Source of the DNA: Serratia sp. Ag1
Lineage (GTDB): Bacteria; Pseudomonadota; Gammaproteobacteria; Enterobacterales; Enterobacteriaceae
DNA: 49,997 nt
Reading direction: 5' to 3'
NCBI RefSeq assembly: GCF_000743355.1
Contig: NZ_JQEI01000032.1
Coordinates: forward strand, 1-49,997
Positions 1 to 49,997 of the stretch are shown in pieces. A program made the translations under genes and the position numbers. Position 1 is the first letter of the stretch. Each line of letters begins with the position of its first letter. The notes under the pieces were generated by a model. The model was not told the origin of the DNA. It saw only the letters and a program-made list of their open reading frames with translations, and did no database searches.

Positions 1-74
1 CCGAGATTGGTTCTGGTGGTTGCGTGCATACGGTAGAAGGGTATGTAATGTAACGGCTGGAATGAGAAAGAATT

Positions 75-194
75 TGCCTGGCGGCAATAGCGCGGTGGTC
101 CCACCTGACCCCATGCCGAACTCAGAAGTGAAACGCCGTAGCGCCGATGGTAGTGTGGGGTCTCCCCATGCGAGAGTAGGACACTGCCAGGCAT
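75..194 (+). rRNA. rrf: 5S ribosomal RNA
   Basis: A 120-nt stretch is nearly identical to the E. coli 5S rRNA as remembered: it begins TGCCTGGCGGC, contains CCCCATGCCGAACTCAG and ends CTGCCAGGCAT, so the 5' and 3' ends pair as the terminal stem. It is the last gene of an rRNA operon whose 23S gene lies outside the window. Bases 1-74 look like the 23S-5S spacer and hold no gene. In E. coli the rrnG 5S gene is also next to kgtP and pssA, so the locus is probably conserved. Confidence 0.97.
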
Positions 195-205
195 CAAACC
201 CGTAG

Positions 206-240
206 AAGGCCATCCGCAAGGATGGCCTTTTTGCGTTTTT
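206..240 (+). terminator. rRNA operon terminator
   Basis: A 10-bp perfect stem (AAGGCCATCC / GGATGGCCTT) with a GCAA loop is followed by TTTGCGTTTTT. It lies 11 bases after the 5S gene and has the form of a strong intrinsic terminator closing the rRNA operon. Confidence 0.93.
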
Positions 241-439
241 AAGAACAAAATTTAACGTTTTTTCATCTAGTTACACCCTACTATTTAATCTCTATCACAA
301 AACTCACGTTTGCCCCCCTGTTTTACCCGTTATGTTTAGCCTCTTGTCAGGATTTATTGTTAACTAAAAACAAACAATTAAGAAACAATTAACTGACAAT
401 ACATCGGCTTATATTGCTGGACTAGAATGGAGAAATACA

Positions 440-1750
440 ATGGCAGAAACCACCTTGGTTATTGATAATGAGGAAAGTGCCGACTTGGCGGCACAAGATA
501 AAAAGAAGCGTATTTTCGCTATTGTTGGAGCTTCATCGGGGAACCTGGTGGAGTGGTTTGATTTTTACGTTTACTCCTTTTGCTCAATTTATTTTGCCGC
601 TTCATTCTTTCCTGCAGGTAACAGTACGACACAGCTATTGCAGACTGCTGGCGTTTTTGCTGCTGGTTTCTTCATGCGGCCAATCGGCGGTTGGTTATTT
701 GGCTATATTGCCGACCGACACGGTCGAAAGAACTCAATGTTGATATCGGTGTGCATGATGTGTGCCGGATCGCTGGCAATTGCTTGTTTGCCGACCTATG
801 AAGCGATCGGGAGCTGGGCTCCAGCCTTGTTGTTGATTGCCAGATTATTTCAGGGACTCTCGGTTGGCGGTGAATATGGTACCAGCGCCACCTATATGAG
901 TGAGGTGGCGGTGAAGGGGAGGCGTGGTTTTTATGCTTCCTTCCAATATGTGACGCTGATTGGCGGTCAATTGCTGGCGTTGTTGGTTCTAGTCGGTTTG
1001 CAACAGATCCTTTCCACTGAAGAGCTAAAGGCTTGGGGGTGGCGTATTCCGTTCGCGCTGGGTGCGGCGTTGGCGGTAGTGGCATTGTTTCTGCGCCGTT
1101 CACTGAATGAAACATCCGACGAGAAAACCCGTAGCCATAAAGATGCTGGCTCACTGAAAGGGTTATGGAAAAACCGTAAGGCATTCCTGATGGTGCTGGG
1201 TTTTACTGCTGGCGGCTCGCTGAGCTTTTATACCTTCACCACTTATATGCAGAAATACCTGGTCAATACCACCGGTCTGGACGCCAAACTGGCCAGCGTT
1301 ATCATGACCGCCGCGCTGTTCATTTATATGCTGTTGCAGCCGCTGATAGGAGCGTTGTCGGATAAGATTGGCCGCCGTAGTTCGATGCTGATCTTTACCT
1401 CGCTGGCGACTCTGCTGACGGTGCCAATTCTGTTTACCCTGAAAAACGTTACCAGCCCTTATGCCGCATTCGGTCTGATCGTGCTGGCGTTGTTTATTGT
1501 CAGTTTCTATACCTCGATCAGTGGGTTGTTGAAAGCAGAGATGTTTCCACCAGAAGTGCGGGCATTAGGGGTCGGCCTGTCTTATGCGGTAGCTAACGCC
1601 ATGTTTGGCGGTTCGGCTGAATATGTTGCACTGTCGCTGAAGTCTTTCGGAGTGGAGCAGGCCTTCTTTTGGTATGTCTCTGCGATGTGTTTGCTGGCAA
1701 TGTTGGTGTCATTAAGGCTACACCGCAAGGGTAAAGAGCTCGAACTCTAA
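440..1750 (+). CDS. kgtP: Alpha-ketoglutarate permease (MFS)
   Basis: A 436-residue MFS protein of the metabolite:H+ symporter family, expected in the inner membrane to import 2-oxoglutarate with protons. It follows remembered E. coli KgtP almost along its whole length: [13 protein letters not shown] near residue 35, the MFS loop motif around [13 protein letters not shown] near residue 88, [13 protein letters not shown] near 135, and a C-terminal half with DKIGRRSSM. About twelve hydrophobic segments are visible. The start is set by a TGGAGA ribosome binding site six bases before ATG 440. It sits between an rRNA operon and convergent pssA, the same neighbourhood as in E. coli. The stretch 241-439 is AT-rich leader sequence with no gene seen. 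Confidence 0.95.
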
Positions 1751-1778
1751 TTGTGGTACAAGCCGTAGCCAGCCAGAC

Positions 1779-1802
1779 AAAAAAGCCCGGCATTGCCGGG
1801 CT
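1779..1802 (-). terminator. pssA terminator
   Basis: A perfect 9-bp stem (AGCCCGGCA / TGCCGGGCT) is followed on the minus strand by TTTTTTG, placing an intrinsic terminator just after pssA. On the plus strand the same hairpin lacks a T tract, so it would act only weakly for kgtP. Confidence 0.88.
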
Positions 1803-1827
1803 GCACGAGGAGACGATTAGCGCGCGG

Positions 1828-3183
1828 TTATAATATACGGCTGATCAATCGATCAATACGGATACGACGTAAGCGGCGGATCAGCTTACGCACTTTGACC
1901 GGATACTGCTGGATGCTCTGTAGCTCAAGATAATGATTAACCACAGTGGTATGAGTACGGATCATCTCCAGCTCTTTGTGACGCTGTTCTCGCATTTCCT
2001 GTTTGGGGTCATGAATCAGGATCGCATTTTCCAGATCCAGCCGCCAAGCACGCGGATTAAGATTGTTACCTGTGATTAATTGCCACTGATCGTCTACCCA
2101 CATACCTTTCAGGTGATAACTGTTGTCGCCATCTTTCCACAGGCGAACAATAAGTTGCCCGGTATCAACATAGCGTTGCAGGCGGCTCAAGAAACGGCGC
2201 AGGTTGATTTCGTAAAGATAGGGCAGTGCACCGATAATTTTGAACGGCTGATCTTCTGGAATATAGAAGTCGTTAGCCGTCTTATCACCCACGATGATTT
2301 CCACCTGTTTCCCCTGGCGCAGCAGATAAATAATATTACGCACCAACAGGGCTGGCAGATTGAAATAAGGTGTGCACAGTGTCAGTTTCTGATCGGCACT
2401 GGCCATCAGATGATGAATGGTTTTATTCAGGATGCTTTGTTTGCCGAGCCCCACCAGTGGTGTGACTGCCAGTTCATCATTGCCTGCTGTACCCTGAAAC
2501 TGATAACTGGCACGGCGCAGGGCAAAACGGAACATACGTGTTTCGTTTTTGATCTCCGGGCTTTTTGGCCGATCGTCACGATCAAGACGTTGCACCGCAC
2601 CAGCGACCAGTAAGTGATGCTTGATGTAATCGATCAAGGTATCAGCCAGTACCTGGTTGGAGATTAACTGGTAGCGATCGTAACGGTATTTATCGTGTTG
2701 GTGCAGGTACACATCATTAATACTGGCACCGCTGTAAATGACGGTATCGTCAATCACAAAGCCCTTCAGATGCAACACGCCTAGGGCTTCACGGGTATTG
2801 ACGGGAACGCCATAGACCGGAACCGAAATCTGTGGGTGTTGTGCCGCCATGGCACAATACCAATCGGCGTTGGTATTGGCTGCCGCAGCGCCAATACGCC
2901 CACGCTGAGCGCGATGCCAGTCGACCAGAACACAAATCTCCAGTTCTGGACGCCGCTGTTTGGCTTGATAAAGCGCCTCAAGGATATCGCGGCCAGCGTC
3001 ATCATGCTCCAAATAGAGCGCAACCAGATAAATCCGCGTTGTTGCATTGGCGATCGATTCCAGCAGCGTGGTGCGGAAATCTGACGGTGCATAAAGGGTA
3101 CGGACATCAGCAACCGTCTGGGGGAGTTTGGGCAGTTGTGCAAGGTGTTGTTGATGTTTACTACGTTTAAATTTTGACAACAT
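1828..3183 (-). CDS. pssA: CDP-diacylglycerol-serine O-phosphatidyltransferase
   Basis: Phosphatidylserine synthase makes phosphatidylserine from CDP-diacylglycerol and L-serine, the committed step to phosphatidylethanolamine. The 451-residue product is of the phospholipase D superfamily: two HKD motifs are visible, HLKGFVIDD near residue 138 and HLKGMWVDD near residue 357, each followed by a Ser/Asn-rich stretch. The C-terminus is very basic (VRKLIRRLRRIRIDRLISRIL), as expected for a protein that binds acidic membranes peripherally. Length and sequence match E. coli PssA. A GTG codon directly precedes the ATG at 3183; the ATG is chosen because the family begins MLSKFKR. The gene is convergent with kgtP and follows patZ. 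Confidence 0.96.
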   Translation of the reverse strand: MLSKFKRSKHQQHLAQLPKLPQTVADVRTLYAPSDFRTTLLESIANATTRIYLVALYLEHDDAGRDILEALYQAKQRRPELEICVLVDWHRAQRGRIGAAAANTNADWYCAMAAQHPQISVPVYGVPVNTREALGVLHLKGFVIDDTVIYSGASINDVYLHQHDKYRYDRYQLISNQVLADTLIDYIKHHLLVAGAVQRLDRDDRPKSPEIKNETRMFRFALRRASYQFQGTAGNDELAVTPLVGLGKQSILNKTIHHLMASADQKLTLCTPYFNLPALLVRNIIYLLRQGKQVEIIVGDKTANDFYIPEDQPFKIIGALPYLYEINLRRFLSRLQRYVDTGQLIVRLWKDGDNSYHLKGMWVDDQWQLITGNNLNPRAWRLDLENAILIHDPKQEMREQRHKELEMIRTHTTVVNHYLELQSIQQYPVKVRKLIRRLRRIRIDRLISRIL

Positions 3184-3334
3184 CACAGTGCGCTTCTTCT
3201 CTCATGTTTGGATGGCCTGAATGCCACTCGCATTAAAACCATCATTCGAATAACCGGGGATAATACCACTACTTGCCCGATTGCGCGTATTTTTTGGCGT
3301 TAAGTGGTGGATTCGTAGCGCATTGCGACAGAGG

Positions 3335-5986
3335 TCACGGCGTTACGCTAGCCTGTAACGGCAAGGTTAAATTGACAATACCTTCATCAATCTGGATATC
3401 GACGGCAAAGCCCAGTTTTTGCGCAAGAGTCACCATGCCACGGTTATTCGGCATCGTAATGCCAGTCAGACGGGTCAGCCCACGCGCACGCGCATAGCCG
3501 ATAAGCTTCATCATCAGTTGCCTGCCGAGGCCCAGCCCTTTCAGATCGGAGCGCACCAGCACGGCGAATTCAGCATCGGTATTATCTGGATCAGAAAGCG
3601 CACGGGTGACACCGATAATCTCTTCACCATTACGCACGGCCACGAAAGCCATCTCTCGATCGTAGTCGATTTGCGTCATGTTAGCCAAATCGTCATGACT
3701 AAACTCGTTGATCTCACTGAAATAGCGGTAATAGAGATCTTCTTTGGTAACGAGATCGATAAAATGCTTCAGGGCAGGTTCATCTTCCGGCAGAATCGGG
3801 CGGAACAGGCATTGTGAACCATCTTTCAAAGTAATGGTTTCTTCCAGTTCATGGGGATACGGGCGGATAGCCAGCCGTGCCTGCGGATCGCCGCTGAAAG
3901 GGGCGAGCTGCATGGACACATCCAGCAAGGTAAACTCGTTACCGGCAGCCAGTACCGGGTGAATATCCAGGCGTGAGATCTGTGGGCAATCCAGAATCAG
4001 GTTGGAAACCTGAACCAGCAGGCGGCTTAAACCGGGGATATCAAGCGGGCGCAATGCGCTGCGGCTACGGATTTTGCCGCCTTTCACCGCCTGCAAGACC
4101 AGATAGCGTGCCAGAGCCATATTTAACGGCGGTAGCGCAACGGCAACCTGATTTTCCTGCCGCCATTCGACCCCCCCTTCGCCCAGCATAATCAATGGGC
4201 CGAAGATGGCGTCTTGCTCTACGGCAATATGTAACTCCTGCGCTCCGGCCCGATTAGCCATGCTCTGTACCAAGAGCCCATGGATCCGCGCCTGCGGATA
4301 AGTGCGTTTTACCCGGTCGAGGATCGCTTCTGCCGCGCGTTGCACTTCGATGGCGGTACGCAGATACAGCATAACGCCCTGTACTTCCGATTTGTGCGGT
4401 ATATCTGGTGAGCGCAGTTTCAACGCCACCGGGTAGCCGATTTGCTCGGCAATATGGACTGCTTCGGCGCTGTCACCGGCGATCCAGGTTGGTAGCGTGC
4501 TGAGCCCATAAGCTTGCAGAATCGGTTGTACTTCGTGCGTATCGAGCTGAGTCGCTCCTTCCGTCAGTGCCCGATCGATTAATCGGTGTGCATCGGCGGT
4601 ATTGGCGGTCAGCCCTACCGGCAACGCAGGGGTTTCTTTTAACTGTTTCTGGTTGCGGCGGTATTCCACCATATGCATAAACGCGGTGACGGCCCCTTCT
4701 GGCGTACGATAGGTGGGGATCCCGGCTTCGGTAAACTGACGGCGTGCTTCCTGCGAAGAATATTCCCCACACCAGTTGGTCAGGAAGGTGATGCGTTTAC
4801 CGCGCGGATGCTGTCGTATCGCCTCAATCAGCCGTTCGGCGGTTTCTGTGCCCGGTGACGCCGCGCTCGGGGCATGGATCAACAACAACGCATCGTAGTC
4901 TTGGCTATCCAGCAATGGCTGCAGAGCTGCCAGATAACGCTGTGGTGTGGCGTCATCACGCAGGTCAATAGGATTGTTGGCATGAATAAATTCTGGCAGG
5001 GCCGCTTTAAGTTTCGCCTGCGTTTCTTCCGTCAGCATAGCCAGTTTGCCATTGCGCGCCAGCAATTCGTCCAGCGCCATGGCGGCGGGGGCGGCACCAT
5101 TGCTGATAATCATCAGCCGCTCACCGCGCAGCGGATGCATATGGCTTAAGGTTTCTACGGCGGAAAACAGTTCATGGGTGTCTTGCACTCGCAACAAACC
5201 GGCGCGCTGGATGGCGGCATCATAGGCTGCATCCAGCCCTTGCTGGCTGTTAAGTAGCCGTTGCGCCTGCTGGCTGCGGCCACTTTTGATCACCAGAATC
5301 GGTTTATTGCGTGAGGCACTGCGTGAAGCGGAAAGGAAACGGCGTGCATCGTTGATATTTTCCAGGTACAGCAAAATAGCACTGGTTTTGCTGTCGCGCG
5401 CCAGGAAGTCGAGCAAATCATCAACGTCGATATCCAAGCTGTCACCCAGCGCGATAAAATAAGAGAAACCGACCTCACGCTGTTGTGCCCAGTCCAGAAC
5501 GGTATTGGCTACGGCGGCGGACTGGGAGATAAACGCCAGTTTACCTTTCTGGATAGGAACCGGCGAAAAGCTGGCATTAATGCCGTGCCACGGTGCAAGC
5601 AGGCCCAGGCTGTTTGGCCCGAGCAGCCGCATCGAATAACGCTGTGCGGTGGCTTTGAGCTCGGCGAATTGCTGATGAGGCGCAGAGAGCACGATCGCTG
5701 CTTTGCAACCGCGTTCCCCCAGTTCCTCAATCAATTGCAGATTACGTTGGGCGTTAACGCACAACACGGCCAGATCGGGCGTCAGCGGCAAACTGGTGAC
5801 ATTGGGATAGGCCATGACACCGCACACGGCCTTGTAGCGAGGGGTCACCGGTAAAATCGGGCCAGTAAAACCCCCGGCCAGCAGGTTGCGCATCATCAGA
5901 TAACCGGCGCGATTAGATTGCTGCGAAGCGCCGATCACGGCGATCGACTTGGGGCGTAACAGTGCTTCTAATCCTCGCTGGCTCAT
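3335..5986 (-). CDS. patZ: Protein lysine acetyltransferase PatZ (Pka/YfiQ)
   Basis: An 883-residue protein matching E. coli PatZ. The N-terminal part (about residues 1-460) is an ADP-forming acyl-CoA synthetase-like CoA-binding/ligase region (SIAVIGASQQSNRAGYL near residue 13). It is followed by an ATP-grasp region (GYPVALKLRSPDIPHKSEV near 510) and a C-terminal GNAT domain (about 720-880) with the acetyl-CoA loop RSDLKGLGLGRQLM. In enteric bacteria this enzyme acetylates lysines, classically inactivating acetyl-CoA synthetase. The start at 5986 (MSQRGLEALL) has a GGAG site eight bases upstream; the much longer open frame upstream to 6325 runs into tapT and is not used. The synthetase-like half probably serves regulation rather than catalysis, as known in the family. 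Confidence 0.95.
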   Translation of the reverse strand: MSQRGLEALLRPKSIAVIGASQQSNRAGYLMMRNLLAGGFTGPILPVTPRYKAVCGVMAYPNVTSLPLTPDLAVLCVNAQRNLQLIEELGERGCKAAIVLSAPHQQFAELKATAQRYSMRLLGPNSLGLLAPWHGINASFSPVPIQKGKLAFISQSAAVANTVLDWAQQREVGFSYFIALGDSLDIDVDDLLDFLARDSKTSAILLYLENINDARRFLSASRSASRNKPILVIKSGRSQQAQRLLNSQQGLDAAYDAAIQRAGLLRVQDTHELFSAVETLSHMHPLRGERLMIISNGAAPAAMALDELLARNGKLAMLTEETQAKLKAALPEFIHANNPIDLRDDATPQRYLAALQPLLDSQDYDALLLIHAPSAASPGTETAERLIEAIRQHPRGKRITFLTNWCGEYSSQEARRQFTEAGIPTYRTPEGAVTAFMHMVEYRRNQKQLKETPALPVGLTANTADAHRLIDRALTEGATQLDTHEVQPILQAYGLSTLPTWIAGDSAEAVHIAEQIGYPVALKLRSPDIPHKSEVQGVMLYLRTAIEVQRAAEAILDRVKRTYPQARIHGLLVQSMANRAGAQELHIAVEQDAIFGPLIMLGEGGVEWRQENQVAVALPPLNMALARYLVLQAVKGGKIRSRSALRPLDIPGLSRLLVQVSNLILDCPQISRLDIHPVLAAGNEFTLLDVSMQLAPFSGDPQARLAIRPYPHELEETITLKDGSQCLFRPILPEDEPALKHFIDLVTKEDLYYRYFSEINEFSHDDLANMTQIDYDREMAFVAVRNGEEIIGVTRALSDPDNTDAEFAVLVRSDLKGLGLGRQLMMKLIGYARARGLTRLTGITMPNNRGMVTLAQKLGFAVDIQIDEGIVNLTLPLQASVTP

Positions 5987-6039
5987 ATACGGCTCCTGAT
6001 ATCCCTTAACTCTCTGTGTATATAACTTATCGCCTGATT

Positions 6040-6744
6040 TTAGGCGCTTTGTGGCAGGTTTGCTGTGACCGATGCCTCTGAGCGGCAAGCTTTCCCTGCC
6101 AGATATTGGGCGCGGAAGTAATTGAAATGTTGCACAAGGCCAGCAGCAGCCTGTTCGTCCCCAGCCTGTTGCAACAACGCAGCGGCGACTTCGGCGGTGC
6201 AATGCTGCTCGGTGCGGCTGGCTTCGCGCAATTGGTAACCGGAGGCCGCCAGCACGTTCAGCGAGAAGACCGGGAATGGATTCAGATAGGGGCTTTTGCG
6301 GAACATTTTGCGTGCTTCCGCCCAAGTGCCATCAAGCATGATAAATAGCGGCGGTTTTCCGTTGGCCGGTAATTCACTGAACACCAGGCGTTCGGGATCG
6401 GCATAGGAAGCCGGGAAAACCACGTAAGGTTGGCGGCCTGGATCGTTGATCGCCTCGATTAAGCCGGGATCGACCTCGGTACGTGACCAGAGGAAAGCCT
6501 GGGTGTCTGGCAAGATATCGGCGATCAGGCGGCCAGTATTGCTGGGCTTGAGTGGCTCGGTGCCGAACATGATCAGGCAGAATCGGCTGTTGGCCAACTG
6601 TGGCTTAATGGTAGCGCACAGACAGTTCTGCTGTGGTAACAGGCAATGTTGACAGCGTACCGCACGGCAGCCGCGAGCTCGAAACGGGCGGGTAGCCTGG
6701 GCTAAACGGAATTGGCGCAGGCGGAGTACAGCGTTGTCAGTCAT
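6040..6744 (-). CDS. tapT: tRNA-uridine aminocarboxypropyltransferase (DTW domain)
   Basis: This 234-residue DTW-domain protein corresponds to E. coli YfiP/TapT, which adds the acp group from S-adenosylmethionine to U47 of tRNAs. Four cysteines in CQHCLLPQQNCLC near residues 32-44 form a likely metal site, and the diagnostic signature appears as LDGTWAEARKMF near residue 145. The start MTDNAVLRLR at 6744 has an AGGA site upstream and agrees with the E. coli start; the longer open frame begins inside an ERIC remnant. It is followed by patZ after 53 bases, likely co-transcribed. Confidence 0.92.
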   Translation of the reverse strand: MTDNAVLRLRQFRLAQATRPFRARGCRAVRCQHCLLPQQNCLCATIKPQLANSRFCLIMFGTEPLKPSNTGRLIADILPDTQAFLWSRTEVDPGLIEAINDPGRQPYVVFPASYADPERLVFSELPANGKPPLFIMLDGTWAEARKMFRKSPYLNPFPVFSLNVLAASGYQLREASRTEQHCTAEVAAALLQQAGDEQAAAGLVQHFNYFRAQYLAGKACRSEASVTANLPQSA

Positions 6745-6770
6745 AACGATCCTGAGAAAAACCGTTATTG

Positions 6771-6834
6771 TATACCCAAAATACTCAGAGTTGCAGGTAA
6801 GCGGCACGGCGGTTGAAGTAATAAATCACCACAT
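6771..6834. repeat. Shortened ERIC repeat
   Basis: The sequence starts TATACCCAAAATACTCAGAG, one end of an ERIC element, and ends with GTTGAAGTAATAAATCACC, a degraded form of the other end. The roughly 60-bp centre is missing. It lies in the leader of tapT, between tapT and the trxC terminator. Confidence 0.6.
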
Positions 6835-6836
6835 AG

Positions 6837-6867
6837 AAAAAGCCCGGCAGGAGAACCAACCGGGCTT
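6837..6867 (-). terminator. trxC terminator
   Basis: A 7-bp stem (AGCCCGG / CCGGGCT) around a 12-nt loop is followed on the minus strand by TTTTTC. It closes the trxC transcript before tapT. Confidence 0.82.
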
Positions 6868-6912
6868 TAATCGGTACGCTAAACAATCGGCGGCGCTGCC
6901 AGGCTTTTTGCG

Positions 6913-7332
6913 TTAAACTAAATCGTTGAGCCAGTTATCAAACGGCGTTTTCGGCATGGCACCATTGAGCATATCGACCATTTTGCCTTCACGGAACATC
7001 ATGATGGTCGGAATACTGCGGATACGGAAACGAGCGCTCAGTTCGGGTTCAGCTTCGGTATCGACCTTCACGAAACGCACCTTGCCAGCACGTTCTTCAG
7101 CCACTTCTTCAAAGATCGGGGCGAAGTTGCGGCACGGGCCGCACCAAGGGGCCCAGAAGTCGACCACGACTGGCAGATCATCTTGCAACAGGTGGTCAAG
7201 GGTGGCGGCAGTGGCGTTAATCACTTCGCCGCTGAATAATTCATGGCCGCAGCGGCCACATTTAGCGCCATCGGCCAAGCGATCTTCAGGTACGCGGTTG
7301 ATGGCATTGCATGCTGCACAAACTGTATTCAT
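6913..7332 (-). CDS. trxC: Thioredoxin 2
   Basis: A 139-residue zinc-containing thioredoxin, cytoplasmic, reducing protein disulfides and regenerated by thioredoxin reductase. The N-terminal zinc ribbon shows two CxxC pairs, in MNTVCAAC and in CGRC near residue 26. The thioredoxin domain carries the active site WAPWCGPC near residue 67 and the cis-proline segment RSIPTIMMF. Length and start (MNTVC) match E. coli TrxC, so ATG 7332 is preferred over the seven-residue longer frame. In E. coli trxC is under OxyR; no OxyR site was identified here. It has its own terminator, separating it from tapT. Confidence 0.96.
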
Positions 7333-7360
7333 GGTTACCTCGGGTGCTGGCACAGCGGTA

Positions 7361-7429
7361 GATACTCATCATACTTCAAGTTGCACAGGTATGGCTGCGG
7401 AACGGGCAACTCGGATTATGTAAAGTATA
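7361..7429. repeat. Shortened ERIC repeat
   Basis: Both ERIC ends are recognisable (ATCATACTTCAAGTTGC on one side, GCAACTCGGATTATG on the other) with the central part deleted, leaving about 69 bp. It sits between the divergent genes trxC and yfiF, in their shared promoter region. Confidence 0.72.
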
Positions 7430-7595
7430 GGCCGCGAATATGTATCCTCAATATTGTTTATTATCGGCAAAAACGCTGCATCGAACCAAGTGATTTGCTC
7501 GATGGGTGTGATAGTTGCTGGCTTTTGCGCAAGTTGGTGGCTTAGCGTACCAACATCAGGTAATCTTCGCGCCCTGCGCGTTGGTGGAGAAGACA

Positions 7596-8684
7596 ATGAA
7601 CGACTCATTTAGTGGCAAGAACGGTAAGGTGAAGGTGATGTACGTCCGCAGTGACGATGACAGCGGCGACAACCGTAACAAGAATAAGCGTCCGGAAGGC
7701 AAAGGCCGCCCGGCTGATAATGCACGCGCTGGTGGCCGTAGCAATCAGGATAAAGCGCGTAGTAATGACCGCCGTGGTACCGATTCCCGCCGCAGTGACA
7801 GCGATCGTCCACGTCGCCCGGCGCGCACTGAAGATCGTGGTGGTTACGATTCCCCTTGGAAAACCGTATCCCGTGGCCCGGCAGAAGAACCGGCGTTTGA
7901 TCACGGTGGCATCAGCGGCAAAAGCTTTATCGATCCAGAGCAGCTACGCCGCCAACGTGCAGAAGAAACCCGTGTTTATGGTGAAAACGCCTGTAAAGCG
8001 CTGTTCGCCAGCCGCCCGGACGCCATTGTGCGTGCCTGGTTCGTGCAGTCGGTCACGCCGCGTTTTCGCGAAGCGCTGCGCTGGATGGCGGCGAACCGCA
8101 AGGCTTACCACGTGGTGGATGAGGAAGAACTGGCGAAAGCCTCTGGCACTGAACACCATGGTGGCGTGTGCTTCCTGATCAAGAAACGTCAGGGTTTGGA
8201 GGCGCAGACCTACTTGCAGAACGCCCCGGCCAAAGATTGTGTGCTGGCGCTGGAAGAAGTGGGCAACCCGCATAATCTGGGGGCAATTATGCGCTCCTGT
8301 GCGCATTTTGGTGTTAATGCCGTGCTGTTGCAGGATCCGGCTTTGCTGGAGTCGGGTGCAGCGGTGCGCACTGCAGAAGGCGGCGCAGAACATATCAAGG
8401 CAATTAACGCTGATGATTTCCTGTCGGTCTTGGATACCTTCCGCAAGGCCGGTTATACCATTGTAACCACCTCTAGCCACAAAGGGACCACTCTGGCACA
8501 GGCCAAACTGCCAGCCAAAATGGTGCTGGTATTGGGGCAAGAGCGTGATGGCCTGAGCGACAGCGCCTGGCAACAAGGGGATATGAGCGTGTCTATCGGC
8601 GGCACTGGTAAGGTAGAAAGCCTGAACGTCTCGGTGGCGACCGGTATTCTGCTGGCCGACTGGTGGCGTCAGAATCAGGCGTAA
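7596..8684 (+). CDS. yfiF: SpoU/TrmH-family RNA methyltransferase YfiF
   Basis: The 362-residue product matches E. coli YfiF, a putative S-adenosylmethionine-dependent RNA 2'-O-methyltransferase with no firmly known substrate. The first ~110 residues are highly charged and low in complexity (many Arg, Asp, Lys, Gly), probably a disordered RNA-binding extension. A substrate-binding region follows ([18 protein letters not shown] near residue 130), then the SPOUT knot with its three motifs: [28 protein letters not shown], and [12 protein letters not shown] near the end. ATG 7596 has a GGTGGAGA site. It is divergent from trxC and convergent with emrB. Confidence 0.9.
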
Positions 8685-8706
8685 CTTAAATACGCAGAAG
8701 CAAGAA

Positions 8707-8737
8707 GAAAAAACGGGTGCTCGCAAGCACCCGTTTG
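8707..8737 (+). terminator. yfiF terminator (bidirectional form)
   Basis: AAACGGGTGC and GCACCCGTTT form a 10-bp stem with a 6-nt loop. It has an A tract before and a T-rich start after, so it could stop yfiF and also transcripts arriving from emrB. The 14-base segment GCAAGCACCCGTTT recurs at about 8879-8892, on the far side of the next repeat. Confidence 0.75.
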
Positions 8738-8740
8738 ATG

Positions 8741-8868
8741 TTGATAACAAAGTGGCTGTTTAATCCTAGATACCCGGGTCTAGCGCACCGAGGGGCGCTC
8801 CGGCGGCTTACGCCGCTACGACCCCTTCGGCACGCTCCCCCTAATAACGGGCTTTGTCAGCAGTCTGA
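8741..8868. repeat. 128-bp MITE-like palindromic repeat, copy A
   Basis: This segment is nearly identical, in inverted orientation, to 29300-29426. It is an imperfect long palindrome: ACAAAGTGGCTGTT near one end matches the complement of AACGGGCTTTGT near the other, and CCGAGGGGCG pairs roughly with CCCCTTCGG inside. No coding capacity was seen. It lies between the convergent genes yfiF and emrB. Confidence 0.88.
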
Positions 8869-8903
8869 AACAGGTTCTGCAAGCACCCGTTTTAGTTGTA
8901 TGG

Positions 8904-10439
8904 TTAGTGAGCACCACCGCCGCCGCCACCGGAACTGAATGGCGGTTTGGCGAACCACACCAGTGCCAGCAGGATCAGGAACACCCCGGCAGACAGCCAG
9001 AAAATCTCGTTGGCTGAGATAATCAACCCCTGAGCCGTGATCTCATTGGCAATATATACTGAGGCCTGCTGTTTGCTCATCCCGAGCTGTTCAAGCTGAG
9101 TGTACATCTCCTGCGATTGCGGATTGAACGGGTTCACAAACTCGGTCAAATGCGCATGGTGCATTGATTCGCGCTGGGTCCACAGGGTAGTAGTGATTGA
9201 CGTGCCGATAGAGCCAGCCAGCGTACGCACAAAGTTCGACAGACTCGATGCGGCAGCCATGCGCTCTGGCGGTAACCCTGAAAGAGTTATGGTGGTCAAC
9301 GGCATAAAGAAGCAGGCAATAGCGAAGCCCTGCACAAACTGCGGCCACGCCGAAGCGCCAAAATCCATCCCCGGTTCAAACGTATACGCGCGCCAGTAGA
9401 AGCACACGGCATACATAATAAAGCTGAACGTCACCAGGCGCCGCATATCCAAGCGGTTACCGAAGCGACCTATAATCGGTGACAGCAGGATCGGGATCAG
9501 CCCGACCGGCGCAGATGCCAGCCCGGCCCAGGTGGCGGTATAGCCATACACCTCCTGCAGCAACTGTGGCAACAGCACAATTGCCCCGAAATACAGCATG
9601 TATGCCAGGCTGATACACAGGCAGCCGATAGTGAAGTTGCGCGATTTGAACAACGATAAATCCACTACCGGGTGATCGTCGGTGAGTTCCCACACCACCA
9701 GGAACACCAGAGAGACTACGGCTACCACCGTCAGGACGATAATCTCCGTCGAACTGAACCAATCCAGTTCTTTCCCCTGATCGAGCATGATTTGCAGCGA
9801 GCCGATGCCCACCACGAGCAGAATCAGCCCGACGGTATCGATCGGCCTGATCTCGGTTTTGGTTTCGCGGCCCTTCAGCGTCGACATTGCCACCAGGATC
9901 ACGAACAGCCCGATGGGGATGTTGATAAAGAAGATCCAGCCCCAGTGATAGTTATCGCTGATATACCCGCCGAGAATCGGCCCGAAGATCGGCGCAACGA
10001 TCACGGTCATCGACCAGAGCGCCAGCGCCATCGCGCGTTTGGCGGGAGGGTAGTTGTTTAAGAGTAAACTTTGCGACAGCGGGATCAACGGCCCGGCCAC
10101 CACACCCTGGATCACGCGAAAGAAAATCAGCATGCCCAGGCTGTTGGAAATACCACACAGCCAGGAAGCGAGGGCAAACAGTGCCGTGGACCACAGGAAC
10201 AAGCGCACTTCGCCGATACGCTTTGCCAGCCAACCGGTGATCGGGATGGAGATGGCGTTTGCCACCCCAAACGAGGTGATCACCCAGGTTCCCTGCGAGT
10301 TGGAAGACCCGAGGTTACCGGAGATGGTCGGTATCGCAACGTTGGCAATGGTGGAGTCCAGTACCTGCATAAAGGTCGCCATGGCGAGAGCGACCGTCAT
10401 CCAGGCAAGCTGGGCACCTTCAAGCGGTTTTTGTGCCAA
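8904..10439 (-). CDS. emrB: Multidrug efflux MFS transporter EmrB (DHA2)
   Basis: A 511-residue, 14-segment DHA2-family drug:H+ antiporter in the inner membrane, working with the EmrA adaptor and an outer-membrane channel to expel hydrophobic compounds and uncouplers. It follows E. coli EmrB throughout: LDSTIANVAIPTISGNLG near residue 28, WVITSFGVANAISIP near 52, and the unusual C-terminus GGGGGGAH. The start appears to be TTG at 10439 (E. coli reads MQQQKPLEGAQL at this place, here QKPLEGAQL follows the second codon), with AGGCTATCT-type sequence upstream. It lies 17 bases after emrA in the emrR-OMF-emrA-emrB operon. Confidence 0.95.
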   Translation of the reverse strand: MAQKPLEGAQLAWMTVALAMATFMQVLDSTIANVAIPTISGNLGSSNSQGTWVITSFGVANAISIPITGWLAKRIGEVRLFLWSTALFALASWLCGISNSLGMLIFFRVIQGVVAGPLIPLSQSLLLNNYPPAKRAMALALWSMTVIVAPIFGPILGGYISDNYHWGWIFFINIPIGLFVILVAMSTLKGRETKTEIRPIDTVGLILLVVGIGSLQIMLDQGKELDWFSSTEIIVLTVVAVVSLVFLVVWELTDDHPVVDLSLFKSRNFTIGCLCISLAYMLYFGAIVLLPQLLQEVYGYTATWAGLASAPVGLIPILLSPIIGRFGNRLDMRRLVTFSFIMYAVCFYWRAYTFEPGMDFGASAWPQFVQGFAIACFFMPLTTITLSGLPPERMAAASSLSNFVRTLAGSIGTSITTTLWTQRESMHHAHLTEFVNPFNPQSQEMYTQLEQLGMSKQQASVYIANEITAQGLIISANEIFWLSAGVFLILLALVWFAKPPFSSGGGGGGAH

Positions 10440-10456
10440 GATAGCCTCCCATGCGC

Positions 10457-11629
10457 TTAACCTGCGTTTGCATGGATCACATCGGCGATCATCTGGTCAA
10501 CAGGGGCCAGATCCAGCATCAGTGCGCTGGTTTCATAACGTGGTTGCTCACGTACCACATCGGAGAGGACGCGCCCATCGCGATTGCTGGTGTCAATGGT
10601 CACCAATGTCGAAAGACCGATCCGCAGCGGATGCTCAGCAATCTGTTTGGGATCAAGCTCAATACGCACTGGCAAACGCTGCACCACCTTGATCCAGTTA
10701 CCGGTAGCGTTTTGCGCAGGCAGCAGCGAGAAGGCGCTGCCAGTACCCATATCAATACCCACCACTTTGCCTTGGAACACCACGTCGCTGCCGTAAACGT
10801 CACTGACCACGGTTGCCGGTTGGCCAATACGCATGTTGGCGATTTGGGTTTCCTTAAAGTTGGCATCGACCCAGAGATGGTCAGCCGGTACCACCGCCAT
10901 CAGCGGCATTCCTGGCGAGATTTGTGCGCCGACCTGCACGCTACGGCGTGAAACAAAGCCAGTGATCGGGCTGATCACCCGGGTGCGTTGCAGCGCCATC
11001 CAGGCATCACGCATCTGCGCAGCCGCCTGCAGAATGGCGGGTTGCTTTGCCAGTGGGGTATTCAGCACCATGGCCTGATTGGCGTTGTATTGCTGCACTG
11101 CCACTTCCAACGCCGCTTTTGCACCGTCTACCGCTTCACGTGCGTGTTGCAACTCTTCCCGGCCAATCGCATCCACGCTACCCAGCACCACGCGGCGTTT
11201 GAGATCGTTTTCTGCTTTGCTCAGTTCGGACTTGCGCAACGCAATGTTGGCCTGATACTGCTTACTGTTAACGACCCATTGATGTGTCTGGCGCACACTG
11301 TTGGCCAGCGCGGTTTTGGCACGTTCAAACGCCTGCTCGGCATCGGTAGGATCGAGCGTCAGCAGAACATCCCCTTTCTGGACAAAATCGGTATTGTCGA
11401 ACGTCACACTGTTTACGCTACCAGACACTTGCGCCATGATTTGCACCTGATTACCGGCAACGTAGGCGTTATCCGTTTCCTGATGATGACGCAGCACCAG
11501 GAACCAGTACACTAAATAGGCTACGCCAATAGCAATAAAAACAACCGTCAGCAGCAACAGCCAAAATTTACGCTGCTTTTTTTTGCTCTTCGGTTGCGGC
11601 GGGGTTTGAGTTTCCTCGCTTGCACTCAT
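10457..11629 (-). CDS. emrA: Membrane fusion protein EmrA
   Basis: A 390-residue periplasmic adaptor anchored by one N-terminal membrane segment (FWLLLLTVVFIAIGVAYLVYW, about residues 24-44), linking EmrB to an outer-membrane channel. The biotinyl-lipoyl half motifs flank a long helical hairpin, and the beta-barrel region reads ISPITGFVSRRSVQVGAQISPG, as in E. coli EmrA; the C-terminus ANAG is shared. ATG 11629 (MSASEETQTPP) is chosen because it has GGAG nine bases upstream and matches the E. coli start; a frame four codons longer is open. Confidence 0.95.
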   Translation of the reverse strand: MSASEETQTPPQPKSKKKQRKFWLLLLTVVFIAIGVAYLVYWFLVLRHHQETDNAYVAGNQVQIMAQVSGSVNSVTFDNTDFVQKGDVLLTLDPTDAEQAFERAKTALANSVRQTHQWVVNSKQYQANIALRKSELSKAENDLKRRVVLGSVDAIGREELQHAREAVDGAKAALEVAVQQYNANQAMVLNTPLAKQPAILQAAAQMRDAWMALQRTRVISPITGFVSRRSVQVGAQISPGMPLMAVVPADHLWVDANFKETQIANMRIGQPATVVSDVYGSDVVFQGKVVGIDMGTGSAFSLLPAQNATGNWIKVVQRLPVRIELDPKQIAEHPLRIGLSTLVTIDTSNRDGRVLSDVVREQPRYETSALMLDLAPVDQMIADVIHANAG

Positions 11630-11657
11630 GCTTTTCTCCACGCTCTAGATCTCTTGG

Positions 11658-13109
11658 TTATACTTTCGAATCCGCCGCCGCCGGGGCCTGATAGCCACCC
11701 CCCAACGCACGAACCAATCCAATTTTTGCTTGCACCAGATTGCTGCTGGCATTCAGTTCTGCCTGTTGCTGCTGTAGTAGCTGCATTTGGCTGGTCAACA
11801 GTTCGTCACGCCCGATAATCCCTGCCTGGTAGCGGGCGCTTGCGACTCGGTACACCTGCTGCATGGATTGTGAAGCCGAAGCCGCCTGCTGCAGCTGTTT
11901 GGCACTGCTTTGCTGAACGGTAATGGCATCCGCCGTTTCCTGCACTGCATTCAGAATAGTTTGGTTATAGGATTCCACGGCTTCATCATAGAGTGCAGAC
12001 TCCTCGCCCAGCTTGCTGCGTAGCGCACCCGCGTGGAAGATGGGCAGAGAAAGCGCTGGCATCACGTTCCACGCTTGGCTCGCCGCTTCAAGCAGATTAG
12101 GGTTGGTGCCACCGACATGGGTGGTATTCAAACCGGCAAAGGCTGAAATCGACAGGCTGGGGTAAAACTCTTTACGCGCTGCGCTGACGCGTTTGTCGTA
12201 TGACTCGACCAGTTGGCGCTGTGCCGCGATGTCCGGGCGTTTGCCCAGTAAGTCGGCGGTCAGTTCTCCTTTAGGGGCCAGCAGTTCTGCTGTAGGCAAA
12301 GCCACGGGATGCAAAGACTGCATCGCATTCTGCCCTTGGCCCGCCAATGCGGCCAACTGATGCTTAAGCTGCTCAATCTGTGACTGCAACTGGATGATCT
12401 GCTGTTTGGTTCCATCCGCCTGTGCCAGCGTTTGCTGTGGCACATCAACGCCATAGATCCCGGCCTTATACTGTTGTTGGCGCAATTCGGCCAAACGCTG
12501 GTGGTTGCTGACCTCCTGCTGCAGCACTTTTTCCAGCGCATAGTTGGCCTGCAACTGATAATAGGCCGAAGCCACCGAACTGGTCAGCGCCAGCGCCGCT
12601 TGTGCCTGTTCTGCGCGCGCGGCATCAACCTGTGCTTTGGCTGCGTTGACCCGATCGCGATATTTGCCCCACCAGTCAAACTCATAGGCCAGATTCAGGC
12701 CGAGTGAATTGTTGGTTTCATAAATCGGCGATGTTGGGTAACCGAAACCCTGATTGGTATTTTGCGAGACGCGCAGGCGATCGCTACTGGCGTTAAGATC
12801 CAGCTTCGGGCCGTTGGCGGCACTGGCTTCACCGACCACGCTCTGGGCTGCACGCACGCGGGCAGCCGCTTGTTTGAGCGACGGCGAATTTTGCAGCGTT
12901 TGGGCCATCAGCGCATCAAGCTGTGGATCATTCAGCGTGCGCCACCACTGCGGGCTAACGGCCAGTGAGCTGACTTTGGGCTGCGCAAGCTGCAGGTGTT
13001 GCGGGTCTAGCAGTTGGGATTGCGGGCCGATATTGTCGGTTGATGCACACCCCGCCAGCAGTAAAACGGCGCACAGCGGGGTAAATCTCCAGTTCAACGG
13101 GGATCGCAT
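11658..13109 (-). CDS. Outer-membrane efflux lipoprotein (NodT/OprM type)
   Basis: A 483-residue outer-membrane factor. The N-terminus is a lipoprotein signal with lipobox LLAGC, cysteine 21. Two repeated coiled-coil OEP domains follow; LNLAYEFDWWGKYRDRVNAAK near residue 138 and GKRPDIAAQRQLVESYDKRV near 285 are characteristic. The product should form a trimeric channel docking onto EmrA. It lies between the regulator and emrA, 28 bases before emrA, so the operon encodes a complete three-part pump. E. coli emrRAB lacks this gene and uses TolC, making it an operon-level difference. Confidence 0.93.
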   Translation of the reverse strand: MRSPLNWRFTPLCAVLLLAGCASTDNIGPQSQLLDPQHLQLAQPKVSSLAVSPQWWRTLNDPQLDALMAQTLQNSPSLKQAAARVRAAQSVVGEASAANGPKLDLNASSDRLRVSQNTNQGFGYPTSPIYETNNSLGLNLAYEFDWWGKYRDRVNAAKAQVDAARAEQAQAALALTSSVASAYYQLQANYALEKVLQQEVSNHQRLAELRQQQYKAGIYGVDVPQQTLAQADGTKQQIIQLQSQIEQLKHQLAALAGQGQNAMQSLHPVALPTAELLAPKGELTADLLGKRPDIAAQRQLVESYDKRVSAARKEFYPSLSISAFAGLNTTHVGGTNPNLLEAASQAWNVMPALSLPIFHAGALRSKLGEESALYDEAVESYNQTILNAVQETADAITVQQSSAKQLQQAASASQSMQQVYRVASARYQAGIIGRDELLTSQMQLLQQQQAELNASSNLVQAKIGLVRALGGGYQAPAAADSKV

Positions 13110-13131
13110 AAATAAAGTACCTGAACAGAAA

Positions 13132-13653
13132 TTATTGGGATAACTGTTCTGTAATTTCCATCTTATCCAGGCGGGCCAAGAGTTTACGCGTCAGTTTTTC
13201 AAGCTGCTGCTGCTCTTCGTCATTTAGCGTGGACCATAGGAAATGCAGAGCTTTGTGCTGCGGTGGCAGCAATTGGCCGATAAATGCTTCTCCGGCAGGC
13301 GTCAGGTGCAAGTGTAGACACCGGCGGTCATTGTCGCTTTCCCGGCGTTCAATCCAACCGCGTTTCTCCAGTTCATCGGCAATACGGGTCGCATTGGTGC
13401 GCGAAGAACCCAACGCAGAGCTTAGCTCAGAAGGCTGGATACTGTGGTTTTCCTGAGCATCTAACGTAATGAGAGCCATGAACAACGTTTCGTTGATTCC
13501 CTGCGCTTTCAGCATTTTATTGCGATTTTCCAGCAACTTGCTTTGCATATGCATACAAAGACGGGTCAGCAGAATCTCTTGGTAAGGGAAGTTTGCCTGG
13601 CGCTTGGCGCGGAAATTAAGCATTTGTTCTATGGGCGTAAACGAGCTTTCCAT
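13132..13653 (-). CDS. emrR: MarR-family repressor EmrR (MprA)
   Basis: The 173-residue product is almost identical to E. coli EmrR over the central part ([19 protein letters not shown] near residue 27, and the winged helix [20 protein letters not shown] near 77, [17 protein letters not shown] in the wing). EmrR represses its own operon and is released by hydrophobic ligands. ATG 13653 ([11 protein letters not shown]) matches the E. coli start; the longer frame to 13668 is not needed. As first gene of the operon emrR-OMF-emrA-emrB it should control the entire pump. Confidence 0.95.
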
Positions 13654-13682
13654 AATCTTTAGCCTCATTAGTTTCGTTTGGT

Positions 13683-13711
13683 ATAGTAACGATAGTGATT
13701 AATAATGTAAA
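13683..13711 (-). promoter_or_regulatory. Candidate emrR sigma-70 promoter
   Basis: On the minus strand TTTACA and TACTAT are separated by 17 bases, starting about 30 bases before the emrR start codon. The surrounding AATCACTATCGTTACTAT is a plausible place for EmrR autoregulation, but no operator was proven. Confidence 0.5.
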
Positions 13712-13986
13712 TCGTCGACAAAGGGAATCATTTAGCAATTCGTGTCATTTGTAAGTCATTTGTAAATTATTAACATTACAAAGACTATGGCTTTGTGGGT
13801 GGCGACACCCAACAGGTATTCCCGACAGTTGAGATACATAAATTTTATTTACTGGATCTGGCATATTTCCGCAGCATTCTGTATGAGCGAAAAGCGTGAA
13901 GAGGGGACAGAAAGCCGCGGCAACAGGGTTACATGATTCATCGGGCTACAGAAAATATCTCCACCATCCTTTGGAAGGTTGTTGGA

Positions 13987-14061
13987 TATACCCTTCATAC
14001 TTCAAGTTGCTTGGGATCTCCGTTACTTGCCGCCTTGAAGCAACTCGAACTATTTAGAGTA
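13987..14061. repeat. Shortened ERIC repeat
   Basis: The left end TATACCCTTCATACTTCAAG and right end AAGCAACTCGAACTATTTAG are present with the middle deleted, about 75 bp. It lies in the gap between ygaY and emrR (13654-14154). Besides this repeat and the emrR promoter, that gap holds a small hairpin with a GCGA loop at 13796-13811, but no gene was seen. Confidence 0.75.
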
Positions 14062-14085
14062 AAATAATTTAACTCGATAACAATA

Positions 14086-14116
14086 CCAGAGAGTTAATGA
14101 GGTTAATACTCTCTGG
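14086..14116 (-). terminator. Hairpin after ygaY
   Basis: CCAGAGAGT and ACTCTCTGG form a 9-bp stem 38 bases beyond the ygaY stop. The minus-strand tail TATTGTTATC is only moderately T-rich, so it is a possible weak terminator. Confidence 0.45.
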
Positions 14117-14154
14117 CATTTAATAAATGACAAAAATAACTATATGCTTGCTAA

Positions 14155-15354
14155 CTAAGAAATGACTGAGCCTTGCGGATCATGGCGTTTTCCTCGCCAC
14201 CAGGTCAGCAGGTTTAGCAGACATAAAACTCCCCCGATGGCTGCAACGCCGTTCCAACCCGCATGCTGATAAGCACTGGCAGAAAGCACTGAACCCAAGG
14301 CGCCACCAATGAAATAACTGGTCATGTAGCCTGCGGTCAGGCGATTGCGTGCTTCTGGCAGAATGCGGTAAATCACGCTCTGGTTAGTGACATGCACGCC
14401 CTGTACCGCCAGATCGAGCACCAGAATGCCGATAATCAAGGCCCAGACGGAATGTTTCGCTAATGCAATCGGGATCCAGGACAACAGTAGCAGCAGCAGG
14501 CCGACGCTGGTGGTCAGCCCTGCTTTGCCTTTATCTGCCAGATGCCCAGCGCGTGACGCCGCCAGAGCACCAGCGGCACCCACCAGGCCAAACAGCCCGA
14601 TCACCCCTTCGGAATAATTGAACGGCGGTGCGGCCAACAGGAACGCCATTGAAGTCCATAAAATGCTGAAGTTGGCGAATGACAGTGCACCGATAATGGC
14701 GCGGGTGCGCAGCAACGGCGTGTAGCAGAACAGCGAGAAGATGGATTTCAACAACTGCGGATAATTCAGACCAGAATGCTGTTTATAGCGCGGCAGGGCG
14801 CACCATAGGATCAGCGCCACCAGGATCATCAACACGCTGGCAACCCAGTAAATGGTGCGCCAGCCGCCGATGGCCGCTAAAGCTCCGGCAACGGTACGCG
14901 CCAGCAGGATCCCCAGCAACAGGCCACTCATGATGATACCGACGGTTTTACCGCGTTTCTCTGGGCGAGCCAGCGTGGCGGCCAGCGGCACCAGTAACTG
15001 GGCCACTACCGAGAATAACCCGGTGAGCGCGGTGCCGAGGATCATCATTGACAAGGAGCCGGAGGTTGCGGTGATCAGCATGCCACCGGCAGCCAGCAAC
15101 GTCATAAACACGATCAGCCCACGGCGTTCAAACATATCGCCAAGCGGTACCAGGAATAGCAAGCCTACGGCATAACCCAACTGCGCGGCGGTGACGATAA
15201 ACCCGGCCTGATTGACCGACAGGTTAAAGCTTTGCGCAATGGTTTCCAGCAATGGCTGGGCATAGTAGTTACTGGCGACGGCGATGCCGGTAGCCATGGC
15301 GATGATAAGGGTTAATAAGGGGCTCAGGCCCTGACTTTCGGTTTGCGGCTTCAT
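14155..15354 (-). CDS. ygaY: MFS transporter, YgaY-type, intact
   Basis: A 399-residue, 12-segment MFS transporter with the loop motif GDMFERRGLIVF near residue 72. Transported compound unknown; the family includes sugar and drug exporters (DHA1-like). It lies between proX and emrR, exactly where E. coli K-12 carries the broken gene ygaY, and is therefore taken as its intact counterpart; ygaZ and ygaH, found there in E. coli, are absent. The protein begins MKPQTESQGLSPLLTL with ATG 15354. Assignment as exporter is by family only. Confidence 0.72.
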   Translation of the reverse strand: MKPQTESQGLSPLLTLIIAMATGIAVASNYYAQPLLETIAQSFNLSVNQAGFIVTAAQLGYAVGLLFLVPLGDMFERRGLIVFMTLLAAGGMLITATSGSLSMMILGTALTGLFSVVAQLLVPLAATLARPEKRGKTVGIIMSGLLLGILLARTVAGALAAIGGWRTIYWVASVLMILVALILWCALPRYKQHSGLNYPQLLKSIFSLFCYTPLLRTRAIIGALSFANFSILWTSMAFLLAAPPFNYSEGVIGLFGLVGAAGALAASRAGHLADKGKAGLTTSVGLLLLLLSWIPIALAKHSVWALIIGILVLDLAVQGVHVTNQSVIYRILPEARNRLTAGYMTSYFIGGALGSVLSASAYQHAGWNGVAAIGGVLCLLNLLTWWRGKRHDPQGSVIS

Positions 15355-15481
15355 TGGGATGCAGTTAAAGAATATTCAGTGGTGCAGAGTATCGAGCAAG
15401 GCAGGTTGTTAAAACAATGTTTAATTTCTCACTGAGCCCAAAATGGTAAAGTCGTTTTGGCTGTTTAGCAAAATGGTGTCA

Positions 15482-15501
15482 GGGCGCAGCGTACTGCGCC
15501 C
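15482..15501 (-). terminator. Hairpin after proX
   Basis: GGGCGCAG and CTGCGCCC form an 8-bp GC-rich stem with a 4-nt loop, ten bases after the proX stop on the minus strand. The tail TGACACCATTTTGC has only a short T run, so it may be a moderate terminator for proU. Confidence 0.55.
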
Positions 15502-15510
15502 ACTGAAAGG

Positions 15511-16512
15511 TTATGACTTTGCCGCTGCGGCGGCGGTTTCCACCCAATTATCAAATGTTGCCTGATGCGCCTTGATCCAGCCATTGACGTGATTCTGAAT
15601 GTCCGCTTGAGAAGCTTGCCCCTCATGCATCCGCAGATTTTGCGCATTCACATCGGCAATCGGTAATTGCATGATGGAAAACAGCTTGGCGGCAGCCGGG
15701 TTAGCCTGCGCCCATGCCTTGTTGGCCGCAATCCGAATGGTATTGACCGGGAAACCATAATTGGCCCCGTTTGGCAGTTTGGTATCCACGTTCTTCTGCT
15801 CACCCGGCAGCGACGAGAACGGCACTTGCAGCCAGACTACATCGCGGCCCGGCACCAGCACATCACTGACCCAGTAAGGCGTCCAGGTGTAGTACAGCAC
15901 CGGTTTGCCTTCTTTAAAGCGGGTGATGGTATCGGCAATGATTGCAGCATAGTTGCCCTGATTATGTTCAACGCTGTTGCTCAGGCCGTAAGTGTTAAGG
16001 TGGTGGTTAATCACCGCCTCACAGCCCCAGCCTGGCGTACAACCAGTCAGATCGGCTTTGCCATTACCGTTGGTATCAAACAGTTTGGCAATCTTGGGGT
16101 CTTTCAACTGAGCGATATTGGTAATCTGATACTGCTCAGCGGTTTTTTTGTCGATCAGATAACCCTGTGCCGCACCGTTGATGTATATCCCTTCACGATA
16201 GAACTTGTCATCGCCCCCGGCGGAGCGGTACTGATCGGCCTGAAGTGGATCCCAGTTCACTGCGATAAAAGTGGCATCGCCGGAGGCGATGGAAGTGTAG
16301 GCCACGTTATAATCCACTTCCCGAGGTTCTTTCACCTCGTAGCCGAGCTTCTCTAACGCTTTGCTCACCAGCAATGTCTGGAAGGTTTCTTCAGAAAGGG
16401 TGCTTTGTACCGGTTGTACCGCGATACCTTTTCCTGGCAAATCAGCAGCGGAGGCAACCTGTGAGCCAATCAGTGTGGTAAGGGCAATCGCCCAGATTCC
16501 TGTGGTGCGCAT
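15511..16512 (-). CDS. proX: Glycine betaine/proline betaine-binding protein ProX
   Basis: A 333-residue periplasmic binding protein for the ProU transporter, delivering betaines during osmotic stress. An N-terminal signal peptide is visible ([22 protein letters not shown], cleavage before ADLPGKG). Tryptophans that line the betaine cage in the family are present, for example in [12 protein letters not shown] and [13 protein letters not shown]; a Cys pair occurs in [14 protein letters not shown] 16512 has a GAGGAA site; the 12-residue longer frame lacks one. It is the third gene of proVWX but is separated from proW by a 272-bp ERIC-type repeat. Confidence 0.95.
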
Positions 16513-16529
16513 AATTATTCCTCTGGTTT

Positions 16530-16801
16530 TATACCCGTCATACTTCAAGTTGCTTGGGTGTTGGCTGCGTTACTCGGCCCATACTGGGCCTCGCCCCTTC
16601 GGGGCCGCTGCAAGCAGCGTTCAAATCTGCCAAGCAGATTTGTCACTCACCCCAGTCACTTACCTGAGTAAGCTCCTGGGGATTATGAGCCTCATAAATG
16701 AGGCTCACCCTGCGGGCCAGCGCAAGCGCTGTTCAAACCGGTCTTTGACCGGTTTGTCATTCGGTTGCCGCCTACAAGCAACTCGAATTATTTTGGGTAT
16801 A
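16530..16801. repeat. Expanded ERIC repeat (272 bp) inside proU
   Basis: Both ERIC ends are near perfect (TATACCCGTCATACTTCAAG and ACTCGAATTATTTTGGGTATA) and the core CCCCAGTCACTTAC...GTAAGCTCCTGGGG is present. The element is more than twice the usual 127 bp because hairpin-forming modules are inserted on both sides of the core: GCCCCTTCGGGGC, CAAATCTGCC...GGCAGATTTG-like arms, GAGCCTCATAAATGAGGCTC and AACCGGTCTTTGACCGGTTT. It occupies the whole proW-proX gap. Confidence 0.92.
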
Positions 16802-16812
16802 GATAAAGACGA

Positions 16813-17871
16813 TCAGGCTTTTTTGATAAACGGACGAGTCATCAGCCCGATGGGGCCGTGGGAGTACCAGCGGCCAATCCCTTTGCTGCGGCGGTCGCGG
16901 CCCAGCGCTTGGGTGAGGCGATCAAGAATAATCGCCAGAATGACAATCCCGACCCCGCCGACGGCGGCCAACCCCATATCCAGGCGACCAATGCCGCGCA
17001 GCACCATCTGGCCCAAGCCACCGACGGCGATCATTGAGGCGATTACCACCATCGACAGCGCCAGCATCAGCGTTTGGTTAACGCCAGCCATAATGGTCGG
17101 CATTGCCAGTGGCAGTTGCACCTTAAACAGCAACTGACGCGGGCTGGCACCGAAGGACTCGGCAGCTTCGATCAGATCTTCCGGTACCTGGTTGATGCCC
17201 AGAATGGTCAGGCGCACAATCGGCGGTAACGCGAAGATAATGGTCACGACGACCCCCGGCACGTTACCGATGCCGAACAACATCACGATCGGTACTAAAT
17301 AGACGAATGCGGGGGTGGTCTGCATGGCATCAAGCAGAGGCCGTATCACTTTGGCCGCGTGTTTGCTGCGTGCCAACCAAATGCCGAGCGGCAAGCCGAG
17401 CAGAATGCAGAAGAACAGCGCGGTGAGCACCAGCGCCAGCGTAACCATGGCTTGCGACCAGGCACCGATCGCGCCAATGGCCACCAGTGACACCAGCGTA
17501 GCAACCCCCATACCGAGGCTGGTGATCTGCCAGGCGATCAGCGAGAACAGCACAATAGCGATCGGCGCGGGCATGCCCAGCAGCAACTGCTGGAAACCGC
17601 TGAGAATCAGATCTACTGGTACACGGATGCCTTGGAACAGTGGGCGGAAATGCAGGACCAACCAACTGATGCCTTCGGTGACCCAGGAATCCAGTGGCAC
17701 CCAGGTATGATGGAACGGATCGAGCAGGCTAAAACTGTCTGGCTGTACGGGCGCACTGTTAAGCCAGTCAGCGCCTGGTGCGGCAGCATCATGAGCGGCA
17801 CCCGTTGACCAGGGATCGCTGCTGGTGGCTGTGCTGGAGGCTGTTGCCCACGGATCTTGTTGATTACTCAT
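16813..17871 (-). CDS. proW: Glycine betaine ABC transporter permease ProW
   Basis: The 352-residue inner-membrane permease of ProU. A long hydrophilic N-terminus (about 65 residues rich in Ser, Ala, Pro, Asp) precedes the membrane segments, as in E. coli ProW. The ABC permease coupling loop reads [20 protein letters not shown] near residue 236. It overlaps the 3' end of proV by eight bases, so the two are translationally coupled. The C-terminus ([12 protein letters not shown]) ends next to the ERIC element. Confidence 0.95.
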
Positions 17872-19066
17872 GCGTTGGGCCCTCTTTATCTAAAGCCTGC
17901 AACAGCATGGCTTTGGAAATGATTCCGATATAGTTGTTCTCTTCCCCTACCACTGGCACGGCACAGGGAGCTTGCGCCACCAGTGAGATCAGCTCACTTA
18001 GTGGCATATCGGCTGGCACCGGTTGCGGGGCATCCAGCAGCGCATCATCCAGCGTTTGCTTGGCTGCCAGCGCCTGCTTGAGTGAATCTATCGACACCAC
18101 GCCGATAAATTTCTTGCCGCGTTCAACCACGTAACCATAATCACGGTCTTCTTCACGCAGCAGTTGCAGTGCTGAACGTGGGCCAAAACCGGGGGTTTTG
18201 CGAATCAACGTGACCGGGCGGCGTTGGGCGATATCTTTAGCACTGAAAACGTGGCTGATATCTACGCCACGGAAGAAGGTGCGCACGTAATCATTGGCCG
18301 GATTATTTAATATTTCATCCGGTGTTCCTACCTGAATCACTTCACCACCTTGCATAATGGCAATCCGATCGCCAATACGCATCGCTTCATCTAAATCGTG
18401 GGAAATAAATACAATGGTGCGCTGATGTTTTGCCTGTAATTTGACTAATTCATCCTGCATTTCGGTGCGGATTAATGGATCGAGCGCAGAGAAGGCTTCA
18501 TCCATTAACAATATATCCGGATTGTTCGCCAGAGCGCGGGCTAATCCTACCCGTTGACGCATACCACCAGAAAGTTCATCGGGATAAGCGTGAGCATAAT
18601 TCTCCAGGCCAACCTGATGCAATGCATCTAATGCTTTTTCCTGACGTTGCTGCAAAGATATACCTGCTAATTCCATGCCAAAGGCCGTATTATTTAATAT
18701 GTTCATGTGCGGCATTAAGGCAAATGACTGGAACACCATGCTGATCTTATTTCGCCGTACGGTACGCAACGCCGTATCGGATATTTGGGCAATATCTTCG
18801 CCATCAATCAGTACCTGACCGCGCGTGGGTTCTATCAGACGATTGAGAAGGCGTACCAGGGTGGATTTACCGGAACCGGAAAGCCCCATGATGACAAATA
18901 TCTCGCCTTCTTCAATGGCCAGAGAGGCGTTTTTTACGCCGATTGATAACCCTGTTTTTTCCCGTATCTGATCTTTTGTCAGATCGTGTTTAAGCAGCTT
19001 AAATGCCCGCTCCGGGTGTTCACCAAATATCTTATATAAGTTCTTTACTTCGAGTTTAATTGCCAT
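17864..19066 (-). CDS. proV: Glycine betaine ABC transporter ATPase ProV
   Basis: A 400-residue cytoplasmic ATPase. Walker A is [10 protein letters not shown] near residue 60, the signature [15 protein letters not shown] near 164, and Walker [14 protein letters not shown] near 184. After the ATPase domain come two CBS domains (about 280-395), which in related betaine transporters sense ionic strength. It is the promoter-proximal gene of proVWX. An AGGAA site lies 13 bases before ATG 19066, slightly farther than usual. The 5' coding part is AT-rich compared with its neighbours, matching the H-NS-binding downstream region known for E. coli proU. Confidence 0.96.
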
Positions 19067-19136
19067 GCAAATATCAATTTCCTGTGATGTATTATCGAGC
19101 GATAAAATTTCCTAATAGAAAATAAGAGTGCTATAT

Positions 19137-19164
19137 ACCCTAACATACTGACACTCTGAGACAA
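19137..19164 (-). promoter_or_regulatory. proU promoter (P2-like)
   Basis: On the minus strand TTGTCT (19159-19164) and TAGGGT (19137-19142) are 16 bases apart, and the spacer CAGAGTGTCAGTATGT closely resembles the osmotically induced E. coli proU promoter as remembered. It lies about 70 bases before proV. Osmotic control through H-NS is inferred from E. coli. Confidence 0.72.
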
Positions 19165-19222
19165 CCTTATTTTGCTCTTTCGTCGGTAATTAATAGATGT
19201 GATAGGCGGGAAATATGGGGGG

Positions 19223-19257
19223 TTAATGCATGCTTATTAACGTCCAGCATGCATTAA
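19223..19257 (-). terminator. Inverted repeat after csqR
   Basis: An 11-bp perfect inverted repeat, TTAATGCATGC / GCATGCATTAA, with a 13-nt loop lies 29 bases beyond the csqR stop. On the minus strand it is followed by C residues, not T, so termination is uncertain; it may be a protein-binding dyad in the proU upstream region. Confidence 0.4.
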
Positions 19258-19285
19258 TTATTGACAGGAAAATCAGCGGGAAATA

Positions 19286-20086
19286 TCAAAGCGTTGGCTC
19301 TTCAGCACTGGCCGAAGTGACCACCAATTCCACCTGTTGCTGTTGCAATAATGTTCCCAATGAAGGGGGCGGTGGAGTGTCGGTAAATAACGCCGTTACC
19401 TGGCGGGTATTGCCAATAGCGACCGCCGCAGAAGCATGGAATTTGGTGTGATCCGCTGCCAGCAGAATATGGCGTGAATGAGCCATCATTGCTTTCACCA
19501 CGCTGGACTCGTTGACATCGAACTCCAGCAAATCCCCATTAGCTTCGATCGCCCCGACGCTGGTAATCAGATAATCGGCGCGAAACCCTTCAACAAAAGT
19601 CATTGCACAGGGGCCGATAATGCCACCGTTATTCGGGCGCAGCGTGCCACCCGGCACCATCACTTCAAACTCGGTATTTTTATACAGAATATGCGCCACC
19701 CGCAGACTGTTGGTGATAATCCGCAGGTGGCTGTGATTCATCAGCGCCCGGGCGATATGCTCAACCGTGGTGCCGATGGTGATAAATACCGTGGAGCGAT
19801 CGGGAATGTAATCGGCGATCGCTTCCGCAATGGCGATTTTTTCTTCGGTGTAAGAGAGTTCACGCTGCTCAAAAGCGGTGTTTACCACGCTGGAAGCGCG
19901 CCCTGCGCCGCCGTGATGACGGGTAATCAGCCCCTGTTCGCTCAGCTTACGGATATCGCGCCGTACTGTCTGTGTTGAAACCGCCAGCAATTGGGCCAGT
20001 TCGTCGATATTCATGTAACCGCGCTTGGTGATCAACTGAATCAGCTGATCGTGGCGCGGGTTGCCGGTAAGTTCAGTCAGACTCAT
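19286..20086 (-). CDS. csqR: DeoR-family regulator of sulfoquinovose genes (CsqR/YihW)
   Basis: A 266-residue DeoR-type repressor matching E. coli YihW (CsqR) over its length. The N-terminal helix-turn-helix covers about residues 20-60 (LAQLLAVSTQTVRRDIRKLSE), followed by a sugar-phosphate-sensing DeoRC domain with FITIGTTVEHIARAL near 100 and EFDVNESSVVKAMM near 190. It is expected to repress the SQ cluster until SQ or an intermediate appears. The gene follows yihV after 37 bases on the same strand, so it is probably co-transcribed with the kinase. Both are divergent from yihU. Confidence 0.93.
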   Translation of the reverse strand: MSLTELTGNPRHDQLIQLITKRGYMNIDELAQLLAVSTQTVRRDIRKLSEQGLITRHHGGAGRASSVVNTAFEQRELSYTEEKIAIAEAIADYIPDRSTVFITIGTTVEHIARALMNHSHLRIITNSLRVAHILYKNTEFEVMVPGGTLRPNNGGIIGPCAMTFVEGFRADYLITSVGAIEANGDLLEFDVNESSVVKAMMAHSRHILLAADHTKFHASAAVAIGNTRQVTALFTDTPPPPSLGTLLQQQQVELVVTSASAEEPTL

Positions 20087-20123
20087 GTTTAGCTCTCTTA
20101 AATATTGTCATCAGTTGATCATC

Positions 20124-21020
20124 TTATACAAAACTGGCCAGGAAAGAGTCTGTTTGATCACAGTTGGGGATGCCTGCGCGCCCGCCGGGGCGGGTACACT
20201 TCAAGGCGGCAACGGCATTGGCATAGCGTACCGCCTGTGCGATATCCGGTTGCGAACCCAGTGCTACCGCCAACGCGCCGTGAAAAACGTCCCCTGCGCC
20301 GGTGGTATCCACCACCTCAACCTTAAAGCCCGGCTGATGTTTCAGCTGACCGTTTTCCAGCCAAAAACAACCTTGCTTTCCTTGAGTGACATAAACCTGT
20401 CCGTTTTTGTCATTTTTTGCTAACCGTAATCCTTTTTCTGCTGCGGTTTCTCCGGTCATTCGGGCCAAACCTGGTTCAGAGAAGGCGGCATGATCGGCCA
20501 GTGCTACCAGCGGACGGATGTCTTGCGGCGTTACGTCGGCATCCAGCAGTGTAGTCACTCCAGCGCGTTGCGCCAGTGTAAAAGCCGTCAGGGCTCCCTG
20601 ATGCCAGCGCACGTCAGCCAACACCACGTCATAGCGGCTAAAGTCGATCTCGTGCAGCCAGTCGGCATCTTCCGGCAGATCGGGGCTGGGGTGGTTGATA
20701 ATGATACGTTCACCCTGCGCATCCACCAGCACCGCCGACTGCGAAGATCGAGCCTGCGGGTAGCGGCGGGTATAACCGACATTAACGTCATAACTCTCCA
20801 GTTCTGCCAGCAACGTTCGCCCGGTGGCATCGTCGCCAACGCGGCCAATGAAATCGACCTCTGCACCCAGCTTAGCCGCTGCGACGGCGGCGGTTGCTGC
20901 GGGGCCACCGCCGATTTCTCGGTAATCGTTGGCGACATATTTCCCGCCCCCTTGTGGCAGTTTCTCCACGTAATACAAACGGTCTTGCACCGTAATACCT
21001 ACACAGGCAATGCGAGTCAT
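20124..21020 (-). CDS. yihV: 6-deoxy-6-sulfofructose kinase YihV
   Basis: A 298-residue PfkB-family (ribokinase-like) kinase that phosphorylates 6-deoxy-6-sulfofructose with ATP to the 1-phosphate. It matches E. coli YihV closely. The PfkB motifs GGGPAATAAVAAAKLGA (residue 37 on) and VVDTTGAGDVFHGALAVAL near 240 are present, the latter holding the catalytic Asp. Residues known from E. coli YihV to hold the sulfonate are in register by count: Lys27, Asn109 and Arg138. A GAGGA site precedes ATG 21020 by eight bases. This gene argues strongly for the sulfo-Embden-Meyerhof-Parnas route rather than a transaldolase or transketolase variant. Confidence 0.95.
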   Translation of the reverse strand: MTRIACVGITVQDRLYYVEKLPQGGGKYVANDYREIGGGPAATAAVAAAKLGAEVDFIGRVGDDATGRTLLAELESYDVNVGYTRRYPQARSSQSAVLVDAQGERIIINHPSPDLPEDADWLHEIDFSRYDVVLADVRWHQGALTAFTLAQRAGVTTLLDADVTPQDIRPLVALADHAAFSEPGLARMTGETAAEKGLRLAKNDKNGQVYVTQGKQGCFWLENGQLKHQPGFKVEVVDTTGAGDVFHGALAVALGSQPDIAQAVRYANAVAALKCTRPGGRAGIPNCDQTDSFLASFV

Positions 21021-21038
21021 AGTCTGGATCCTCTGTTG

Positions 21039-21164
21039 TATACCCGTCGTCTTTCAAGTTGCAGGGGTGTTGGCTGCCCTGACTCACCCAAGTCATTGAG
21101 TAATCTCAACTCCTTGGATTCGCTCGGTTGCCGCCTACCCGTACCTTGAAATCCATAGGGTATA
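21039..21164. repeat. ERIC repeat (126 bp)
   Basis: A near full-length ERIC element with ends TATACCCGTCGTCTTTCAAG and CCTTGAAATCCATAGGGTATA; the core is diverged. It lies in the divergent yihV-yihU promoter region, 18 bases from the yihV start, so the yihV promoter must lie inside or beyond it. Confidence 0.85.
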
Positions 21165-21245
21165 TGTTTCTGTTTCACTAAAACGGTTTGCGCCAAAAAG
21201 TGGTGGCCGATCACGATGCCACCATTTTAATTTTCTCAAATGTTA

Positions 21246-21267
21246 AAAGAGTGACGCGTGTCAATTT
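21246..21267 (+). promoter_or_regulatory. Candidate CRP site upstream of yihU
   Basis: AGTGA-CGCGTG-TCAAT within an A/T-rich frame resembles the CRP consensus (TGTGA-N6-TCACA), with the left half better than the right. It lies about 115 bases before yihU. Nearby, TTGTG-N12-CACAA around 21316-21340 is another inverted repeat that could be a CsqR operator. Neither is proven. Confidence 0.35.
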
Positions 21268-21371
21268 TTTGACCATAAATTACAAATACGATCAAAAACA
21301 GACATAAATGATCTGTATTGTGCGAGGTAAGTTGACACAAAACAGACAATCGTAACGAACAGGAGAGAACC

Positions 21372-22262
21372 ATGGCACAGATCGCATTCGTCGGGTTAGG
21401 GCAAATGGGGGCACCGATGGCCAGCAACCTGATTAAGCAGGGTCACCGGCTGAGCGTTTTTGATATCAGCCCAACGGCGGTCAGCGCTTTGGTGGCACAG
21501 GGGGCAACGGCGGCTGCCAGCCCGGCGCAGGCGGTACTGGACGCGGAATTTGTGATCACCATGCTGCCGAACGGCGATCTGGTGCGTGAGGTGTTGTTCG
21601 GCGCGGCTGGCGTGTGCAGCACGCTGTCGCCAGCGGCACTGGTGATCGACATGTCCACCATTCATCCGCTGCAAACTGACCGCTTAATCGCCGATATGCA
21701 GGCTCAGGGGTTCAGCCTGATGGATGCCCCGGTAGGGCGCACTTCCGATCACGCGCAGGCGGGCACTTTGTTGATTTTGGCCGGTGGTACCGCCGAGCAG
21801 GTACAGCGCGCCACGCCGGTACTGATGGCGATGGGGTCGGAATTGATCAATGCCGGTGGGCCGGGCATGGGCATCCGCGTGAAGCTGATCAACAACTACA
21901 TGAGCATTGCGCTTAATGCACTGTCTGCCGAAGCGGCGGTGCTGTGCGAAGCCTTGGGGCTGTCGTTTGACGTGGCGCTGCAGGTGATGAACGGCACTCC
22001 GGCAGGCAAAGGGCACTTCACCACCACCTGGCCGAACAAGGTGCTGAAGGGCGATCTCAGCCCGGCGTTCATGATCGATCTGGCGCACAAGGATTTAGGG
22101 ATTGCGCTGGATGTCGCTAACCAGTTGCACGTTGCCATGCCGTTGGGCGCGGCGGCGCGCGAAGTTTACAGCCAGGCACGCGCCAGCGGGCGTGGGCATC
22201 AGGATTGGAGCGCCATTCTGGAACAGGTTCGTTCCGCTTCCGGTCTGGCAGGCAAACATTGA
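21372..22262 (+). CDS. yihU: Sulfolactaldehyde 3-reductase YihU
   Basis: A 296-residue beta-hydroxyacid dehydrogenase reducing 3-sulfolactaldehyde with NADH to 2,3-dihydroxypropane-1-sulfonate, the excreted end product. It is close to E. coli YihU. The Rossmann motif [18 protein letters not shown] starts at residue 7; by count Arg123, Lys171, Asn174 and Ser178, which form the active site and sulfonate pocket in E. coli YihU, are all conserved. An AGGAGA site precedes the ATG. It is the first gene of the plus-strand SQ operon. Confidence 0.95.
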
Positions 22263-22308
22263 TTGATGACACAAGCGCCTGATGTTCAGCGCGCATAGGG
22301 GAGAGAAA

Positions 22309-23172
22309 ATGCCTTATTTATCCGGTTACACCATGGTCCAGCACGCGTGGAAAAACGGCTACGCCATTGGTGCTTTCAGCGCTCATAACGCCGAAACCAT
22401 TCGCGCCATTTTGCTGGCCGCCGAGCAGGAACAGGCACCGATCATGATTCAGGTGGGCCAGAAAGTGATCAGCGTGATGGGCTTAGAGCCGATGAAAGCG
22501 ATGATCGATGCTTTTATGCAGGACATTACCGTGCCGGTGTGTGTCCACCTCGATCACAGCCGCAGCTTTGCGCAAACCATGCAGGCGGTACAGGCAAGGT
22601 TCCAGTCGGTGATGTTTGACGGCTCACATCTGTCATTCGACGAAAACGTGCGGATCACCCGCGCGGTGGCGGATGTGGCTCACGCGCTGAATATTGGGGT
22701 GGAAGGGGAGATCGGCAAGATCGGCGGCACTGAAGACGACATCTCGGTGGATGAAAAAGACGCCCTGATCACCACCAGCGATGAAGCGTTGAAGTTTTCC
22801 GAACTGACCACCGTGGACTATCTGGCGGTATCGATTGGTACGGCGCACGGTTTGTACAAGCAAGAACCCCGGCTGGCATTTGAACGCCTGCATGAGATCC
22901 GTGAGATCGTCCGCAAGCCTATCGTGTTGCACGGTGGTTCCGGCGTGCCGGATGAGCAGATCCGCAAGGCAGTAGCGCTGGGGGTCGCCAAGATCAACGT
23001 GGATACCGAACTGCGTCAGGCGTTTACCCTAGGTGTGGCTGAGGTGCTGAACAAAGACCCTGAAGAGTTTGTGCTGGCGGTTTCGCTTGGTCGCGGGCGT
23101 GATGTGATGAAGGAAAGAGTGGTCGAAAAAATCCGGTTATTCGGCAGCCACGGCAAGGCCGTGCTGTTTTAA
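22309..23172 (+). CDS. Class II aldolase, likely sulfofructose-1-phosphate aldolase
   Basis: A 287-residue class II (zinc) aldolase of the GatY/KbaY/FbaA family. Metal and catalytic residues are visible: Asp82 and His83 in HLDHS, Glu132/Glu134 in EGEIGKIGG, His180 in SIGTAHGLYK and His208 in VLHGGSGVPDE. It sits at the position that yihT has in E. coli, between yihU and the isomerase/epimerase genes, but YihT is a class I Schiff-base enzyme of another fold. The inference is that this enzyme cleaves sulfofructose-1-phosphate to DHAP and sulfolactaldehyde. A class II aldolase (SqiA) in a sulfo-EMP variant is recalled from the literature but was not checked. ATG 22309 has a GGGGAGAG site; an in-frame ATG nine codons earlier lacks one. 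Tagatose- or fructose-bisphosphate aldolase is the alternative. Confidence 0.82.
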   Translation: MPYLSGYTMVQHAWKNGYAIGAFSAHNAETIRAILLAAEQEQAPIMIQVGQKVISVMGLEPMKAMIDAFMQDITVPVCVHLDHSRSFAQTMQAVQARFQSVMFDGSHLSFDENVRITRAVADVAHALNIGVEGEIGKIGGTEDDISVDEKDALITTSDEALKFSELTTVDYLAVSIGTAHGLYKQEPRLAFERLHEIREIVRKPIVLHGGSGVPDEQIRKAVALGVAKINVDTELRQAFTLGVAEVLNKDPEEFVLAVSLGRGRDVMKERVVEKIRLFGSHGKAVLF

Positions 23173-23222
23173 GCATCTGTTGTTGCGCGGCGTCGTGTCG
23201 CGCTAACCATAAGGTTCAAGCT

Positions 23223-24266
23223 ATGACAACCATTCAACGTCAGCATTTTGGTGAACATCAAGGGCAGGCGGTTTCTCTGTTCACGCTGAGCAATGCCAAC
23301 GGTATGCGGCTGTGTGTGACTGACTACGGCTGCATCATTACCCAACTGTGGGTGCCAGATCGGCACGGGCAGGCAGAAGACATCGTGATGGGGTTTGACA
23401 ATCTGGCTGCTTACCAGGCTGGGCACCCGTTCTTTGGGGCAATTGCCGGGCGCTGTGCCAACCGCATCGCCGGGGGGCGCTTCAAGATTGATGGCCAGGA
23501 ATACGTGTTAGCGACCAATGAATTGACCACCGGCCAACATCTGCACGGTGGTGCGCGGGGTTTTGACAAGTATGTCTGGCAGGCGCAGGAAGACGGCGAC
23601 GGCATTATTTTCAGCCGCACTTCTGCCGACGGCGAGGAAGGCTATCCGGGCAATTTGCAGGTTCGTCACCGTATTGGCCTGACCGAAGACAACGTGATGA
23701 CGTTGAGCTTTGAGGCGCAAACCGATAAACCGACGCTGGTTAACCTGGTCAATCACAGCCACTACAACCTGCGTGGCCATACGCATCTGATCCACGATCA
23801 GCAGCTCAAGATCGAAGCCGATTTCATCACTCCGGTGGATGAAACCACCATGTTGCCCACTGGTGAGATCCGCCGCGTGGCGGGGACGGCGTTTGATTTC
23901 CGCAATGCTCGCCGTTTGGGGGATGCGATGCTGCACCGCCCGGCACAAGACTTTGACATGAACTATGTGCTTAAACCTGGCGACGGCGCGCTGCACCCGG
24001 CAGCCAGCCTGATTTGCCCGCACAGCGGGCGCGTGATGGAAGTCCATACCTCGTTGCCGGGCATGCAGTTTTACAACGCCTTCAAGCTCTCCAACAAGGT
24101 CTGGAACGGCAAAGCCGGGCATCGCTATCAGGCGTTTTCCGGTATCTGCCTGGAAACGCAGGCGTTCCCCGACAGCATTCACCACGCCCACTTCAGCAAC
24201 GTGGTGTTACGCCCTGGCGAACAGTATCACAGTTGCACCGAGCACCGTTTCAGCACCGTGGCATAG
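23223..24266 (+). CDS. Aldose 1-epimerase (GalM type), likely sulfoquinovose mutarotase
   Basis: A 347-residue aldose 1-epimerase with the GalM pattern: GAIAGRCANRIAGGRF near residue 76, HLHGGARGFD near 108, the catalytic His in NLVNHSHYNLRG near 178, and the catalytic Glu in CLETQAFPDS near 316. It should interconvert alpha and beta anomers of the free sugar. In this cluster the natural task would be anomerising SQ released by YihQ, the job of YihR in E. coli. By sequence it looks nearer to ordinary GalM than to YihR, as far as can be judged by eye. Codon use is GC-richer than in the 32-35 kb region and like its operon neighbours. Confidence 0.78.
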   Translation: MTTIQRQHFGEHQGQAVSLFTLSNANGMRLCVTDYGCIITQLWVPDRHGQAEDIVMGFDNLAAYQAGHPFFGAIAGRCANRIAGGRFKIDGQEYVLATNELTTGQHLHGGARGFDKYVWQAQEDGDGIIFSRTSADGEEGYPGNLQVRHRIGLTEDNVMTLSFEAQTDKPTLVNLVNHSHYNLRGHTHLIHDQQLKIEADFITPVDETTMLPTGEIRRVAGTAFDFRNARRLGDAMLHRPAQDFDMNYVLKPGDGALHPAASLICPHSGRVMEVHTSLPGMQFYNAFKLSNKVWNGKAGHRYQAFSGICLETQAFPDSIHHAHFSNVVLRPGEQYHSCTEHRFSTVA

Positions 24267-24303
24267 CCTTTGATGAATTTCACCGATTACTGGAAGCAAT
24301 ATA

Positions 24304-25647
24304 ATGACAAATAAAGCAAAAGTCGGCGTATTGGCGTTAGGCCGCAACACCTTTGATGTGCCCTATGCACAAGAAATGTTGGCGCAAGCCTGGCATACGC
24401 TCGAAGGCATGGATGTCGAACTGGTGGGGGAACCGATGCTGCAATTTGATGCGGCATCGGCCCTGCAAGCGCTGCCCACGCTCAAGCAGGCAGATCTCGA
24501 TCTGCTGCTGATCCTGCAAGTGACCTTTACCGATGCCTCGCTGACTACCGAAGTGGTGCGTGACTTCCCGGTGCCAACGGCGCTGTGGTCATTCCCCGAA
24601 GCGCGTACCGGTGGCCGCTTACGGCTGAATTCGTTCTGCGGGGTGAATCTGGCTTGCCATGCGCTGAGCCGTGAGGCGATCAAGGTGCAGACTTTGCACG
24701 GTCTGCCGAGTGATCAGCGTGTGATCAATGAATTACAGCAGTTGGCGCAGGCAGCGGCGATCGTCAAGCGTTTCAAACAGGCGAAAGTGATGGTGATCGG
24801 CGAGCATCCGCTGGGTTTTGACGCCTGTAACTACAACCAGCAGCAACTGAAACAACACTTTGGCGTGGAAGTGACGCGTCAGCCAGTGCTGGAGTTTATC
24901 GACGAAGTAAAAGCGTTGCCAGACAGCGTGGCCGATGCGCCTTATGCCCGCCGCGCCAAAGACTTCTCCAATCTGGCCGAAATGGACCAGACCGCCACCC
25001 GTAAAACTCTCAAGGTTTACTCGGCCCTGCGTGAAAAAGCGCAGCGCGAAGGTTACAACGGCATTGCCGTGCGTTGCTGGCCGGACTTTTTCACCGATTA
25101 CGGCTGTGCCGCCTGCGGCGCGCTGGCGCTGATGAACGAAGACCAAGTGCCGTGCGGCTGCGAAGCCGACATGTTTGGCGTGCTGTCCTCACTGATGGCG
25201 CAGTGGGCTTCCGGCAATGCGGCGTTCAACACCGATCTGGTGGATATCGATCCGCAGGACAACAGCGTGGTGTTCTGGCACTGCGGCCAGGCGCCGATTG
25301 AAATGGCCGATCGCGATGGCCCGGTGCAGGCCACTATTCACTCTAACCGCAAGCTGCCACTGCTGTCTGAGTTTGCCCTCAAACCTGGGCGCATCACGCT
25401 GTGCCGCATTACCCAAGGGGAGGGCAAACTGCGCCTGATGCTGGCTGGGGGCGAGATGATCAAGGCTCCGCTGGCGTTTTCCGGCACCGCCGGGACGGCC
25501 CGTTTGGATGTGGATGCCGACACCTACCGCCAGCGGTTAATCGCCGCCGGGATGGAGCATCACACTTCGCTGGTGTACGGCGAACATCGCCCGCTGCTGC
25601 GCAAAGTCGCTGATTTGCTGGGGCTGGACGTGATCGAACTGACCTGA
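24304..25647 (+). CDS. Fucose-isomerase-family sugar isomerase, likely sulfoquinovose isomerase
   Basis: A 447-residue protein of the L-fucose/arabinose isomerase fold. Likely Mn2+ ligands are Glu287 in GCEADMFG, an Asp of VDIDPQD (314 or 316) and His326 in FWHCG, the usual Glu-Asp-His set. The YihS isomerase of E. coli (an N-acylglucosamine 2-epimerase-fold enzyme) is missing from the cluster, so this protein most likely converts SQ to sulfofructose. Fucose-isomerase-like SQ isomerases (SqvD) are recalled from Gram-positive SQ pathways; the link here is by context. It lies 38 bases after the epimerase and 53 bases before yihQ in the same operon. Another aldose-ketose isomerase activity cannot be excluded. 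Confidence 0.8.
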   Translation: MTNKAKVGVLALGRNTFDVPYAQEMLAQAWHTLEGMDVELVGEPMLQFDAASALQALPTLKQADLDLLLILQVTFTDASLTTEVVRDFPVPTALWSFPEARTGGRLRLNSFCGVNLACHALSREAIKVQTLHGLPSDQRVINELQQLAQAAAIVKRFKQAKVMVIGEHPLGFDACNYNQQQLKQHFGVEVTRQPVLEFIDEVKALPDSVADAPYARRAKDFSNLAEMDQTATRKTLKVYSALREKAQREGYNGIAVRCWPDFFTDYGCAACGALALMNEDQVPCGCEADMFGVLSSLMAQWASGNAAFNTDLVDIDPQDNSVVFWHCGQAPIEMADRDGPVQATIHSNRKLPLLSEFALKPGRITLCRITQGEGKLRLMLAGGEMIKAPLAFSGTAGTARLDVDADTYRQRLIAAGMEHHTSLVYGEHRPLLRKVADLLGLDVIELT

Positions 25648-25700
25648 TGCATGGAAACGCTTTGGGAAAATACCGCATTTAACCTTTTGGAGAATTAAAG

Positions 25701-27728
25701 ATGACTTCTCAGCAAGGCTTGGAACTGACGCAACACGCAGGTGGCTTCACCCTGACTTTTCAGCAGCGCGTGCTGCTGCGCCATACCCCTGATGCACCCT
25801 GCCTGTGGATCGGGCGCGGCAAGGCGGATATCGACATGTTCCGTGGCAACTTCAGCATCAAAGATCAGCTCAGCGAAAAACTGGCGCTGGCCGAGGTTCA
25901 CATCACCCCGCAGGGGCAGGGCTGGAACATCCGTTTCAGCCGTGGCGATGTGGCGCACAGTACGCTGCACATCACCACCGATGCGCAAGGGCGGCTGGAA
26001 ATGCAGTTGCACAATAGCGATCAGACCAACAACCGTATGTGGTTGCGTTTGGCCGCTCAGCCGCAGGATCACGTTTACGGCTGTGGTGAGCAGTTTTCTT
26101 ACTTCGATCTGCGCGGCAAGCCGTTCCCATTGTGGACCAGCGAACAGGGCGTGGGCCGCAACAAGCAGAGCTATGTGACCTGGCAGGCCGACTGTAAAGA
26201 GAACGCTGGCGGCGACTATTACTGGACGTTCTTCCCACAGCCAACCTTTGTCAGCAGCCAGAAGTACTACTGCCATGTGGAAAATAGCTGCTACATGAAT
26301 TTTGACTTCTCTGCCGCTGAGTTCCACGAACTGGCGATCTGGCAGGATCAGGCGGTGCTGCGTTTTGACTGCGCCGACAGCTATATCGGCCTGCTGGAGA
26401 AACTCACCGCGCTGCTGGGCCGCCAGCCGGAGTTGCCGGACTGGGTGTATGACGGGGTGATCCTCGGCATTCAGGGCGGCACAGAAGTGTGTCAGCAGAA
26501 GCTGGATCTGATGCGTGAACACGGCGTTAAGGTCAGCGGTATCTGGGCGCAGGATTGGGAAGGCCGCCGTATTACTTCTTTCGGCAAGCGCCTGATGTGG
26601 AACTGGCGTTGGGACAGCGAACTGTACCCCGAACTGGATAAGCGTATTCCCCAGTGGAAGAAAGAAGGCGTGCGCTTCCTTGGCTACATCAACCCTTATG
26701 TGGCGATCGAGAAAGAGCTGTATGCCGAAGCTGCTGAGCAAGGCTATCTGACCAAAGATTACAGCGGCAACGATTATCAGGTGGAGTTTGGCGAGTTCTA
26801 CGCCGGGGTGGTCGATCTCACTAAACCGGAAGCCTATGACTGGTACAAGAACGTCATTAAAAAGAACCTGATTGAATTCGGCCTCGACGGCTGGATGGCC
26901 GATTTTGGCGAATACCTGCCAACTGACACCGTGATGCACAACGGCGTGGATGCGGAGATCATGCACAACGCCTGGCCTGCGCTGTGGGCCAAGTGCAACT
27001 ACGACGCGCTGGTGGAAAGCGGCAAGCTGGGGGAGATCCTGTTCTTTATGCGCGCAGGCTACACCGGCAGCCAGAAATACTCGGTGATGATGTGGGCCGG
27101 GGATCAGAACGTCGACTGGAGCCTGGACGACGGCTTGGCCTCGGTGATCCCGGCGGCGCTGTCGCTGGCGATGACCGGCCATGGTCTGCACCACAGCGAC
27201 ATCGGTGGTTATACCACGCTGTTTGAGATGAAGCGTAGCAAGGAACTGCTGATGCGCTGGTGTGAATTCTGTGCCTTTACGCCGCTGATGCGCACCCACG
27301 AGGGCAACCGCCCGGACGATAACTGGCAGTTTGATCACGATGTGGAAACCATTCGCCAGTTCGCCCGCATGAGCCGGGTGTTTAGCGCCATGAAGCCGTA
27401 CATCAAACAGGCGGTGGCGCTGAACTCGCAATCCGGTTTGCCGGTGATGCGCCCGCTGTTCCTGCATTACGAAGACGATGCCCACACTTACAACCTGAAA
27501 TATCAATACCTGTTTGGTCGCGAGCTGCTGGTGGCTCCGGTACATGAAGAAGGGCGCAGCGATTGGACGCTCTATCTGCCGCAGGATAACTGGATCAACC
27601 TGTGGACCGGTGAACCGCACAGCGGCGGGTGTGAAGTGACGGTCGCCGCGCCAATCGGTCAGCCGCCGGTATTTTACCGTGCCAGCAGCGAGTGGGCCGG
27701 GCTGTTTGCCTCATTAAAAGCGTTGTAA
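25701..27728 (+). CDS. yihQ: Sulfoquinovosidase YihQ (GH31)
   Basis: A 675-residue GH31 alpha-glycosidase that releases SQ from sulfolipid glycosides such as sulfoquinovosyl glycerol. It matches E. coli YihQ nearly end to end with a four-residue offset. The nucleophile is Asp401 (WMADFGEYLPTD) and the acid/base Asp468 (WAGDQNVDW). All recognised sulfonate-binding residues are present: Gln284, Arg297, Trp300 and Tyr504. These separate true sulfoquinovosidases from ordinary alpha-glucosidases. No signal peptide is seen, so the enzyme is probably cytoplasmic and glycosides must be imported. Ribosome binding site GGAG lies nine bases before the ATG. Confidence 0.97.
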   Translation: MTSQQGLELTQHAGGFTLTFQQRVLLRHTPDAPCLWIGRGKADIDMFRGNFSIKDQLSEKLALAEVHITPQGQGWNIRFSRGDVAHSTLHITTDAQGRLEMQLHNSDQTNNRMWLRLAAQPQDHVYGCGEQFSYFDLRGKPFPLWTSEQGVGRNKQSYVTWQADCKENAGGDYYWTFFPQPTFVSSQKYYCHVENSCYMNFDFSAAEFHELAIWQDQAVLRFDCADSYIGLLEKLTALLGRQPELPDWVYDGVILGIQGGTEVCQQKLDLMREHGVKVSGIWAQDWEGRRITSFGKRLMWNWRWDSELYPELDKRIPQWKKEGVRFLGYINPYVAIEKELYAEAAEQGYLTKDYSGNDYQVEFGEFYAGVVDLTKPEAYDWYKNVIKKNLIEFGLDGWMADFGEYLPTDTVMHNGVDAEIMHNAWPALWAKCNYDALVESGKLGEILFFMRAGYTGSQKYSVMMWAGDQNVDWSLDDGLASVIPAALSLAMTGHGLHHSDIGGYTTLFEMKRSKELLMRWCEFCAFTPLMRTHEGNRPDDNWQFDHDVETIRQFARMSRVFSAMKPYIKQAVALNSQSGLPVMRPLFLHYEDDAHTYNLKYQYLFGRELLVAPVHEEGRSDWTLYLPQDNWINLWTGEPHSGGCEVTVAAPIGQPPVFYRASSEWAGLFASLKAL

Positions 27729-27745
27729 CTATAAGAAACTGTCAG

Positions 27746-27773
27746 CCGCCATTAGCTCAACCGGCAATGGCGG
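27746..27773 (+). other. Intercistronic hairpin yihQ-yihP
   Basis: CCGCCATT and AATGGCGG form a perfect 8-bp stem with a 12-nt loop, 18 bases after the yihQ stop. There is no T run, so it is more likely an mRNA-stabilising or processing hairpin than a terminator. Confidence 0.55.
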
Positions 27774-27810
27774 CAACCTCGGGACGGGGTGTTTTCCAAG
27801 GAGAATCACC

Positions 27811-29208
27811 ATGAGTGAAGTTAACCAGGATCCAGTCAAGCTGACATTGCCGCTGCGCGAGAAGTTTGCCTATGGCATGGGCGATGTCGGTTCTAACCTG
27901 CTGTTATGTGTGGGTACGCTATACCTGCTGAAGTTTTATACCGACGTGCTGGGCATCCCAGCCGCATGGGGTGGGTTGATCTTCCTGATCTCCCGCTTTT
28001 TTACCGCCTTTACCGATATCGGCACCGGGCTGATGCTGGATTCGCGGCGCAATATCGGCCCCAAAGGCAAGTTCCGGCCATTTATTCTGTACGCCTCAAT
28101 GCCGGTGGCGCTGCTGGTGGTTGCCAACTTTATCGGCGTTGGCATATCGCTCGACGTGCTGGCGAAAACGGTGATTGCCACGCTGATCTTTATGGCATTC
28201 GGGTTGTTTTTCAGCATGATGAACTGCTCCTACGGCGCAATGGTGCCTGCGATGACTAAAAACCCGCAGGAACGTGCGCAACTGGCCGCCTGGCGTCAGG
28301 GCGGGGCGACGGTCGGGCTGTTGCTGTGTACCGTCGGGTTTGTGCCGATCCTATCGCTGTTTGAAGGCCAAGCGCAGGTAGGTTATCTGGTGGCGGCGGC
28401 GATCTTCGCGTTTGTTGGCATGCTGTGCATGTGGTGGTGCTATTCCGGCGTTAAAGAACGCTACGTCGAATTGCCGAAACCGGGTGCGCCAAAGCCGGGC
28501 CTGCTGCAATCCTTTAAAGCGATTACCGGTAATAAGCCGCTGTTCGTGTTATGCGTTGCCAACCTGTGCACGTTGGCCGGGTTCAACATCAAGCTGGCGA
28601 TCCAGATCTACTACACCCAATACGTGCTTAACGATATCACCCTGCTGTCTTACATGGGGTTTTTCAGCATGGGTTGTATTCTGCTCGGCGTGCTGCTGGT
28701 GCCGACGGTGGTGAAACGCTTTGGCAAGAAAAACGTCTATCTGGGCGGTTTGTCACTGTGGATCCTCGGCGATGCCATGAATTACCTGTGGGGTAATACC
28801 TCTACGCTGTTTGTGCTGTTCTCCTGCCTGGCATTCTTTGGCACCGCTTTCGTTAACAGCCTCAACTGGGCGCTGGTGTCCGATACCGTGGAATATGGCG
28901 AATGGAAAACCGGCGTGCGTTCTGAAGGCACGGTTTATACCGGCTTTACCTTCTTCCGTAAGGTTTCCCAAGGGTTGGCCGGTTTCTTTCCTGGCGTGAT
29001 GCTGGCCTATATCGGCTATGTGCCTAACGTGGAACAAGGTGCCAGTACGCTGGAAGGGCTGCGGCAACTGATCTTTATCTACCCTTGCGGGCTGGCGGTG
29101 CTGACGGCATTGACCATGGGCCTGTTCTACCACCTGACGGAGAGGAACTACCTCAAGATTGTGGATGAGTTGGAAACCCGCAAGCGCAAGATGAACCCGG
29201 CAGTGTAG
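27811..29208 (+). CDS. yihP: GPH-family sulfosugar/sulfonate transporter (YihP position)
   Basis: A 465-residue, about 12-segment transporter of the glycoside-pentoside-hexuronide:cation symporter family. Family signatures are FAYGMGDVGSNLLLCVGTLYL near residue 18, LDSRRNIGPKGKFRPFI near 75 and AAWRQGGATVGLLL near 160. It occupies the yihP position directly after yihQ. In the E. coli model YihO imports SQ or its glycosides and YihP exports dihydroxypropanesulfonate; the direction here is not visible from sequence. It is roughly 65-70% identical by eye to the next gene, so the two are paralogues. AAGGAGA precedes the ATG. Confidence 0.85.
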   Translation: MSEVNQDPVKLTLPLREKFAYGMGDVGSNLLLCVGTLYLLKFYTDVLGIPAAWGGLIFLISRFFTAFTDIGTGLMLDSRRNIGPKGKFRPFILYASMPVALLVVANFIGVGISLDVLAKTVIATLIFMAFGLFFSMMNCSYGAMVPAMTKNPQERAQLAAWRQGGATVGLLLCTVGFVPILSLFEGQAQVGYLVAAAIFAFVGMLCMWWCYSGVKERYVELPKPGAPKPGLLQSFKAITGNKPLFVLCVANLCTLAGFNIKLAIQIYYTQYVLNDITLLSYMGFFSMGCILLGVLLVPTVVKRFGKKNVYLGGLSLWILGDAMNYLWGNTSTLFVLFSCLAFFGTAFVNSLNWALVSDTVEYGEWKTGVRSEGTVYTGFTFFRKVSQGLAGFFPGVMLAYIGYVPNVEQGASTLEGLRQLIFIYPCGLAVLTALTMGLFYHLTERNYLKIVDELETRKRKMNPAV

Positions 29209-29280
29209 ACAGAGGCAACCTGCAGCTCCGTTTATAGCAGGCCATCGCAGCGATGGGGAAACGGGTTAAAAAATAATAAA

Positions 29281-29298
29281 AGCCTATTCAGATAGGCT
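29281..29298 (-). other. Small hairpin after yihP
   Basis: AGCCTAT / ATAGGCT with a TCAG loop; on the minus strand it is followed by TTTATTATTTTTT, a terminator form pointing against the operon. On the plus strand there is no T tract, so read-through to yihO is expected. Confidence 0.5.
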
Positions 29299-29299
29299 A

Positions 29300-29426
29300 T
29301 CAGATTGCTGACAAAGCCCGTTATTAGGGAGAGCGTGCCGAAGGGGTCGTAGCGGCGTGAGCCGCCGGAGCGCCCCTCGGTGCGCTAGGCCCGGGTATCT
29401 CGGATTAACAGCCACTTTGTCATCAA
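29300..29426. repeat. MITE-like palindromic repeat, copy B
   Basis: This 127-bp segment is the reverse complement of 8741-8868 with only a few differences and one single-base indel. Its ends are (T)TGCTGACAAAG and CTTTGTCATCAA, imperfect terminal inverted repeats. It lies inside the SQ operon between yihP and yihO, where its palindromic structure would form a large hairpin in the transcript. Confidence 0.88.
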
Positions 29427-29447
29427 TCTCCTACGAGGACATGGTAT

Positions 29448-30884
29448 ATGGCCAACTCATTACCTTACAACGATCCCGTCACGCTGCGGCTGCCGCTGCG
29501 TGAAAAGCTGGCCTACGGCATGGGGGACTTCGGTTCTAACCTGATGCTGTGCATTGGCACGCTGTATCTGCTGAAATTCTATACCGATATTTTGGGATTA
29601 CCCGCGATCTACGGCGGTGTGATCTTTCTGATTGCCAAGTTCTTTACCGCCTTCACCGATATGCTGACCGGCGTGTTGCTGGATTCGCGGCGTAATATCG
29701 GTGCCAAAGGCAAATTCCGGCCCTTTATTTTTTATGCTTCACTGCCAGTGGCTTTGCTGGCGGTGGCTAACTTTTTCAATAGCGGCTTCAACCTGAACGG
29801 CAAAACCATATTGGCCACCGTGCTGTTTATGTTGTTCGGCCTGTTTTATAGCCTGATGAACTGTGCCTACGGGGCGATGGTGCCTGCTATCACCAAGAAC
29901 CCGCAGGAACGGGCGCAACTGGCTGCCTGGCGGCAAGGTGGGGCCACGCTCGGGTTATTGCTGTGCACTGTCGGGTTCGTACCGATCCAGTCGCTGTTTA
30001 CTGCTCGCCCAGAGATCGGCTATCTGGCGGCGGCCATGGTGTTTGCTACCTGCGGCGTGTTCTGCATGTGGTGGTGCTATGCCGGGGTGAAAGAGCGCTA
30101 TGTGGAAGTGGTACCGGATCACCATAAACCGGGGATCTTCAAGTCCTTCTGCGGCATTTTCAAAAACCCACCGCTGCTGGTGCTGTGTATCGCCAACCTG
30201 TGTACGCTGGCGGCGTTTAACATCAAGCTGGCGATCCAGGTTTATTACACGCAGTACGTGTTGCACGACATCCGTCTGCTGTCCTATATGGGCTTTTTCA
30301 GCATGGGCTGCATTCTGATTGGCGTACTGATGGTGCCAGCGGCGGTGAAACGCTTCGGCAAGAAGCGCGTCTATCTCGGCGGATTGCTGCTGTGGGGCCT
30401 GGGCGATGTGCTGAACTACGGTTGGGGCAACAGTTCCGTCTCTTTCGTGGCGTTCTCCTGTATGGCATTTTTTGGCACCGCGTTTGTGAACAGCCTGAAC
30501 TGGGCGCTGGTATCAGATACCGTCGACTATGGTGAATGGAAAACTGGCATCCGCACGGAAGGCTCGGTCTACACCGGTTATACCTTCTCGCGCAAGATCT
30601 CCGCTGCGCTGGCGGGGTTGCTGCCGGGGATTATGCTGACGCAAATTGGTTATGTTCCGAATGTTGTGCAGTCACCAGCGGTGCTGGAGGGTTTGCGACA
30701 GTTGATTTTTATTTATCCCTGCCTATTGGCGATGGTGGCTGCAATTATGATGGGGGCTTTCTATAAATTAAATGAGCAACTATTTATGCAGATAATAAAT
30801 GAAATTAATCTGCGTAAAAACAATCACGGTAAGGATATAACTTTTCAGCCGGTAGTTAACACACAAGCCATCAAAGAAGTTTAA
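29448..30884 (+). CDS. yihO: GPH-family sulfoquinovose transporter YihO
   Basis: A 478-residue GPH-family transporter that fits E. coli YihO better than the preceding gene: GDFGSNLMLCIGTLYLLKFY near residue 26, FFTAFTDMLTGVLLDSRRN near 65 and YTGYTFSRKISAALAG near 380 agree with it. It is the likely inner-membrane importer of SQ or its glycosides. GAGGA lies before the ATG. The C-terminal coding region after about 30700 turns AT-rich compared with the rest, a change of base use near the operon end. An ERIC element follows and separates it from ompL. Confidence 0.9.
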   Translation: MANSLPYNDPVTLRLPLREKLAYGMGDFGSNLMLCIGTLYLLKFYTDILGLPAIYGGVIFLIAKFFTAFTDMLTGVLLDSRRNIGAKGKFRPFIFYASLPVALLAVANFFNSGFNLNGKTILATVLFMLFGLFYSLMNCAYGAMVPAITKNPQERAQLAAWRQGGATLGLLLCTVGFVPIQSLFTARPEIGYLAAAMVFATCGVFCMWWCYAGVKERYVEVVPDHHKPGIFKSFCGIFKNPPLLVLCIANLCTLAAFNIKLAIQVYYTQYVLHDIRLLSYMGFFSMGCILIGVLMVPAAVKRFGKKRVYLGGLLLWGLGDVLNYGWGNSSVSFVAFSCMAFFGTAFVNSLNWALVSDTVDYGEWKTGIRTEGSVYTGYTFSRKISAALAGLLPGIMLTQIGYVPNVVQSPAVLEGLRQLIFIYPCLLAMVAAIMMGAFYKLNEQLFMQIINEINLRKNNHGKDITFQPVVNTQAIKEV

Positions 30885-30898
30885 TTATTAAAAATAGC

Positions 30899-31025
30899 TA
30901 TACCCAAAATAATTCGAGTTGCTTGTAGGCGGCAACTGAGCGAAGCCCCAGGAACTTACTCAAGTAAGTGACTGGGGTGAGTGAGGGCAGCCAACACCCA
31001 AGCAACTTGAAGTATGACGGGTATA
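30899..31025. repeat. Full-length ERIC repeat (127 bp)
   Basis: A canonical ERIC of exactly the usual 127 bp, with ends TATACCCAAAATAATTCGAG and AGTATGACGGGTATA and the core CTCAAGTAAGTGACTGGGGT. It lies between yihO and ompL within the SQ cluster. Confidence 0.97.
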
Positions 31026-31086
31026 TACCGCCATGCGCGATTGCACGGCGGCGAGTTATTTTATCCAGACTATTTGGGAAATCAAA

Positions 31087-31782
31087 ATGAATAAAGCTAA
31101 ATTATTACTGTTGATTACGTCATTAATCGCTTCAGCCAGTGCCCAGGCCGGGCGCGCTTATCTGGAAACCCGTGAGGCATACAACACCGCTTCGGAATTG
31201 AATGAGGTTATCCTGCGCGCAGGGTATAATTTTGACGGCGGTGCCGGAGTGATGGCCACTAATGCTTATAATATCGGCAAATTTGATCAGTTGAACCATA
31301 GCTATAATGAGCTGGAGGGCTGGTATCCGCTGTTCCGCCCGACGGAGCAATGGACGGTTTCTTCGGGCGGATTGGTCAACGCCAACAGTGCTGGCTCCGG
31401 TGGGGCGCTTTATCTGGATAACAACTATAAATTCCTACCCATGTTTAATCTGACCGTGCGTTACCGTTATAACCGCAGTAATTATGACTCCATCGACTTT
31501 AACGGCCAACCGGCACGCAATGATACCCATGAATTTGCCAGTTACTGGAATTTTAAAGTCACTGACGAGCTTAACTATACCTTCGAGCCACATTACTTTA
31601 TCCGGGTAAATGATTTCCACAGTAAAAATGGAAAAGGTCATCACTGGGAGATTACCAATAAATTCAGCTATAAAATAGACACCCACTGGATGCCTTATTT
31701 AGAACTGCAATGGTTAGATCGCTGGTTGGATTATAATGCAGAACAATACCGTATCCGTGTGGGGCTGCGTTATACCTTTTGA
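31087..31782 (+). CDS. ompL: Outer-membrane porin OmpL (KdgM family)
   Basis: A 231-residue small porin with a clear signal peptide (MNKAKLLLLITSLIASASAQA, cut before GRAYLE). The mature part is rich in alternating aromatic/polar strands and ends in a C-terminal Phe (GLRYTF), the outer-membrane assembly signal. Size and pattern fit the KdgM/NanC/OmpL group of oligosaccharide-specific 12-stranded channels. E. coli has ompL (yshA) at the same end of its yih cluster; here it would admit SQ or sulfoquinovosyl glycerol. ATG 31087 is chosen because it opens the signal peptide; the frame open from 31033 starts inside the leader. Confidence 0.9.
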   Translation: MNKAKLLLLITSLIASASAQAGRAYLETREAYNTASELNEVILRAGYNFDGGAGVMATNAYNIGKFDQLNHSYNELEGWYPLFRPTEQWTVSSGGLVNANSAGSGGALYLDNNYKFLPMFNLTVRYRYNRSNYDSIDFNGQPARNDTHEFASYWNFKVTDELNYTFEPHYFIRVNDFHSKNGKGHHWEITNKFSYKIDTHWMPYLELQWLDRWLDYNAEQYRIRVGLRYTF

Positions 31783-31791
31783 AAAATAGGG

Positions 31792-31822
31792 TTTACCCGG
31801 CTAAATAAGCTGGCCGGGTAAA
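31792..31822 (+). terminator. ompL terminator-like hairpin
   Basis: TTTACCCGGC / GCCGGGTAAA form a 10-bp stem with an 11-nt loop ten bases after the ompL stop. The tail is TTGGCAATATT, only partly T-rich. It probably ends the SQ operon. Confidence 0.65.
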
Positions 31823-31832
31823 TTGGCAATAT

Positions 31833-32031
31833 TATACCCGTCATACTTCAAGTTGCTTGGGTGTTGGCCGCGTGACTCGGCCCATGCTGGGCCTTGCCCC
31901 TTCGGGGCCGCCGCAAGCGGCGTTCAAATCTGCCAAGCAGATTTGTCATTCACCCTAGTCACATAGCTATCTATGCTCCTAGGGCTTCACTCAGTTGCCG
32001 CCTACAAGCAACTCGAATTATTTTGGGTATA
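31833..32031. repeat. Expanded ERIC repeat (199 bp)
   Basis: Near-perfect ERIC ends (TATACCCGTCATACTTCAAG and AATTATTTTGGGTATA) with an inserted hairpin-rich module like that in 16530-16801 (GCCCCTTCGGGGC and CAAATCTGCC arms). The core CACCCTAGTCACATAGC...GCTCCTAGGG is diverged. It separates the SQ cluster from higA. Confidence 0.92.
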
Positions 32032-32049
32032 TATGTCACTCTTAAATGG

Positions 32050-32508
32050 CTAAATAAACAGATCTGCTGGAACATTAAAACGCGCAGCCAGAGCTTTTAT
32101 ATGTTGAACTGTTAATGCGCGGCGGCCATTCAAAATGTTGCTCACATTACTTTTGGACCCCAGTTCATCGGCCAGATCTGCTGGTTTGAGTCCATATTGG
32201 TCCATTAGAGTGCGTAAAGCTGCAATACCATCAGGGATCTCGGCTATACGGTGGTTGAAACTCTCAAATTCCGGTGCATTTTGTTCATATTCAGCTATTT
32301 TCGCCGCTAGCGGTTCAAACAACGGGTTGCTCAAATCATCCCTATCGATAAGGTATTCGATCAGTTCAAGGGCTTTTTTATACTCTGCCGCGCTTTTACC
32401 GCCTGCCATAAGCGGAATGCATTTCACTGCGTTGACGAATGTGGCGATCATGCCTTCTGCAGTAGTTGCATCGATGCCGTTTTTGCTGTTGTGAGATGCA
32501 ATAGTCAT
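32050..32508 (-). CDS. higA: HigA-type antitoxin (XRE HTH)
   Basis: A 152-residue antitoxin of the HigA (YgjM-like) type. The N-terminal ~85 residues are a helical region and the C-terminal part a helix-turn-helix (YGLKPADLADELGSKSNVSNILNGRRALTV, about 105-137 in segments), ending with RFNVPADLFI. It neutralises HigB and represses the operon through the operators upstream of higB. Its ATG overlaps the higB stop by four bases (translational coupling). The toxin-first order is typical of hig loci. Confidence 0.9.
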   Translation of the reverse strand: MTIASHNSKNGIDATTAEGMIATFVNAVKCIPLMAGGKSAAEYKKALELIEYLIDRDDLSNPLFEPLAAKIAEYEQNAPEFESFNHRIAEIPDGIAALRTLMDQYGLKPADLADELGSKSNVSNILNGRRALTVQHIKALAARFNVPADLFI

Positions 32509-32816
32509 TCTTTATGCTCCCTATAATACTTGGTTAACTTGTCGTATTCGGCATGAGTAATAATGTGTTTAACAAAAAGCTTATGTTTTTCAAAATCAAT
32601 GAAAGCTATAAGACGCAATGTATTACCAGATACATCAATGACCCACCACTTTTTACGATGCTTGAAGTTGTCTAAAGACTGGATCACTGTTTTCATTTCG
32701 TCTGGGCTACCGAAATTATGCTTCTCCAAAACCCTCATCAAATCAAAAAGCGCCAGTTCGCTGTTCGGAAATTTATTGGCTGCCTCGTTAAACGGCTGTC
32801 TGCTGATCACATGCAA
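32505..32816 (-). CDS. higB: HigB-type mRNA interferase toxin
   Basis: A 103-residue RelE-superfamily toxin of the HigB/YgjN type, expected to cleave mRNA on translating ribosomes. It matches the E. coli YgjN pattern: an opening HVISRQPFNEAANKFPNSE, FGSPDEMKTVIQSLDNFKH near residue 37, and RLIAFIDFEKHKLFVKHI then THAEYDKLTKYY at the end. The start is TTG at 32816 with a GAGGG site upstream; a GTG two codons later is possible. A TTG start may keep toxin synthesis low. The operon is small, AT-richer than its neighbours and flanked by an ERIC, suggesting mobility. Confidence 0.9.
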   Translation of the reverse strand: MHVISRQPFNEAANKFPNSELALFDLMRVLEKHNFGSPDEMKTVIQSLDNFKHRKKWWVIDVSGNTLRLIAFIDFEKHKLFVKHIITHAEYDKLTKYYREHKE

Positions 32817-32834
32817 CGTTAATCCCTCAACCTT

Positions 32835-32891
32835 GTTTTCAACTTGAAAACATTATACATCCATATGATTAAGTTTTCAAATTGAAAACTT
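32835..32891 (-). promoter_or_regulatory. higBA promoter with two HigA operators
   Basis: On the minus strand TTGAAA (32875-32880) and a perfect TATAAT (32852-32857) are 17 bases apart, 35 bases before higB. Two copies of the palindrome TTTTCAANTTGAAAA lie at 32836-32850 and 32874-32888; the second has 10-bp arms including flanks and covers the -35 box, the first lies just downstream of the -10 box. This is the arrangement expected for cooperative repression by HigA. Confidence 0.85.
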
Positions 32892-32903
32892 AATCATTTC
32901 CCT

Positions 32904-33590
32904 TTAAACCTTACGATACAACCGCCGTGGATGGCCGATATTGCCGTATAGCATCTCGACGCGTACGAACTGCGTGGCGACACAGTGCTCCAGGTAGCGG
33001 CGCGCGGTGGTTTTGCTGATGCCGACCTGCTCAACGACATCTTCTACCGCATGTGCGACATCCGGTTGATTAATGAATAACGCCTTTACCAGTTCCAGCG
33101 TGTTGGCTTCGATCCCTTTAGTACCGGTTTCGCTAGAAAACTGTTTGGCGTGCAGGTTATACAGTGCATCAACATTGCTCTGATCGATCACTTTGAACGT
33201 GCGCTGCGTCTGAGCAAACTGGATAAAGCGCTCCAATGAATTGCGTAGCCGATGGTAAGACACCGGTTTGATAATATAGTCGAACGCGCCGTTGCGGATC
33301 GCCTGGCTGCAGGTGTGCATATCGCTGGCCGCAGTGATGAAGATCACTGAACAGGCCGGGTTTTTCACCGCCGCTTCTTCCATCAGTGTAATTCCTTGAC
33401 CATCCGGCAGAAAATTGTCCAGCAGGATCAGGCGCGGTTGATGAACGTTAACTTTGGTTTTGGCTTCTGCCAGCGTGGCGGCATGGGCAATGACCCGCAG
33501 GTTAAAATTCTTCTCGAGAAATTCAGTATGCAGTGTGGCTAACTGCGGCTCATCTTCCACGATCAGAACGTCCAGTGTTTCATGTTGCAT
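32904..33590 (-). CDS. CitB/DcuR-type response regulator
   Basis: A 228-residue response regulator. The receiver domain (about 1-125) has the acidic pocket VEDEPQ at 11-16, the phosphoacceptor Asp58 in LLDNFLPDG and Lys near 107 in YIIKPVSYH. The C-terminal part has a helix-turn-helix (AVEDVVEQVGISKTTARRYLEH near 180) as in CitB, DpiA and DcuR, which control di- and tricarboxylate uptake. It follows the kinase gene after 17 bases. The probable target is the divergent 2-hydroxycarboxylate transporter. Confidence 0.9.
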   Translation of the reverse strand: MQHETLDVLIVEDEPQLATLHTEFLEKNFNLRVIAHAATLAEAKTKVNVHQPRLILLDNFLPDGQGITLMEEAAVKNPACSVIFITAASDMHTCSQAIRNGAFDYIIKPVSYHRLRNSLERFIQFAQTQRTFKVIDQSNVDALYNLHAKQFSSETGTKGIEANTLELVKALFINQPDVAHAVEDVVEQVGISKTTARRYLEHCVATQFVRVEMLYGNIGHPRRLYRKV

Positions 33591-33607
33591 AGAGTGAGTC
33601 CGGGGGC

Positions 33608-35200
33608 TTAAGTCATGGGTATAAACAGAGAGAAAATAGCGCCGTGCGGATCGTTATCCGACACTTCTATATTGCCGTGTGCCTGTGCAACGTGGCTGGC
33701 CACCAGATGCAAGCCAATGCCGTGATCGCCTTTGTCTTTGGTGGTGACGCCTTGTTCAAACAGCGTATCACGCACTTGCGCTGCGATGCCGGGGCCGCGA
33801 TCTGCCACTTCAATCACCAGTTCATTGCTGCTGTCATTAATATAGAGTTCTACCGCGTCGTGCGGCGCAGCACAACGCAGTGTGGCATCCACCGCATTAT
33901 CCAGCAAGTTGCCGATAATCGACATCAGCTCGGTTTCGTTGAGTGATGCCGGGAGTTGGCGCAGCTGACAGGCCGGATCAAAACGCAGTTCAATGCCTTT
34001 TTCATGCGCGCTGGCGTACTTGCCCAGCAGCAGGCCGCATAACGCGGCAGAACTGAAGCGTTGAGAGATAAAATCGAGGATCTCCTGTGCACCTTCAGAC
34101 TGAGTCTCCACGTAGCGGACAGCTTCGTCATAACGTTGCATATGCAGCAAACCGGCCAGAGTGGCGGTCCAGTTCAACTGTTCGTGGCGCATGATACGCA
34201 GATTATCGGCATAACGTTTCACCTGGCTGAGCTGGCTGCTGAGGGTATTGATGTCATTTTTGTCACGAAAACTGATCACCCAACCCTGCAATTCCTCTTC
34301 CTGCATGATCCTGACCCGGCTGGCGATCACCCGCGCGTGGTTGAAGCGGCACACTTCGTCGTGCGTATCCTGCTCTAACTGAGTAATGCTGAAGAAATCG
34401 GGTTGCGACTGGATCACTGCGCCGATTTCACGCCCCATCAGGCTGCTGGCCGGTTGGCGCAGATCCAGCAGCTCACGGGCGGCATGGTTGATGGTGATGA
34501 TGCGCAATTGCGGATCGACGGCGATCACTCCTTCATAAATGGCTTCCAGCAGGGCTTTTTGCTGGCGCACCAGCAGCGCAATTTCTTTGGGTTCCAGGGA
34601 AAACATCTGACGCTTTAAGTTTTTGGATAATAACCAAGAGAAAATAAACAAAGCGATTAATAGCAGGACAATAGAGCCGACAATTTGTGTCAGAGTGTGG
34701 GTGTTTAAACTATCAATCTGGGATTTCAGATAACCTACCGAAACAATGCCAATCACCCGGTTATTTTCATCCATAATGGGGGCTTTGCTGCGTAATGAAA
34801 CGCCAATTCCTCCTTTGCGGATAGAAATGATGCTTTTCCCTTCCAGGACTTCTTTATTATCCCCCCCTATCATTGGCGTACCCAGGAAATCACTGTGTTC
34901 GGAATGGTAAAGATGCATAGTGCGCTTATCACCGATCACAATATAACTGGCATCGCTGCGGGCACGGATTTTATTCATCAGTGCGGCAATACCGTCGGTA
35001 TCATTATGTTTTACCGCATTGATCAGCGTTGGGATCAGGGCAATTTCCCGTGCCTGTAGTTGGGCGCGAGCCCCGAGATCGCGATGCAATTGCGCATCCA
35101 ATTGGTAGTAGGTGTAAGCGCCAATTAACGTCAAGAGCATAGAGGAAAAGGCCACCAGGCAGAGAAACAGCTTGATTTGAAAAGAGAGTTTTATCCGCAT
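33608..35200 (-). CDS. CitA/DcuS-type sensor histidine kinase
   Basis: A 530-residue membrane sensor kinase. One membrane segment near residues 10-30 and a second near 172-195 bracket a periplasmic PASc domain with HSEHSDFLGTPMIGGDN and RSKAPIMDENNRVIGIVSVGYL, the usual carboxylate-binding pattern. A cytoplasmic PAS domain follows (about 215-315), then the phosphoacceptor His339 in MRHEQLNW and the ATPase domain (N box NLLDNAVDAT, G boxes DRGPGIA and HGIGLHL). Citrate or malate is the expected signal by family, but which cannot be told from the sequence. Confidence 0.9.
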   Translation of the reverse strand: MRIKLSFQIKLFLCLVAFSSMLLTLIGAYTYYQLDAQLHRDLGARAQLQAREIALIPTLINAVKHNDTDGIAALMNKIRARSDASYIVIGDKRTMHLYHSEHSDFLGTPMIGGDNKEVLEGKSIISIRKGGIGVSLRSKAPIMDENNRVIGIVSVGYLKSQIDSLNTHTLTQIVGSIVLLLIALFIFSWLLSKNLKRQMFSLEPKEIALLVRQQKALLEAIYEGVIAVDPQLRIITINHAARELLDLRQPASSLMGREIGAVIQSQPDFFSITQLEQDTHDEVCRFNHARVIASRVRIMQEEELQGWVISFRDKNDINTLSSQLSQVKRYADNLRIMRHEQLNWTATLAGLLHMQRYDEAVRYVETQSEGAQEILDFISQRFSSAALCGLLLGKYASAHEKGIELRFDPACQLRQLPASLNETELMSIIGNLLDNAVDATLRCAAPHDAVELYINDSSNELVIEVADRGPGIAAQVRDTLFEQGVTTKDKGDHGIGLHLVASHVAQAHGNIEVSDNDPHGAIFSLFIPMT

Positions 35201-35368
35201 GGCGTGTTACTGGCCTTGAAGTCTGTTTGAGCGTTTACCCTAGCATGAGACATGCTTAAAGTAATGTTGCTCCTGATCAAGTTGTGACTGCCTGCGCAGC
35301 TTTATAGTGCGGGTTAATAAGTGCATTGTCGTGCAATAAAGCCAGTAAAATTTAAAATGACAGTATTA

Positions 35369-35439
35369 TTAACACCATTAACTCCACGCATTATTTTACA
35401 TAACGCCAATTAACACCATAGAAACCATAACCACCATTA
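35369..35439. promoter_or_regulatory. Direct-repeat cluster in the divergent kinase/transporter promoter
   Basis: The motif TTAACACCATTA occurs at 35369 and, with small changes, at 35400 (TAACGCCAATT), 35410 (TTAACACCAT) and 35427 (ATAACCACCATTA). These lie in the 327-bp AT-rich gap between the divergent sensor kinase and 2HCT transporter genes and could be binding sites for the response regulator. No gene was seen in the gap. Confidence 0.45.
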
Positions 35440-35527
35440 AAAACCCTGTTTAATTTTGAACACAATCACAGCGGTTAATCTGCGCATTTCTCTATGATGG
35501 CCGGACAAATAAATAAGAGGCCAGATT

Positions 35528-36883
35528 ATGAGCACAACCGATGATTCCTACCTCGTTGCCAAAGATAAAAATCCCCCACGTTCGCTACGCGAAAAGTGGT
35601 GGCACATTCTGGATAATTACAAAATAGGTATTATTCCGCTGCCATTCTTTATTCTGGCCGGGGGACTTATTTTACTCGATTGTCTGGCAGGTAAATTACC
35701 CAGCGATATTGTGGTGATGGTGGCAACGCTGGCCTTCTTTGGTTTTGCCTGTGGTGAATTCGGTAAGCGTTTGCCGTTAGTAGGGAAAATGGGGGCGGCA
35801 GCCATCTGCGCCACCTTTATTCCTTCCGCGCTGGTGCATTATGGTTTGCTGCCGGATGTGGTGGTGGAGTCCACCACCAAATTCTATAAGTCGACCAATA
35901 TTCTTTATCTCTACATTTGCTGCATTATCGTCGGCAGCATTATGAGCATGAATCGCCAGGTGCTGATTCAGGGGTTCCTGCGGATCTTCGTTCCTATGCT
36001 GTGTGGCGAAGTTGTTGGCATGTTGGTCGGGATGGGGGTCGGGATGGCATTAGGCTTGGAGCCGTTCCAGATCTTCTTCTTCCTGATCCTGCCGATCATG
36101 GCCGGTGGTGTCGGGGAAGGGGCGATTCCGCTGTCGATGGGGTATGCCGCCATCTTGCATATGGAGCAGGGTGTGGCACTGGGGCGCATTCTGCCGATCG
36201 TGATGCTGGGCGGTCTGACCGCCATAGTGATCGCCGGGTTGCTCAACCAGATGGGGAAACGTTATCCGCATTTGACCGGTGAAGGCAGCCTGATGCCAAG
36301 CAAACAGGGGGATAGCGAGATGCCTGTGGCTGAGCAGGCCAGTGGCAAGATGGTGGATGTCAGCACTATTGCCTGTGGGGCTCTGTTGGCGATTCTGTTG
36401 TATATGGTTGGGATGTTACTGAACCGGCTGATTGGCCTGCCCGCACCGGTCGGTATGCTGTTTGCTGCCGTAGCGGTGAAACTGGCGCACGGAGTCTCTC
36501 CGCGCATTCAGGAGGGGTCGCAGGTGGTGTATAAATTTTTCCGTACTGCGGTGACTTATCCCATTCTGTTTGCCGTGGGGGTGGCGATCACGCCGTGGCA
36601 GGAATTGGTCAATGCCTTCACCGTGCAGAACTTGATCGTGATTGTGACAACGGTGTGCGCGCTGGTGGGCACCGGTTTCGTTGTCGGCAAGAAGATCGGG
36701 ATGCACCCGATCGATGTCGCCATCGTTTCCTGTTGCCAGAGCGGGCAGGGCGGTACGGGGGATGTGGCGATCCTGACTGCGGGTAACCGTATGTCGCTGA
36801 TGCCATTCGCCCAGATCGCCACGCGTATCGGTGGCGCGATTAACGTTTCGCTGTCGTTGCTGGCGTTGTCACATTTCTTCTGA
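35528..36883 (+). CDS. 2-hydroxycarboxylate transporter (CitS/MaeN family)
   Basis: A 451-residue 2HCT-family secondary transporter importing citrate or malate, usually with sodium. Both reentrant-loop signatures are present: GGVGEGAIPLS near residue 195 and SGQGGTGDVAIL near 405; about 11 hydrophobic segments surround them. Length is close to Klebsiella CitS (446) and Bacillus MaeN. No citrate lyase genes lie beside it, which slightly favours malate or aerobic citrate use. It is divergent from the CitAB-type pair, like maeN beside its own two-component system in Bacillus. AGAGG precedes the ATG. Confidence 0.9.
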   Translation: MSTTDDSYLVAKDKNPPRSLREKWWHILDNYKIGIIPLPFFILAGGLILLDCLAGKLPSDIVVMVATLAFFGFACGEFGKRLPLVGKMGAAAICATFIPSALVHYGLLPDVVVESTTKFYKSTNILYLYICCIIVGSIMSMNRQVLIQGFLRIFVPMLCGEVVGMLVGMGVGMALGLEPFQIFFFLILPIMAGGVGEGAIPLSMGYAAILHMEQGVALGRILPIVMLGGLTAIVIAGLLNQMGKRYPHLTGEGSLMPSKQGDSEMPVAEQASGKMVDVSTIACGALLAILLYMVGMLLNRLIGLPAPVGMLFAAVAVKLAHGVSPRIQEGSQVVYKFFRTAVTYPILFAVGVAITPWQELVNAFTVQNLIVIVTTVCALVGTGFVVGKKIGMHPIDVAIVSCCQSGQGGTGDVAILTAGNRMSLMPFAQIATRIGGAINVSLSLLALSHFF

Positions 36884-36892
36884 TGTGTGGGT

Positions 36893-36917
36893 AGCCCCGC
36901 CTTCGACGGGGCTTTTA
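36893..36917 (+). terminator. 2HCT transporter terminator
   Basis: AGCCCCG and CGGGGCT with a 7-nt loop are followed by TTTTAT, ten bases after the transporter stop; a good intrinsic terminator. It lies between convergent genes. Confidence 0.85.
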
Positions 36918-36939
36918 TAGGCGGCGGGAGCCTAGAGGG

Positions 36940-37371
36940 TTATTGACGCATGCTGACGGCCAACCGGTTAAAGGCGTTCATGATGCTGATGGCAAAAGTC
37001 AGATCGCTGATTTCGGCGTCGCTGAAATGGGCTTTCAAAGCGGCAAAAGCGTTGTCCGGTGTTCCACTGGTGACGATCTGCGTGACGGATTCCGCCCACT
37101 CCAAAGCAGCGCGCTCGCGTTCACTGAATTCATGACTGACGCGCCAGCCTGCCAGCGTATCGAGTTTGGTATTGCTGGTGCCTGATTCGCGTAGCGCTTT
37201 GCCGTGCATATCCAAGCAGTAGGCACAACCGTTGATCTGCGAGACGCGCATAAAGATCAACTCGATGATCGCCTTATCCAGAGAACCCTGATCCAACCCG
37301 GTTAACGCGCTCAGCATGCCTTTGTAAGGCGCTGGTGACAGTTCGGAATACTTCAAACGCTGCTTACTCAT
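36940..37371 (-). CDS. Carboxymuconolactone decarboxylase-family (AhpD-like) protein
   Basis: A 143-residue CMD-family protein with the redox pair CAYC followed by LDMHGKALRE near residue 47, as in AhpD-like alkylhydroperoxidases. These usually act as small peroxidase or disulfide-reducing proteins; substrate unknown. ATG 37371 (MSKQRLKYSEL) has an AGG site; the four-codon longer frame is not needed. It is divergent from a MocR regulator 100 bases away, and that pairing is common, so the regulator probably controls it. The gap has a perfect dyad CAACAAATTGTTG at 37392-37404. Confidence 0.85.
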   Translation of the reverse strand: MSKQRLKYSELSPAPYKGMLSALTGLDQGSLDKAIIELIFMRVSQINGCAYCLDMHGKALRESGTSNTKLDTLAGWRVSHEFSERERAALEWAESVTQIVTSGTPDNAFAALKAHFSDAEISDLTFAISIMNAFNRLAVSMRQ

Positions 37372-37471
37372 GTTCAACCTCATGTATCGTCCAACAAATT
37401 GTTGAATGCTACTTTAGTGGCAATATGGTCTATGCTATAGGGGCATAAAATGATTATTTAACCAGGCCATA

Positions 37472-38905
37472 ATGCGTCATATTCTCGCTTCTCTGCGGTT
37501 GGATAACCAACTGGCGGAACCGCTGTATCGGCAGATCTACCTGCGCATCAAAGATGCGATTACCCAAGGAACGCTGGTGGCCAATGCCCGGCTGCCTTCA
37601 GTCCGTGGGTTGGCAAGCGATCTGGGCGTGGCGCGTGCCACGGTAGAAAATGCTTATGCAGCCCTGGTTGCCGAGGGCTTTTTACAAAGTCGTGGGCAAG
37701 CGGGAACCTATGTGTCAGCACAATTGCTGGATCTTACGGGGCGCAGCACATTGGCGGCGATTGAACCTTTGCCGGTTATTGCCCCCCCAGCTTTTCGCCC
37801 CGAAAGGCAGATCCCGCCTTTTCAACTTGGGCTGCCCGCGCTGGACGTTTTTCCACGCACGGTGTGGCAGCGTATCGTTGCCCGGCAACTACGCAGCACA
37901 ACAACTGCCGCCATGGCACACCCTCCTGCAAGCGGTTTGCCAGAGTTGCGAACAGCGATTGCGCATTATCTGCATCTTTCGCGCGGAATTGTTTGTCAGC
38001 CGGAACAGGTTTTTATCTGTGCGGGTTATCAGGCTTTACTGGATCTGATTATCAGCACACTCTTGCGGCCAGGAGATGCCGTCTGGCTTGAGGATCCTGG
38101 GTATCCGATCACGCAACCTTTGTTAAAAATCGCCGGAATGCAAACAATACCGATACCTGTTGATGATGAAGGGATGGATATTGCTGCCGGTATCGCTCTG
38201 CGGCCCGATGCCCGTTTGGCAGTATTGACACCGACCCATCAGAGCCCGCTGGGTATTTCCCTCAGCCTGGCGCGGCGTATGGCATTACTGGAATGGGCGC
38301 AGCAGCAATCGGCTTGGATCGTGGAGGATGATTATGACAGTGAGTTCCGTTATCACGGCAGGCCACTGCCACCGCTGAAAAGCCTCGATCGTCAAGGCAG
38401 GGTATTGTACGCCGGTACGTTCAGCAAAACGCTGTTCCCGGCACTGCGGTTAGCCTATTTGGTGGTGCCAGCCTGTCAGGTGGCGGCTTTTGAGGCGTGT
38501 AGCTACCTGCGTATGTGTGGTTGCCCACCGCTGATGCAGGCTGCGGTTGCTGATTTTATCAACGATGGGCATTTCTACCGCCATTTAAAGCGGATGCGGC
38601 CATTGTATCGACAACGGCGCGAATGGCTGGCCCAAGCGCTGGGGCAACGCCTGGCAAACGAGTTGACGGTGGTTGCGCAGGCCGGTGGTATCCAGTTGTT
38701 GGCACAGTTGAAAGCGGGGCTGAATGACCATGAATTGGCGCAACAGGCCTGGCAACAGGGGTTGGCGGTGCAAGCGTTGTCAAACTGGCAGATAGCTACC
38801 ACCAGTGCGAACGGTTTGCTGATGGGGTTTACCAACTTCTCGCAATATGCAGACGTCGAACGGGTTGTCGCCAGGCTAGCAGAGGTTATCGGGCGTGGAA
38901 ACTAA
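37472..38905 (+). CDS. MocR-type regulator (GntR HTH plus aminotransferase domain)
   Basis: A 477-residue MocR/PdxR-type regulator. The N-terminal GntR winged helix covers about 12-80 (RLPSVRGLASDLGVARATVENAY), followed by an aminotransferase class I-like domain with GYQALLDLI, VEDDYDSEFRYHGRPLPPLK near 290 and the PLP-binding Lys319 in AGTFSKTLFPALR. Such proteins sense PLP or an amino compound. It is divergent from the CMD-family gene. PdxR identity is not claimed because no pdxST genes are near. Confidence 0.88.
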   Translation: MRHILASLRLDNQLAEPLYRQIYLRIKDAITQGTLVANARLPSVRGLASDLGVARATVENAYAALVAEGFLQSRGQAGTYVSAQLLDLTGRSTLAAIEPLPVIAPPAFRPERQIPPFQLGLPALDVFPRTVWQRIVARQLRSTTTAAMAHPPASGLPELRTAIAHYLHLSRGIVCQPEQVFICAGYQALLDLIISTLLRPGDAVWLEDPGYPITQPLLKIAGMQTIPIPVDDEGMDIAAGIALRPDARLAVLTPTHQSPLGISLSLARRMALLEWAQQQSAWIVEDDYDSEFRYHGRPLPPLKSLDRQGRVLYAGTFSKTLFPALRLAYLVVPACQVAAFEACSYLRMCGCPPLMQAAVADFINDGHFYRHLKRMRPLYRQRREWLAQALGQRLANELTVVAQAGGIQLLAQLKAGLNDHELAQQAWQQGLAVQALSNWQIATTSANGLLMGFTNFSQYADVERVVARLAEVIGRGN

Positions 38906-38907
38906 AC

Positions 38908-38929
38908 GGCCCGCAGTTTCCTGCGGGCC
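38908..38929 (+). terminator. Hairpin after the MocR gene
   Basis: GGCCCGCA / TGCGGGCC, 8-bp perfect stem with a 6-nt loop, directly after the MocR stop and before a convergent gene. It has no T run on the plus strand; a weak or bidirectional terminator is likely. Confidence 0.6.
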
Positions 38930-38968
38930 AGACGCACATCTATTTCATCTTTTTAGCTACAGGGGTGT

Positions 38969-39280
38969 TTAACGCCGGGCGAGCAGGAGGCCGATGACGA
39001 TGCCAACGGCGGCACCCATACCGACACCCTGCCAAGGTTTATCGCGAACGTAGCTGTCGGCATGGTTTGCCACGTCACGTGCATGTTGGGTCAGGTTGCT
39101 GCTGGAGTCGTTGAATCGAGCACGGGCATCGTGCAAAACGCTTTTTGCCTTGCGATGTAACTCACTGAGCTCCTCTTGGGTTTTGCTGGTGGAGTCGCGT
39201 AATACCTCATCCAGCGTATCGGCCAGCAGGGCCAGATCCTGATCGATGTCTCGTTCTATTTTTTCAGCTTTCTTGAACAT
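38969..39280 (-). CDS. DUF883 (ElaB/YqjD/YgaM-type) protein
   Basis: A 103-residue protein of the DUF883 family. A long amphipathic coiled-coil (about 1-75) is followed by VRDKPWQGVGMGAAVGIVIGLLLARR, a C-terminal membrane tail with the usual W-x-G pattern. E. coli members YqjD and ElaB are tail-anchored inner-membrane proteins that bind ribosomes in stationary phase; that role is inferred. ATG 39280 (MFKKAEKIER) has a GGAGAG site nine bases upstream. The open frame reaches 39388, but the extra 36 residues are Cys/Met-rich and unlike the family. Confidence 0.88.
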   Translation of the reverse strand: MFKKAEKIERDIDQDLALLADTLDEVLRDSTSKTQEELSELHRKAKSVLHDARARFNDSSSNLTQHARDVANHADSYVRDKPWQGVGMGAAVGIVIGLLLARR

Positions 39281-39419
39281 CAGACTCTCCATTGCGGAAC
39301 ACATCGGATAATTATAGACCATTTTTTGAACGATGATGGCGGCCATCTTTAGCAACTGGCAGCAAGTTGGGTCTCTTGGGCTGAACAATTACCCCGCAGT
39401 ACAGGGTCTAGCTGCTTTG

Positions 39420-39433
39420 TACATTTGGTTACT
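39420..39433 (+). promoter_or_regulatory. RstA box upstream of asr
   Basis: TACATTTGGTTACT matches 13 of 14 positions of the RstA consensus TACATNTNGTTACA. It lies about 100 bases before the asr start. The acid-responsive PhoPQ-RstBA system activates asr in E. coli through this box. Confidence 0.8.
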
Positions 39434-39535
39434 CGGCGAAACCAATCACTCACGGAAGCGCTGAATTGATTGCATTATTATCTGTTCAACGGCCCAACCG
39501 GGGCTTACCGAAAAACACTCTCTGAGGAACTAAAG

Positions 39536-39949
39536 ATGAAAAAAGTATTAGCGTTGATCGTTGCTGCCACTATGGGTCTGTCTTCAATGGCTTTCGCTGC
39601 TGATACTGCAGCACCGGCTGCTGCCCCGGCAGCGACTGATACCATGGCTGCTCCAGCACATGGTGACAAGGCTCCTGCAAAAGCTACTCATCATAAGAAA
39701 GAGCACAAGAAAGCTATGAGCAAAGCTCCAGAGCAGAAAGCTCAGGCTGCTAAAGCTAAAAAGCACAGCAAGAAAGCCCCAGAGCAAAAAGCTCAGGCCG
39801 CTAAAGCCAAGAAACACAGCAAAAAAGCCCCAGAGCAGAAAGCTCAGGCCGCTAAAGCCAAAAAACACAGCAAAAAAGCTCCAGAGCAAAAAGCCCAGGC
39901 AGCTAAAAAGCACCACAAAGCCAAAGCTGCTGCTCCAGCCGCTAAATAA
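39536..39949 (+). CDS. asr: Acid shock protein Asr
   Basis: A 137-residue periplasmic basic protein induced by low pH. The signal peptide is [21 protein letters not shown] with cleavage before ADTAAPA. The mature part is composed of Ala, Lys, Pro and Gln, with a 17-residue unit [17 protein letters not shown] repeated three times and a fourth shorter copy (residues 63-128). Such intrinsically disordered Lys-rich proteins are thought to act as proton sinks or chaperones. The start at 39536 opens the signal peptide; a longer frame from 39470 adds leader sequence. An RstA box upstream and a strong terminator downstream make it a single-gene unit. Confidence 0.95.
39722..39919 (+). repeat. Tandem 51-bp repeats within asr
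   Basis: Three complete 51-bp units from 39722 to 39874 and a partial fourth encode the [17 protein letters not shown] repeat. The units differ only at a few third-codon positions, indicating recent expansion by slippage or unequal recombination; copy number is likely variable among strains. Confidence 0.9.
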
Positions 39950-39998
39950 GTAAGGATGGCGGGCCGTTAACAGCTCCGCGTCATCAGCTAAGTATTCA

Positions 39999-40030
39999 GA
40001 CACCCGGTTTACCGGGTGTCTTCTTTTTTG
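39999..40030 (+). terminator. asr terminator
   Basis: GACACCCGGT / ACCGGGTGTC, a perfect 10-bp stem with a 2-nt (effectively 4-nt) loop, followed by TTCTTTTTTG. Confidence 0.92.
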
Positions 40031-40074
40031 AAATATTCCTGACTAATCGCTTCTCTTTTACCCTTCAGCACACC

Positions 40075-41100
40075 TTATTCCGCAACTGGAGCAGATAACC
40101 ACGGTTGCATAAAAGCCAGCACTGCGCTGATGCTGTGTTTATGGGCTTGTTCGCGCTGTAATGCTGCTGAAGTGCAGATAAAAGTTTCCCCTTCTTGCGC
40201 CAAAATCACCAAAGCTTTTGCATTACATTGCGGCAGAAAGTCGAAGTGATTGGCATTGGGTAGTGTTACTGCAGTAATTGCATGTTGACCACTGTATGCA
40301 GCCAGTGAGGTACTTCCCAAGCCATCATCAGCATTGCCCGGCATGTAGTGCTGCGCTGCGACGACCAGGAGTGGGGCACTTAACCGCCGCAGGCTGCTGG
40401 GTTGCAAATAAGGTACCATGCCTGGATCGAGTGCAACCGCAAAGTGGATTCTGCTGTCGGTATAGTTGGCATTGAACGCGGCCGTGGACACTTTATCCAG
40501 TTCTACTCCTTGGTAGAATTGGCAGTTTGGTGAATTTGGCAGGCGTTGGCAGCCCGTTGCAAAATCCTGCAAGGTGACTTGGCCGCCAATGGTTGCGATA
40601 GCGCTGTAGCCCCCCTTGGAATGGCCCATTACGCCAATTGACTGCGTGTTAATACGTGGGTGCCAAGTTACGTCACCCAGCATGGCGTCAATCAGTGCTG
40701 AAATATCTTGCGTCTGCTGCCAGAGAAGTATCGACTGCGCTGGAACTGAATTACCGCTAGTGCTGCCCGGATGATTAGCCGCGACCACGATCGCCCCTTG
40801 TTATACCAGCGCCTGTGCTAACCAGGCTTGGCTGCTATTGTTACCGCCACTGCCGTGGCTTAGTACAATTAAAGGAAAATGCCCGGTCGCAGGTAGTGCA
40901 TCAGGCTGCGCATTAATGCCTGCAAAAACGAGCCTATCACCGACCATCTGTTGCGGGCCATTGGCACTGGTGGGGTAATAAATACGGCTCACTAATTGAC
41001 GATCACCGTTATAAAACGTTTGTAAACGGCTGGCGGTTTGCCAGGGTGCAGCCGTTGCCACACTGCTAAACAGTAACCATAAAAACCACAGTTTTTTCAT
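40075..41100 (-). pseudogene. Secreted alpha/beta hydrolase interrupted by one stop codon
   Basis: One continuous frame of 341 codons encodes a predicted dienelactone/PAF-acetylhydrolase-like esterase, but it carries TAA at 40801-40803 (about codon 100). The first part has a signal peptide (MKKLWFLWLLFSSVATA, cut before APWQ) and the oxyanion segment LIVLSHGSGGNNSS. After the stop the same frame continues QGAIVVAANHPGSTSG and contains the nucleophile elbow GVMGHSKGGYSA, an Asp region (AVALDPGMVPY) and a late His (LPNANHFDFLP). Reading across the stop gives an unbroken fold, so a single CAA or GAA to TAA change is likely. It could instead be a sequencing error. The gene is divergent from an AraC-family gene that may regulate it. 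Confidence 0.85.
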
Positions 41101-41252
41101 TATGTTTCCTTAATCAGTATGGGGGAAAACAACAGTGGCATCATTGTTCGCCATCAGCGACCTCGATCGCGATCCAGGTCGTTAACCGATTGTTTTAGCT
41201 GACGATGGCTTCTACACTCAATGGCTTTCCATAAATCGGTAATGAGGAGCTT

Positions 41253-42278
41253 ATGCCGCTGATCCCTCTGTCGTTTTTGCTCAGCTTACTGTGTGTTGTT
41301 TTGCTCATACGTCTTGGCCGACCGCAACCCCGGCGTTGGTTGTTACAACTGCTGTTACTGATATGCGGTTGGCAAAGTTTGTTGGTGGGAATACGTTTTG
41401 GTTATCAACAACCGTGGGTGGTTTTATGGCAACCGTTGGGCGCAGCGCTGATCCCGCCATTATGCTATCTGGTGCTGATGCTTTATGCTCGTGGGCCAGT
41501 GGGGTGGCGCGATATCGGGCACCTGTTACTACCATTGTTGACGCTGTTGGCACAATGGAAAGCCTTGTTCGCGTTGGATGGGCTGATCGTTGTTGGCTAC
41601 TTGGGTTATGGGGTTGCCATTCTGGGTTATTTGCGGCGTGGCGAGAATAGTTTGCAACAGGTTGCGCTGGCCGACAGTTGGCTGAGTTACCGGCTCTGGT
41701 GCGGTTTAGGTGGTTTGTTGATTATCAGTGGTTTTGCCGAGCTGGCTATCGCTCTCGATTACGCGCTGTTAGCGGGCCATCATGCTGGTGCATTGGCAGC
41801 TATTGGTAATGTGTTGGTGGTGGTCGGTGTGGCTCTGGTGCTTGGTCGTGGTCGGGAGCAACCGGAGCCGATAGAACCCCCTGTTCAGACGGCATCAGTC
41901 AGCGTGGCCCTTGATGCGGAGGAAGGCGAACTCTGGTTCCAACAGATTAATCAGCGGTTATTACAGGACGATCTGTATCTGGAACCGAATCTGAACCTGG
42001 CACGTTTGGCGCGCAAGACGGGATTACCCGCGCGTAAGGTGTCACAAGCGATCAATCAGCAGGCGGGTATGAATGTTTCGCAATACGTCAATCAACTGCG
42101 TATCCAACAAGCGGCTGAATGGTTACTCGGTAGCGAGCGCCCGATCACGGAAGTCATGCGGCAAGCCGGATTCAGCACAAAGTCCAATTTTAATCGCGAA
42201 TTTTTGCGGGTTTATGGTGTCAACCCGAGCGAATGGCGTAAACGTAATCACCAACTAGTCAATGCCTCGCGGTTATAG
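41253..42278 (+). CDS. AraC-family regulator with N-terminal membrane domain
   Basis: A 341-residue protein. About the first 205 residues hold six or seven hydrophobic segments (for example PLIPLSFLLSLLCVVLLI at the start, and AIGNVLVVVGVALVLGRG near 195). The rest is a two-helix-turn-helix AraC DNA-binding domain with NLARLARKTGLPARKVSQAI near 250 and VMRQAGFSTKSNFNREF near 299. Such membrane-bound AraC proteins act as one-component sensors; the ligand is unknown. It has a GAGGAG site. It is divergent from the interrupted hydrolase gene 152 bases away. Its 3' end overlaps the convergent DUF1198 gene by 31 bases. Confidence 0.87.
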   Translation: MPLIPLSFLLSLLCVVLLIRLGRPQPRRWLLQLLLLICGWQSLLVGIRFGYQQPWVVLWQPLGAALIPPLCYLVLMLYARGPVGWRDIGHLLLPLLTLLAQWKALFALDGLIVVGYLGYGVAILGYLRRGENSLQQVALADSWLSYRLWCGLGGLLIISGFAELAIALDYALLAGHHAGALAAIGNVLVVVGVALVLGRGREQPEPIEPPVQTASVSVALDAEEGELWFQQINQRLLQDDLYLEPNLNLARLARKTGLPARKVSQAINQQAGMNVSQYVNQLRIQQAAEWLLGSERPITEVMRQAGFSTKSNFNREFLRVYGVNPSEWRKRNHQLVNASRL

Positions 42279-42694
42279 CGCTCGTTATAGGCGCGGCGAA
42301 ACTGTGCCAGTTCGAACGGATCCAAATCCAGCTCAGCGAAGTAAAACAGCGCTGCTTCGGTGTGCTCGGCGTGTAACTCGGGCGAGAGCCCTGCACGCAA
42401 CAGTGTTTCACGCCATAGCCCAATCTGTTCGTCGTCCGCTTGTTTAACAAACGTCAGATAAATGAACAGCAGATAGGCAGCCTGATGCATCTCTTCGGTA
42501 TAACCGTTATTCAGCATGCGGATAAAGGTTTGGCTGTTGCGGCTGCCCATTTCTTGCAGCATCGACTCAATCAGCATCGGTTTTACTTTCAGCAGATGGG
42601 CCAGCGAATCTATCGCCTTGCGGGTGTCGGAAGTCAGAATGCGGTAGCCAATAATAAATACCACGATCAGGGCGGCGATGATGATCCACGTCAT
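42248..42694 (-). CDS. DUF1198 (YicN-like) membrane protein
   Basis: A 148-residue protein with one N-terminal membrane segment (MTWIIIAALIVVFIIGYRIL) and a soluble helical remainder, resembling E. coli YicN. The function is unknown. The gene ends inside the last codons of the convergent AraC gene. Confidence 0.75.
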   Translation of the reverse strand: MTWIIIAALIVVFIIGYRILTSDTRKAIDSLAHLLKVKPMLIESMLQEMGSRNSQTFIRMLNNGYTEEMHQAAYLLFIYLTFVKQADDEQIGLWRETLLRAGLSPELHAEHTEAALFYFAELDLDPFELAQFRRAYNERYNREALTSW

Positions 42695-42763
42695 TGATGA
42701 TGTTTTACCGTCTTGGAACGCCAGAAGTTAATTGGCCGGAGACGCTGCACACAGCGCCTGAAA

Positions 42764-43105
42764 TTATCGGTGTTGCTCGCCGCTAAAATTGCTGGTGTCA
42801 TGCTGCTGACTATGGGCATAGCGATTGAAAGTAGCCGCATCTTTTGCCAGAGCGTCCAGATGTGCTCCCAGCATTTTTATCTGCTTGATCAGTGCATGCT
42901 GCTCCGGGACGGAACTGGCGGTATTCAGCTTGCGGATCAGTTGCTCATTCTGCATTCGTAATGCAACCTCACGCTGTTGGGCCTCTTCCAACAGCTGCTG
43001 CAGAGCCTGATAGCTTTGCTGCCATTCGCGGTGCTGTTTTTCAAAGCTGGCCTGCAACTCATTCATTGCATTCTGAAACTGGATATCCAGTTCACGCACT
43101 GTCAT
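42764..43105 (-). CDS. Small coiled-coil protein, MbeD/MobD-like
   Basis: A 113-residue hydrophilic protein whose first 65 residues are a heptad-type coiled coil (FQNAMNELQASFEKQHREWQ and RMQNEQLIRKLNTASS). The N-terminal pattern resembles the MbeD/MobD mobilisation/exclusion family of ColE1-type plasmids, but no plasmid genes are nearby and the match is by eye. ATG 43105 (MTVRELDIQF) has an AAAGGGAAA site; the frame open to 43240 is not used. Function unknown. Confidence 0.6.
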   Translation of the reverse strand: MTVRELDIQFQNAMNELQASFEKQHREWQQSYQALQQLLEEAQQREVALRMQNEQLIRKLNTASSVPEQHALIKQIKMLGAHLDALAKDAATFNRYAHSQQHDTSNFSGEQHR

Positions 43106-43293
43106 GGTTTTTTCCCTTTGCGGCACTCGATCATGGCATGCAGTATAGCGAAAATGGCTCAGAAGCTCACCCGTTGTGGGCAATTCGTGGCTTGCAACCT
43201 GTGCGGGGCGTTTTACAATCCTCTTTATTACCCACATCACAAGGAACCCCAGACCCTTTATTGACTGGCATAATTCCCTGAGAGTGAAGCGAA

Positions 43294-43866
43294 ATGATCA
43301 ACGAAGACAAAGGTTTTTTTGAGCAAGCGATGGCCGATGTAACCCCGCTATCTGAGGGGCAGCAGACGCTGTACTTCAAACCGCAGGATCCTGTCGACAA
43401 ACGCGCCCGCCGCGAAGCGCAGGCGTTACGGCTGGAGAATTTCCTCAGTACCGGTTTTCTCGAGATTATTGCGTGTGATATTCCATTGGAATACAAGGGG
43501 GAAGGGATTCAGCAGGGCGTGTTGGACAAATTACGCAGTGGGCACTATGCGCCCCAGGCCAGCTTGAACCTGCTGAAGCGCCCGGTAGAAACCTGCCGTC
43601 AGGAGCTGTTCCGCTTTATTATGCAGGCGCAGCAAGACAGCCTGCGCTCGCTGCTGATCGTGCATGGTCGCGGGCGTGGAGATCAGAGCCATGCCAATAT
43701 TGTGCGCAGCTACGTGGCCAAATGGCTGGCGCAGTTTGAGCAAGTGCAGGCGTTTTGCCGGGCTCTGCCGCGTGATGGCGGTGAAGGTGCCTGTTATGTC
43801 ACGTTGCGCAAGTCTGCCGCAGCGAAGGCTGAAAACTTCGAACGCCACGCCAAGCGCAGCCGTTAA
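43294..43866 (+). CDS. smrA: DNA endonuclease SmrA
   Basis: A 190-residue Smr-domain protein like E. coli SmrA (YdaL). The N-terminal part (to about 85) contains DVTPLSEGQQTLYFKPQDP, and the C-terminal Smr domain has the core LLIVHGRGRGDQSHANIVRSY near residue 120 and ends with YVTLRKS. SmrA is a nicking endonuclease; its cellular role is unclear. Length matches the family (187). It is convergent with the DoxX gene. Confidence 0.88.
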   Translation: MINEDKGFFEQAMADVTPLSEGQQTLYFKPQDPVDKRARREAQALRLENFLSTGFLEIIACDIPLEYKGEGIQQGVLDKLRSGHYAPQASLNLLKRPVETCRQELFRFIMQAQQDSLRSLLIVHGRGRGDQSHANIVRSYVAKWLAQFEQVQAFCRALPRDGGEGACYVTLRKSAAAKAENFERHAKRSR

Positions 43867-43971
43867 GCGTTGTCTGTTTGAACTAACAATCGGGAAAGCG
43901 CTGCGAAGTGCAAAGGCTTTTTTGCGATTAAGAGGCCAACGGCACGGTGAAACGCCGTTGGCTACAAAAGT

Positions 43972-44385
43972 TTATTGCTTAAACCATTTGTGATCGAGCG
44001 AGAAACGGCCTGCCCCGGTGACCGACAGCAGCAGCAACCCGGCGATAATACTGATATTTTTAAAAAAACCAATCTCATTGCCCAGCATTTCTGCTCCGCT
44101 CATCCGCCAGAATGGATGGCCAATCAGAGCTGTCCCCAACACATAAATCGCATAAATAATTGCCAATGGTCTGGTAAAAGCCCCCAGGACAATGGCGATA
44201 CCGAAAATAAACTCAACGACTACGGAAACGATCGCTGCCAGATAGGGGAATGGCGTGCCATACCTCTCCATCGATGAGATCGTGGCACCAAAATTGGTCA
44301 ACTTCATCCAGCCGAAAATAATAAATAAGACCATCAGCAATATTCTCGACAGCAGGATTGTGCCGTCTTTCAAACTTTCGCTCAT
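43972..44385 (-). CDS. DoxX-family membrane protein
   Basis: A 137-residue four-segment inner-membrane protein of the DoxX/YphA/YqjF type (ILLMVLFIIFGWMKL near residue 15, FGIAIVLGAFTRPLAIIYAIY near 65). Function unknown; members are linked to redox stress. ATG 44385 (MSESLKDG) has an AAGGGG site. A 9-bp inverted repeat GCCAACGGC / GCCGTTGGC at 43935-43962, shared with the convergent smrA gene, may act as its terminator. Confidence 0.85.
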   Translation of the reverse strand: MSESLKDGTILLSRILLMVLFIIFGWMKLTNFGATISSMERYGTPFPYLAAIVSVVVEFIFGIAIVLGAFTRPLAIIYAIYVLGTALIGHPFWRMSGAEMLGNEIGFFKNISIIAGLLLLSVTGAGRFSLDHKWFKQ

Positions 44386-44427
44386 CGTGAACCCCTTAGC
44401 CACTACGGAATGATGTGGTTGTACCTA

Positions 44428-44483
44428 ATAAAGCCTAGAACAAGTTCACACTTTTTCTAGCCTAGGCAGAGAGATAGGCTTTA
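44428..44483. other. Long inverted repeat upstream of DoxX gene
   Basis: ATAAAGCCTA (44428-44437) and TAGGCTTTAT (44474-44483) are perfect 10-bp arms with a 36-nt loop, in the 385-bp gap between DoxX and the phosphatase gene. The loop contains CTAGCCTAGG, which could pair competitively. No gene was seen in this gap. Confidence 0.5.
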
Positions 44484-44635
44484 TCCCTGAGGTTCATTTG
44501 CCTGTGCCGAGCAGTTTGTGTGTTGCCTGAATGATCATCCGTACCTCGAGATCCGGCGGAGCTATGCCGATTTCGCTACCTTCGCTAAAGAAATCCCTCA
44601 AGTATCTAACCCCCTTCAATACCATAGTGATGATT

Positions 44636-44657
44636 ATGTTTAACAAAAATTAAACAT
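44636..44657. promoter_or_regulatory. Candidate operator of the phosphatase/transporter operon
   Basis: ATGTTTAA-N6-TTAAACAT is a perfect 8-bp inverted repeat about 114 bases before the phosphatase start, in an AT-rich stretch followed by another partial copy (AAACATACAT). It has the size of a dimeric repressor site. Confidence 0.5.
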
Positions 44658-44770
44658 AAAACATACATATAAGCGTTATGTGCTTCGTTCATCGGCGGCT
44701 TTCCCTTCCGTTAAACAGAGCCTGTCAGCCGCAATGTTGTTCACAAGAACCTGCAACTGGGAGCATGAAT

Positions 44771-45586
44771 ATGGAACTGAAACATTTCACCAGGGTCGCT
44801 GAATCCATCGCCGATCAGACCCGTCAATTAATTAAACAAGAGCGCCAACGTTACCTTTACGGTGGCCGGGAGTTTGAGACTAAAGACGATCTCAGCCCGG
44901 TCACCCAGATTGATCAGCAAGTTGAGCAACTGATCCGCGAACAGCTAAACCAGGCGTTTCCTTCCCATGGCATTTTGGGGGAGGAGTTCGGGGCCGAAGC
45001 CCAGAACGAAGAGTGGGTATGGGTAATCGATCCCATCGACGGCACTAAACAGTTTATTGCGGGCGTTCCGGTTTACGGCACATTGCTGGCGCTGTGCCAC
45101 CACGGCCAACCGGTGGTCGGGATCATTGATATTCCGGCGCTGGATGAGCGCTGGGTCGGTATTACCGGGCAGCCCAGCACGCTGAATGGCCACCCGATCA
45201 CGACTCGGCCCTGCCTGAATCTGGCAGAGGCTCTGATGTCCACCAGTAACACCGAGTTTGTGCTGCCTGAACATCGGGCGGGCTATAACCATCTGCTCAA
45301 AGCCAGCAAATGGCGGATCTACGGCGCTGCTTGCTATGCCTACGGTTGCCTGGCGGCTGGCCGCATCGATCTCAGCGTCGACAGCGGCGGTATGCGCGAA
45401 GTTGATTACTGCGCCATGGTGCCGATCATCGAAGGCGCAGGCGGCAAAATCACCGACTGGCACGGTGAGCCGCTCACCATGTATTCCAAATCCACCGTTG
45501 TTGCCGCAGGCGACCCGCGACTGCATGCGCAGGTTCTGGCAACGCTCTCCCACCATGGCAATTCACAACCTCATCTCTCTGCATGA
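44771..45586 (+). CDS. Inositol monophosphatase-family phosphatase
   Basis: A 271-residue metal-dependent phosphatase of the IMPase/HisN/CysQ superfamily. Metal-binding motifs are GEEFG near residue 69, VIDPIDGTKQF near 84 and MREVDYCAMVPIIEGAGG near 212. It could be an inositol-phosphate, histidinol-phosphate or sugar-phosphate phosphatase. ATG 44771 is preferred for its nine-base spacing from GGGAG; ATG 44765 two codons earlier is possible. The gene is 12 bases from the UhpC-like transporter, so uptake and dephosphorylation of an organophosphate are probably coupled. Confidence 0.82.
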   Translation: MELKHFTRVAESIADQTRQLIKQERQRYLYGGREFETKDDLSPVTQIDQQVEQLIREQLNQAFPSHGILGEEFGAEAQNEEWVWVIDPIDGTKQFIAGVPVYGTLLALCHHGQPVVGIIDIPALDERWVGITGQPSTLNGHPITTRPCLNLAEALMSTSNTEFVLPEHRAGYNHLLKASKWRIYGAACYAYGCLAAGRIDLSVDSGGMREVDYCAMVPIIEGAGGKITDWHGEPLTMYSKSTVVAAGDPRLHAQVLATLSHHGNSQPHLSA

Positions 45587-45598
45587 CAGGTGGACATT

Positions 45599-46930
45599 AT
45601 GATCAAATGGATGAAATCAGCTCCGGTGCAGCCAGTGACTGCGGATGCCGAACAGGTTAACCACACCTATCGTTACTGGCGTATTCATATCATGCTCGGT
45701 ATGTACGTCGGTTATGCGGTGTATTACTTCACCCGCAAAAGTTTTAACTATGTGATGCCAGAAATGCTGAAAGACTTGGGGCTGACAGTGGCAGATGTCG
45801 GCCTGATGGGGACGCTGTTTTATTTTATGTATGGTGCTTCCCGTTTTATTTCTGGAGTGATGAGCGATGCCGCCAACCCACGCTATTTTATGGGCGTAGG
45901 GCTGATCCTGACGGGGGTGATCAATATTCTGTTTGGTTTCAGCTCGTCGTTGTTTGCCCTGACGGCGTTCTGGATCGCGAATGCGTTCTTCCAGGGATGG
46001 GGATGGGCTCCTTGTTCCAAGCTGCTCACGACTTGGTACTCGCGCAACGAACGGGGCTTCTGGTGGGCCATCTGCAACACATCGCACAACGTCGGCGGGG
46101 CGGTGATTCCGCTGCTGGCTGGGGTACTGGCCGTGAATTACGGTTGGCGCTACGGGATGATTGTGCCAGGGCTGATTGCGATTGTTAGCGGTTGCTTCCT
46201 TTGTTTTCGTTTACGCGATCGCCCGGTAGCTATGGGTTTGCCTACCGTGGGCCAGTGGCGAGCGGATCCGCAAGAACTGGAGCAAGAACAAAGCAGCAGC
46301 AAACTGCCGCTGATGGCGATTTTAAAACGCTATATCTTCACCAATAAATACATCTGGCTGCTGGCGATCTCCTATGTGTTTGTCTATGTGGTGCGTATTG
46401 GCATTAACGATTGGGGCAACCTGTACCTGATACAGAATCATGGCTATTCGCTAGTGAAGGCTAACTCTTCTTTGACCATGCTGGAGGTCGGGGGCTTTAT
46501 CGGCACCATCGTGGCAGGGTGGGGCTCGGATAAGCTGTTTGCCGGTAACCGGGTGCCGATGAATATCATTTTTATGATTGGTATTTTTGTCAGCGTGCTG
46601 TTGATCTGGTTGTTACGCATTGATAGCTATCTGTTTAATGCCACCTGCTTCTTCTTTATCGGCTTTTTTATCTTTGGCCCACAGATGTTGATTGGTATTG
46701 CCGCGGCAGAGTCTGCGCACAAAGATTCTGCTGGGGCGGCAACCGGGTTTGTCGGCATCTTTGGTTACCTGGGGGCCGGGTTGTCTGGCTGGCCGCTGGC
46801 TAAAGTGCTCGAAACCTGGAGTTGGGATGGCTTCTTCTTGGTGCTATCGGCAACGACCATGGCTTCGGCTCTGCTGCTGTTACCGTTGGTGGTTAAGCCA
46901 CGGCGGGTAGAACCGGCAACTGCCAGTTAA
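45599..46930 (+). CDS. Organophosphate:phosphate antiporter (UhpC/GlpT-like MFS)
   Basis: A 443-residue MFS protein of the OPA family, closest by eye to E. coli UhpC: YYFTRKSFNYVMPEM near residue 43, FFQGWGWAPCSKLLTTWYSR near 128 and QMLIGIAAAESAHKDSAGAATG in segments near 360. UhpC is a sensor for glucose-6-phosphate, but no uhpAB genes are near; the partner here is a phosphatase gene. The likely role is import of a phosphorylated compound in exchange for phosphate. ATG 45599 has an AGGTGGA site. Confidence 0.85.
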   Translation: MIKWMKSAPVQPVTADAEQVNHTYRYWRIHIMLGMYVGYAVYYFTRKSFNYVMPEMLKDLGLTVADVGLMGTLFYFMYGASRFISGVMSDAANPRYFMGVGLILTGVINILFGFSSSLFALTAFWIANAFFQGWGWAPCSKLLTTWYSRNERGFWWAICNTSHNVGGAVIPLLAGVLAVNYGWRYGMIVPGLIAIVSGCFLCFRLRDRPVAMGLPTVGQWRADPQELEQEQSSSKLPLMAILKRYIFTNKYIWLLAISYVFVYVVRIGINDWGNLYLIQNHGYSLVKANSSLTMLEVGGFIGTIVAGWGSDKLFAGNRVPMNIIFMIGIFVSVLLIWLLRIDSYLFNATCFFFIGFFIFGPQMLIGIAAAESAHKDSAGAATGFVGIFGYLGAGLSGWPLAKVLETWSWDGFFLVLSATTMASALLLLPLVVKPRRVEPATAS

Positions 46931-46942
46931 ACATTGGGGAAA

Positions 46943-46970
46943 ATCGCTCCTCGCAGTGAAGGGGAGCGAT
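46943..46970 (+). terminator. Hairpin after the OPA transporter
   Basis: ATCGCTCC / GGAGCGAT, an 8-bp stem with a 12-nt loop, 12 bases after the transporter stop. There is no T run, so it is a possible weak terminator. The remaining gap to 47205 shows nothing else clear. Confidence 0.45.
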
Positions 46971-47205
46971 ACTGCAAGGATAAACGGGTGGTAAAAATTT
47001 TATCAAAGTGTCTGTTGTAGATTACTGCGCCTTCTCTCTGAATCGAAAGTCATCCCTCCTTTTACCTATTATCCGAGTGGCGGAACTGTGCTTTACTCTG
47101 CTGTCGGTAAGGTGTCAGGTTACTGTCGGGTTGCTGACCTGTTGCTGTGAACGCCTTCAGCGCATAGTGTGCGAAACCTCCATTCGCCTATAAAGGATGA
47201 TATCC

Positions 47206-47685
47206 ATGAGTCAGAATTGCATTAAACAACTGCGGCTTTCCAGAGCCTGGTCACAGGAACAATTGGCGGAGCTTTCGTCCCTCAGCGTGCGCACTATTCA
47301 GCGCATTGAGAATGGTGAGCAGGCCAGCCTTGAGACACTCAGCGCTATTGCTGCCGTATTTAATATCAGCGTGACAGAGATTTCTGGAAGCGGAGAGCAG
47401 CCCTATATTGAGCAACGTGATAATGCGCTGGATCAGCAGATTGAAAACGCCAAGGCTCGGGTTGCCGCAGAGAGCAACTTCTACCGCAACCTGCTGGTTT
47501 ATGTGGTAGTGAACCTGTTTTTGTACGCCATCAACCACTTTATTACCCCGGCTAGCATCTGGTTTGTTTGGCCGTTGGCCATCTGGGGAACATTTATTCT
47601 GCTGCAAGGAGCAAAAGTCTTTTTCTTGCAAGACTGGTTGGCCCGCTGGCAGCAGGAGCGTTTGCAGAAAATACTGCGAAAATAA
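47206..47685 (+). CDS. XRE-family regulator with C-terminal 2TM domain
   Basis: A 159-residue protein: an N-terminal XRE helix-turn-helix (about 1-60, LRLSRAWSQEQLAELSSLSV and TIQRIENGEQ), a short linker, then two membrane helices (NLLVYVVVNLFLYAINHFI and SIWFVWPLAIWGTFILLQG, about 100-145) of the 2TM domain type. It is probably a membrane-tethered transcription regulator; target unknown. ATG 47206 (MSQNCIKQ) is preferred because the AAAGG site is nine bases away; an ATG three codons earlier is too close to it. It stands alone and has its own terminator. Confidence 0.85.
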   Translation: MSQNCIKQLRLSRAWSQEQLAELSSLSVRTIQRIENGEQASLETLSAIAAVFNISVTEISGSGEQPYIEQRDNALDQQIENAKARVAAESNFYRNLLVYVVVNLFLYAINHFITPASIWFVWPLAIWGTFILLQGAKVFFLQDWLARWQQERLQKILRK

Positions 47686-47766
47686 TGGCGGGTAGGTTTA
47701 TTGCTGTTGATGACGCAAGAACAGAGTGAACCCCCGCAAATAGCAAGGGTGAGCCGTTAAGAGCCA

Positions 47767-47793
47767 ATAACGCGGGTTTGTGGCCCGCGTTAT
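47767..47793 (-). terminator. Hairpin between XRE and EamA genes
   Basis: ATAACGCGGG / CCCGCGTTAT, a perfect 10-bp stem with a 7-nt loop. There is no long T run on either strand; on the minus strand it lies about 95 bases after the EamA stop. Confidence 0.5.
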
Positions 47794-47826
47794 CACCGAC
47801 CCTAAGCATTACATTGATAACCCTCC

Positions 47827-47862
47827 CCCCGCTGCAACAAGGATTTTGCCGCGGGGTTTTTG
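47827..47862 (+). terminator. Terminator between XRE and EamA genes
   Basis: CCCCGC(T)GCAA pairs with TTGC(C)GCGGGG and is followed by TTTTTG on the plus strand. It would end transcripts from the XRE gene. Confidence 0.7.
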
Positions 47863-47886
47863 TGCTTAACTGATCGGCATGATGCT

Positions 47887-48813
47887 TTAGGCTTGTTTAA
47901 TTCGGTTTACCAGCCAAATACCGCCACATACCAGCAGCAATGCCAGAACGTTGCGCCATTCCATAATACTTTCATTGAGGAAGATGGCAGAAAGTACAGC
48001 ACCGGATACCGGAATCAGGAAGTTGAAGGGGGCGACCATTCCCACACGGTTGTATTTTAGCAATAAGCTCCACAGGGCAAACGCCACGGAAGACAATAAA
48101 ACCAGGTAACCCAACAGCAGCAGCGCCTGCCAACCGAATTCCGTCAATTCGCCGCCAAACAGATAGCCACCCAGCGTGAGCACCAGGCCGCCGATGGCAA
48201 GCTGATAGCCGGTCATCACCGTGCTGTCGATATGTTGAGAAATACGTTTACCATAAATCGTTGCGGCAGAGAGGATAAAGGCAGCCAGCACTACCGAGCC
48301 TTCGCCCATCAACGTGAAGGTGAAATTGGTGAGGTCGGGGCTGAAATTGACCACCATTACGCCAGCAAAACCCAGTATGCAGCCAATAATTTTATTGAAG
48401 CTTAACCGATCGTTTTGGTAGAGATAATGCGCCAGCAGCACACTGAAGAAAGTACTGGTCGCATTCATAATGGAACCCGCGACACCGGTGGTGTACGCCA
48501 AACCAATATAAAAGAACACATACTGCAGTGACGTTTGGGTTAAACCTAACAGAGTCATCTGCTTGTAATGTATTGGTTTCATGTTGGTGATTGATTTGCC
48601 GCTGGCAACGGCAAACATCAGCAACACGAGCCCAGCCAGCAAAAAGCGGTAACCGGCAAACACCATTTTGCTGGGGATATCATCTGGCGAGATATTAAAC
48701 AGTTCATAGCCGTTTTTGATCGCCGGGTAGGCACTCCCCCAGAGGAGGCAACAGAAGGTGGCACCGAAGAAGACAAATTTTTTATTGGTGAAAAGAAGCG
48801 GACTGCGTTCCAC
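47887..48813 (-). CDS. EamA/DMT-family transporter
   Basis: A 308-residue, ten-segment drug/metabolite transporter with two EamA repeats (about 10-145 and 160-300; FCCLLWGSAYPAIKNGYEL opens the first, and NFLIPVSGAVLSAIFLNESI marks the second). Members export amino acids or other metabolites; substrate unknown. The start appears to be GTG 48813, with AAGGG eight bases upstream. It is convergent with the XRE gene. The leader 48814-48998 shows nothing clear. Confidence 0.85.
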   Translation of the reverse strand: MERSPLLFTNKKFVFFGATFCCLLWGSAYPAIKNGYELFNISPDDIPSKMVFAGYRFLLAGLVLLMFAVASGKSITNMKPIHYKQMTLLGLTQTSLQYVFFYIGLAYTTGVAGSIMNATSTFFSVLLAHYLYQNDRLSFNKIIGCILGFAGVMVVNFSPDLTNFTFTLMGEGSVVLAAFILSAATIYGKRISQHIDSTVMTGYQLAIGGLVLTLGGYLFGGELTEFGWQALLLLGYLVLLSSVAFALWSLLLKYNRVGMVAPFNFLIPVSGAVLSAIFLNESIMEWRNVLALLLVCGGIWLVNRIKQA

Positions 48814-48998
48814 AAAACATCCCTTTTAAAATAAAAATGAAATACCGTTTCGTTATAGCGAGATCTGCCTGAAAAGTCCTGCTTAACTTCACTTTTTACC
48901 CGCTTTTGGTGCCATAAACCCTAAATGTGCATGAAACAGGTTTTTTCCCTGTATGAGCGGTGTTTTGAATCGATGTGCTCTGGGGCGTTAGCAACAAA

Positions 48999-49017
48999 GC
49001 GCCAGATGGGCTGGCGC
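48999..49017 (-). terminator. Terminator-like hairpin after the DUF3617 gene
   Basis: GCGCCAG / CTGGCGC with a 5-nt loop, followed on the minus strand by TTTGTTGC, 49 bases beyond the stop of the truncated gene. Confidence 0.6.
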
Positions 49018-49065
49018 AAAACAACCTGGTGCCTCAAGGGGAAAGTCTTTTAGTGCGAATATGGC

Positions 49066-49406
49066 TTAGTGGCATTCGCCAATTCGTTTTCCATACATAT
49101 GCATATCGATAAAATAAGATCCTGCCTGGGCATGAGTGCCGTCTAAGCGTCCTTTGAGATCGTAGCTTGTGCTGGTGTACACGCCGCTGAGTTTGCCTTT
49201 AGATTTCCCCTCTTCGTTAATGCACGCAAGCCCCATCTCCAGCTTATTGCCTGAGGCCATGTTCCACGAGGTGATTTTGCAACCCGAATCTTTAAAGTTT
49301 GACGCCATTGCAGCGCGCGCATCTTTCGCTTGCTCGGCTGATACGCACTGTTCGTCTTCATCATCCTCGGGGGAGTTGGACAGTGCTTGCCCGTTGAGCA
49401 TCATAG
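49066..49406 (-). pseudogene. DUF3617-type protein, 5' end removed by IS insertion
   Basis: The remaining ~113 codons encode the C-terminal part of what looks like a DUF3617 secreted protein: a Cys-containing middle (EQCVSAEQAKDARAAM), DSGCKITSWNMASGNKLEMG, and the ending MYGKRIGECH. The expected signal peptide and first half are missing; the open frame continues upstream into the IS end, giving a meaningless start. The gene is thus truncated, at least in this copy. The family match is by eye. Confidence 0.7.

Positions 49407-49997
<591 letters not shown>

Follow-up and report, generated by a model that had tools for sequence, protein, structure and literature searches.

A yih-type sulfoquinovose cluster in Serratia with SqvD- and SqiA-type enzymes: a probable hybrid sulfo-EMP/EMP2 operon

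Which sulfosugar route is encoded by a gene cluster that is organized like the yih cluster of Escherichia coli and carries other enzyme families at its central positions? We examined such a cluster at positions 19286-31782 of the window, the whole 49,997-nucleotide stretch of Serratia DNA that was analysed. The open reading frames at these coordinates place csqR-yihV divergent from yihU-sqiA-galM-sqvD-yihQ-yihP-yihO-ompL, and this order matches the E. coli organization that had been claimed for the locus. Within the GTDB family of the window, 13/13 hybrid loci (the window and L048-L059) share an identical order from csqR to yihQ, implying neither a chance arrangement nor an assembly join.

The encoded proteins were compared with the ten yih proteins of E. 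coli strain CFSAN018748 (L017). On the minus strand, the csqR (yihW)-type DeoR regulator (19286..20086; HTH_DeoR and DeoRC Pfam domains) is 78% identical to E. coli CsqR, and the sulfofructose kinase YihV (20124..21020; PfkB family, PF00294) is 72% identical to its counterpart. The divergent intergenic region between yihV and yihU (21021..21371) is a probable CsqR control site, by analogy with the E. coli arrangement. On the plus strand, the sulfolactaldehyde reductase YihU (21372..22262; 81%), the GH31 sulfoquinovosidase YihQ (25701..27728; 77%), and the porin OmpL (31033..31782; 60%) passed their NCBIfam equivalog cut-offs (NF012005, 557.7 bits vs 348; NF007746, 1147.8 bits vs 553; NF007434, 347 bits vs 288). 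Two GPH symporters on the same strand were assigned as YihP-type (27811..29208; 72% to YihP, 67% to YihO) and YihO-type (29448..30884; 74% to YihO, 69% to YihP). The pocket residues K27, N109, and R138 of YihV, R123, N174, and S178 of YihU, and Q284, R297, W300, and Y504 of YihQ, which we take to be sulfonate-binding, all align with their E. coli counterparts, as predicted, and are intact in 13/13 hybrid loci. YihV and YihU orthologues are thus found together with CsqR in one locus, as in the sulfo-EMP (yih) system.

A class II metal aldolase had been proposed at the yihT position in place of the class I enzyme, and our searches bear this out. The protein (22282..23172, plus strand) belongs to PF01116 and, at E<=1, matches nothing in the E. 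coli set of ten yih proteins, YihT included. It is 84.0% identical to PDB chain 8q57 and 82.2% to 8q58, named kbaY and ketose-bisphosphate aldolase in the PDB listing; we take them to be sulfofructose-1-phosphate aldolases. The 8q57 chain in turn shares 99.7% identity with the aldolase from a homologous Yersinia aldovae cluster. As a PF01116 protein near these solved enzymes, the Serratia aldolase was assigned to the SqiA type, and among NCBIfam models it passed only the broad cbbA subfamily cut-off and no equivalog. The motifs HLDH (89-92), GTAHG (186), and VLHGG (215) presumably represent the metal site. Since the homologues start at the methionine corresponding to that of MPYLSG in Serratia (MPYVSG in 8q58, MSYVSG in 8q57), the start is probably 22309 rather than 22282. 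Class II aldolases of this kind reportedly have measured activity on sulfofructose-1-phosphate (a 2023 JBC study by Sharma). Their distribution is summarized in the available part of a review (PMC12890257).

When the sqvD-position protein (24304..25647, plus strand; PF02952) was compared with the same ten proteins at E<=1, its sole hit was a 28-residue segment of YihR (E 0.66), which we attribute to chance. It scored 290.8 bits on the SftI model NF048012, below the equivalog cut-off of 700. Judged by its sequence, it is a distant SftI/SqvD relative and, because the score lies well below the SftI cut-off, we assign its substrate, sulfoquinovose (SQ), from the gene context. The predicted structure (pLDDT 93.8) resembles E. 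coli AraA (2ajt, TMq 0.83) and E. coli FucI (1fui, TMq 0.80). E287, D311, H419, and H420 are invariant in 34/34 aligned rows and are candidate metal ligands that would correspond to those of FucI. The model and these residues place the protein in the fucose/arabinose isomerase fold, consistent with the earlier assignment to the fucose isomerase family and not to the YihS fold.

Between these two genes lies a GalM-type aldose 1-epimerase, or mutarotase (23223..24266, plus strand; PF01263). It passed the galactose-1-epimerase subfamily model NF008277 (262.3 bits, cut-off 240) and scored 22.6 bits against 251 on the aldose-1-epimerase model NF011719, presumably the YihR model. Its resemblance to E. 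coli YihR is slight (22% identity over 183 residues), so that the GalM-type assignment stands and YihR orthology does not apply. The order of mutarotase and isomerase is inverted relative to yihS-yihR in E. coli. The original prediction spoke of two swapped enzymes; the isomerase and aldolase swaps hold, but the count does not, as three contiguous steps differ.

Neither a YihS-family isomerase nor a class I YihT aldolase is present in the locus. In the whole Serratia genome, no match at E<=0.001 was obtained for the YihS-family profile PF07221 (positive control: matches in 2/14 control genomes), for E. coli YihS (the same query matches in 59/392 genomes of the window's GTDB family), or for E. 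coli YihT, whose search had no positive control in that tool. Orthologues elsewhere, which would have undermined the replacement, were therefore not found at this threshold. SqvD occurs in 10/392 genomes of the family and never together with YihS; about 1.5 overlaps are expected by chance, and this separation is weak evidence. The cluster adjoins proVWX, and dtd-yihY-yihX-typA are adjacent in the Serratia genome, indicating that the E. coli chromosomal site of the yih cluster is empty. Replacement "in place" accordingly holds for the gene order and not for the chromosomal position.

Taken together, the locus is very probably an operon for the catabolism of SQ and its glycosides through a hybrid sulfo-EMP/EMP2 route. 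The original prediction of a hybrid sulfo-EMP route using SqvD- and SqiA-type enzymes is the interpretation that we prefer, and it is in line with the literature. Substrates would enter via OmpL and YihO/YihP, which may also serve product exit. YihQ would release free alpha-SQ, the ring of which the GalM-type mutarotase could open or anomerize. The metal-dependent SqvD-type isomerase would convert open-chain SQ to sulfofructose, YihV would phosphorylate this to sulfofructose-1-phosphate, and the metal-dependent class II SqiA-type aldolase would cleave it to DHAP and sulfolactaldehyde. Reduction by YihU would yield dihydroxypropanesulfonate for export, and CsqR would regulate both divergent units.

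Could the exchanged isomerase, mutarotase, and aldolase instead reflect changed stereochemistry, in a cluster for another 6-sulfo sugar such as sulfofucose or a sulfonated ketose? The occurrence of tagatose-type enzymes among class II ketose-bisphosphate aldolases, the galactose-type mutarotase, and the sub-cut-off SftI score would fit such a substrate. We nevertheless regard it as very unlikely, given the SQ-pathway pockets of YihQ, YihV, and YihU kept in all 13 hybrid loci and 8q57 from the homologous Yersinia aldovae cluster, which we take to be a sulfofructose-1-phosphate aldolase. In addition, according to the available part of PMC13372026, a Vibrio hybrid with SqiA and otherwise E. coli-like enzymes degrades SQ, and it has been examined experimentally through proteomics and a mutant of the isomerase. 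It is extremely improbable that the aldolase and isomerase lack activity or moonlight and that the two steps are carried out by YihS/YihT orthologues encoded outside the cluster: the genome searches described above, with the YihT search lacking its control, gave no match, the three-gene order is kept in 13/13 hybrid loci, and we found no point in its favour.

The history of the replacement is less clear. A SqvD scan of genome contigs, prefiltered on two peptide patterns, gave 96 loci, of which the best 80 were considered. No Firmicutes title occurred among these 80, one title saying only "bacterium", and the closest relatives found were proteobacterial, in a comparison that left out Firmicutes SqvD and SqiA; a Gram-positive origin of these enzymes in the hybrid finds no support in this sample. 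Firmicutes SqvD and SqiA were likewise left out of the SqiA and SqvD trees, which, like the GalM tree, used chosen subsets of the scan loci. Rows with a frame below 70% of the query length were dropped from the gene trees. Three of these, the isomerase of Yersinia aldovae L147 and both the isomerase and the mutarotase of Pseudovibrio L136, have only short open frames in their records. L185, L189, and L075 were dropped from the YihV tree with Zymomonas. Among the four aldolase-isomerase combinations, the class I partner of SqvD is only a distant YihT relative.

A run of sqiA-galM-sqvD next to a YihV-like kinase is found on Zymomonas mobilis plasmid pZZM402 and is possibly new; its mutarotase is 61% identical to that of Serratia. 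In the SqiA tree, the 13 enterobacterial hybrids fall on one side of a 91/84 branch with the Zymomonas copy outside, and a single origin of the 13, weighed against two origins, gave an AU p of 0.055 in the core tree. A clade of the 13 alone is rejected by the SqvD (p 0.021) and GalM (p 0.018) trees, because the Zymomonas copy groups with the Serratia/Yersinia copies. The YihV tree with Zymomonas added rejects neither a clade uniting all 13 with Zymomonas (p 0.39) nor one uniting Zymomonas with just the nine Serratia/Yersinia copies (p 0.36); the best tree puts Zymomonas outside the window's GTDB family. In the YihV tree alone, the canonical clade is broken, L074 grouping with Chimaeribacter at 87/88.

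Two readings concern the history of the exchange. Possibly, although short of probable, sqiA-galM-sqvD is a ready-made module exchanged whole for yihT-yihS-yihR while csqR-yihV-yihU-yihQ stayed; it would also travel on the Zymomonas plasmid, all four aldolase-isomerase combinations would occur around the same kinase through additional, separate swaps of aldolase and of isomerase in other loci, and the E. coli set would be one lineage's version and not the ancestral one. Just as tentatively, the hybrid could be an old proteobacterial lineage that spread whole, the E. coli YihT/YihS/YihR set being the one swapped in, so that the Serratia line would have undergone no replacement. The csqR-yihV-yihU genes accompany SqiA and SqvD in Pseudovibrio, outside Enterobacterales (L136, isomerase frame broken in the record). 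SqiA occurs with YihS in six loci outside the window's GTDB family; among the best 80 of 96 scan loci, 42 pair SqvD with an aldolase distantly resembling YihT. The hybrids occupy other chromosomal positions than the E. coli cluster, and the single YihV clade of all hybrids plus Zymomonas is not rejected. Against this, YihT and YihS accompany 4/5 rows of the outgroup closest to the enterobacterial core genes, and the branching order among the three core clades of the enterobacteria is not resolved. A replacement in the hybrid line is therefore no less likely. We also considered the hybrid as ancestral within Enterobacterales and the E. coli set as derived. Pairwise identities suggest this (YihV/YihU/YihQ of Serratia, 72-81% to E. 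coli vs 62-74% to Chimaeribacter); the core tree, with the outgroup and branching just described, does not uphold it.

The arrangement had been thought unusual for an enterobacterium, a view that the literature overturns: Serratia, Hafnia, and relatives of Yersinia are already known to have it, and Vibrio has it in part. The available part of a 2022 review (PMC9594981) describes a cluster of a Yersiniaceae bacterium with SqvD for YihS and SqiA for YihT. That of PMC10991401 (2024) describes hybrid clusters in Serratia fonticola DSM 4576 and Hafnia paralvei AVS0177, with a middle gene that is probably not YihR. Our cluster has the same features. The available parts of PMC12965863 and PMC8873060 contain nothing on sqiA-galM-sqvD within a yih cluster. 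Because these examples are in print, the discovery value of the hybrid is small. Its interest lies in one pathway being preserved while its chemistry shifts, since SqvD, SqiA, and putatively SqvB need divalent metals and YihS, YihT, and YihR do not (PMC9594981, available part). Genome searches with yihS and yihT only would miss SQ degraders such as the ten SqvD genomes above.

Compared with the E. coli sulfo-EMP (yih) cluster, the Serratia locus shares the gene order and 60-81% identity of the common proteins, and differs in carrying sqiA-galM-sqvD for yihT-yihS-yihR and in its chromosomal site. The Hafnia/Serratia (PMC10991401) and Yersiniaceae (PMC9594981) clusters likewise combine SqvD and SqiA, and the available descriptions, compared as text, reveal no difference. 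The Vibrio hybrid has the SqiA-type aldolase in common, whereas the available part of PMC13372026 mentions no replaced enzyme other than the aldolase; L188 and L190-L194, which appear Vibrio-like, keep a YihS-type isomerase. The Firmicutes sulfo-EMP2 pathway (SqvD, SqiK, SqiA; PMC9594981, available part) shares its isomerase and aldolase families with Serratia. It uses the PfkA-family kinase SqiK (PF00365) and the mutarotase SqvB, in contrast to the PfkB-family YihV (PF00294) and GalM-type mutarotase (PF01263) of the Serratia cluster.

The window cluster (19286-31782) comprises ten ORFs in two divergent units: the minus strand carries csqR-yihV, the plus strand yihU-sqiA-galM-sqvD-yihQ-yihP-yihO-ompL. 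Proteins shared with E. coli CFSAN018748 are 60-81% identical, and YihU, YihQ and OmpL passed their NCBIfam cut-offs. At E ≤ 1 the aldolase (PF01116) had no match among the ten yih proteins of E. coli, and the isomerase gave only a chance 28-residue piece in the same comparison. Its score against the NCBIfam SftI model (290.8 bits; cut-off 700) marks the isomerase, by sequence, as a distant SftI relative. The mutarotase passed the NCBIfam galactose-1-epimerase subfamily model and showed 22% identity to E. coli YihR across 183 residues. In E. coli, yihU is followed by yihT-yihS-yihR, whereas the window carries aldolase, mutarotase and isomerase; three contiguous steps therefore differ, the last two in reversed order. 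The original prediction of two swapped enzymes was thus right for the aldolase and isomerase, but the mutarotase must be added. The annotated aldolase start, at 22282, places nine extra residues ahead of MPYLSG, where homologues start; the true start is probably 22309.

The predicted retention of the pocket residues of YihV (K27, N109, R138), YihU (R123, N174, S178) and YihQ (Q284, R297, W300, Y504), which we take to bind the sulfonate, was borne out by alignment of the window proteins. These residues are kept in all 13 hybrid loci of the GTDB family, that is, yih-type clusters with sqiA-galM-sqvD; other loci show a small number of substitutions, for example glutamate in place of the first YihQ residue (Q) in four of nine loci outside the family. 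The window aldolase is 84.0% and 82.2% identical to PDB chains 8q57 and 8q58, and that of Yersinia aldovae ATCC 35236, whose gene order equals the window's, is 99.7% identical to 8q57. For the isomerase, no solved relative was found by sequence at E ≤ 0.001. Its predicted model (mean pLDDT 93.8, from a 34-row alignment) matched E. coli L-arabinose isomerase (2ajt, TM 0.83 by query) and L-fucose isomerase (1fui, TM 0.80). E287, D311, H419 and H420 are invariant in 34/34 aligned rows, consistent with an aldose-ketose isomerase that depends on a metal. The alternative that yihS or yihT orthologues elsewhere in the genome do the work found no support: neither YihS, its family nor YihT gave a match at E ≤ 0.001 in the window's own genome, the YihT search being run without a positive control.

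Among 392 genomes of the family, with both enzymes called at E ≤ 1e-50, we detected SqvD in 10 and YihS in 59. No genome had both, where chance would give about 1.5, so this zero overlap is weak evidence by itself. Of the 59 YihS matches, eight are at 41-47%; the four of these whose surroundings were retrieved (L076-L079) lack yih neighbours, save for a 30% CsqR-like match in one (L076). Within the window's genus, the isomerase is present in six of seven genomes, with identities of ≥94.6%. The csqR-to-yihQ gene order is identical in 13/13 hybrid loci, the window included, followed by two GPH symporters, with ompL seen in seven. Hybrid-type records among the matches listed include Serratia oryzae, Serratia sp. 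H1w, Serratia microhaemolytica, Yersinia frederiksenii, Y. alsatica, Y. aldovae and three Chimaeribacter species; several of these are genomes already counted in the family sample. In the 17 canonical loci (E. coli-type, with YihT and YihS), yihR adjoins yihS in 11.

Replacement had been predicted to occur in place. The yih gene organisation is indeed kept, but the chromosomal site differs. Within the fetched stretches, dtd, yihY, yihX or typA adjoins the cluster in 10/17 canonical loci (E. coli CFSAN018748 and nine of the 16 others), is absent beside the other seven, and adjoins none of the 13 hybrid loci. These four genes are adjacent in the window's genome, indicating that the E. coli site is empty there. 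proV adjoins the cluster in five of the 13 hybrid loci, all from the window's genus. Of the window flanks (14155-19066 and 32904-36883), judged from their translations, one presumably holds proVWX and an MFS gene resembling ygaY, the other a two-component pair of CitAB type plus a symporter of the citrate/sodium type. A small minus-strand gene pair just past ompL (32050-32816) resembles, likewise by its translations, a HigBA-type toxin-antitoxin module.

A core tree of CsqR, YihV and YihU placed the 17 canonical loci in one clade (support 100/97), and the nine Serratia/Yersinia hybrids in another (100/100). A third clade (98/92) joins the four hybrids of Chimaeribacter to L195, a further locus described below; the tree does not order the three. 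The next outgroup within the order has YihT and YihS in 4/5 rows, two of the five on long branches; farther out lie SqiA+YihS, SqiA+SqvD and AwWohl with SqvD. The minimum changes on this tree are three for the isomerase and five for the aldolase. YihV alone gave a less tidy tree, grouping one canonical locus (L074) with Chimaeribacter (87/88). Replacement may have taken place either in the line of Serratia, which is how published work puts it, or in that of E. coli.

Other loci combine the enzymes differently. SqiA accompanies a YihS-type isomerase (68-72% identity to E. coli YihS) around CsqR, YihV and YihU in six loci outside the family, YihT accompanies YihS in four (L184, L186, L187, L189), and SqiA accompanies SqvD in two from Pseudovibrio (L090; L136, whose isomerase frame is short). 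Among the best 80 of 96 SqvD loci, 42 carry a YihT-like aldolase (only 25-30% identity), putatively class I by similarity, and 36 of these have a YihV-like kinase. These mixtures indicate that aldolase and isomerase were exchanged separately as well as together. L185 (5529-13889) and L195 (5616-14190) have csqR-yihV divergent from yihU, then SqiA or YihT, respectively, with a zinc alcohol dehydrogenase, two MFS-type transporters and a YihR/GalM-like epimerase. No YihS, SqvD or YihQ was found in their fetched stretches, and another sulfosugar possibly enters via the dehydrogenase. L195 sits at the E. coli typA-yihX site.

Plasmid pZZM402 of Zymomonas mobilis ZM4 (NC_013785.1; L009 128-11361 and L211 10958-11854) also carries a sqiA-galM-sqvD run, its products 72, 61 and 69% identical to SqiA, GalM and SqvD of the window. 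Across the record start lies a divergent PfkB kinase, 63% identical to the window's YihV, with K27, N109 and R138 intact; a Gfo/Idh/MocA protein and an SSADH-like dehydrogenase are nearby. Its gene content suggests an SQ pathway borne on a plasmid, with sulfolactate as a possible end product. We did not find the set in print in a literature search whose coverage excluded most subscription journals. Enterobacterial and Zymomonas enzymes group together in the SqvD (91/85) and GalM (99/98) trees, and the Zymomonas SqiA falls outside the 13 hybrids. Beyond this group, the SqvD tree has AwWohl and Betaproteobacteria, then Mailhella, then Pseudovibrio/Cohaesibacter. The rows of all three trees contained no Firmicutes sequences.

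The combination, originally thought unusual in an enterobacterium, is already in print: Hafnia paralvei AVS0177 and Serratia fonticola DSM 4576 are described with hybrid clusters having SqvD and SqiA for YihS and YihT, and the gene between sqiA and sqvD there is considered probably not YihR (~20% identity) (PMC10991401). Hybrid sulfo-EMP1/2 sets are also reported across Proteobacteria and Actinobacteria, after Sharma 2023 (PMC12890257). In light of these Hafnia, Serratia and wider hybrids, the cluster finding is correct and already known. The published work on a Vibrio hybrid with SqiA includes proteomics as well as an isomerase mutant (PMC13372026), and we infer that the six loci pairing SqiA with a YihS-type isomerase (L188, L190-L194) are of the same kind.
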